40,823 nt of DNA from an uncultured Bacteroidia bacterium (GTDB taxonomy: Bacteria > Bacteroidota > Bacteroidia > Bacteroidales > UBA932): positions 1-40,823 of the forward strand of contig CACZKE010000024.1 in the NCBI GenBank assembly GCA_902781705.1, given 5' to 3'. The notes under the pieces were generated by a model that saw only the letters and a program-made list of their open reading frames with translations, did not search any database and was not told where the DNA came from. Made by a program: the position numbers and the translations under genes. This document shows positions 1 to 40,823 of this stretch, one piece after another; the first letter of the stretch is position 1; the number at the start of each line of letters is the position of its first letter.

Positions 1-1
1 A

Positions 2-244
2 GGACATCAAGATGATGTTATGTTTGTCTGTTCGGGCCAATGCCCGGCAGACAAACAGTTTATGGGCCGCTTGCGGCCCGAATTTAATTTCGGCAAGGAG
101 AGTGCCTTCCAGAATGTTTTCCACTACATGTCCGGCATGGTGGAAGACAGCGATGAAATAGTAAAAAACAGCAGGTCGTCAAGAGTAAATATTCTCTTGA
201 TATACAGAGAAGAGGTCCGTCCTCTGAAGTCCTTTACAAGGTGA
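2..244 (+). CDS. Possible 3' end of an unidentified gene
   Basis: The frame is open from the left edge of the window to a TGA at 242-244, giving 80 residues with no internal stop. I do not recognise the product, and it shows no signal peptide, membrane segment or catalytic motif. The DNA under it contains three hairpins (21-57, 64-79, 78-93) and is more AT-rich than the rest of the window, so the open frame may be accidental. If it is coding, only the C-terminal end is present. Confidence 0.15.
   Translation, partial: GHQDDVMFVCSGQCPADKQFMGRLRPEFNFGKESAFQNVFHYMSGMVEDSDEIVKNSRSSRVNILLIYREEVRPLKSFTR
21..93. repeat. Cluster of three inverted repeats
   Basis: Three stem-loops follow one another. 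A 10-bp perfect arm TGTTTGTCTG (21-30) pairs with CAGACAAACA (48-57), with an inner CGGGC/GCCCG stem (33-37/42-46). GGGCCGC (64-70) abuts GCGGCCC (73-79). CCGAA (78-82) pairs with TTCGG (89-93). None is followed by a clear T-run on either strand, so they are not obvious intrinsic terminators. Function unknown. Confidence 0.5.
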
Positions 245-501
245 GCCTTGTAATTCGATTATTTAGGACGCCACAATAGGTCTTAAAGTCGTATGGTGGG
301 ATGTGCTTGTTGTACAGGCGGTTATAGAATAGGCTCCTGCAACCCTGACAAAAAATGGAAGGATTGCGGAGTGCGTTTTATAATTAACTGAGAATTAGGT
401 GATTAATAAGGATCTGCCCGCGGATTTGGTGAGAATATGCTTCAGATCTTTGCTCCCCCCTATACTCAACTACGCGTGACAGGGTTTTCGGGGATTATTG
501 T
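245..501. other. Gene-free stretch, no recognised feature
   Basis: Between the left-edge open frame and the promoter at 502 I see no open frame with a recognisable product, no tRNA or rRNA, and no insertion-sequence ends. The stretch is clearly richer in A and T than the coding regions that follow. It may be a degraded remnant or simply intergenic DNA. Confidence 0.4.
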
Positions 502-509
502 TATATTTG
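502..509 (+). promoter_or_regulatory. Bacteroidota -7 box (TATATTTG)
   Basis: TATATTTG matches the TAnnTTTG -7 consensus. It lies only 4 nt before the ATG at 514, so the transcript would be leaderless or nearly so if this is the promoter used and the start is right. No convincing TTG element is seen about 20 nt upstream, so a weak or activator-dependent promoter is possible. Confidence 0.5.
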
Positions 510-513
510 CAAT

Positions 514-1188
514 ATGAAAAAGATCGTTTTCCTGGCCGTCGCCATGGGCTTGATGGCCGTCAGTTGCAACAGTACCAACAATCAAACACAGAACGAAATG
601 AATACCAATGAATCCCTTCAGGAAGTGGCGGGCCGGAAGAATTTCGGACCGAACCATGCGCTCGTAACGACGCCGCAGCCGTGCGTGATGGTCGCGACGT
701 GGGACAAGGACCATACTCCGGACGTGATGATGGCGGCCTGGGCCGGCCAGTACGACAACAAGCAGATCGTGATCTCGATGTCCAAGCACAAGACCACCGA
801 CAATATCGAACTGACCGGCGCCTTCACCGTGAGTTTTGCCGATATCCGCACCGTGGCGGAATCCGATTACTTCGGCCTCGTCAGCGGCCACAAGGTTCCC
901 GACAAGGTCGCGAAGGTCGGTTTCACCGTGACGCCCAGCCCCAACGTGGACGCTCCGATCATCAATGAGTACCCCCTCACCCTTGAGTGCAAGGTCGTGA
1001 GTTGGGCCGACGGCATCCTCATCGGCGAGGTCGTAAACATGAGTGCCGACGAGAGTATCCTGACGGACGGAAAGGTGGACCTGGAGAAACTCCAGCCCAT
1101 CGTTTTCGACGCCGCTTCCGTGACCTACCGCGCCATCGGCGAAGTCGTCGGACAGGCCTGGGGCTCGGGTAAGAAATTCACGGAATAG
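514..1188 (+). CDS. Flavoredoxin-like (flavin reductase family) lipoprotein
   Basis: Predicted 224-residue protein of the flavin reductase/flavoredoxin fold (DIM6/NTAB-like), which binds FMN and passes electrons or reduces flavin. The body starts with FGPNHALVTTPQPCVMVAT, the usual first strand of this family, and contains the later DVMMAAW, TDNIELTGAFTVSF and LTLECKV segments. Unusually it begins with a lipoprotein signal, MKKIVFLAVAMGLMAVSC, with the lipobox Cys at residue 18, so the mature protein should be anchored outside the cytoplasm; family members are normally cytosolic. After the Cys comes a polar N/T/Q-rich linker of about 20 residues. The GH106 gene follows after 12 nt, so the two are probably co-transcribed, although a functional link is unclear. 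Family call is fairly sure; substrate and electron partner are unknown. Confidence 0.8.
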   Translation: MKKIVFLAVAMGLMAVSCNSTNNQTQNEMNTNESLQEVAGRKNFGPNHALVTTPQPCVMVATWDKDHTPDVMMAAWAGQYDNKQIVISMSKHKTTDNIELTGAFTVSFADIRTVAESDYFGLVSGHKVPDKVAKVGFTVTPSPNVDAPIINEYPLTLECKVVSWADGILIGEVVNMSADESILTDGKVDLEKLQPIVFDAASVTYRAIGEVVGQAWGSGKKFTE

Positions 1189-1200
1189 GGCCGCTTGCCG

Positions 1201-4200
1201 ATGAGAAGATGGACTTCCGTACTGGCGGCCCTGCTTGCCGCCGTGGGCGCGCAGGCGCAGGGACCGCTCTATGAGGGATTTGCGGATCCTCCGCAGGAGG
1301 CGCGGCCGCGGGTGTGGTGGCATTGGATGGACGGGAACGTGACCATCGACGGTATCCAGAAGGATATCGAATGGATGGACCGGGCCGGGATCGGCGGCTT
1401 CCACCAGTTCGATGCCGGCGGAATCGGCATGAAGCCCATCGTGCCCGAAACCATGCCGTACGGCTCTCCGGTCTGGAAGGTCGCCTTCCGGTATGCCATG
1501 GAACTGGCCGATGCGAAGGGGATGGAGACGGCGGTGGCGTCCGCGCCGGGCTGGAGTTCCACGGGCGGTCCGTGGGTGAAGCCCGCCGATGCCATGAAAA
1601 AACTGACCTGGCGGACGATCGAGGTGACCGGCCCCGGTCTCCAGGTGCTGCACATGCCGGACCTCTACCGGACCCCGGGCCGATACCAGAACATTCCCGA
1701 TAATGGGAATACCGAGCCCTGGTTCCAGCATATCGCCACGCTGGCCGTCAAACTTCCCGATGCGGAGAAATCGATGCAGGAAATGGGCGCGCGCGTGACT
1801 TCCTCCAGCGGGAATTTCACGGTCCGGCAACTCTCCAACGGCGATTTTACCGATGCCGGCGAGTTGAAGGCCGGGGCAGACGGGACCTGTTGGATCGCCT
1901 ATTCCTTCGATCATCCGCAGTTTATCCGCGCCATTACGCTCAGCGGCTGCCACCGAAGGGACCAGTGGGGCTCGAATCCGCCCGGATACGACGATTGTCT
2001 AGAAGCCAGCGACGACGGAATCACCTGGCGGAAAGTGTGCGACATCCCCACCGCCAGCCTTCCGGTGATGACGATGGACATTCCGGCCACCCATGCCAGG
2101 CATTTCCGCCTGGTCATGAAGGGAGACCGGAAGGTGCCGGAATTCGTCCTGCATGGCGTCGTCAAGGTGAATCACGCCGAGGACAAGGCGGGCTTTGCCT
2201 CGCCCCACGATTTCGCCGATTTCCTCACGCCGGATTCGGAAGATCCGGTGACGGTGGTCCAGGACCTCAGTCTCATCGACCAGGACGGGACGCTCATCTG
2301 GAAGGTCCCGGCCGGACGCTGGCGCATCTACCGGTTCGGTGCCTCCCTGACCGGCAAGAAGAACCATCCGGCTCCGCCCGAGGCCACCGGCCTGGAGGTG
2401 GACAAACTGGATGCGGAGGCCTGGGAGCGCTATTTCAAGGAGTTTCTCAAGATTTATGAAGGAGCTCCCGTACAGTACCTTCTTACAGACAGTTACGAGG
2501 CTGGACAGATGACCTGGACCCGCGACATGATGCGGGAATTCAAGGAGCGACGCGGCTACAACCTGTTCCCCTGGCTTCCCGCCCTTACCGGACAAATCCT
2601 CAATAGCACGGAGGAGACCGAGCGGTTCCTCTTTGACTGGCGGCGGACCCTGGGCGAACTTTTCGCCGAGAATTACAACCGCCTGGGAGATTTCATCAAG
2701 GAGACTGGGATGAAAGGGCTTTACACGGAGTCCCACGAGAACGGCCACCAGTATGTGGGCGACGGCATGGACCTCAAGCGCAAAGCCGACATCCCCATGT
2801 CCGCCATCTGGGTCCATGACACCCCGGCCGGTTCCACCATCCCGATGGCCATGGCCGACATCCGTGAATCCGCCTCCGTGGCCCATGTCTTCGGGCAGAA
2901 CCTCGTTGCGGCCGAGTCCTTCACGGCCAGCGGCGCCGGAGGAAAAACCTATTCCTACTGCCCTGAAACGCTGAAATATACGGCCGACGTGGCCCTTTCC
3001 TGCGGCCTGAACCGCTTTGTCATCCACGAGTCTTCCTCCCAGCCGGACGACAGCCACCGGCCCGGACTGGACCTCATCGGTTACGGCCAGTGGTTCAACC
3101 GCCACGAGACCTGGGCGGAGGAGGCGAAGGTATGGACCGATTATCTGGCCCGGAGTTCTTATATGCTCCAGCAAGGCAAGTACAAGGCCGATATCCTCTA
3201 TTATTACGGCGAGGACAACAGCATCACCGGCCTGTTCGGTCACAAACTTCCGTCCATTCCGGACGGCTATTCCTACGACTTCGTCAACCCTTACGGCCTG
3301 CTGCGTTCGGTATTTCCCATCGACGGACATCTCGAGACAGAGTCGGGTATGAAATACAAGATCCTGGTCCTGGGGCCGAACTGCCAGACCATGTCCTACG
3401 CAGTCCTGGAACGGATCCTGTATCTGGCTAAGGCCGGCATTCCGATCTGTGGCACCCTGCCCGTCAAAGCAGCGGCCCTGAACGACCATCAGGAGGCCTT
3501 CGACCTGCTGGTGGGACAGTTGAAGCCACTGATGATGGAGATGTCTGTCGATGAAGCGTTGAAGCGCAAGGGCTTCGAGCCCGATTTCATCGCCCCGAAG
3601 GACTGGGCCTATGTCCACCGGGAAACGGCGGCGGAAGACATCTACTGGATCCGGAACTTCACGGGAGCGCCGGCCTCTTCCGTCATCCTGGTCCGGGGCG
3701 GCGAAGGACAGCCGCGCGTGCTGGATCCTGCGACGGGAAAGGTGCGGCGGATCAATGCCTCCACCTCACCGGATGGCTATCGTTACTTCAAACTGGACCT
3801 GGAAGAGAATGATGCACTGTTCGTCGTCATCGGCAAGGCACCCGAGGTGGCGGTGCCGATGGGACACCCCCGGAAGACGCCTCTCCTGACGCTGGAGGGA
3901 TCCTGGAACCTTTCCTTCGATTCCGGCCTGGGAGCCCCTGCAACAGCGGTTTTCGACCATTTGAAGTCCTATACCGAATCGCCCGATCCCAGTATCCGTT
4001 ACTACAGTGGTACGGTGACGTACCGGAAGAACTTCACCCTGGGCAAGAAAGACGTGAAGGGGGAAGGATCCTACGAAATCGACCTTGGAAGCGTGAAGAA
4101 TCTCGCCCGGGTGAAGGTGAACGGTTATGATCTGGGCGTCGCCTGGAAAGCCCCGTTCCGGCTGGAAATTCCCGCCGCGTATCTGCACCAGGGAATCAAC

Positions 4201-4368
4201 TCGTTGGAAGTGAAAGTGATCAACCTGTGGCCCAACCGGATTATCGGCGACATGCAGCCGGATGCCACGCGGAAATGGACCTATGTTTCCTCCAACTGGT
4301 ACACGGCGGAATCGCCGCTGATGCCTTCCGGTCTGCTGGGACCGGTGACCCTGTCACGCGTCCAGTAG
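1201..4368 (+). CDS. Secreted glycoside hydrolase, GH106-type (alpha-L-rhamnosidase family)
   Basis: Predicted 1055-residue exported glycanase. I use ATG 1201 rather than the in-frame TTG at 1195 because it gives a clean signal peptide (MRRWTSVLAALLAAVGAQA). The mature N-terminus carries the GH106 signature RVWWHWMDGNVTIDGIQKDI and GIGGFHQFDAGG, consistent with Pfam Glyco_hydro_106. Acidic motifs likely in the active site are DSYEAGQ (E433) and TESHENGH (E510, E513); assignment of acid and base is by analogy only. A beta-sandwich (about 890-1055) with GSWNLSF and VKVNGYDLGVAWKAPF closes the protein, as in GH2-like accessory domains. GH106 enzymes characterised in Bacteroides remove L-rhamnose from plant polysaccharides such as rhamnogalacturonan II. 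There is no SusC/D pair in the window. The 3' end overlaps the opposing lplA by 15 bp. Confidence 0.85.
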   Translation: MRRWTSVLAALLAAVGAQAQGPLYEGFADPPQEARPRVWWHWMDGNVTIDGIQKDIEWMDRAGIGGFHQFDAGGIGMKPIVPETMPYGSPVWKVAFRYAMELADAKGMETAVASAPGWSSTGGPWVKPADAMKKLTWRTIEVTGPGLQVLHMPDLYRTPGRYQNIPDNGNTEPWFQHIATLAVKLPDAEKSMQEMGARVTSSSGNFTVRQLSNGDFTDAGELKAGADGTCWIAYSFDHPQFIRAITLSGCHRRDQWGSNPPGYDDCLEASDDGITWRKVCDIPTASLPVMTMDIPATHARHFRLVMKGDRKVPEFVLHGVVKVNHAEDKAGFASPHDFADFLTPDSEDPVTVVQDLSLIDQDGTLIWKVPAGRWRIYRFGASLTGKKNHPAPPEATGLEVDKLDAEAWERYFKEFLKIYEGAPVQYLLTDSYEAGQMTWTRDMMREFKERRGYNLFPWLPALTGQILNSTEETERFLFDWRRTLGELFAENYNRLGDFIKETGMKGLYTESHENGHQYVGDGMDLKRKADIPMSAIWVHDTPAGSTIPMAMADIRESASVAHVFGQNLVAAESFTASGAGGKTYSYCPETLKYTADVALSCGLNRFVIHESSSQPDDSHRPGLDLIGYGQWFNRHETWAEEAKVWTDYLARSSYMLQQGKYKADILYYYGEDNSITGLFGHKLPSIPDGYSYDFVNPYGLLRSVFPIDGHLETESGMKYKILVLGPNCQTMSYAVLERILYLAKAGIPICGTLPVKAAALNDHQEAFDLLVGQLKPLMMEMSVDEALKRKGFEPDFIAPKDWAYVHRETAAEDIYWIRNFTGAPASSVILVRGGEGQPRVLDPATGKVRRINASTSPDGYRYFKLDLEENDALFVVIGKAPEVAVPMGHPRKTPLLTLEGSWNLSFDSGLGAPATAVFDHLKSYTESPDPSIRYYSGTVTYRKNFTLGKKDVKGEGSYEIDLGSVKNLARVKVNGYDLGVAWKAPFRLEIPAAYLHQGINSLEVKVINLWPNRIIGDMQPDATRKWTYVSSNWYTAESPLMPSGLLGPVTLSRVQ

Positions 4369-5334
4369 GAGCGCGACCAGTTCCGAAACTGAGAGCCTGT
4401 CGAAACACTGTTCGACGGGCTCTTTTTGCAAGACCTCGCCCAACGCTTCCCGCGTGTAGCGGCACCCTTGCAGGGCATGTTCAATCCGGTCCGCCGGAAG
4501 ATTCCCGAGGAAGTCGCCGCCGAAACGGACTCCGTCGATGCAGCCGTGCACGAGCGAAAAACCGGCTTCCACCGTTCCGCAGGAGAATTTCCGACGGACG
4601 CGGAAAGCCGCGACGGGGGAGTGACCGTAGTTCCATTCCCAGGTGCGGAATTTGGCGGCGGCATCGGCCTCGACGGCTTCGCGCTGTTCATCGCCCAGCG
4701 GCAGTTCGCTGTCTCCATCGGCCAGAAAGGCCTGCAGGGCATCGCGGAAAGCGTAGATGTCCGCGAACTGCGGCAGGAAGTCCTTCAGGTTCGCCACCCT
4801 GCTGCGGACCGAGGCGATGCCGGCGGCGGAAAGTTTGCTTCCGGGGACGGACAGGACCCGTGTGAGCGTGTCGATGTCCACATCCCACATCAGGGTCCCG
4901 TGGATCATCAGCCGGTCCCGGGACATCCGCTTGGCGTAGCCGGAGCATTTCCGCCCCTCGACCAGGATGTCGTTCCGGCCGCTCAGTTCCGCCGGTACGC
5001 CCAGTGCCCGAAGTGCCCGGACCATGGTATGCAGGTACTCAGGGTACTCCTGCTCCAGGTCACGGACCCGTCCGGTGATGGTATAGTTGAGGTTCTGGAG
5101 GTCATGGTATACCGCACCTCCGCCTGTGACGCGGCGCGCGAGCAGAATCCCCCGGGACTCCATATAGGGAATGTCCACCTCCGCGAATGGATTCTGGTTC
5201 AGCCCGATAATGACAGACGGCCGGTTCTGCCAAAGGTAGAAAACCGGCTCGTCCGCCTGCAGGCGGTCCAGACAGAACTCGTCGAACGCCATGTTGAAAT
5301 GGGGGTCCGTCGAGGGGTTGGACACGTATTTCAT
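4354..5334 (-). CDS. lplA: Lipoate--protein ligase A
   Basis: Predicted 326-residue cytosolic ligase that adenylates lipoate and attaches it to the lipoyl domains of 2-oxoacid dehydrogenases or GcvH. The N-terminal catalytic domain shows NMAFDEF, the lipoate-binding RRVTGGGAVYHD (about 68-79) and the RKCSGYAKR/IHGTL segments that contain the catalytic lysine; the C-terminal accessory domain of LplA is present (about 240-326). ATG 5334 follows the mmdB stop by 11 nt, so it is probably the last gene of the decarboxylase operon. That is odd, since the pump uses biotin rather than lipoate; transcript sharing may be incidental. Its last codons encode the opposing terminator at 4392-4427 and it overlaps the GH106 gene by 15 bp. 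The C-terminal sequence is therefore constrained by RNA structure on the other strand. Confidence 0.9.
   Translation of the reverse strand: MKYVSNPSTDPHFNMAFDEFCLDRLQADEPVFYLWQNRPSVIIGLNQNPFAEVDIPYMESRGILLARRVTGGGAVYHDLQNLNYTITGRVRDLEQEYPEYLHTMVRALRALGVPAELSGRNDILVEGRKCSGYAKRMSRDRLMIHGTLMWDVDIDTLTRVLSVPGSKLSAAGIASVRSRVANLKDFLPQFADIYAFRDALQAFLADGDSELPLGDEQREAVEADAAAKFRTWEWNYGHSPVAAFRVRRKFSCGTVEAGFSLVHGCIDGVRFGGDFLGNLPADRIEHALQGCRYTREALGEVLQKEPVEQCFDRLSVSELVALLLDA
4392..4427 (+). terminator. Intrinsic terminator of the GH106 transcript, inside lplA
   Basis: A 13-bp stem (4392-4404 with 4411-4423, one T-G pair) around a 6-nt loop is followed by TTTTT (4423-4427) on the + strand. It starts 23 nt after the GH106 stop. 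The whole element lies inside the coding region of the convergent lplA, in its last codons. Confidence 0.85.
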
Positions 5335-5345
5335 ACTGATTCCGT

Positions 5346-6491
5346 TTAGCCCAGGAAGGCCAGCAGGATACCGGCCGCCACGGCGGAACCGATCACGCCG
5401 GCGACGTTCGGGCCCATGGCGTGCATGAGGAGGTGGTTCTTCGGATCGATCTCGCGGCCTACGACCTCGGACACGCGGGCGCTGTCCGGAACGGCGGACA
5501 CGCCGGCATTGCCGATGAGCGGGTTGACCTTCTTCGCCGGATCCTTGATGAACAGGTTCATGATCTTCACGAAGAGGACGCCGCAGGTGGTGGCGATCAC
5601 GAAGGACAGCAGGCCCAGTCCGAAGATGAGGAGGGATTTCCCGCTGAGGAACTTGTCGGCCTGGGTGGAAGCGCCCACGGTGAGGCCGATGAGGGTGGTC
5701 ACGACGTCGATCAGGGGACCGCTCGCGGTATTGGCCAGACGGCGCGTTACACCGCTTTCCTTCAAGAGGTTACCGAAGAACAGCATGCCCAGCAGCGGAA
5801 GGCCGGAGGGGACGATGAACGCGGTGGTGAGGAAGCCCACGATGGGGAAGATGATTTTCTCCTTCTGGGAGACCTGGCGCGGGGCGGGCATCCGGATGCG
5901 GCGCTCCTTGTCGGTCGTGAGCAGGAGCATGATCGGCTTCTGGATCACCGGGACCAGGGCCATGTAGGAATAGGCCGACACGGCGATGGCGCCCATCAGG
6001 TCCGGGGCCAGTTTGGACGAGAGGAAGATGGCGGTCGGGCCGTCAGCGCCGCCGATGATGCCGATGGCACCCGCCTCATTGGGCGCGAAGCCGAGCAGGA
6101 GGGCCAGCAGGTACGCCCCGAAGATGCCCATCTGCGCGGCCGCTCCGATCAGGATGAGCCGCGGTTGGGAAATCAGGGCCGAGAAGTCGGTCATGGCGCC
6201 GATCCCGAGGAAGATCAGGGGCGGATACCAGCCCTGGCGGACACCCTGGTACAGGATGTTCAGGACCGACCCGTCCTCGTAGATGCCGATGTTCAGGCCC
6301 GGGAACATGGGAATGTTGCCGACGATCATGCCGAAGCCGATCGGCACGAGCAGCATCGGCTCCCACTCCTTGACGATCGCCAGGGTGATGAACACGATGC
6401 CGATGCCGATCATCACGATGTTCTGCCAGGAGCAGTTCGCGAAGCCGGTGTATTCCCAGAACTGGGCGAGGGATTGGAAGATGTGCTCCAT
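5346..6491 (-). CDS. mmdB: Na+-pumping decarboxylase beta subunit
   Basis: Predicted 381-residue integral membrane protein of the OadB/MmdB/GcdB family. It takes CO2 from carboxybiotin on the carrier protein and couples the decarboxylation to Na+ export. The family signature GGADGPTAIF is at 147-156, with the conserved Asp150, and there are about nine to eleven hydrophobic segments. The length fits the family (375-435). The start ATG lies 3 nt after the biotin carrier stop. The alpha subunit in this operon is a CoA-ester carboxyltransferase, so methylmalonyl-CoA rather than oxaloacetate is the likely substrate; the beta subunit alone cannot tell. Confidence 0.92.
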   Translation of the reverse strand: MEHIFQSLAQFWEYTGFANCSWQNIVMIGIGIVFITLAIVKEWEPMLLVPIGFGMIVGNIPMFPGLNIGIYEDGSVLNILYQGVRQGWYPPLIFLGIGAMTDFSALISQPRLILIGAAAQMGIFGAYLLALLLGFAPNEAGAIGIIGGADGPTAIFLSSKLAPDLMGAIAVSAYSYMALVPVIQKPIMLLLTTDKERRIRMPAPRQVSQKEKIIFPIVGFLTTAFIVPSGLPLLGMLFFGNLLKESGVTRRLANTASGPLIDVVTTLIGLTVGASTQADKFLSGKSLLIFGLGLLSFVIATTCGVLFVKIMNLFIKDPAKKVNPLIGNAGVSAVPDSARVSEVVGREIDPKNHLLMHAMGPNVAGVIGSAVAAGILLAFLG

Positions 6492-6494
6492 GGT

Positions 6495-6929
6495 TTACGC
6501 TATCGTCACGACCGGATCGCCTTCCTGCAGGGAATCGCCCTTGTGGACGTGGATTTCGGTGACGGTCCCGTCCTTCGGGGCCGGAATCTCGTTCTCCATC
6601 TTCATGGCTTCCAGGACGGCGACCTTCTGGCCGGCCTTCACGGCCTGGCCTTCCTTCACGGACACTTCAATGATGACGCCCGGAAGCGGGGACTCGACCT
6701 TTTCGCCGGCGCCGGCGGCTGCGGGCTTGGCCGCAGGGGCGGCGGCAGCGGCCGGAGCGGCCTGGACGGGTGCGGGAGCGCTCTGGGCCACCGGAGCGGC
6801 GGCGGGTGCGTTCTCGGCTTCCACCTCGTAGGTGGCACCGTTGACGGTCACGTCATAGAACTTGCCTTCCTTGGGATTGACGGTCACGTTGTACTCCTTG
6901 CCGCCGATCTTGAACTTGTATTCTTTCAT
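6495..6929 (-). CDS. mmdC: Biotin carboxyl carrier subunit of the Na+ decarboxylase
   Basis: Predicted 144-residue biotin carrier. An N-terminal part (1-40) with the YKFKIGGKEYNVTV start seen in Bacteroidota homologues is followed by an Ala/Pro-rich flexible linker (about 41-77). The C-terminal biotinyl domain (78-144) contains the EAMKMEN motif with the biotinylated lysine at K110. It moves the carboxyl group from the MmdA active site to MmdB at the membrane. It sits between the OadG-like gene (14 nt away) and mmdB (3 nt away), as expected for the complex. Biotinylation needs BirA, which is not in the window. Confidence 0.93.
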   Translation of the reverse strand: MKEYKFKIGGKEYNVTVNPKEGKFYDVTVNGATYEVEAENAPAAAPVAQSAPAPVQAAPAAAAAPAAKPAAAGAGEKVESPLPGVIIEVSVKEGQAVKAGQKVAVLEAMKMENEIPAPKDGTVTEIHVHKGDSLQEGDPVVTIA

Positions 6930-6943
6930 GAGAGGATGTTTTA

Positions 6944-7882
6944 TTATCTGGGTAACTTTCTGAAATTCTGTTTCTTGTCGTTCCAGGCGGTGCCTTCCTT
7001 CGGACGCATCGTGAGGACGAAGGACTCGGCGTCATGGACCGTGTCGCTGAAATAGAGGTCCATCGCCAGGGCGATGGCGGCATAGACGTCGCCGCCCTGC
7101 TCCATGTCCATCGCGAGGGCGATGACCGCAGCGATTTCGTCGGAGGGAGCAGATTTCTCGACTCCGCCTTTGGCTTCGCTCGAAATGACAGATGTGGCCT
7201 TGGCGGCTTTCTTGGCCGGACGGTCGAAGAAGAGCCAGAACAGGAACCACAGGATGGCGAGGGCGGAGAAGACAACGGTGACGGCGACAAGGGACAGGAT
7301 GAATCCGTGCGGATCCTTCTCCGCCATGTCCTGGGCCTTGGTGGCCGCATTCATGTCGATGTTGGGCATTCCCGCGCTGGGAACGGCCGGGGTGGCCTGG
7401 GTCTCGAATTCAATTTGCCTGAGGTCGTTCGCGGTCTTATAGACGGACTTTCCGACCGGGAGGTCCGCCGGGACGGCGAGAGAGTCGATGATGGTCCGGC
7501 CGTCGTTGGATACAAGGTAGATGGTCCGGCCGGGGCGGATGGTGAAACCGGCATAGAAGGTGCCGTCATTCCCGTTCCCGCTGGCATAGAAGAGGGTGGT
7601 CTGGCGCGGACCGAGTTTGGTCTTGAGGTCACCCTTCGGGATGATGCTCTTCCTCAGGTCGGTGCGGTCGTCGGTGAGGTAGCAGCCGGCGAGGTTCACC
7701 GTTCCCTGGGAGGTGTTGAATATTTCGATCCAGCCCCCGCGCCGTCCGTATTCGTCCACGATGCCGGTGGAGTCCGGAACGGCCAGCGCCTCGGACAGGA
7801 TGAGGTCGCTGACGTTCTGGGCCCTCAGGCCCGCGCAGACGGCGGCAAGGGTGAGGAGAAGGAGGATGCGCTTTCTCATCAT
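6944..7882 (-). CDS. OadG-like subunit with an N-terminal lamin-tail domain
   Basis: Predicted 312-residue membrane protein. Residues 1-21 form a signal peptide. Residues 23 to about 160 look like a lamin-tail (LTD) beta-sandwich ([51 protein letters not shown]). A single membrane segment follows (193-219), then a basic, Ala-rich cytoplasmic tail, which fits the small gamma/delta (OadG) subunit of sodium-pumping decarboxylases. That subunit normally anchors and assembles the complex and has no large outer domain. Residues 231-244 ([14 protein letters not shown]) are encoded by an inserted palindromic repeat (7151-7192). The start overlaps the mmdA stop by 4 nt (ATGA). Role in the pump is inferred from position and topology; the LTD function is unknown. 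Confidence 0.8.
7151..7192 (-). repeat. Palindromic repeat, copy 1, in frame within the OadG-like gene
   Basis: The 42-bp unit reads AGATTTCTCGACTCCGCC on the + strand at its left end and GCTTCGCTCGAAATGACAGA at its right end, with an imperfect palindrome in the middle. It is near-identical to the unit at 20151-20193 in pyrK. On the coding strand it is translated in the frame GTC-ATT-TCG-AGC, without breaking the gene. Confidence 0.85.
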
Positions 7883-9435
7883 AACGGCAGGTTGTCGTGT
7901 TTCTTGGCCGGGACATCCTGCTGCTTGCCGGCGAGTTGCTCCAGGGCGCGGATTACGCGGAAGCGGGTGTTGCGCGGCTCGATGATGTCGTCGATATAGC
8001 CCTTCTGGGCGGCCTGGTAGGGGTTGGAGAAGAGATCGTCATACTCCTTCTTCTTCTCTGCGAAGATGGCCTCGGCGTTCTCCGGATCGGCCTTGATCTC
8101 TTTCGCGTAGAGGACGTTCACGGCGCCGTCGGCACCCATGACTGCGATGTTCGCGGAAGGCCAGGCATAGTTGATATCTCCCCGTAACTGCTTGCAACTC
8201 ATGACGATGTGCGCTCCGCCGTAGGATTTTCGGAGGGAAACCGTCACCTTGGGAACGGTGGCTTCGCCGTAAGCGTAGAGGAGTTTGGCGCCGTTGGTGA
8301 TGATGGCACCGTATTCCTGCTGCGTGCCACACAGGAAGCCCGGGACGTCCACGAGGGTGACCAGCGGGATGTTGAAGGCGTCGCAGAAGCGGACGAAGCG
8401 CGCGGCCTTGCGGGAAGCGTTGATGTCCAGCACGCCGGCGAGTACGGCCGGCTGGTTCGCCACCACGCCCACGCTGCGTCCGTTCATGTGGGCAAAGCCC
8501 ACGATGATGTTCTTGGCGTAGTCCTTGTGGACCTCGAAGAAACGGCCGTCGTCCACGATGCTGCGGATGACCCCGTACATGTCATAGGCCTTGTTCGGAT
8601 TGTCGGGGATGATGCTGTTCAGGGCGTCGTCCGTCCGGTTGTAAGGGTCGTCCGTGGGAACGACGGGGGCTTCCTCCCGGTTGTTCTGCGGAAGGAAGGA
8701 AAGGAGTTCCTTGATGGTGGCGATGCCTTCCTGTTCATTCTCGGCGGCGAAATGCGCGACGCCGCTCTTGGTGGCGTGCACGGAGGCGCCGCCCAGGGAC
8801 TCGTGGTCCACAGTCTCGCCGGTCACGCTCTTCACGACGGCCGGGCCGGTCAGGTACATATAAGAAGTGTTCTTCACCATGAGGGTGAAGTCCGTGAGGG
8901 CGGGGGAGTACACCGCACCGCCGGCGCAGGGGCCGAAGATGCCGCTGATCTGCGGCACGACGCCCGAGGCGAGGATGTTCCGCTCGAAGATCTCGCCGAA
9001 GCCGGCCAGCGAATCGATCCCTTCCTGGATGCGGGCTCCGCCGGAATCGTTCAGGCCGATCACGGGCGCTCCCGCGCGGACCGCGAGGTCCATCACCTTG
9101 CAGATCTTTTCCGACATCGTCTTGGAGAGGGAACCGCCGGAGACGGTGAAGTCCTGCGCGAAGACATAGACGAGCCGGCCGTCGATGGTGCCGCAACCGG
9201 TCACCACGCCGTCGCCGTCATAGTGCTGCTTGTCCATCCCGAAGTTCGTGCAGCGGTGCTGGACGAACATATCGTATTCCTCGAAGCTGCCTTCGTCGAG
9301 AAGGAGCGCGATCCGCTCGCGGGCGGTGAGTTTGCCCTTGGCGTGCTGCGCCTCGATGCGTTTCTCTCCGCCGCCCAGCCGGGCCTTCGCCCGGCGCTCC
9401 ACCAGCTTCTGGATGTTGTCAGTCTGAATACTCAT
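7879..9435 (-). CDS. mmdA: Methylmalonyl-CoA decarboxylase alpha subunit (carboxyltransferase)
   Basis: Predicted 518-residue carboxyltransferase of the PccB/MmdA type, both crotonase-fold halves in one chain. It transfers the carboxyl of (S)-methylmalonyl-CoA to the biotin of the carrier subunit, releasing propionyl-CoA. Visible motifs are the [18 protein letters not shown] start, the SGGARIQEG and [14 protein letters not shown] oxyanion and CoA regions in the N half, and [18 protein letters not shown] and [12 protein letters not shown] in the C half. Length matches the family (505-520). A good promoter lies upstream (9459-9466), and the gene leads an operon with all other pump subunits, which favours decarboxylase over a biotin-dependent carboxylase: no biotin carboxylase gene is nearby. 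In propionate-forming Bacteroidales this step closes the succinate pathway. Confidence 0.9.
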
Positions 9436-9458
9436 AGTCGGATAAAATTGTTAACTTG

Positions 9459-9489
9459 CAAATATAACGAATCCGCGCCTTTTTTACAA
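9459..9489 (-). promoter_or_regulatory. Promoter of the mmd operon
   Basis: On the minus strand TTG (9489-9487) is followed after exactly 20 nt by TATATTTG (9466-9459), matching the Bacteroidota -33/-7 arrangement. The mmdA ATG is 23 nt downstream of the -7 box. Confidence 0.8.
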
Positions 9490-9491
9490 TG

Positions 9492-9520
9492 AAAAAGCGC
9501 CGGGATTGCTCCTGGCGCTT
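9492..9520 (-). terminator. Intrinsic terminator after yebC
   Basis: On the minus strand AAGCGCCAGG (9520-9511) pairs with CCCGGCGCTT (9504-9495), one mismatch, around a 6-nt loop, followed by a T-run (9496-9492). It lies 20 nt after the yebC stop and just upstream of the mmd promoter. Confidence 0.85.
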
Positions 9521-9540
9521 GTTTCCTGCGTTCGGAAAGA

Positions 9541-10299
9541 TTACTCTTCCGCCGGCTTCATGGTCGTATAGACGTTGGTCACGTCCTCGTCGTCCTCCAG
9601 CAGGCCGGTGAGTTTGTCGAGGGTGGCGCGCTGCTCGGGGGTGACTTCCTTGAGTTCCACGTTGGGGATCTGCTCGAAGCCGCCGGAGGCCAGCTCGTAG
9701 CCGTTCTCCTCGATGTACTTCTGGATCTGTCCGTAGGAGGTGTAGTCACCGTAGATGACGATCTCATTGGTGACGTTCTCGTCCTCGTCCTCGATCTCCT
9801 GCTTGAACACTTCCTCGGCGCCGAAGTCGATCAGTTCAAGCTCGAGCTCATCCACGTCGATGGGCTTCGCCGGGTCTTCCTTGATGCGGAAGACGCACTT
9901 GTGGTCGAACATGAAGGCGACGGAACCGCTGGTCTGGAGGGAGCCGCCGCACTTGGTGAAGTAGCTGCGGACGTTGGCGACGGTACGGGTGTTGTTGTCG
10001 GTCGCGGCCTCCACCAGGTAGGCGATGCCGAACGGACCGAAGCCCTCGTACACGAGCTCCTTGAAGTCGCCGGTCTTGGCCTCGGTGGCCTTCTTGATGG
10101 CGCGCTCGATGTTCTCCTTGGGCATCTGCTCGGACTTCGCCTCGGCGATGAGGGCGCGCAGACGCGGGTTGCCGGTCACTTCGGGACCGCCCTGCTTGAC
10201 GGCGATGGTGATTTCCTTTCCGAGTTTGGTGAAAGTCTTGGCCATGTGGCCCCAGCGCTTCAGCTTGCGCTCCTTGCGGAATTCAAACGCTCTTCCCAT
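9541..10299 (-). CDS. yebC: YebC/PmpR family protein
   Basis: Predicted 252-residue cytosolic protein of the YebC family. It begins MGRAFEFRKERKLKRWGHMAK and contains the KTFTKLGKEI, GGPEVTGNPRLRALIAEAK and ENIERAIKKA segments that typify the family. Length is the usual one (235-255). Members have been described as transcriptional regulators, and recent work on homologues links them to relief of ribosome stalling; which applies here cannot be read from the sequence. It follows the TPR gene by 3 nt and ends at a good terminator. Confidence 0.93.
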   Translation of the reverse strand: MGRAFEFRKERKLKRWGHMAKTFTKLGKEITIAVKQGGPEVTGNPRLRALIAEAKSEQMPKENIERAIKKATEAKTGDFKELVYEGFGPFGIAYLVEAATDNNTRTVANVRSYFTKCGGSLQTSGSVAFMFDHKCVFRIKEDPAKPIDVDELELELIDFGAEEVFKQEIEDEDENVTNEIVIYGDYTSYGQIQKYIEENGYELASGGFEQIPNVELKEVTPEQRATLDKLTGLLEDDEDVTNVYTTMKPAEE

Positions 10300-10302
10300 A
10301 AC

Positions 10303-10974
10303 CTAGAATTCGATGCGGGTGATGTACTTGTCGATGTCCATGGCCTCGGGAGCCTGCGGATACTGGTCCTTGACCTTCTTGTAGCACTCGGCGGCCTTGG
10401 CCTTGTCGCCCAGTTCCTCATAGACCTGGCCGGCCTTCAGGAGGTAACCGGCGGCGTAGAGGTTGCCCGTGGTGGCAGCGGCCTTCTCGTACCAGGTGAT
10501 GGCGTTCTTGTAGTCCTCGAGACCTACGTAGGCGTCGCCGATACCGGCCTGGGCGCGGGCAAGGAGGATCTTGTCGCCGCCCTCGTACTTCTTGAAGTAC
10601 TCGATGGCCTTGTCGAACTGACCCAGTTGGAGGGCGCTGGCGCCGGCGTACATGTACACGGACTCGCCGCCCTTGGTGCCGTACTTGGCGATGATGTCCT
10701 CGAAGCCGTAGTTGTTGTCGTCACCGTTCAGGGCGAGTTCGTAGTCACCCTGGGCGAAACGCTGCTCGGCCTTGAACATTTCCTTCTGGGCCTCCGCCTT
10801 CTTGGGCTGGAGGACGAAGCGGTTGTACGCGAGGATCGCCAGGGCGATCAGAAGGACGGCTGCGACGCAGCCATAGACGATCTTTCCGTTCTTCTGGAAG
10901 AAGAGTTCAGTCTTGGAAACGGCCTCAGCGACATTCTGCTGCCGGATTTCCTGCTCATTGGGTTTGTTTGCCAT
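10303..10974 (-). CDS. Single-span membrane protein with tetratricopeptide repeats (YfgM-like)
   Basis: Predicted 223-residue protein. A polar N-terminal segment with EAVSKTELFFQKNGK (about 17-31) is followed by one membrane span (about 32-50) and then a periplasmic region with several TPR-like units (VYMYAGASALQLGQFDKAIEYF, ARAQAGIGDAYVGLEDYKNAI, GYLLKAGQVYEELGDKAKA). The build resembles YfgM, a SecYEG-associated chaperone accessory protein, and other Bacteroidota TPR proteins next to yebC-like genes. It is first in a two-gene operon with yebC. The specific role is not certain. Confidence 0.75.
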   Translation of the reverse strand: MANKPNEQEIRQQNVAEAVSKTELFFQKNGKIVYGCVAAVLLIALAILAYNRFVLQPKKAEAQKEMFKAEQRFAQGDYELALNGDDNNYGFEDIIAKYGTKGGESVYMYAGASALQLGQFDKAIEYFKKYEGGDKILLARAQAGIGDAYVGLEDYKNAITWYEKAAATTGNLYAAGYLLKAGQVYEELGDKAKAAECYKKVKDQYPQAPEAMDIDKYITRIEF

Positions 10975-11031
10975 ATCTGTTTTTAATTTTTATGATTCTA
11001 CATCGGGCGCCCTTGGGCGCATAACAGACCG

Positions 11032-11062
11032 CAAATTTAGGAAAAAAAACGTATATTTGCAA
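11032..11062 (-). promoter_or_regulatory. Promoter of the TPR-yebC operon
   Basis: On the minus strand TTG (11062-11060) is followed after exactly 20 nt by TAAATTTG (11039-11032). The TTG directly abuts the -7 box of the opposing recF promoter (11052-11059), so the two promoters interlock. Confidence 0.75.
11052..11059 (+). promoter_or_regulatory. -7 box of the recF promoter
   Basis: TATATTTG, 22 nt before the recF ATG. No TTG is seen 20 nt upstream; that space holds the -7 box of the opposing promoter. Confidence 0.6.
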
Positions 11063-11081
11063 TCTAAGCCGCGAAAAGCCC

Positions 11082-12179
11082 ATGCCCGTCCTCAAGAAAA
11101 TCGTCGTCCAGGATTTCCGGAACATCGCTTTCCAGGAACTGTCGTTCTCGCCCAACGTGAACTGTATCAGCGGGAACAACGGGGAAGGGAAGACCAACCT
11201 CCTGGATGCCGTCTATTACCTGTCCATGACCAAGAGTTCCTTCCCCACGCTGGACCGTTACAACTGGCGCTACGGGACGGAAGGGTTCACCATCGGCGGA
11301 ACCTACCTGATGGACAATTCCCTGGAATCCCGGTTCTCCATCAAGGTGACAGGGGAGGGCAAGAAACTCATGCGGGACGACAAGGCGTGCCCGCGCATCT
11401 CCGAGCATATCGGCCTCCTCCCGGTGGTGATGGTCTCGCCGGGGGACACTTCGCTCGTGAGCGAGTCCGGCGAGGAGCGCCGCCGCTTCGCCAACGGGGT
11501 CCTGTCCCAGATGGACCGGAGTTATCTCTCGGCCGTCCAGACTTACAACCGCCTCCTCACCCAGCGGAACCGGATGCTCAAGGAGGGGACCGTGGACCCG
11601 GACCTTCTCGCCGTTTTCGACGCCCGCATGGCGGCCGCGGCCATCCCTGTCCATGAAGGGCGGAAACGCCTCTGCGAGGACCTCCGTCCCGTCATCAGTT
11701 CCTACTACAACCTGATTTCCGGCGGTGGGGAAGAAGTCTCCATCGACTATCGGTCCGACCTGTCCGGGGCCTCCCTCGAGGACCTGTTCCGGGAGCACCG
11801 GGAGCGGGATCTCGCCCTCCGTTATACGACCTCCGGCATCCAGCGGGACGATTTCCTGTTCACCCTGGACGGCCATCCCATCCGTCGCAGCGGCTCCCAG
11901 GGCCAGCAGAAATCCTTCCTCGTCGCGCTCAAGTTCGCCCAGTACGACATCATGCGGGAGGGCTTCGGCTATGCCCCGATCCTGCTGCTGGACGATGTCT
12001 TCGACAAACTGGACATGAACCGCATCGGCAACCTCATCGGGATGGTCGCCGGCAGCGGTTTCGGCCAGATCTTCATCACGGATTCCAACAAGGTCCGCCT
12101 TTCGGGCATCGTGGACCGTATCACCGACGACCGCGCCTATTTCGATACGGCGGGCGGCGTCTTCACCCCGGTCGAGTAA
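11082..12179 (+). CDS. recF: DNA replication and repair protein RecF
   Basis: Predicted 365-residue SMC-like ATPase that, with RecO and RecR, loads RecA at single-strand gaps. The first strand LKKIVVQDFRNI is followed by Walker A GNNGEGKT (31-38). The ABC-type signature region SGSQGQQKSFLVALKFAQ and Walker B ILLLDDVFDKLD (about 298-309) lie near the C-terminus. Length is typical (360-375). The next gene starts inside its stop codon (TAATG), so translation is probably coupled. Divergent from the TPR-yebC operon. Confidence 0.95.
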   Translation: MPVLKKIVVQDFRNIAFQELSFSPNVNCISGNNGEGKTNLLDAVYYLSMTKSSFPTLDRYNWRYGTEGFTIGGTYLMDNSLESRFSIKVTGEGKKLMRDDKACPRISEHIGLLPVVMVSPGDTSLVSESGEERRRFANGVLSQMDRSYLSAVQTYNRLLTQRNRMLKEGTVDPDLLAVFDARMAAAAIPVHEGRKRLCEDLRPVISSYYNLISGGGEEVSIDYRSDLSGASLEDLFREHRERDLALRYTTSGIQRDDFLFTLDGHPIRRSGSQGQQKSFLVALKFAQYDIMREGFGYAPILLLDDVFDKLDMNRIGNLIGMVAGSGFGQIFITDSNKVRLSGIVDRITDDRAYFDTAGGVFTPVE

Positions 12180-12529
12180 TGGAGGAGGAATTCACCAAGC
12201 GGAGTTATTTCATCCGCCGGAAGGAGGCCCTGTCCATGGACCAGGTGGTCGAGGAGTTCATCAAGTCCGCGAAACTCGCCTCCGGCCTGAACACGCAGCG
12301 CATCTTTTCGGCCTGGGACGAGTGTTCGGGCGCCGGTCCTTTCACCCTCAAGCGCTATTTCCGGAGCGGGACGCTGTATATCACCCTGTCCTCCTCCGTT
12401 ATCCGGAACCAACTCTATTTCCAAAAAGAGGCGCTCATCGAGAAGATGAACGCCACGCTTTCGGAAGACAACCTCTTCACGAAGGACAACCGGACGACGG
12501 GATTCGTCCGCGAACTCGTCCTCCGCTAG
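12179..12529 (+). CDS. DUF721 (DciA-like) family protein
   Basis: Predicted 116-residue protein of the DUF721 family, which includes DciA, the replicative-helicase loader partner of many bacteria that lack DnaC. The core is visible as AWDECSGAGPFTLKRYFRSGTLYITLSSSVIRNQL, written here in its two halves: a Trp-containing helix and a KH-like strand with L-Y-I-T-L. It overlaps recF by one nucleotide, a common arrangement in Bacteroidota that points to a replication or repair role. It meets the convergent transglycosylase gene at a shared CTAG. Confidence 0.8.
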   Translation: MEEEFTKRSYFIRRKEALSMDQVVEEFIKSAKLASGLNTQRIFSAWDECSGAGPFTLKRYFRSGTLYITLSSSVIRNQLYFQKEALIEKMNATLSEDNLFTKDNRTTGFVRELVLR

Positions 12530-13395
12530 GGGATGATCACCTTGTACGTCTTGTTTCCTTTGTTCGTGAGTTTCTCGTCGCGGAGCCAGAGGTTCGCCTC
12601 CTTGAGCCGCGCATAGGTCGTGCCGTGTTCCAGGGCGAAGTCCACGAGACTGGGAATAGGATAGTTGACCGTCAGGACATCCTTGGGTTCGCGGTAGGGA
12701 TAGCGCTCGGACACGGGCACGTTGAACCCGAAGGCGGCGGGATTCTCGAAGAACATCTTCACGGCGAGGAGACGGAACATGTAGCGGGCCGTTTCCTCGG
12801 GCAGCCACAGTTCCAGGGCCGATGTCTGCTTCTGCGCCTCCCGGCGGCGGGAGATGCCGCCCTGGCCGGCGTTGTAACTGGCCGCGACCGTCATCCAGTC
12901 TCCATACTTGCGGTAGGCGTCCTTGAGGAACTTGCACGCCGCAACGGTCTCTTTCTCAATATTGTAGCGTTCATCTACCTCCGGACTCACCTCCAGCCCG
13001 TAGGTCTGGGCCGTAGCTTTGGTGAACTGCCATAATCCGGCCGCGCCCGCGACGGAAAGGGCTTTGGGATCCAGGCTGCTCTCGATGGCCATCAGGTATT
13101 TCAGGTCCTCCGGTACGCCCTGCTGGCGCAGGATGGGGACGATCTGGGCGAAGCACCGCCGGGACCGCTTGAGCATCAGCGTCGTGTTGGTGTGCATGTA
13201 AGTGAAGGAGATGAGTTCCCGGTCCATCCGTTCGTAAAAGTCGGTCCGGTCGAAGCGGATGGTATCGCCGGCGAAGGCGACATATTCGGGAACGGAAGGG
13301 GCCTGGGGATGCTGCAACTGGACCCAGGCCGGCTGAGCGAGGGCGAAGACCGGGGCCGATGCGGCGAGCAGGAGGGTGATGAGGATCCGTTTCAT
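12526..13395 (-). CDS. Lytic transglycosylase (SLT domain), exported
   Basis: Predicted 289-residue periplasmic enzyme that cleaves peptidoglycan glycan strands with 1,6-anhydro product formation. I start at ATG 13395, which gives a signal peptide (MKRILITLLLAASAPVFALA); the frame is open 113 codons further upstream, but that region is the opposite-frame shadow of the neighbouring ligase gene. The SLT domain shows LMAIESSLDP with catalytic Glu105, then VAGAAGLWQF and ASYNAGQGGI, as in MltD-type enzymes. No LysM repeat is evident; the C-terminal 45 residues (WLRDEKL, NKTYKVIIP) resemble the short tail of Bacteroidota homologues. It lies 8 nt after the ligase gene and ends in a CTAG shared with the DUF721 stop. 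Confidence 0.88.
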   Translation of the reverse strand: MKRILITLLLAASAPVFALAQPAWVQLQHPQAPSVPEYVAFAGDTIRFDRTDFYERMDRELISFTYMHTNTTLMLKRSRRCFAQIVPILRQQGVPEDLKYLMAIESSLDPKALSVAGAAGLWQFTKATAQTYGLEVSPEVDERYNIEKETVAACKFLKDAYRKYGDWMTVAASYNAGQGGISRRREAQKQTSALELWLPEETARYMFRLLAVKMFFENPAAFGFNVPVSERYPYREPKDVLTVNYPIPSLVDFALEHGTTYARLKEANLWLRDEKLTNKGNKTYKVIIP

Positions 13396-13403
13396 GGGTG
13401 GGG

Positions 13404-15020
13404 TCAGGAAGGTCTGTTGCGCTGGTACAGGTAGCGCTTGATGCTGCCTTTGGGCGTGAGTTCGAAATCTTCCGGCATCAGTTCCAGGTGGGCGATGCGG
13501 GAAAAGTTGGGGAAGAGTTTGTTCACTTCCTGGAGTTGCTCGGTGAGATATTCGCCGAGCCGCTTCACGGAATACCCTTCCAGGTGCGCCTGCCGGTAGT
13601 CCGGATAGATCAGACCGATGAGTTTGCCGTTGTCCTCCACCACGAGGGAATGGACCACGTACGGCATGTTGTTCAGGGCGGCTTCCACTTCCTCCGGATA
13701 GATGTTCTGGCCGGAAGCGCCCAGGATCATGCACTTGGTGCGACCTCTCAGATAGAGGTAGCCGTCATTGTCCAGGATGCCCACGTCGCCGGTGCGGAAC
13801 CAGCCGTCGGCGGTGAAGGCTTCGGCCGTCGCGTCTTCGTTCTTGTAATAGCCCAGGAACACGTTGGCGCCCTTCACCTGCACTTCGCCGGGAATCAGGT
13901 GCGGGGCCTTGGAGTCGATCCGGATCTCGATGTTGGGGGCGGCGACCCCGCAGGAATACGTCCTTCCCTTGAACCAGCGGGAGTAGGTGATGATGGGGGC
14001 GCACTCCGTCATCCCGTAACCGATGGTGAAAGGAAACTTGATTTTCCGCAGCTCGCGCTCCACCTCCGGATTGAGCGGGGCGCCGCCGATGACGATTTCC
14101 TCGAAGTTTCCGCCGAAGAAATCGACCAGGGTGCGGCAGCGCTGCTCCTCGTCGGGAACCGCCTTCCGGATGCCCTTGTAGATCTTCTCCACGATCAGCG
14201 GGACGGCATAGATGACGTTCGGCCGGATTTCGGCGAAGGCCTCGGCGATGACCTTCGGGCTAGGGGCCTTGTTCAGGAAATACACGTGGCAGCCCATGAC
14301 CATCTCGAAGATGAATTCGAACATCATCCCGTACATGTGCGCGGCCGGGAGGATGGAGACGACCCGGGAGGTGCTGTCGATCATGGGCAGGTTCTCGTGC
14401 ATGAAATAGACGTTGGACCAGACGGCCCGGGAAGGGATCATGACGCCCTTCGAGAAACCGGAAGTGCCGGAGGTATAGCTCAGGATCGCCAGGTCCTCGG
14501 GCGCATCCTCATGGTAATGGAGGTCCGTGGGCCGGAGCCCTTTCGGGTAGGCCTGCTTGTACCAGCGCTCCAGGTGCGGGCGGAAGAAGTCCGGATCGTC
14601 GCCCCGGAAGTAGAGGACCTGGTAGTCCTCGATCTGGATGACGGCCAGGAGGCCGGGCATCTCATCAGCGTTCAGGCCGTCCCAGATGGCCCTTTCCACG
14701 AAGAAGATCTTCGCTTCCGAATGGTTTACCAGGTAGTGGATGTTGCCGGGCTTGAACTCATGCAGCAGGGGCACCGGGACGGCCCCGTAGGTGAGGGCGG
14801 CAAGGAAACAGACGGCCCAGTGGGCCTGGTTGCGGGAGCACACGACCACCTTGTCCCCGGGGACGATCCCGTTGCGGGCGAAGGCGAGGTGTATTTTCGC
14901 GATGTGACGGGCGAGGTCGCTGTACAGGAGGGTCTCACCCCTGTAGTTGGACAGGGCGGGACGGTTCCAGTTGTTGCGGAAGCTCTTCTCCAGGAGCTTG
15001 TTGACGGATTCTGGTCTCAA
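13404..15020 (-). CDS. AMP-forming acyl-CoA synthetase / long-chain fatty acid ligase
   Basis: Predicted 538-residue ANL-superfamily enzyme that activates a carboxylic acid with ATP, probably a long-chain fatty acid. The P-loop YTSGTSGFSKG is at 182-192, followed by GYGMTE (A5-like), GWFRTGDVG (A7) and RGRTKCMI (A8); the C-terminal catalytic lysine motif is PKGSIKRYLY. The start is a TTG (15018-15020), the only start codon that includes the family's N-terminal SVNKLLEKSFRNNW; no in-frame ATG lies upstream. A -7 box sits 20 nt before it. Substrate chain length cannot be read; recycling of envelope fatty acids is one possibility, given the neighbouring peptidoglycan enzyme. Confidence 0.85.
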   Translation of the reverse strand: MRPESVNKLLEKSFRNNWNRPALSNYRGETLLYSDLARHIAKIHLAFARNGIVPGDKVVVCSRNQAHWAVCFLAALTYGAVPVPLLHEFKPGNIHYLVNHSEAKIFFVERAIWDGLNADEMPGLLAVIQIEDYQVLYFRGDDPDFFRPHLERWYKQAYPKGLRPTDLHYHEDAPEDLAILSYTSGTSGFSKGVMIPSRAVWSNVYFMHENLPMIDSTSRVVSILPAAHMYGMMFEFIFEMVMGCHVYFLNKAPSPKVIAEAFAEIRPNVIYAVPLIVEKIYKGIRKAVPDEEQRCRTLVDFFGGNFEEIVIGGAPLNPEVERELRKIKFPFTIGYGMTECAPIITYSRWFKGRTYSCGVAAPNIEIRIDSKAPHLIPGEVQVKGANVFLGYYKNEDATAEAFTADGWFRTGDVGILDNDGYLYLRGRTKCMILGASGQNIYPEEVEAALNNMPYVVHSLVVEDNGKLIGLIYPDYRQAHLEGYSVKRLGEYLTEQLQEVNKLFPNFSRIAHLELMPEDFELTPKGSIKRYLYQRNRPS

Positions 15021-15039
15021 ATTGTTTCGTTTAGACAGG

Positions 15040-15047
15040 CAAAGTTA
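15040..15047 (-). promoter_or_regulatory. -7 box of the acyl-CoA synthetase promoter
   Basis: TAACTTTG on the minus strand, 19 nt before the TTG start. Divergent from the promoter at 15070-15077. No clear -33 TTG. Confidence 0.6.
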
Positions 15048-15069
15048 CGCTTTTTTACCCGGATTTACA

Positions 15070-15077
15070 TATATTTG
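15070..15077 (+). promoter_or_regulatory. -7 box of the metallophosphoesterase promoter
   Basis: TATATTTG, 22 nt before the GTG at 15100 and 34 nt before the alternative ATG at 15112. No clear -33 TTG. Confidence 0.6.
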
Positions 15078-15099
15078 CAGCACAATCCGTGCCTGATAC

Positions 15100-16179
15100 G
15101 TGAGAAAACGCATGATCATCCTTTTCCTGATACTGGCCGTCTGCATCTTCTGGACAGCCTGGTGTTTTTGGCGGATCATTCCCCTTCCCGTAGGGGGGAA
15201 ATGGACGTTCACGGCCCTGTACGTGGCCTCATTCCTCGTGATCTTCCCGCATTACATGCTGGGGGACCGGATGCCCATGGGGCTGGCCGTCGCGACCTAT
15301 GAGATCGGCACGTCCTGGATGATTTTCTTCCTCTATGCGCTGATCGTTTTCACTGTACTCTCCCTGGGTCGGCTCGTGCGCCTGGTACCGGCCTCTTTCC
15401 TGAAGGACTCCGTAGCGGGGACCTGCACGGTTCTGGGAATCCTGACGGTCCTGCTTGTGTACGGCGGCTTCCACTATCATCATAAGTATCGGGAACCCAT
15501 TGACATCCAAACCGAAAAGCCGCTGTCAAAACCCCTGACCATCGTCCTGGCCAGCGACCTGCATGCGGGGTATCACAACCGGAAGGCGGAACTTGCCCGC
15601 TGGGTGGACCTCATCAATGCGGAGAAACCGGACCTGGTCCTTTTTGCCGGGGACATCGTGGACGGTGCCCTGCGTCCAGTCAGGGAAGGTAGGTATGCGG
15701 AGGAATTCCGGCGCCTGGAGGCCCCGGTCTACGCCTGCCTGGGCAACCACGAATACATCGCCGGGGAAAACGGTTCGGAATCTTTCTATGCCAATGCCGG
15801 CATCCGTCTGCTTCGGGACGCCGTGGCCGACACCTGCGGCATCCGGATCGTGGGCCGGGATGACCGGAGCAACCGGCACAGGGCCGTCCTCAGTGACTTG
15901 GTCCCGGCCGATTCACTGTTCACCGTTTTGCTGGATCACCAGCCCTATCATCTGGAAGAGGCGGAGGCGGCGGGCGTGGATTTCCAGTTCAGCGGCCATA
16001 CCCACCATGGGCAGATCTGGCCCGGTAACTGGATTACCGATGCGATGTACGAAAAAGCATTCGGGCCGCACCGGAGGGGTGCGACCCGATACTACGTGAG
16101 TTCCGGACTGGGCATCTGGGGCGGGAAATTCCGCATCGGCACCCGTTCCGAATATATCGTCCTAACGCTTCACAACTGA
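15100..16179 (+). CDS. Membrane-anchored calcineurin-like metallophosphoesterase
   Basis: Predicted 359-residue protein. Four hydrophobic segments (about 5-28, 36-53, 70-90, 105-123) precede a two-metal phosphoesterase domain. The metal ligands are all visible: SDLHAGY (D153, H155), GD at 184-185, GNHE at 215-218, His280 and GHTHHGQ (299-305). This layout matches the YkuE/YaeI-like group of membrane phosphoesterases, some of which act on lipid or envelope phosphates; the substrate is unknown here. The start may be GTG 15100 (giving a basic MRKR before the first span, which I prefer) or ATG 15112. The stop codon directly abuts the stop of pyrB on the other strand. Confidence 0.85.
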   Translation: MRKRMIILFLILAVCIFWTAWCFWRIIPLPVGGKWTFTALYVASFLVIFPHYMLGDRMPMGLAVATYEIGTSWMIFFLYALIVFTVLSLGRLVRLVPASFLKDSVAGTCTVLGILTVLLVYGGFHYHHKYREPIDIQTEKPLSKPLTIVLASDLHAGYHNRKAELARWVDLINAEKPDLVLFAGDIVDGALRPVREGRYAEEFRRLEAPVYACLGNHEYIAGENGSESFYANAGIRLLRDAVADTCGIRIVGRDDRSNRHRAVLSDLVPADSLFTVLLDHQPYHLEEAEAAGVDFQFSGHTHHGQIWPGNWITDAMYEKAFGPHRRGATRYYVSSGLGIWGGKFRIGTRSEYIVLTLHN

Positions 16180-17259
16180 TTACCGCACCTTGGAGTCGCA
16201 GTACCAGCAGCGGAGGACGCCGTCGTCGCTGCGACGGAACTTGTGCGGCGCTTTCTCATTGTTGCAGATGCACTTGCGGTTTGTGCAGCGGGCCGTCGGG
16301 TCCGTGACGGCTTCTTCGTCCGAAGGCATGCCGTGCTCCGGGTCGTCCTTCCATTCCAGAAGTTTGACGATCAGGGCTTCCCGCACGAACTTGCCGTTCT
16401 CCACCTGGCGGAAGTAGGCGGCGCGCGGGTCGGCATCGACCTCGGTCAGGATTTCGTTCACGCGGGGGAGCGGGTGCAGGACGGCCATGTCCTTCTTGGC
16501 GAGGGCCATGCGGGCGGCATCCAGCACGAAACTGTCCTTCACGCGGTCGAATTCGTCCTCGTCCAGGAAACGCTCCTTTTGCACGCGTGTCATATACAGC
16601 ACGTCCAGTTCGGGCATCACTTCCTCCATCGTTTCCACCTCGCGGTAGGGGATGCCGGTGCGCTCGCACACGTCGTGCTTGATATAGTCGGGGAGTTTGA
16701 GTTCCTGAGGGGCGATCAGGATCACCTTGATGTCCTTGTAGCGGGACAGGGCCTTGATCAGGGAATGGACGGTCCGGCCGAAACGGAGGTCGCCGCAGAA
16801 GCCGATGGTGATGCCGTCGATGTGCCCCAGTTCGCGCTTGATGGTGAGGAGGTCGGTGAGGGTCTGCGTCGGGTGGCTGTGGGAGCCGTCGCCTGCGTTG
16901 ATGATCGGGACGCGGGAGACTTCGGTGGCATAGAGTTGGGCACCCTCGATATGGTGGCGCATGGCGATGACGTCGGCAAAGCAGCCCACGACGCGGACGG
17001 TGTCCTGCACGGTCTCGCCCTTGCTCACGGAGGAATTCCGGGCGTCGGAGAAGCCGAGGACATTGCCGCCCAGTTCCATCATGGCGGAGGTGAAACTCAG
17101 GCGGGTACGGGTGCTGGGCTCGTAGAAGAGCGTGGCCAGTTTCTTGTGGGACATGCTGCCCTGATAGCGTTCGCGGTGGGCGATGATGTCCTGGGCCAGG
17201 GAGATGATCTCGTCGGTCTCCTGCTTGGTCAGGTCCATCGGGTCGATGAGGTGTTTCAT
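16180..17259 (-). CDS. pyrB: Aspartate carbamoyltransferase with a C-terminal PyrI-type zinc domain
   Basis: Predicted 359-residue enzyme that condenses carbamoyl phosphate with aspartate, second step of UMP synthesis. The catalytic chain (about 1-310) has EPSTRTRLSF, HPTQTLTDL, GDLRFGRTVHSL and HPLPR, close to the E. coli-type chain that normally pairs with PyrI. It is followed by about 35 residues with cysteines at 325, 330, 332, 351 and 354. The spacing C-x4-C ... C-x2-C and the endings (RCTNRKC, VLRCWYC) match the zinc domain of PyrI (C-PNSN-C, LKCKYC), which in E. coli binds the catalytic chain. The allosteric nucleotide-binding domain of PyrI is absent. Last gene of the pyr operon, 12 nt after pyrE; no terminator is evident after it. 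Confidence 0.93.
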   Translation of the reverse strand: MKHLIDPMDLTKQETDEIISLAQDIIAHRERYQGSMSHKKLATLFYEPSTRTRLSFTSAMMELGGNVLGFSDARNSSVSKGETVQDTVRVVGCFADVIAMRHHIEGAQLYATEVSRVPIINAGDGSHSHPTQTLTDLLTIKRELGHIDGITIGFCGDLRFGRTVHSLIKALSRYKDIKVILIAPQELKLPDYIKHDVCERTGIPYREVETMEEVMPELDVLYMTRVQKERFLDEDEFDRVKDSFVLDAARMALAKKDMAVLHPLPRVNEILTEVDADPRAAYFRQVENGKFVREALIVKLLEWKDDPEHGMPSDEEAVTDPTARCTNRKCICNNEKAPHKFRRSDDGVLRCWYCDSKVR

Positions 17260-17271
17260 ATCGTTTCGGTG

Positions 17272-17904
17272 TTATTGTTTGATCCAACTTTCATCCTGGG
17301 GATTGTCGCGGAAGGCGAGGATGCGTTCCTTCCAGCCGGCGGCGATGCGCCCCTCTTCCTCGGCCACGTCCACGAGGACGTCCAGGTTGCAAAGGGAGTG
17401 GTTCTCCGTATTCGCAGCGGCGATGCGCTCCAGGCCGCGCTTCATTCCATACGTGAAGATGGAGACGATGCCCAGCACCTCGGCGCCGGCCTCCCGCAGG
17501 GCCTCGACCACCTCGATGGCGCTGCCGCCGGTGGAGATCAGGTCTTCGATGACGACGACTTTCGTACCGGGGTCCATCTTGCCCTCGATCCGGTTCGTCC
17601 GGCCGTGGGTCTTGGCCTCGCCGCGGACATAACCCATGGGCAGGTCCAGAATGGTCGCCGTGATGGCGGCGTGGGCGATACCGGCCGTGGAGGTTCCCAT
17701 AAGCATTTCGCAATCAGGATAGTAGCGCTGTACGAGTTTCGCGAGTCCGTTCTCCACCTGCTCGCGCACCCGGGGAGCGGAGAGGGTGAGGCGGTTGTCG
17801 CAGTAAATCGGGCTCTTGATGCCGCTGGCCCAGGTGAACGGTTCCTCGGGGCGCAGGAAAACGGCGCCGATGGAGAGGAGGGAGGAGGCTATCTGTCTTT
17901 CCAT
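17272..17904 (-). CDS. pyrE: Orotate phosphoribosyltransferase
   Basis: Predicted 210-residue enzyme that joins orotate to PRPP to give OMP. The PRPP loop VVVIEDLISTGGSAIEV and the catalytic-loop region YVRGEAKTHGRTNRIEG are clear. I choose ATG 17904 ([10 protein letters not shown]) because it overlaps the pyrF stop as TAATG, a coupled junction; the alternative start at 17925 would lengthen the overlap with pyrF and adds a short tail without family support. Length is typical (205-215). Confidence 0.94.
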   Translation of the reverse strand: MERQIASSLLSIGAVFLRPEEPFTWASGIKSPIYCDNRLTLSAPRVREQVENGLAKLVQRYYPDCEMLMGTSTAGIAHAAITATILDLPMGYVRGEAKTHGRTNRIEGKMDPGTKVVVIEDLISTGGSAIEVVEALREAGAEVLGIVSIFTYGMKRGLERIAAANTENHSLCNLDVLVDVAEEEGRIAAGWKERILAFRDNPQDESWIKQ

Positions 17905-18601
17905 TATATGAATTCCTTTAAGCATTTCTCATACGCTGCGACGGGGTCGGGGGCGGCGGTGATGGGGCGGCCCACCACGATGTAGTCCGAGCCGATTTCC
18001 CGGGCGCGGGCGGGGGTGGTGATGCGGACCTGGTCGTCCGCGGCGGCATCGGCAAAGCGGATGCCGGGGGTGACGGCAAGGAATTCCTTGCCGCAGGCCT
18101 CCTTGACAAGGCCGGCTTCCTGGGGGGAGCACACGACCCCGTCCAGTCCGGCTTCCTTCGCGTTCATCGCGTATTGGACGACGGCCCGGCGGAGATTGGT
18201 GCGGATGAGGAGTTCATTCTGCATGACCTCTTCCGAGGTGGATGTGAGTTGCGTGACGGCGATAAGGAGCGGCCGCGTGCCGTCCTCCCGCGTGAGCCCT
18301 TCCAGGGCGGCGCGCATCATCGCGACGGTGCCGGAGGCATGGACATTGACCATGTCCACGTCCAGGTTGGAAAGCACCCGCATCGCTTTCTTGACGGTGT
18401 TGGGAATGTCGTGAAGTTTGAGGTCCAGGAAGATCCGATGTCCGCGGGCCTTGATCTCACGGACAATGGAAGGACCCTCGGCATAGTAGAGTTCCATGCC
18501 GATCTTCACGAAGGGCTTGCGTCCCTCGGGGAAACGGTCCAGGAATTCCAGCGTGGCTTCGCGGCTGGAGAAGTCGCAGGCGATGATGACGTCTCTTTGG
18601 G

Positions 18602-18605
<4 letters not shown>
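17904..18605 (-). CDS. pyrF: Orotidine 5'-phosphate decarboxylase
   Basis: Predicted 233-residue TIM-barrel enzyme, last step to UMP. The start VIIACDF, the catalytic [10 protein letters not shown] (D61, K63, D66 of the K-D-x-K-x-x-D array) and the phosphate-binding YIVVGRPI are present. It is the short B. subtilis-like form rather than the longer group-2 form found in some Bacteroidota. It overlaps pyrD by 4 nt (ATGA) and pyrE by one. Confidence 0.95.
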
Positions 18606-19506
<901 letters not shown>

Positions 19507-19513
<7 letters not shown>

Positions 19514-20268
19514 AGCAGTTCCTCCTTCTTGAAGACCGGACCGTCCTTGCACACGCGCCGGGGACCGTTTTTCGTCTGGATGCTGCAACCGTAGCAGAAC
19601 CCGGCGCCGCAGCCCATGCGCTCTTCGAGCGAGGCCTCGCCGGGGCCGTCCAGCGCCTGGCAGACGACTTTCATCATGACCATCGGCCCGCAGGTATAAA
19701 AGTAATCGTACGTCGGGTTGGCCGCGGCGATCGCATCGGTGACGAATCCCTTCACGCCCACGGAGCCATCGACCGTGGACACCAGGACCTCGTCGCAGAC
19801 TGCCCGGAATTCATCGGCCAGGATGATCTCCTCGGCCTTGTTGAACCCCAGTACGGCCGTGACCTTCTTCCCGCGCGCCTTCAGCTCCTTGGCCAGCAGA
19901 TACAGCGGGGGAACCCCTAGTCCGCCGCCGACGAGCAGCGCCTCTTCCCGGCACGACTCCGGATCGAACCCGTTTCCCAGGCCGGTCAGCACATCCAGCT
20001 CCGTCCCGGCGGTCATTTCCGCCAGCGCCTTCGTCCCTTCTCCCACGACCCTGTACACCACCGTCAGCTTCCCGTCTTCCCGGTCGCAGATGGACAGCGG
20101 TCTCCGCAGGTAGAACCCCGGGATGGCGATGTCCACGAACTCGCCGTGACAGATTTCTCGACTCCGCCCTTCGGGCTCCGCTCGAAATGACAGGGGAACC
20201 AGCACCAACCGATAGGTCCTGGGGGCTATCAGGACGTTCTCCGCTATCGTATAAAGGCTTTTATTCAC
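19507..20268 (-). CDS. pyrK: Dihydroorotate dehydrogenase B, electron-transfer subunit, carrying an inserted repeat
   Basis: Predicted 253-residue FAD and [2Fe-2S] protein that passes electrons from PyrD to NAD+. FAD-binding RRPLSICD (55-62), the VGGGLGVPPLYLLAKEL NAD/FAD site and the cluster cysteines 220, 225, 228 and 240 (CGAGFCYGC...C) are intact. Residues 25-41 (PLSFRAEPEGRSREICH) are encoded by the palindromic repeat at 20151-20193 and lie in the loop between the first beta strands, just before GEFVDIAIPG, where other PyrK proteins have only a few residues. The frame is kept. The start is GTG, overlapping the carB stop by one nucleotide (TAGTG). Confidence 0.93.
20151..20193 (-). repeat. 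Palindromic repeat, copy 2, in frame within pyrK
   Basis: The 43-bp unit has the same left (AGATTTCTCGACTCCGCC) and right (CCGCTCGAAATGACAG) parts as the copy at 7151-7192, with GCCC-TTC-GGGC at the palindrome centre. On the coding strand it is read as TCA-TTT-CGA-GCG, one base out of register with the frame used in copy 1. Confidence 0.88.
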
Positions 20269-23200
20269 TATCTGTACTCCTCGTCGATCGTGGAAATTCC
20301 CAGCGTAATCTCCTCCAGCACATCCAGGAGGACCCGGACGGTCTCGAGGGCCGTGAAGATGGTGACGTTGTTCTCCACCGCGCAGCGGCGGATGCCGTAT
20401 CCGTCCAGATGGCTGGACTTCTGGTTCAGGTCGATCGTGTTGATCACGTACTTGACATGTCCCTTGCGGATGGCCTGGTAGATCTCGTCACTGCCTTCGC
20501 CGAGTTTCCGGAGCATCTTGGTGCGGATGCCGTGCTCCTTGAGGAAGGCCGCCGTGCCCTTGGTGGCCTCGATGTTGAAGCCCAGGTTGTAGAACCGGCG
20601 GATGAGCGGGAGCGCGTCCTCTTTGTCCTTGTCGGCGATGGTGGCGAACACGGTCCCGTAGGACTTGATGTCCATGCCGGAAGCCTGCAGGGACTTGTAC
20701 AGGGCGCGGTTCAGGGAGTCGTCGTAGCCGATGGCCTCGCCCGTCGATTTCATCTCCGGGGAGAGGTACGTGTCGATGCCCTTGATTTTTCCGAAGGAGA
20801 AGGCCGGCGTCTTGACGAAGTGGCGCTTGCGCTCCGGGAAGTAGACCTCCGTGATGCCTTGTTCCTTCAGGGAGTGGCCCAGCATCACGCGCGTGGCGAT
20901 CTTCGCCATCGGGATGCCCGTGCTCTTGGAAATGAACGGTACGGTGCGGGAGGAACGGGGATTGACCTCGATCACGTACACGTTCTCGTCGCTGTCCACG
21001 ATGAACTGGATGTTGAACAGGCCCACGATGCCGATCGCCTTTCCGAGTTTCACCGTATCGTCGATGATCTCCTGCTTGACCTTCGGACTCAGACTGAAGG
21101 AAGGATAGACGCTGATGGAGTCGCCGGAGTGGATGCCGGTGCGCTCCACGTGTTCCATGATGGCCGGGATGAAGACGTCCGTCCCGTCGCAGATGGCATC
21201 GACCTCGGTCTCCTTGCCCATGATGTACTTGTCCACCAGGACAGGGGACTTTTCGTTGATTTCCACCGCATTATGGAGGTAGTGGCGGAGCGTGTCCTCA
21301 TTGCCTACGATCATCATCGCGCGGCCGCCAAGCACGAAACTCGGACGTACGAGGACCGGGTAGCCGATGTCTTCGGCCGCCTTCACACCGTCCTCCACGT
21401 TCGTGACGGCATGGGCCTTGGGCTGGCGGATGCCGGTCTTGCGCATGATCTCCTCGAAGAGTTTGCGGTCCTCGGCGTTGTCGATGGCCTGGAGGCCGGT
21501 GCCGATGAGCGGGACGCCGAACTCGGAGAGGGGACCGGCGAGGTTGATGGCCGTCTGGCCGCCCAGGGAGACGATGATGCCGTCCGGCTGCTCGAGCCGG
21601 ATGACGTTCATCACGTCCTCCGTGGTGAGCGGTTCGAAATAGAGTTTGTCGGAGACGGTGTAGTCCGTGGAGACGGTTTCGGGGTTGTTGTTGATGATGA
21701 TGGCCTCGTAACCGGCCTCGCGGATGGCCCAGATGGCATGGACCGTGGAGTAGTCGAATTCCACGCCCTGGCCGATGCGGATCGGGCCGGAGCCCAGCAC
21801 GAGGATCTTCTTGCGGTCGCTGCGGACGGATTCGTTCTCCTGCTCGTAGGTGGAGTAGAAGTACGGGACGTAGGTGTCGTGCTCGGCGGCGCAGGAATCG
21901 ATCATCTTATAGACCGGGACGATGCCGTGCTCGAAGCGGAAGCGGATGATGTCGGCCTCGCTCTTTCCCCAGAGTTGCCCGATGAACTGGTCGCCGAAAC
22001 CCATGCGCTTGGCTTCCCGGAGGATCTCCACGTCACCCGGGGCGGCCTTCACGCGGCGCTCCATGCGGACGATGTTGTAGATCTTCTCGAGGAAGAGCCA
22101 GTCGATCTTCGTGCGGTCGTAGATGCGGGACAGGTCGATGCGAAGGCGCAGGAGCTGCGCGATGGCGTGGATGCGGTCGTCGGTCGGGGTGGAGATGTAC
22201 TCCAGGAGTTTCTCCTCGGACCAGTCGTCGAATTTCTTCTTGTGGATGTGGCAGCAGCCGCTTTCCAGGGAGCGCATCGCCTTGAGGATGCTCTCCTCGA
22301 GGGTACGGCCGATGCTCATCACTTCGCCCGTCGCCTTCATCTGGGTGCCGAGTTCATTGGAGGCCTCGCTGAACTTGTCGAAGGGGAAGCGGGCCACCTT
22401 GGCGACCACGTAGTCGATGGCCGGTTCGCAGCAGGCGGGGGCGCCGGCCACGGTGATCTCGTCCAGGGTGAGGCCCACGGCGATCTTCGCCGTCACGCGG
22501 GCGATCGGGAAGCCGCTGGCCTTGGAGGCGAGGGCGGAGGACCGGGACACGCGCGGATTGACCTCGATGATATAGTACTTGAAGGACAGCGGGTCCAGGG
22601 CGAACTGGACGTTGCACCCGCCTTCGATCTTGAGGGCGCGGATGAGTTTCAGGGCGCTGTCCCGGAGCATCTGGTATTCCTTGTCGGTGAGAGTGAGGGC
22701 GGGCGCCACGACCATCGAGTCGCCCGTGTGGACGCCCACCGGGTCGATGTTCTCCATCGAGCAGATGGCGATGGCTGTATCATTGGCATCACGCATCACC
22801 TCGAACTCGATCTCCTTGTAGCCCTTGATGCTCTTTTCCACCAGCACTTCGCCGACGGGGGAGAGGGCGAGGGCGTTCCGCATCATGTCGCGGAGTTCCT
22901 CCTCGTTGTAGGCGAAACCGCCGCCCGTGCCGCCCAGGGTGAAGGCCGGACGCAGGATGACCGGATAGCCGATACGCTCCGCCGCGGCCACGGCTTCCTC
23001 GACGCTGTAGGTGATTTCGGAGGGGATGACCGGCTCGTCGATGGAGAGGCACAGTTCCTTGAAGAGTTCGCGGTCCTCCGCCTTTTCGATGCCCTGGAAG
23101 GACGTTCCCAGGATTTCCACGCCGCATTCCTCCAGGACGCCCTTCTTGGCGAGTTGGACGGCGAGGTTCAAGCCGGTCTGGCCGCCGAGGCCGGGCACCA

Positions 23201-23456
23201 GGGCGTCCGGACGCTCGTAGCGGATGATCTTGGCGATGTATTCCAGGGTGAGGGGCTCCATATACACCTTGTCGGCCATCTGGGTGTCCGTCATGATGGT
23301 CGCGGGGTTAGAGTTCACGAGGATGACCTCGTAGCCCTCTTCCTTGAGGGCGATGCAGGCCTGCGTGCCGGCGTAGTCGAATTCCGCGGCCTGGCCGATG
23401 ACGATCGGACCGGAGCCGATCACGAGCACTTTCCTGATATCTTTTCTCCTAGGCAT
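20268..23456 (-). CDS. carB: Carbamoyl phosphate synthase, large subunit
   Basis: Predicted 1062-residue synthetase. Two homologous halves each have the ATP-grasp pattern: [20 protein letters not shown] at the N-terminus and [20 protein letters not shown] near residue 550, each followed by [20 protein letters not shown] or [22 protein letters not shown]-terminal MGS-like domain (about 930-1062) is where UMP or ornithine act in homologues. It makes carbamoyl phosphate from bicarbonate, two ATP and ammonia. Ammonia is normally tunnelled from CarA, but the CarA encoded here lacks its catalytic cysteine (see there). Start overlaps the carA stop by 8 nt. Confidence 0.96.
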
Positions 23457-24531
23457 TCTTCGGGCCCTCCATCATTTCGATAAACTTGTCAAAAAGGTTC
23501 ACGTTGTCCAGCGGACCGGGAGCGGATTCCAGGTGGAACTGGACGCCGAAGACCTTGTCTTCCCGGTTCTCGAATCCAAGCACGTATCCCTCGGGGACCA
23601 GGACGTGCGTCGGGGTGAGCGCCGTTCCCTCCACGGTGTCGAACCGGAAGGTCTGGTTCAGGACGGCAATGTTGATCCTCCCGGTAGAGAGGTCGCGCAC
23701 CGGATGGTCACCGTGCATTCCACAGCCCATCGGGGCGAGCCCGGCGCCGTATTCCAGGCCGATGGCCTCCATGCCCAGGCCGATGCCCAGCACGGGGACG
23801 CGGCCCTTGATCTCGGCGAACAGGGCGCGGATCTCCGGGGCATCCAGGGCCGATACCGGGCCGTTGGACAGCAGGACGCCGTCCGGATTGAAGGCGAGGA
23901 TGTCCTTCGCCGGGGTGTTGAACGGGACGACGGTCACGTTGCAGCCGCGCTGCTTCAGGCAGGTAAGGATGCTCTGCTTGATACCGCAGTCCACCGCCAC
24001 GACGTGGAACCGGTGGTTCGAGGTGCGGGTGACCCAGCGCTTGCGGCAACTGACGCGGCGCAGCAGGTCCTTAGGGCGCTCCGTCGCCGCGATGAGGGCG
24101 AGGGCTTCCTCCCTGGGCATGTCCGCCTCCACGATGGCGGCCATCGGTCGGCCGGTCTCGCGGATGATCTTGGTGATCATGCGGGTGTCCACACCGCTCA
24201 GGCAGGGGATCCCGTGGTCTTCCAATTCCTCTTCCAGGGTCTTGGTGGACCGGAAGTTGCTGGGCGTGTCGCAGCATTCGCGGACGATGAGTCCGCCGAT
24301 GTCCGTGGAACGGGATTCATAGTCCTCGTCCGCGATGCCGTAGTTCCCGATGAGGGGGTACGTCATGACGACGATCTGTCCGGCGTAGGAGGGGTCGGAA
24401 ATGATTTCCTGGTACCCCACGACGGAGGTGTTGAACACGAGTTCGCAGACTTTGCGGCAGTCGGCTCCGAAGAGCGTGCCGTAGAACTCCTGCCCGGTCT
24501 CCAATACCAGTTTCTTTGCAGGTCTCAGCAT
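23449..24531 (-). CDS. carA: Carbamoyl phosphate synthase small subunit with a degenerate glutaminase site
   Basis: Predicted 360-residue small subunit, normally a class I glutamine amidotransferase that feeds ammonia to CarB. The N-terminal domain is well conserved ([39 protein letters not shown]). In the C-terminal domain the nucleophile motif GICLGHQ reads GIGLGMEA: the cysteine position is Gly251 (codon GGC at 23781-23779) and His-Gln become Met-Glu. LSNGPGDP reads LSNGPVSA, and QNHGF reads LNQTF. The His333/Glu335 pair (VQFHLES) remains. As seen, hydrolysis of glutamine should be impossible by the normal mechanism. The subunit probably still binds and stabilises CarB, which would use free ammonia, as in vertebrate CPS I. 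Overlaps pyrC by 7 nt and carB by 8. Confidence 0.93.
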
Positions 24532-25811
24532 ATCTTTGTCAAGTTGTTATAGACAGGTTTTCCGTTTTTCAGGTTCAGCAGCACCCGGCCCCATACGCTC
24601 CAGCCCTCGAACGGGGTGGACTTGCCCATGGACGCGAAAGACCGCGGGTCGATGGTGAAGGGATGCTCGAGGTCGATGGCGACGAGGTCCGCCGGGGCGC
24701 CTTCGACGAGGCCGCCGCCGAGGCGGAAGATGCGCCGGGGCGCGGCGTTCATCGCTTCCAGCAGGCGCTCCAGGGTGATGCGGCCGGTCCGGACCAGTTT
24801 CGTGTACAGGACCGGGAAGGCCGTTTCCAGTCCCACGATGCCCATGGCGCTGCCTTTCAGGCCCCGGCTCTTTTCCTCAGCGGTGTGCGGGGCATGATCC
24901 GTCGCGATCGCGTCGATGGTGCCGTCCGCGAGACCCTCGAGAAGGGCCTCCCGGTCATCCGCGCTCCGCAGGGGCGGGTTCATCTTGAAGCGTCCGTCCT
25001 CCAGCATATCGTCTTCGCAGAGGGTGAGGTAATGCGGTCCGGTCTCGCAGGTGACGCGCACCCCGCGGGCCTTGGCGGCGCGGATGAGTTCCACGCTCTC
25101 GCGCGTACTTATATGACACACGTGATAGCGGCAGCCGGTCTCCTCCGCCAGGGCAAGGTCGCGGGCGATCTGCCCCCACTCGCTTTCGGAGCAGATACCC
25201 CGGTGTCCATGGGCGGCGGCATAGCGGCCGTCGTGGATATATCCACCCTTCAGGAGGGCATTGTCTTCGCAGTGGGCCGCGATGATGACGTCTTCCCGGG
25301 CGGCGGTCTCCATGGCCCGGCGCATCATCGCCTCGTCCTGGACGCCGCTTCCGTCGTCGGAGAAGGCGACACAGCGGTCCTTGAGGGCGGGGATATCGAC
25401 CAGTTCCAGTCCTTTCCGGCCTTTGGTGATGGCACAGTAGGGGAGGACGTCGATGACCGCGTCCCGGTCGATGGCCGCCTGTTCCACGGCGAGGGTTTCC
25501 GGACTGTCCGGCACGGGGTTCAGGTTGGGCATCGCACAGACGACGTCGTAACCGCCCCGGGCCGCGGCGGCGGATCCGGTGGCGATGGTTTCCTTGGCCG
25601 TGAAGCCCGGCTCGCGGAAATGGACGTGGATGTCGGCGAAGGACTGTGTCAGGAGCAGGCCGCCCGCCTCCACGGCGTCCGTCCCTTCCGGGATGTCAAG
25701 GCCCGTTCCGATGGCGGCGACTTTCCCGTCCCGGACCAGGATGTCCCGGGTGCGGATTCCGTCGGAGGCGGCGACAAGGCCTCCCTTCAGCAGGAGCAGG
25801 TTACCTTTCAT
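24525..25811 (-). CDS. pyrC: Dihydroorotase
   Basis: Predicted 428-residue zinc amidohydrolase that cyclises carbamoyl aspartate to dihydroorotate. Metal motif DIHVHFREPG (H62, H64), CAMPNLNP, the DDGSGVQDEA loop, AAHCEDN and ATDHAPHT mark a type I dihydroorotase. I choose ATG 25811 (MKGNLLLLKGG). The frame also opens at a TTG at 25853, but that start would read MLSAALRVVFFLS through the attenuator hairpin and T-run and adds nothing family-like. First structural gene of the pyr operon; the preceding 45-codon leader ORF overlaps it by 11 nt. Confidence 0.95.
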   Translation of the reverse strand: MKGNLLLLKGGLVAASDGIRTRDILVRDGKVAAIGTGLDIPEGTDAVEAGGLLLTQSFADIHVHFREPGFTAKETIATGSAAAARGGYDVVCAMPNLNPVPDSPETLAVEQAAIDRDAVIDVLPYCAITKGRKGLELVDIPALKDRCVAFSDDGSGVQDEAMMRRAMETAAREDVIIAAHCEDNALLKGGYIHDGRYAAAHGHRGICSESEWGQIARDLALAEETGCRYHVCHISTRESVELIRAAKARGVRVTCETGPHYLTLCEDDMLEDGRFKMNPPLRSADDREALLEGLADGTIDAIATDHAPHTAEEKSRGLKGSAMGIVGLETAFPVLYTKLVRTGRITLERLLEAMNAAPRRIFRLGGGLVEGAPADLVAIDLEHPFTIDPRSFASMGKSTPFEGWSVWGRVLLNLKNGKPVYNNLTKIC

Positions 25812-25938
25812 GGCAGACAAAAAAAAGACAACCCGAAGGGCTGCCGACAACAAATGGGAATGGATGGAAAGGGAAACGGGAAAAATCCTCGGCTCCGCCG
25901 ATACAGACCGTCCGGGATATGAGGGTGTTCCGCATCAT
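25801..25938 (-). CDS. Putative leader peptide of the pyr operon (45 codons)
   Basis: An open frame starts at ATG 25938 (second ATG at 25935), runs 45 codons and stops at TAA 25803-25801, 8-10 nt inside pyrC in another frame. It crosses a 34-nt pyrimidine-rich run (25885-25852, only four purines) coding for the Phe/Pro-rich stretch FSRFPFHPFPFVV (residues 19-31), then the attenuator hairpin and T-run. The E. coli pyrBI leader peptide (44 residues, with LPFFFP over a U-rich pause region) has the same plan. There is no Shine-Dalgarno site, and the ATG lies 11 nt after the -7 box. Translation is inferred, not shown. Confidence 0.55.
   Translation of the reverse strand: MMRNTLISRTVCIGGAEDFSRFPFHPFPFVVGSPSGCLFFVCHER
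25819..25845 (-). terminator. Attenuator: intrinsic terminator just before pyrC
   Basis: On the minus strand GGCAGCCC (25845-25838) pairs with GGGTTGTC (25834-25827), eight pairs including two G-U, around a TTC loop, and is followed by eight T (25826-25819). The run ends 7 nt before the pyrC ATG and about 115-120 nt after the likely transcription start. Its placement between promoter and first gene makes it an attenuator rather than an end-of-operon terminator. A smaller hairpin (25901-25889, TCGGC-GGA-GCCGA) followed by TTTTT lies upstream and could act as a pause site. Confidence 0.75.
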
Positions 25939-25949
25939 TTCTCGGACTG

Positions 25950-25982
25950 CAAAGGTACTGATTTTTGGAAGAATTCTCCAAA
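25950..25982 (-). promoter_or_regulatory. Promoter of the pyr operon
   Basis: On the minus strand TTTG (25982-25979) is followed after 21 nt by TACCTTTG (25957-25950). The leader ATG is 11 nt downstream of the -7 box, pyrC ATG about 138 nt. Confidence 0.8.
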
Positions 25983-25999
25983 TTTTTTCCGGGAAAATA

Positions 26000-26018
26000 T
26001 CAACATTTCCCTTGTTGA
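26000..26018. promoter_or_regulatory. Dyad between the pyr and pur promoters
   Basis: TCAACA (26000-26005) and TGTTGA (26013-26018) form a perfect 6-bp inverted repeat with a 7-nt spacer, located between the -33 elements of the two divergent promoters. It has operator-like size; no regulator gene is nearby. Confidence 0.3.
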
Positions 26019-26048
26019 AAAAACTTTTCGGAAAAAGCCGGAAAAGGA

Positions 26049-26080
26049 TTTGCGTCCTTGAGATATTCGGCCTATCTTTG
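26049..26080 (+). promoter_or_regulatory. Promoter of the pur operon
   Basis: TTTG (26049-26052) is followed after exactly 20 nt by TATCTTTG (26073-26080), a textbook Bacteroidota promoter. The purE ATG is 42 nt beyond the -7 box. The short leader shows no terminator or riboswitch. Confidence 0.85.
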
Positions 26081-26122
26081 CAGTCCGTTAATGGAAACGA
26101 ACGCTTAATCCCTTAGAGCCCT

Positions 26123-26593
26123 ATGAGCAAGGTAGCCGTCATCATGGGCAGCGCCAGTGACTGGGATGTCATGTCCCCGGCCTGCACCACCCTGGAGGAA
26201 TTCGGAATCCCTTATGAGAAAAGGGTCCTCAGCGCCCACCGCAATCCGGGACCGCTCGCGGACTATGTCCGTGCCGCCCGGGACAACGGGTTCGAAGTCA
26301 TCATCGCCGGCGCCGGCGGTGCCGCCCACCTTCCGGGCGTGATCGCCGCCCTGACCACTCTCCCGGTCATCGGCATCCCGGTCAAGTCCAAGGCCCTGAA
26401 CGGCCTGGATTCCCTCCTCTCCATCGTCCAGATGCCTTCCGGCATCCCCGTCGCTACGATGGCCATCGACGGGGCCAAGAATGCGGCCCTCTACGCCGTC
26501 GCGATGCTTGCCTTGAAGGACGACGCCCTCCGCCTGAAACTGGAGGAGTTCCGCAAGGCCCAGAGCGACAAGGTACTCAATACGACTATCTAA
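26123..26593 (+). CDS. purE: N5-carboxyaminoimidazole ribonucleotide mutase
   Basis: Predicted 156-residue class I PurE, which converts N5-CAIR (made by PurK) to CAIR. It has GSASDWDVM, the His-containing SAHRNP (usually SAHRTP) and [11 protein letters not shown]. Length and motifs separate it from the AIR-carboxylase class II. purK is not in the window and must lie elsewhere for this step to work. First gene of the pur operon. Confidence 0.94.
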
Positions 26594-26598
26594 ACTTC

Positions 26599-26630
26599 AT
26601 GCCCACCCCCGCCACCGCGCCGGTGGGCAT
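26599..26630 (+). promoter_or_regulatory. Hairpin between purE and purL
   Basis: ATGCCCACC (26599-26607) pairs with GGTGGGCAT (26622-26630), nine perfect pairs. The right arm can instead pair with CCACCG in the loop (CCACCG-CGC-CGGTGG). No T-run follows, so it is not a normal terminator. It may set relative purE/purL expression or protect the mRNA end. Confidence 0.45.
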
Positions 26631-26644
26631 ATCATTTACCGTCC

Positions 26645-29600
26645 ATGAACAGCAGACGCATTTTCGTAGAAAAGAAAGACCGGTTCCGGGTGGAAGCGGC
26701 GAGCCTCCTTGCCGAGTTCAACGAGAACCTGTCCCTGAGCCTGGGATCCCTCCGGCTCATCAACGTGTATGACCTTTTCGGATTCTCGGACGACCTGCTC
26801 GAGCGGACCCGCTACAGCGTGTTCGGCGAAGTGGTGACCGATACCGTGACCGACGACCTTCCCCTGGAAGGGAAGAAGTACATCGCCGTGGAATACATCC
26901 CGGGCCAGTTCGACCAGCGGGCCTCGTCCGCCGTGGACTGCGTGCACCTGATCGACCCGGCGGCGGACATCGAGATCAAGAGTTCCCGCCTGCTGGTCTT
27001 TGACGATTCGGTGGACGGAGAGACCCTGAAGCGGATCCGCCACTACTTCATCAATCCCGTGGAAAGCCGGGAAAAGGACCTGTCCGTCCTCTCCCTCAGC
27101 GAGAAGGCCGACGTGAAGCCCCTGGAGGACCTCTCCGGCTTCACAGACATGGCCCCGGACGATTATGCCGCCTTCTGCAAGGGACACGGCCTCGCCATGA
27201 ACACCGACGACCTCGCCGAAGTGGTCCGCTATTTCCGCGGGGAAGGCCGGAACCCTTCCGAGACGGAACTCCGGATCCTGGACACCTACTGGAGCGACCA
27301 CTGCCGTCACACCACCTTCACCTCCGAACTGGAGGAAATCACGGTGGACGAGTCCTTCATGAAGGCCGAACTGGAAGAGTCCCTGGGCCTGTTTGAGCAG
27401 ATGCGCGCGGACCTCGGCCGGGAAAACAAGCCCCGCTGCCTGATGGAACTCGCCACGATCGGAGCCCGCTGGCTCAGAAAGCAGGGCAAACTGGATGACC
27501 TGGAGCAGAGCGAGGAGAACAACGCCTGCAGCATCTTCGTGAACGTGGACGTGAACGGGGAGACGGAGAAGTGGCTCCTGCAGTTCAAGAACGAGACGCA
27601 CAACCATCCCACGGAAATCGAACCCTTCGGCGGTGCGGCCACCTGCCTGGGCGGCGCGATCCGGGACCCGCTCTCCGGCCGTGCCTATGTCTATCAGGCG
27701 ATGCGTGTCACCGGCGCCGGCGACATCACGGCCCGCGTCGCGGACACCATCCCCGGCAAACTTCCGCAGCGGATGATCTCGAAGAAGGCGGCCGCCGGTT
27801 ATTCCAGTTACGGCAACCAGATCGGCCTCGCCACGACGCATGTGCGGGAAATCTATGCCGACGGCTATACCGCCAAGCGCATGGAGATCGGCGCCGTCGT
27901 GGGAGCCGTGAAGGCCTCCGCCGTGCGGCGGGAAAGCCCCGCACCCGGCGACGTGATCCTCCTGCTGGGCGGCCGGACGGGCCGGGACGGCATCGGGGGA
28001 GCGACGGGCTCATCCAAGGAGCATACGGAGGCCTCCCTGGAAACTTGCGGCAGCGAGGTCCAGAAGGGCAACGCCCCCGAAGAACGCCAACTCCAGCGGC
28101 TTTTCCGCCGCCCGGAAGTGACGCGTCTCATCAAGAAATCGAACGACTTCGGCGCCGGCGGCGTCTCCGTCGCCATCGGCGAACTCGCCGGGGGCCTGGA
28201 CATCTACCTGGACCGCGTCCCTGCGAAATATGCCGGCCTCAATGCGACGGAACTCGCTATCAGCGAGTCCCAGGAGCGCATGGCCGTGGTGGTGGAAGCC
28301 GCTGACAAGGAGCGCTTCATGGCCCTCTGCGGGGCCGACAATATCGAAGTGACCCACGTGGCCGATGTCACGGACACGGGTCGGATGCGCATGTTCGACG
28401 CCGGCGTGAAGGTGTGCGACCTTTCCCGCGAATTCATCGACAGCGCCGGTGCGAAACATTATGCGAAGGCAGAGATCCTGCCCGTGGAGGACAAGGATCC
28501 CTTCGTGCGCAAGCCGGAAGGCAAGACGCTTACGGAGAAGATGCTCTCCGTCATGTCCTCCCCGAACGTCGCTTCCCAGAAGGGACTTGTGGAGATGTTT
28601 GACTCCACCGTGGGCCGTTCCACGGTGCTCATGCCTTACGGCGGTGCCCGCCAACTTACCGAAACGCAGGTTTCCGTGCAGAAGCTTCCCGTGGACGGTT
28701 ATACCGATACGGCCAGTGTCATGGCCTTCGGCTACGACCCGGACCTTGCGGTCTGGAGCCCTTACCACAGCGCGGCCTATGCCGTCGTGGAGGCCTGCAC
28801 GAAGGTGGCCTGCGTCGGTGCCGACTGGTCCCGCATGCGCTTCTCCTACCAGGAATACTTCGAACGGATGACCCACGACCCGCATACCTGGGGCAAGCCG
28901 CTGAGCGCCCTGCTGGGCACGGTCAAGATGCAGAAGGAACTGGGTCTCGCCTCCATCGGCGGCAAGGACTCCATGAGCGGCACCTTCGAACATATCCACG
29001 TTCCGCCCACTCTCGTCGCCTTCGGCATCACGACGGTGGACGCCCGGACCGTCATTTCCCCGGAATTCAAGAAAGCCGGAAACCGGATCTACCTGCTCCG
29101 GCATACGCCCCTTGGCAATCGGATGCCCGATACGGATCAGTTGAAGGCCCACTGGACCTTCCTCCGCGAGTCCGTGGAAAGCGGCAAGGTCGTGTCGGCC
29201 TGGTCGCTCACCTACGGCGGTGTCGCCGAAGCGCTGGTGAAGATGGCCATGGGCAACCGCCTCGGTGTCAAGGTTTCCGTCCCTGAATATGACCTCTTCT
29301 CGCTGGGCTATGGCTCGGTGGTCGTGGAAACCGTCGGGGAACTGGTCCATCCGGATGCGGTCCTTCTCGGTACGGTAACGGACGGTGCCTTTGAGGTCAA
29401 CGGCGAAACGATGGAACTCGCTTCCCTGGAGAAGGCCTGGGAGTCCCGGTACTTCAAACTGTATCCGCCGCGCGTAAAGGCCCAGTTCGACGAGCCGGTT
29501 CCGGCCGTTGAGCCCGTTCCGTACGATCGGAAGAACCTCGTTTATCCCGGCGAGGCCGTAGAGCACCCTGTCGTGTGCCTGCCCGTCTTCCCGGGCTCCA

Positions 29601-30328
29601 ACTGCGACTACGACACGGCCAAGGCCTTCCGCAAGGCCGGTGCCGAGGTCCGTCCCTTCATCTTCCGGAACCTGACACCGGAGGATGTGCTCCGCTCCAT
29701 TGACACCCTTTCCGCCATGATCGCGGAAAGCCATATCCTCGCCTTCTGCGGCGGCTTCTCCTCCGGCGACGAGCCGGACGGCAGCGGCAAGTTCATCGCC
29801 GATGTGATCGGCAACGCCCAGGTGAGTGCGGCCATCGAGGGCCTTTTGGGCCGCGGCGGCCTGATCCTGGGTATCTGCAACGGCTTCCAGGCCCTCGTAA
29901 AGAGCGGCCTCCTTCCGTACGGGAAGCCCGGCTGCGTAACGCCGGATTCCCCGACCCTCTTCCGCAACGACATCAACCGCCACGTCTCGCTTGTCGCGAC
30001 GACGGAGGTCGCCACGGTGAATTCGCCCTGGCTCGCGGGCCTTTCCGTCGGCGACCGCCACAGCATCGCCTTCAGCCACGGCGAGGGTAAATTCGTCGTG
30101 GAGCCCGCCCTGGCGCGCGAACTCTTCGCCCGCGGACAGGTGGCCTTCCGCTATGTGGACAACCCCAACGGCTCCCATTACGACATCGAGGGCATCGTGA
30201 GCCCCGACGGCCATGTCCTGGGCAAGATGGGCCACACGGAGCGCTATGAACCGAACCTTATGAAGAACATCAGCGGCGAAAGGTTCCAGCCGCTCTTCGA
30301 GAACGCTGTCAACTATTTCAGAAAATGA
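26645..30328 (+). CDS. purL: Phosphoribosylformylglycinamidine synthase (single-chain, with glutaminase domain)
   Basis: Predicted 1227-residue enzyme that converts FGAR, ATP and glutamine to FGAM. A PurS-like N-terminal part precedes two AIRS-like synthetase halves (LDTYWSDHCRHTTF, KNETHNHPTEIEPFGGAATC, GGRTGRDGIGGATGSS, then SIGGKDSMSGTFE). The C-terminal class I glutaminase domain starts near PVFPGSNCDYDTAKAF and keeps its nucleophile in GICNGFQ (Cys1078) and the His1197/Glu1199 pair in GHTER. It is thus the one intact glutamine amidotransferase among the three in this window. Start ATG 26645 is 51 nt after purE; the stop overlaps purC as ATGA. Confidence 0.95.
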   Translation: MNSRRIFVEKKDRFRVEAASLLAEFNENLSLSLGSLRLINVYDLFGFSDDLLERTRYSVFGEVVTDTVTDDLPLEGKKYIAVEYIPGQFDQRASSAVDCVHLIDPAADIEIKSSRLLVFDDSVDGETLKRIRHYFINPVESREKDLSVLSLSEKADVKPLEDLSGFTDMAPDDYAAFCKGHGLAMNTDDLAEVVRYFRGEGRNPSETELRILDTYWSDHCRHTTFTSELEEITVDESFMKAELEESLGLFEQMRADLGRENKPRCLMELATIGARWLRKQGKLDDLEQSEENNACSIFVNVDVNGETEKWLLQFKNETHNHPTEIEPFGGAATCLGGAIRDPLSGRAYVYQAMRVTGAGDITARVADTIPGKLPQRMISKKAAAGYSSYGNQIGLATTHVREIYADGYTAKRMEIGAVVGAVKASAVRRESPAPGDVILLLGGRTGRDGIGGATGSSKEHTEASLETCGSEVQKGNAPEERQLQRLFRRPEVTRLIKKSNDFGAGGVSVAIGELAGGLDIYLDRVPAKYAGLNATELAISESQERMAVVVEAADKERFMALCGADNIEVTHVADVTDTGRMRMFDAGVKVCDLSREFIDSAGAKHYAKAEILPVEDKDPFVRKPEGKTLTEKMLSVMSSPNVASQKGLVEMFDSTVGRSTVLMPYGGARQLTETQVSVQKLPVDGYTDTASVMAFGYDPDLAVWSPYHSAAYAVVEACTKVACVGADWSRMRFSYQEYFERMTHDPHTWGKPLSALLGTVKMQKELGLASIGGKDSMSGTFEHIHVPPTLVAFGITTVDARTVISPEFKKAGNRIYLLRHTPLGNRMPDTDQLKAHWTFLRESVESGKVVSAWSLTYGGVAEALVKMAMGNRLGVKVSVPEYDLFSLGYGSVVVETVGELVHPDAVLLGTVTDGAFEVNGETMELASLEKAWESRYFKLYPPRVKAQFDEPVPAVEPVPYDRKNLVYPGEAVEHPVVCLPVFPGSNCDYDTAKAFRKAGAEVRPFIFRNLTPEDVLRSIDTLSAMIAESHILAFCGGFSSGDEPDGSGKFIADVIGNAQVSAAIEGLLGRGGLILGICNGFQALVKSGLLPYGKPGCVTPDSPTLFRNDINRHVSLVATTEVATVNSPWLAGLSVGDRHSIAFSHGEGKFVVEPALARELFARGQVAFRYVDNPNGSHYDIEGIVSPDGHVLGKMGHTERYEPNLMKNISGERFQPLFENAVNYFRK

Positions 30329-31062
30329 TCGATAAGAGAGAATGTGTGTTCCGGGGGAACGAGAAGCAGGTCTTTGCGACCAGCGATCCCCACATGGTGA
30401 TCTTCCGCTACACGGATGTCACGGTCGCCTACAACAACATCAAGCGGGCCCGCTTCAAGGGAAAGGGCGCGCTGGACAACCGGATTTCCGCCCTGCTGCT
30501 GGATTACCTCAACGAGAACGGCGTGGAAACCCACTATGTGAAGACCGTCGCCCCGGACGAGCAGCTGTGCCGGAAGATCGAGATCATCCCCTTGCAGGTC
30601 GTTATCCACAACCGGATTGCCGGTTCCCTGGCGGTGCGCCTGGGCGTGGATGATGGTTTCCGTCCCGCCAACACGATCGTGGACCTGCGTTACAACAACG
30701 ACGAACTCGAGGACCCGTTCATCAACCGGGACCACGCCGTGGCGCTGGGTCTCGCGACCTATCAGGAACTGGACGGGATGTACGACATCGCCCGCAAGGC
30801 GAACGACCTCCTGAAGGAACTCTTCCACCGCGCCGGCATCGAACTCGTGGACATGAAGATCGAGTTCGGACGGGCTGCCGACAACGGCGAGATCATCATC
30901 TCCGACGAAATCAGCCCCGACACCTGCCGTCTCTGGGACGAGGAGAGCGGGGAACGGCTGGACAAGGACCGCTTCCGCCTGGACCTCGGCGATGTCGCCG
31001 AGAGTTACCGGACCGTCCTGGATCGGCTGGAAAAAGTTTTGGGAATCGAAGAAGAAGAATAA
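30325..31062 (+). CDS. purC: Phosphoribosylaminoimidazole-succinocarboxamide synthase
   Basis: Predicted 245-residue enzyme joining CAIR and aspartate with ATP to SAICAR. KQVFATSDPHMVIFRYTDV, FKGKGALDNRISALLLDYL and ISDEISPDTCRLWD are family motifs. The usual VRN-AAGS segment reads VIHNRIAGS, a His in place of the Arg; whether this matters for phosphate binding is not clear. Length is typical (235-255). Coupled to purL by a 4-nt overlap and 6 nt from purF. Confidence 0.94.
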   Translation: MIDKRECVFRGNEKQVFATSDPHMVIFRYTDVTVAYNNIKRARFKGKGALDNRISALLLDYLNENGVETHYVKTVAPDEQLCRKIEIIPLQVVIHNRIAGSLAVRLGVDDGFRPANTIVDLRYNNDELEDPFINRDHAVALGLATYQELDGMYDIARKANDLLKELFHRAGIELVDMKIEFGRAADNGEIIISDEISPDTCRLWDEESGERLDKDRFRLDLGDVAESYRTVLDRLEKVLGIEEEE

Positions 31063-31068
31063 AGGAAT

Positions 31069-32430
31069 ATGGGTGTACTGGCAGTCTATGGCGTCCCGGA
31101 CGCCGCTACCTTGATCTACTACGGCCTTCACAACCTCCAGCACCGGGGACAGGAAGGCGGCGGAATCTGCACGTTCGACGAGCACGGCGAGGCGCACCGC
31201 TACCGCGGTCTGGGCCTGCTGAGCGAGATCTTCACCAACGGGGAACTCAAGACCCTTCCCGGCACGCAGGGACTCGGCAGCGTAAAGTATGCCAATGCCT
31301 CCAAGGGCGGCCTGGACAACGTGGAGCCCCTGTTCTTCCATCACCTGACCGGTGACTTCGCCCTGGCCGGCGAGGGGAACGTGGTCAATTCCCGCCAGAT
31401 CATGGACTACCTCCAGAAGCACGGCACGCTGTTCCAGACCGATACGGACAGCGAACTGCTGGCGCATCTGGTGAAAAAGAACGGCAAGGAAGACCGCATC
31501 TTCCGCCTGATGAAGGCGCTCAATATGATGGAGGGCGGTTTCACCTTCCTCCTGATGACCAAGAACCGCATCTACGCCTGCCGCGACAAATACGGCATCA
31601 AGCCGCTGTGTCTCGGCCGGCTCGGGAACGGCTGGGTGATCTCCAGCGAGTCCTGCGCCTTCGAAATCATGGGTGCGGAGTTCATCCGCGACATCGAGCC
31701 CGGAGAGATCATCTGCGTAGACTACAAGGGCATCCGGACCAACCGCTATTCCCGCATCAAGGAGCACCGGATGTGCGCGATGGAGTATATCTACTTCGCC
31801 CGTCCGGACAGCGACATCGACGGCTGCAATGTCCATGCGTACCGCAAGGAGGCCGGCCGGCGCCTGTACCGGGAGTGCCCGGTGGAGGCCGACATGGTCG
31901 TGGGCGTCCCGGAATCCAGCCTCAGCGCCGCCATGGGCTACGCCGAGGAAAGCGGCATTCCGTATGAGATGGGCCTCGTGAAGCACAAGTACGTGGGCCG
32001 TACCTTCATCCAGCCCGTGCAGTCCCTCCGGGAACTGGGCGTGAAGATGAAGCTTTCCCCGGTGCGCAGCATCGTGAAGGGAAAGCGGATCGTGCTGGTG
32101 GACGACTCCATCGTCCGGGGAACGACCTCCCTGAAAATCGTCCGCCTGCTCCGGGAAGCCGGGGCGACGGAGGTCCATGTGCGCATCGCCAGCCCGATGA
32201 TGCGCTTCACCTGCCACTACGGCGTGGACACCTCCACCCCCGAGGAACTCCTGTGCTCGCACCGGACCCTCGAGGAGGCGCGGCAGGCCATCGGCGCCGA
32301 TTCCCTGGGCTACCTGAGCCCGGAATCCACCCGCGACTCCTGCTTCGGCTGCGCGAATCCTTGCCAGGCCTGCTTCACGGGCGAGTACCCCACGCTCCTG
32401 TATGAAAACGAAATCGAAAACAACGACTGA
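31069..32430 (+). CDS. purF: Amidophosphoribosyltransferase lacking the catalytic N-terminal cysteine
   Basis: Predicted 453-residue enzyme, first step of purine synthesis, closely like the B. subtilis type. In that family a propeptide is cut to expose Cys1 (CGVFG) as the Ntn glutaminase nucleophile. Here the chain starts MGVLAVYGVPDAA, with no propeptide and no cysteine; a stop codon lies in frame 9 nt upstream of the ATG (31060-31062), so no longer start is possible. Other glutamine-site residues are changed: GHVRYAT is GSVKYAN (Lys73 for Arg) and HNGN is GEGN (Glu102 for Asn). Asp127 remains. The phosphoribosyltransferase site VLVDDSIVRGTTS (342-354) and the cysteines of the [4Fe-4S] cluster (MCAMEY, FTCHYG, CFGCANPCQACF) are intact. 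Ammonia-dependent synthesis of phosphoribosylamine is the likely activity. Confidence 0.93.
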   Translation: MGVLAVYGVPDAATLIYYGLHNLQHRGQEGGGICTFDEHGEAHRYRGLGLLSEIFTNGELKTLPGTQGLGSVKYANASKGGLDNVEPLFFHHLTGDFALAGEGNVVNSRQIMDYLQKHGTLFQTDTDSELLAHLVKKNGKEDRIFRLMKALNMMEGGFTFLLMTKNRIYACRDKYGIKPLCLGRLGNGWVISSESCAFEIMGAEFIRDIEPGEIICVDYKGIRTNRYSRIKEHRMCAMEYIYFARPDSDIDGCNVHAYRKEAGRRLYRECPVEADMVVGVPESSLSAAMGYAEESGIPYEMGLVKHKYVGRTFIQPVQSLRELGVKMKLSPVRSIVKGKRIVLVDDSIVRGTTSLKIVRLLREAGATEVHVRIASPMMRFTCHYGVDTSTPEELLCSHRTLEEARQAIGADSLGYLSPESTRDSCFGCANPCQACFTGEYPTLLYENEIENND

Positions 32431-32435
32431 TAGAT

Positions 32436-33467
32436 ATGGCAGTATCCTATGAAAAGGCCGGCGTGAACCTGGAAGCCGGCTACGAGGTGGTCCGTCGCAT
32501 CAAGCAGCACGTGGCCTCCACCGCCCGGACCGGTTCCATGGGCAATATCGGTTCCTTCGGCGGCATGTTCGACCTCTCCGCGCTGAATATCAAGGAGCCC
32601 GTCCTCGTGAGCGGGACCGACGGCGTGGGTACCAAACTCAAGATCGCTTTCGCGATGGACAAGCACGACACCATCGGCATCGACGCCGTGGCCATGTGCG
32701 TGAACGATGTCCTGGCGCAGGGCGCCGAACCGCTCATCTTCCTGGATTATGTGGCCCTCGGGCACAACATCCCGGCCAAGGTGGAAGCCATCGTCGCGGG
32801 CGTCGCGGAAGGCTGCCGCCAGGCGGGCTGCGCCCTGGTGGGCGGCGAAACCGCCGAGATGCCGGGCATGTACGAGGATGGCGAATACGACATCGCCGGT
32901 TATACCACCGGTGTCGTTGAGAAGTCTAAACTCATTGATGGATCCAAGGTTAAGGTCGGAGATGTGCTTGTTGGCGTCGCCTCCAGCGGCGTCCATTCCA
33001 ACGGCTTCAGCCTCGTGCGCAAGATCGTCGCCGATGCAGGGCTGTCTTACGAGGATGCCATCGAAGAGTTCGGCGGCCGCAAACTCGGCGAAGTGCTCCT
33101 CACCCCGACGAAGATCTATGTGAAACAGATGCTCCAGGTCATCCGCAACTGCGATGTCCACGGTATCTGCCACATCACCGGCGGCGGCTTCGACGAGAAC
33201 ATCCCGCGTGTCCTCCGGGAAGGCCAGGGCCTCGAAATCCAGGAAGGGACCTGGGAGATCCTCCCGGTGTTCCGGATGCTGGAAAAGTGGGGTAACGTGC
33301 CGCATCGGGAGATGTTCAACATCTTCAACATGGGCATCGGCATGATCGCCGTCCTGGACGCTTCCGAGGCCGACAAGGCCATTGAAATCCTCACCGCCTG
33401 CGGGGAGAAGGCCGCTGTCATCGGCAAGGTCACGGATGTCCCCGGAGTCAATATCCATCTGTTATGA
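32436..33467 (+). CDS. purM: Phosphoribosylformylglycinamidine cyclo-ligase
   Basis: Predicted 343-residue AIR synthetase, ATP-dependent ring closure of FGAM. GSFGGMFDLS, VSGTDGVGTKLKIA, GIDAVAMCVNDVLAQGAEPLIFLDY and GGETAEMPGMY are the classical motifs, and HITGGGFDENIPR marks the C half. Five nt after purF, 4-nt overlap with purN. A short stretch near 32925-32975 uses more A/T-ending codons than its surroundings. Confidence 0.96.
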   Translation: MAVSYEKAGVNLEAGYEVVRRIKQHVASTARTGSMGNIGSFGGMFDLSALNIKEPVLVSGTDGVGTKLKIAFAMDKHDTIGIDAVAMCVNDVLAQGAEPLIFLDYVALGHNIPAKVEAIVAGVAEGCRQAGCALVGGETAEMPGMYEDGEYDIAGYTTGVVEKSKLIDGSKVKVGDVLVGVASSGVHSNGFSLVRKIVADAGLSYEDAIEEFGGRKLGEVLLTPTKIYVKQMLQVIRNCDVHGICHITGGGFDENIPRVLREGQGLEIQEGTWEILPVFRMLEKWGNVPHREMFNIFNMGIGMIAVLDASEADKAIEILTACGEKAAVIGKVTDVPGVNIHLL

Positions 33468-34026
33468 AGAAACAACTCGCCGTATTCGCCAGCGGCACCG
33501 GCACGAACTTCGACGCCATCGCCCGCGCCTGCGCGGAGGGCGTCCTGGATGCCGAAGTGGCCGTGATGGTCTGCGACAAGCCCGGCGCCGCCGTCATCGG
33601 AAAGGCGGAACGCTACGGGGTGGACACCTTCGTATTCTCGCCCAAATCGTATGCCTGCAAGGCGGATTACGAGGCGGAAATCGTCAAGGTCCTGGATGCG
33701 AAGAAGATCGACCTCGTGTGCCTGGCCGGTTACATGCGCATCGTAGGGGAGACCCTCCTCGGTGCCTACGAGGGCCGGATCATCAACATCCATCCCTCCC
33801 TGCTCCCTTCCTTCAAGGGTGCCCATGCCGTGGAGGACGCCGTCGCCTATGGCGTCAAGGTCTATGGCATCACCATCCATTGGGTCAATGCCGACCTGGA
33901 CGGCGGCAAGATCATCGCCCAGCGTGCCTTCCCTTATGAAGGCAATGATCCGGCCGAAGTGCACCGCCTCGGGCAGCCCATTGAACACGAACTTTATGTG
34001 GAAACAATCAAAAAACTGATACAGAA

Positions 34027-34030
<4 letters not shown>
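33464..34030 (+). CDS. purN: Phosphoribosylglycinamide formyltransferase
   Basis: Predicted 188-residue enzyme that transfers formyl from 10-formyl-THF to GAR. FASGTGTNFDAI, INIHPSLLPSFKGAHAVEDA and HWVNADLDGGKIIAQ contain the catalytic Asn, His and Asp. Overlaps purM and purH by 4 nt each (ATGA). Its folate cofactor is supplied by folD at the end of the operon. Confidence 0.95.
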
Positions 34031-35559
<1,529 letters not shown>

Positions 35560-35563
35560 TCGT

Positions 35564-36889
35564 ATGGGTCTCGTTTATCCGCTTCCTTCCCAGAACGCTT
35601 CCGTCTCCGGCAAGGAAATCCGGCTCGAGAGTTGCCTGGGGAAAACCGTCCTTGTCGTGGGCGGCGGCGGCCGTGAACACGCCATCGTCGAAGCGCTGAG
35701 CCGGAGCCCGCAGGTTTCCAAGATCTATTGCGCTCCGGGTAACGCCGGTATCGGCCTCAAGGCCTTCAACGTGCCTCTGAAGGATACCGATGTCGAGGGT
35801 TTGAAGAATTTCGCGGTCGATAACGCCGTGGACCTGACGGTCGTCGGTCCGGAAGCGGCGCTGGCCGTCGGCATCGTGGATGCCTTCCGCGCTGCCGGAC
35901 TCAAGATTTTCGGCCACACGAAGGCCGCTACGGCCATCGAAAGTTCCAAGGAGTTCGCGAAGCGGCTGATGGCGAAATACGATATCCCTACGGCCTCCTA
36001 TCGGGCTTTTTCGGATTATGACGAGGCGCTTGCCTTCGTCTCCGCCCGTCCTTTCCCGGCCGTGCTCAAGTATGACGGCCTGGCCGCCGGCAAGGGCGTT
36101 GTGATCGCCCAGGATTTGGAAGAGGCGAAGAAGGCGCTGGCCGACATGCTGCTGGACCATACCTTCGGCGCCGGCCGCGTGGTGGTGGAGGATTTCCTCA
36201 CCGGCCCCGAGTTCTCCTTCCTTTGCTTCGTGGACGGCAAGCGGGTCTATCCGATGCCGCTTTCCCAGGACCACAAGCGCGCCTTCGACGGCGATAAGGG
36301 CCCGAATACGGGCGGTATGGGCGCCTACACGGGCCTGCCGTTCATCACGGAAGAGGACCGCGAATTCGCGTACAAGGAGATTATGTGCAAGGCCGCGGAT
36401 GCGATGGTAGCCGAAGGCTGCCCGCTCTCCGGCGTCCTGTACGGCGGCCTGATGAAGACTCCGCAGGGGATCAAGGTCATCGAGTTCAACGCCCGTTTCG
36501 GCGACCCGGAAACCGAAGTCGTCCTGCCGCTCCTCGAGAGCGACATCTACGACATCTTCGAGGCGGTAGCGACGGGCCGGGAGACTGCCGAGCCGGTCTG
36601 GCGCAAGGCGTTCTCCCTGGGCGTCGTGCTGGCCTCCAAGGGCTACCCGGGCTCCTACCGGAAGGGCTTCGCCATCAACAATCTGGACCGGGTCGATGCG
36701 CACGTAGCCCATATGGGCACCGCTTTCAAGGACGGCCAACTCGTCACCAACGGCGGCCGTGTCCTGATGGTCATCGCCGAAGGCCCCACCATCGCCGAGG
36801 CCCGGGAGAAAGTCTATGCCGAGGTTGCGAAAATCGACTGTGAAAACCTGTTTTACCGAAACGACATCGCGCACTGCGCATTTGAATAG
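35564..36889 (+). CDS. purD: Phosphoribosylamine--glycine ligase
   Basis: Predicted 441-residue ATP-grasp enzyme, second step of purine synthesis; it uses the unstable phosphoribosylamine made by PurF. VLVVGGGGREHAIVEAL, APGNAGI, VVGPEAALAVGIVDAF, FPAVLKYDGLAAGKGVVIA, KRAFDGDKGPNTGGMGAY and FNARFGDPETE are family motifs. ATG 35564 gives about 30 residues (MGLVYPLPSQ..., LESCLGK) before the usual N-terminal strand, an extension not seen in the common form; no ATG lies nearer the domain. Frames from 35480 would overlap purH and lack support. Confidence 0.93.
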   Translation: MGLVYPLPSQNASVSGKEIRLESCLGKTVLVVGGGGREHAIVEALSRSPQVSKIYCAPGNAGIGLKAFNVPLKDTDVEGLKNFAVDNAVDLTVVGPEAALAVGIVDAFRAAGLKIFGHTKAATAIESSKEFAKRLMAKYDIPTASYRAFSDYDEALAFVSARPFPAVLKYDGLAAGKGVVIAQDLEEAKKALADMLLDHTFGAGRVVVEDFLTGPEFSFLCFVDGKRVYPMPLSQDHKRAFDGDKGPNTGGMGAYTGLPFITEEDREFAYKEIMCKAADAMVAEGCPLSGVLYGGLMKTPQGIKVIEFNARFGDPETEVVLPLLESDIYDIFEAVATGRETAEPVWRKAFSLGVVLASKGYPGSYRKGFAINNLDRVDAHVAHMGTAFKDGQLVTNGGRVLMVIAEGPTIAEAREKVYAEVAKIDCENLFYRNDIAHCAFE

Positions 36890-36894
36890 TTTAC

Positions 36895-36932
36895 TGTCAT
36901 TCTGAGGAGGGCCTGGCCCGACGAAAGAATCC
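36895..36932 (+). repeat. Palindromic repeat between purD and folD
   Basis: The unit begins TGTCATTCTGAG and ends CGAAAGAATCC, with GGGCC-T-GGCCC at the centre and ATTCT/AGAAT at the outer arms. It resembles, but is not the same as, the TGTCATTTCGAGC-type repeat found inside pyrK and the OadG-like gene. It fills most of the 54-nt gap and may form a hairpin in the pur-folD mRNA. Confidence 0.65.
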
Positions 36933-36943
36933 AATACCGAATT

Positions 36944-37795
36944 ATGGGAAAAATCATCGACGGAAAGGCGCTGAGCGCCGCTGTAAAAGAAGAAGTCAAG
37001 GCGCAGGTGCCTGAGTTGGTGGCCAAGTACGGCCGGAAGCCCTGCCTGTGCGTCATCATCGTGGGGGAGAACCCTGCCAGCCAGGTCTATGTCCGCAACA
37101 AGGTGAAGGCGGCCGCCTACACCGGCATGGGCTCCGAACTGATCGAACTTCCCGCTGACATCAGCGAGGAGGCCCTGCTCGCCAAGATCCGGGAACTGAA
37201 CGAGAATCCGGCCGTGGACGGCATCCTGGTGCAACTTCCCCTTCCGAAACACATTGACGAGGAGAAGGTGATCGACACCATCGCCCGCGAGAAGGACGTG
37301 GACGGTTTCCATCCCGGCAACGTGGCCAACCTGTGGCTGGGCAAGGACTGCATCGTCCCTTGCACGCCCGCCGGTGTCATGCGGATGCTGGACACGATTG
37401 GCGTGGAACTCAAGGGCAAGAATGCTGTCGTCGTGGGCCGCAGCAATATCGTGGGCAAACCCATGGCGAAACTCCTGCTGGACCGCCATGCGACGGTCAC
37501 CATCGCCCATTCCCGTACGGCCGACCTGGGAGCCGTCACGCGCCAGGCCGACGTGCTCGTCCTCGCCGTGGGCAAGGCCGGTCTCGTGACCGGCGACATG
37601 GTCAAGCCGGGTGCCGTGCTCATCGACGTGGGCATGAATCGCAATGCGGAGGGAAAACTCTGCGGTGACGCGGATTACGCCTCCTGTGAACCGGTCGCCG
37701 GCTGGATCACCCCCGTTCCCGGCGGCGTGGGACCGATGACCATCGCGATGCTCATGAAGAACACCATCGCGTGCTTCCTGTCACGGATGAAATAA
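36944..37795 (+). CDS. folD: Methylenetetrahydrofolate dehydrogenase / methenyl-THF cyclohydrolase
   Basis: Predicted 283-residue bifunctional enzyme making 10-formyl-THF, the one-carbon donor for PurN and Pur[14 protein letters not shown] holds the catalytic Tyr and Lys, followed by [37 protein letters not shown] and [13 protein letters not shown]. Its place at the end of the pur operon, separated only by the repeat, fits this supply role. A strong terminator follows at once. Confidence 0.96.
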
Positions 37796-37798
37796 ACG

Positions 37799-37827
37799 AA
37801 AGGGCCGGCTGACCGCCGGCCCTTTTT
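37799..37827. terminator. Bidirectional terminator between folD and the AGCS gene
   Basis: GGGCCGGC (37802-37809) and GCCGGCCC (37815-37822) form a perfect stem with a 5-nt loop; flanking AAA and TTTTT extend it by three pairs and give T-runs on the + strand and a shorter one on the minus strand. It ends the pur-folD operon 4 nt after the stop and can also serve the convergent symporter gene. Confidence 0.9.
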
Positions 37828-39200
37828 CAATTCTCTTTTTCGAATTCCTGCAGGGCCTTGATGGCCTTGGGACACAGGATGAGGAGGGAAAGCACCGTCA
37901 CCCAGGCCATCATGCCGACGCCGATGTCGCCGAGTTGCCAGATCATGTCGGCCTCCTTCACGGCGCCGAAGACCACGGCGGCGAGCATCAGGACCTGGAA
38001 AAGACGGATGGCGATCCGTTCATAGCGGTTCTCCTTTCCGCGGAACAGGTAGATGATGCCCGATTCCGCGTAGAAGTAGTAGGCCATGATGGTGCTGAAC
38101 ACGAAGAAGACCATGGCGATGGACACGAACTGGCTGCCGAAGCCGGTGAAGACCGTTCCCACGGCGGTCTGGGTGTAGTTCACATAGTTGTTGCCCAGTT
38201 CGGGAGCGCCGGCGAAAAGGATTTCGCCGGTTTTCGCATCCAGGATGTTGTAGGTCCCGGAGCACAGGATCATGAGGGCCGTGGCGGTACACACGAGCAG
38301 CGTGTCCACATAGACGGAAAACGCCTGTGCAAGGCCCTGCTGGGCCGGGTGGGGGACATCGGCCGCCGCGGAAACGATGGCGCCCGTGCCCTGTCCGGCC
38401 TCGTTGGAGAAGATGCCGCGCTTGACGCCCATTGCAATGGTGGAGCCGATGATGCCGCCGCATACCGGATGGATGCCGAAGGCGTTCGTGACGATGGAGG
38501 CGAGCACCGCAGGGACATCCTGGATATGGAACGCGATGACCACGAGGGAAAGGAGGATGTACCCCGCCGCCATGAAAGGTGTGACGATGGAGGCGACATT
38601 GGCGATCCGCCGGACGCCGCCGAAGATGACGATTCCGAGGACCGCCGCCAGTGCGATGCCCGAAACGAGGGGACTGACGGAAAAGGCGTTGTTCACGGCC
38701 GACGAGAGGCCGTTGGCCTGGACGGTCGTCAGGAAGAATCCGCAGGAAATGACCGTGACGATGGCGAAGGCAATGCCCAGCCAGCGCTGCTTCAGACCCT
38801 GCTCGATGAAACTGAACGGACCGCCTCGGTAGCCGGAATGGTGCGGGAACTTGTAGATCTGGGCGAGGGTGGACTCCACGAAGGCGGTGGAGGCGCCGAA
38901 GAAGGCCACCACCCACATCCAGAACACTGCCCCCGGGCCGCCGAAGGCGATCGCCGTGGCTACGCCCACGATATTCCCCGTGCCCACGCGACCGGAAAGC
39001 GCGATGCAGAATGCCTCGAATGAGGAAATGCCCTGTTTGGGGCTTTTTCCCCCGAACAGGGATTTGAGCATGAGGCCGAACCGCCTTACCTGGACCAGCC
39101 GGGTCCGGATGGAAAAATACAGGCCTGCGACGATCAGGAGTCCCACCAGCGCGGGATTCCAGACGATTTCATTGGCTTTGGATATGATGTTTTCGAGCAT
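37827..39200 (-). CDS. Alanine/glycine:cation symporter (AGCS family)
   Basis: Predicted 457-residue membrane transporter with about ten to eleven hydrophobic spans. The family markers are the early VGTGNIVGVATAIAFGGPGAVFWMWVVAFFGASTAFVEST region, here split as GRVGTGNIVGVA and GPGAVFWMW, the YRGGPFSFIEQGL loop and GVKRGIFSNEAGQGTGAI. It should bring in alanine or glycine with Na+. It has its own promoter and a shared terminator. A sodium gradient made by the methylmalonyl-CoA decarboxylase could drive it; glycine is also a purine precursor. These links are inferred. Confidence 0.92.
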   Translation of the reverse strand: MLENIISKANEIVWNPALVGLLIVAGLYFSIRTRLVQVRRFGLMLKSLFGGKSPKQGISSFEAFCIALSGRVGTGNIVGVATAIAFGGPGAVFWMWVVAFFGASTAFVESTLAQIYKFPHHSGYRGGPFSFIEQGLKQRWLGIAFAIVTVISCGFFLTTVQANGLSSAVNNAFSVSPLVSGIALAAVLGIVIFGGVRRIANVASIVTPFMAAGYILLSLVVIAFHIQDVPAVLASIVTNAFGIHPVCGGIIGSTIAMGVKRGIFSNEAGQGTGAIVSAAADVPHPAQQGLAQAFSVYVDTLLVCTATALMILCSGTYNILDAKTGEILFAGAPELGNNYVNYTQTAVGTVFTGFGSQFVSIAMVFFVFSTIMAYYFYAESGIIYLFRGKENRYERIAIRLFQVLMLAAVVFGAVKEADMIWQLGDIGVGMMAWVTVLSLLILCPKAIKALQEFEKEN

Positions 39201-39222
39201 GGGGAGGGAGTCGGGTTGAGAA

Positions 39223-39230
39223 CAAATATA
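39223..39230 (-). promoter_or_regulatory. -7 box of the AGCS promoter
   Basis: TATATTTG on the minus strand, 22 nt before the ATG. No clear -33 TTG. Back to back with the box at 39252-39259. Confidence 0.6.
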
Positions 39231-39251
39231 GTGAAATCATCCCAAAAATTG

Positions 39252-39259
39252 TATCTTTG
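39252..39259 (+). promoter_or_regulatory. -7 box of the outer-membrane protein promoter
   Basis: TATCTTTG, 24 nt before the ATG at 39284; 21 nt separate it from the opposing -7 box. Confidence 0.65.
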
Positions 39260-39283
39260 TGTCGTATAAATGATTGATCGACC

Positions 39284-39970
39284 ATGAAAAAACTGTTTCT
39301 GATCGCCCTTGCGGCCTTGCTGAGTGCTCCTGTTTTTGCTCAGCAAAGCACTACCTGCGCCCCCTCTTCCTCCGACCGCCATATCCTTTCCGTCGGTGGC
39401 CTTTCCCATTGGGGCTGGGGCTATTCCTTCGTGCAGTCCAATGAATTCAAGCCGGCCGGATCCGGCGAGTTCTTCCTGAATGTCCTGGATGTGAAGTTTT
39501 ATCCCGTCAAAGAGTTCGGCGTGGACCTCGGCCTGGATTGCAAGTGGTCCTATATCGGTACCAAGGAGAACATGTTCCGGCAGAATTCCGAACATATCGT
39601 TGACAGCGCCGTGCCTTTTTCCACGCTGGGCAAGACGCTCAAGAATTCCCGCAGCCAGATTTCCATCTTCTCCCTCTCCGTTCCCGTGCTGGCGAAGGTC
39701 GTTATCGACCGTTTCCGCATCGGCGGCGGTGCCGAAGCCAATTTCAACCTGGTGGGCGATACCTTCTACCGCTACCGTGCCGATGGCGAAAGAACGAGGG
39801 AACGGGAGAAGAAATTGGCGTTGAATAAGTTCTCCTACAATTTCGTGGGACTGGTCGGCATAGGGAACCTTACCGTTTTCGGCAAATACTATCCTAAGAA
39901 TTCCCGTATGCTCCCAGAAGGCAGCGTGAACTTTAACTACTGGACTCTGGGCGTGGCCTATGCCCTGTAG
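39284..39970 (+). CDS. Outer-membrane beta-barrel-like protein
   Basis: Predicted 228-residue exported protein. A signal peptide (MKKLFLIALAALLSAPVFA) is followed by alternating hydrophobic/aromatic strands (HILSVGGLSHWGWGYSF, FFLNVLDVKFYPVKEFGVDLGLDCKW, FRIGGGAEANFNL, NFVGLVGIGNLTVFGKYYP) and a final strand FNYWTLGVAYAL, the pattern of small Bacteroidota porin-like barrels (OMP_b-brl type). No enzymatic motif. Function unknown. Monocistronic: own promoter, and a terminator that lies within the convergent alkylation-repair gene. Confidence 0.7.
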   Translation: MKKLFLIALAALLSAPVFAQQSTTCAPSSSDRHILSVGGLSHWGWGYSFVQSNEFKPAGSGEFFLNVLDVKFYPVKEFGVDLGLDCKWSYIGTKENMFRQNSEHIVDSAVPFSTLGKTLKNSRSQISIFSLSVPVLAKVVIDRFRIGGGAEANFNLVGDTFYRYRADGERTREREKKLALNKFSYNFVGLVGIGNLTVFGKYYPKNSRMLPEGSVNFNYWTLGVAYAL

Positions 39971-39991
39971 GACAGCGTATTGTTTATCCGG

Positions 39992-40708
39992 TTATTCACA
40001 GGCGTGCCCTTGCAGGTACGCCTGTCTTTTTTCTTCCGAGAACTTTTCGATCGCGTAGCGCAGCATCGTCCGGGGCATGGTCCGGTAGCGGGGGAGGAGG
40101 AAGGCCTCCAGGGCGGCCTCGTCCCGTTTCCCGGCTTCGCGCAGCAACCAGCCTACCGCCTTGTGGATGAGGTCGTGGGGATGGTGCAGCAGGATATCGG
40201 CGATGGCAAACGTGTCCTGAAGCTGCCCCTCCCGGATGAACGTCATCGTACTGACCATGCCGATCCGCTGCTCCCAGAGGGTTTTCCCGTGACGGGCCAG
40301 CTCATACAGCAGGTTCCGGTCCTTGTCCAGCAGCCATCGGCCCAGCAGGGGATAGCAGGAGAGGTCCACCAGGTCCCAGTTGTTGATCCGGTCCGTATGG
40401 GCGAGATAGAATCCGACGCATTTTTCCTGCAGGGCGGGATCCTTCCGGGCGTGGGCGAACTTCTCCACCAGCACCAGCAGCGCGGCGAGGCGCACTTCAT
40501 GGAATTCACTGGCGATGCATTCCTCCAGCTCTTCGAAGGTCGTGTCTTTCCAGGTCCTCTTGACGACCTCCCGGGTCACCGGCACCTTGATGCCCAAGAA
40601 CTTGTCCCCTTCGCCGTACTCTCCGGGACCGCATTTGAAGAATCGGGACAGACCGGCCACTTGGGCCGGGTCCGCCTGTCCGTACATCTCGTGGAGCAGT
40701 GGATTCAT
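39992..40708 (-). CDS. DNA alkylation repair protein, AlkD-like
   Basis: Predicted 238-residue all-helical protein built of HEAT-like repeats (DNA_alkylation repair family; AlkD removes bulky or positively charged N3/N7-alkylpurines without base flipping). GDKFLGIKVPVTREVVK, HEVRLAALLVLVEKF, RINNWDLVDLSCYPLLGRWL (shown here in part as NNWDLVD), ERIGMVSTM-like EQRIGMVSTMTFIR and HDLIHKAVGWLLREAGKRD match the family, including the Trp-Asp pair. I choose ATG 40708 (MNPLLHEMYG) over 40735, because a -7-like TACATTTA lies at 40732-40725, between the two. The C-terminal codons contain the opposing terminator. Confidence 0.88.
   Translation of the reverse strand: MNPLLHEMYGQADPAQVAGLSRFFKCGPGEYGEGDKFLGIKVPVTREVVKRTWKDTTFEELEECIASEFHEVRLAALLVLVEKFAHARKDPALQEKCVGFYLAHTDRINNWDLVDLSCYPLLGRWLLDKDRNLLYELARHGKTLWEQRIGMVSTMTFIREGQLQDTFAIADILLHHPHDLIHKAVGWLLREAGKRDEAALEAFLLPRYRTMPRTMLRYAIEKFSEEKRQAYLQGHACE
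39998..40032 (+). terminator. Intrinsic terminator of the outer-membrane protein gene, inside the AlkD-like gene
   Basis: ACAGGCGT (39998-40005) pairs perfectly with ACGCCTGT (40018-40025), 12-nt loop, followed by C and TTTTTT (40027-40032). It begins 27 nt after the + strand stop and 3 nt inside the coding sequence of the opposing gene. Confidence 0.8.
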
Positions 40709-40724
40709 ATTCCTGATCTTTTTG

Positions 40725-40732
40725 TAAATGTA
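40725..40732 (-). promoter_or_regulatory. Possible -7 box of the AlkD-like gene
   Basis: TACATTTA on the minus strand differs from TAnnTTTG at the last base. It lies 16 nt before the chosen ATG at 40708. Weak evidence; no -33 element assigned. Confidence 0.35.
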
Positions 40733-40823
40733 CATAAAATCTTGCGATTTTAGGCCAGTTGAATAAAAATCAAGGCCGCATACCTATCTTAGTGGCAAAA
40801 AGCGGACATGGCATCACTGCCTT

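Follow-up and report, generated by a model that had tools for sequence, protein, structure and literature searches.

A likely leader-ORF attenuator, conserved and probably of pyrBI type, ahead of the pyrimidine operon in Bacteroidales

How might a complete UMP operon be controlled in the Bacteroidales, and is there a counterpart of the E. coli pyrBI attenuator ahead of it? Control of the pyrBI type, known from enteric bacteria, is the textbook example of transcription-translation coupling that itself acts as a sensor. The question is raised by a locus on contig 24 of a 3.07-Mb rumen-type Bacteroidales genome (98.97% complete); the whole stretch of DNA analysed, 40,823 nucleotides, is referred to as the window. 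Eight genes on its minus strand, in the order pyrC-carA-carB-pyrK-like-pyrD-pyrF-pyrE-pyrB, make up the complete UMP pathway. A first-pass annotation of this DNA proposed a leader-peptide attenuator of pyrBI type before pyrC, and all of its coordinates, rechecked on the minus strand, were exact to the base (Table 1). The analysis described here suggests that the region is very probably a real, conserved leader-ORF attenuator. Judged from the sequence features, the best reading, and a probable one, is a pyrBI-like attenuator that senses UTP/CTP through transcription-translation coupling.

Table 1. Features of the pyrimidine locus, in window coordinates
Feature	Position	Strand	Description
Promoter	25950..25982	-	TTTG 25982-25979, 21-nt spacer, TACCTTTG 25957-25950; read from sequence
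Leader ORF	25801..25938	-	45 codons, MMRNTLISRTVCIGGAEDFSRFPFHPFPFVVGSPSGCLFFVCHER; ATG 25938, stop 25803-25801
CATA element	25918..25921	-	17 nt downstream of the leader ATG, counted from its A
Small hairpin	25889..25901	-	TCGGCGGAGCCGA, TCGGC-GGA-GCCGA; possible pause hairpin
Pyrimidine-rich tract	25852..25885	-	34 nt, 30 pyrimidines (17 T, 13 C); proposed UTP/CTP-sensitive slow zone
Intrinsic terminator (attenuator)	25819..25845	-	GGCAGCCC-TTC-GGGTTGTC and eight T; stem 25845-25827, T8 25826-25819
pyrC	24525..25811	-	Dihydroorotase, first operon gene; Pfam Amidohydro_1, DHOase
carA, carB, pyrK-like, pyrD, pyrF, pyrE, pyrB	16180..24531	-	Remaining UMP operon; Pfam matches

The promoter claimed ahead of the leader has its elements in place. 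They match the Bacteroidota-type promoter consensus (TTTG, 21 nt, TACCTTTG), and a sigma-70 promoter scan of positions 24500-27500 gave no match. In the listed leaders of relatives, TANNTTTG starts 13-46 nt upstream of the leader start; the distance of 60 for L099 was measured to an inner ATG. The leader ORF spans the leader as described: it crosses the terminator and its stop falls just within pyrC, whose ATG at 25811 does lie 7 nt past the T run. Both the pyrimidine tract and the terminator with eight T exceed chance. No other 34-nt run with 30 pyrimidines occurs on either strand of the window, and shuffled windows (n=10) have 0 or 1 each. When the 182-nt region was shuffled 2000 times, such a run arose in 32 cases. 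The terminator is the sole strict one on the minus strand, with one more on the plus strand; none was found in 30 shuffled windows, and its sequence pattern has a single match genome-wide.

The pause-like hairpin stood only in part. Its sequence is present at 25901-25889, but the minimum-energy fold of the complete window leader does not contain the hairpin, which was seen only in the window and six close relatives. These seven aligned loci were selected by eye because the hairpin was visible; inspected by eye, L003, L004, and L010 do not clearly show it. The four pairs TCGG/CCGA are kept in 7/7 of the aligned loci, exactly in five, with one compensatory and one G-U exchange in the other two; the terminator stem is also kept in all 7, with G-U/A-U exchanges. 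A pause hairpin is not required of a pyrBI-like system, because the pyrL pause studied in vitro showed no NusA effect and no rescue by an RNA hairpin, according to part of the text of PMC9291695.

Conservation in relatives had been named as a check of the proposal. A total of 110 pyrC loci with upstream DNA were collected, from the best 80 of 583 matches and the best 30 of a same-genus search. The nearest named relatives among the matches listed were mostly rumen and gut Bacteroidales MAGs. After removal of 18 distant loci (L013-L030) and 25 loci that were Firmicutes or unassigned by record title, 67 Bacteroidota loci with the same pyrC type remained, including the window (L001). The records of L104 and L109 hold no useful taxon. 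The promoter, leader ORF, U-rich tract, intrinsic terminator, and pyrC occur in this order in 50 of the 67 loci; the others comprise seven short leaders, three ORFs fused to pyrC, and seven loci without a leader. An intrinsic terminator between promoter and pyrC is present in 57 loci (50 long and 7 short leaders). The ORF, a U-rich tract, and the terminator are kept in most loci examined. L005, L007, and L044 were recognized as long leaders by eye, and L056 was not counted beside L007, as its contig has the same length as that of L007; these four are excluded from the tests on 46 leaders (codon, frame, antiterminator, and long-range hairpin).

Among the matches listed, 11 other genomes of the window's genus carry such a pyrC. 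Six have long leaders (L003, L004, L005, L007, L010, and L012), one a short leader (L006), two a fused ORF (L008 and L009), and two no leader (L002 and L011); the other same-genus genomes listed have a distant pyrC match only, or none. The leader is also carried by Alistipes muris, Candidatus Alistipes avicola, and Porphyromonas canoris, and by MAGs labelled Rikenellaceae, Paludibacteraceae, and Prevotellaceae. The seven loci without a leader, two of them in the window's own genus, count against the best reading. As a separate observation, L002, L035, L036, and L038 are close PyrC relatives (70-72% identical) without a leader. Their pyrC seems to be preceded by other genes, apparently peptide deformylase in L002 and L038 (by eye).

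The leaders of the relatives were picked by promoter motif and terminator, without using the ORF. In 49/49 distinct long leaders, an open frame extends at least to a point 15 nt short of the stem, and it starts with ATG in 47 and with GTG in 2. In shuffled leaders, the number open by ATG had a mean of 11.7 and a maximum of 19; with GTG allowed, the mean was 17.9 and the maximum 24. The stop is no more than 15 nt away from the stem in 42/49 long leaders (shuffles with GTG allowed: mean 8.9, maximum 17), and in 41/49 when only ATG ORFs are counted (mean 5.6, maximum 12). Of 28 leaders with identities below 70%, 27 have a frame open from ATG, against a mean of 6.7 and a maximum of 14 in shuffles. 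The frame control with 46 leaders showed that the chosen frame is open in 46, the +1 frame in 5, and the +2 frame in 17. The leader ATG is likely a usable start, since it is the first codon of the PyrC frame in three relatives (L008, L009, and L064).

The peptide itself is not conserved. In pairs within ten clusters (29 leaders), codon positions 1, 2, and 3 differ near-equally (389, 392, and 447 differences), and the codon differences comprise 140 synonymous and 600 non-synonymous ones. No residue or codon run is common to the 49 long leaders, and the longest same-residue run is at most 2 in 42 of them. The ORF is thus kept while its peptide is not, a result that coupling would predict but amino-acid sensing or an arrest peptide would not. 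A conserved arrest peptide was rejected on the same ground.

The dimensions of the window leader are very similar to those of the E. coli pyrL leader. The peptides have 45 and 44 amino acids, respectively. The stem, of 8 bp in each case and followed by a T run, lies 93 nt past the ATG in the window and 88 nt in pyrL, and from the stem start to the ORF stop the distance is 45 nt in the window and 47 nt in pyrL. Over the 45 nt before the stem, the pyrimidine fraction is 0.76 in the window and 0.69 in pyrL, and the T fraction 0.44 and 0.31. Both attenuators precede pyrimidine operons, although the first gene is pyrC of a complete UMP operon in the window and pyrBI follows in E. coli. Unlike that of pyrBI, the window promoter is of the Bacteroidota type; unlike pyrL, most of the Bacteroidota relatives stop near the stem base, and a CATA element recurs near their leader start. 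Partial texts of three papers describe the known system. In the pyrBI leader, a short ORF is overlapped by a uridine-rich stretch, through which UTP alters the coupling (PMC3641672); the terminator is prevented only with tight coupling across pyrL (PMC5021804); and the pyrBI terminator lies inside the leader gene, whereas those of amino-acid attenuators lie more than 20 bp past it (PMC4824070). The Bacteroidales leaders share the pyrBI geometry. A BLASTP comparison of the pyrL and window peptides found no similarity (E 6.1), and 45 unconserved residues could not show kinship anyway. The two leaders are analogous rather than shown to be homologous, and are probably convergent.

The conserved ORF, tract, and terminator, the unconserved peptide, and the pyrL-like dimensions all support the pyrBI-type reading that had been proposed. 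The lack of a conserved peptide, of a common codon run, and of an antiterminator indicates a coupling-based mechanism rather than amino-acid attenuation. From these features we infer the start site, transcription and translation of the leader, pausing, and the UTP/CTP signal. RNA polymerase would start just past TACCTTTG, and a ribosome would load on the leader ATG. When UTP/CTP is ample, the U/C-rich tract would be crossed fast and the ribosome would lag; the terminator hairpin could then form, and transcription would stop before pyrC. When UTP/CTP is scarce, the polymerase would slow in the tract and the ribosome would catch up. By covering the 5' arm of the terminator, it would allow the eight-gene operon to be transcribed. 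Such coverage might be achieved by an ORF that crosses the terminator in the window, and by one that stops near its base in most relatives.

A leader-ORF attenuator could also read the ribosome supply or the general translation rate instead of UTP, with a close ribosome always blocking the terminator. This explanation is considerably less probable. In 49/49 long leaders, T is more frequent in the 45 nt before the stem than in the remaining leader, with a median T fraction of 0.44 before the stem vs 0.22 elsewhere. The T fraction peaks beside the stem, where the final 10 nt reach 0.58 (46 leaders), and other terminators at the same loci, a small control (n=10), have a mean of 0.23 and a median of 0.24. 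This enrichment speaks against a purely translational signal, as does the fact that the operon controlled is the UMP pathway. The short leaders speak for it: those without a clear U-rich tract retain an ORF that ends near the terminator. Seven such leaders were found (L006, L037, L041, L042, L051, L060, and L061), with ORFs of 8-19 codons that stop near the terminator; the ORFs of L037 and L041 were read by eye. In six measured ones, the T fraction before the stem is 0.13-0.36, and most have no tract. The U-rich tract may therefore not be indispensable, or the short leaders may work differently.

A translational signal is also favoured by the CATA element, which is tied to the leader ATG, at +10 to +21, in 34/56 Bacteroidales pyr leaders (shuffles: mean 2.0, maximum 7). 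It is commonest at +17 and occurs in more than one reading frame. Genome-wide, the CATA pattern has 44 matches, whereas two other tetramers have 19 and 22. Of 30 genomic matches examined, 25 head ORFs of at least 90 codons, and the criteria of the script detected no terminator at any of the 30. Part of the signal is thus a general early-codon preference, and CATA as a purely leader-specific signal was rejected because gene starts show the preference genome-wide. The 61% of leaders with CATA far exceeds that genome-wide preference. A start-codon hairpin, formed by AUG and the CAU of CATA, was also rejected as a general feature; although strong in the window (0.90), it accounts for some leaders and not for the set. 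In 31 leaders, the outer flanks pair above permuted ones (2/2000 permutations reach the value) and the inner flanks do not (1444/2000). In 49 leaders, the energy z was 0.02, and the probability that AUG is paired was 0.60 vs 0.52 in shuffled leaders. A role for CATA as a pause that would keep the polymerase in place while the start codon comes out of it is speculative. A wider scenario, tentative and rather doubtful, is that coupling attenuation evolved independently in the Bacteroidales. CATA would set the race by pausing or ribosome loading, the U-rich tract would read UTP, and some lineages would later have fused the leader ORF to PyrC.

The binding of a small molecule or a protein, PyrR or another, to the leader RNA could also switch the terminator. 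The Firmicutes PyrR attenuator is such a protein-RNA switch and uses an antiterminator; PyrR attenuators likewise terminate prematurely ahead of pyr genes. For the window leader, an explanation of this kind is improbable. It is favoured by the folding of the leaders, which is somewhat better than that of shuffles (mean z -1.10, 25/46 below -1), so some RNA structure outside the coupling model may act. No antiterminator was found, however: upstream pairing of the two stem arms is no better than in shuffles (mean z +0.21 and 0.00, n=46). The three groups that were folded have no common fold beyond the terminator, and an ORF open in every long leader is a further argument against an RNA-binding switch. 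A long-range hairpin between the U-rich segment and the surroundings of the ATG was tried and rejected (mean z -0.91, 19/46 below -1); it is not claimed for the window because the window z is +1.7.

PyrR itself was searched for in several ways. A profile search of the window genome gave one match, with 26.6 bits against a cut-off of 138, and the PyrR-binding RNA RF00515 had no match in the window or in 17 relatives. The window leader had no Rfam match, only a chance-level one on the other strand (E 0.84), and the sole Rfam hit among the relatives searched was an sRNA away from the leader. In contrast to PyrR systems, the window genome gave no PyrR match that reaches the cut-off, and neither the PyrR RNA nor an antiterminator was found at the leader; a PyrR attenuator was rejected. 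PyrR-like sites, all below the gathering score, do lie directly upstream of the homologous Firmicutes pyrC in 3/5 loci (L077, L105, and L098), which would favour an RNA switch before this gene. At the gathering score, a PyrR site was found in 0/20 homologous Firmicutes pyrC loci.

It is very improbable that the terminator is constitutive and partial, or part of a small RNA gene, and the ORF open by chance, because the conservation of the ORF is far above that in shuffles and in other frames. The window shares a leader ORF upstream of a terminator, and a pause-like hairpin, with trp/his-type leaders, but amino-acid attenuation or a ribosome-arrest peptide is the least probable explanation of all, as no regulatory codons, common residue run, conserved peptide, or antiterminator was found and the ORF reaches or stops near the terminator.

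The fused loci differ from the pyrBI-like layout. In L008, L009, and L064, the leader ORF is in frame with an N-terminally short PyrC, no terminator was seen, and C-rich starts lie upstream. In the predicted folds of L008 and L064, the start codon lies within a strong 5' hairpin (CCCGAUGAAA/UUUCAUACGGG in L064), and the predicted fold of L009 leaves AUG unpaired. The E. coli pyrC and pyrD leaders use start-site switching, which these fused leaders recall; the window differs from the E. coli leaders in having a terminator. The attenuation principle may also extend to pyrB. Upstream of pyrB in 92 other Bacteroidales loci, a promoter, an ORF, and a terminator were recognized together, by script and eye, in 14 leaders; most pyrB have no such leader, which counts against the best reading. 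The U-rich tract is less regular there, with a T fraction of at least 0.36 in 5/14. The 92 loci come from three sets (3, 29, and 60), and 26 loci of other orders were left out. Of 10 loci flagged by script in the set of 60, L197 and L210 were dropped; L171 and five loci of the set of 29 were added by eye.

The first-pass annotation had also suggested that such control of a complete UMP operon is not known to be described in the phylum. No paper on pyr attenuation in the Bacteroidota was found by title and abstract opening, in a literature search that mostly leaves subscription journals aside. A transcriptomic study of B. thetaiotaomicron (PMC7366714) reports, in part of its text, short ORFs in long 5' UTRs that resemble leader peptides, and pyr genes are not mentioned beside them in that part. 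The main text of a 2010 survey of premature terminators (PMC2965389) contains no word starting with Bacteroid. PMC3766115, from a partial text, concerns Rfam motifs only, and PMC4833913, likewise partial, concerns reinitiation after leader genes; PMC12288461 does not mention the topic terms. If the locus is a conserved counterpart of pyrBI, it would suggest that RNA polymerase and ribosome run close enough in the Bacteroidales for coupling to serve as a signal, despite promoters and translation starts unlike those of E. coli. It might then provide a natural, testable reporter of coupling for gut Bacteroidota. It would also be an example of mechanisms exchanged before one gene, including PyrR-like sites, leader coupling, and possibly start-site hairpins.

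Two further observations concern the genes around the leader. At its C-terminus, the PyrB protein (16180-17259, minus strand) has the zinc domain of PyrI (PyrI_C, E 3.7e-9), and the allosteric PyrI domain had no Pfam match in it. A purine cluster (26123-37795, plus strand) is divergent from the pyrimidine operon; its purE was identified by Pfam, and purL, purC, purF, purM, purN, purH, purD, and folD by eye. The divergent pyrC and purE promoters have the 11-mer TTTGCAGTCCG in common, at 25943-25953 on the minus strand and 26077-26087 on the plus strand. These are its only two matches in the window, against 0.02 expected.
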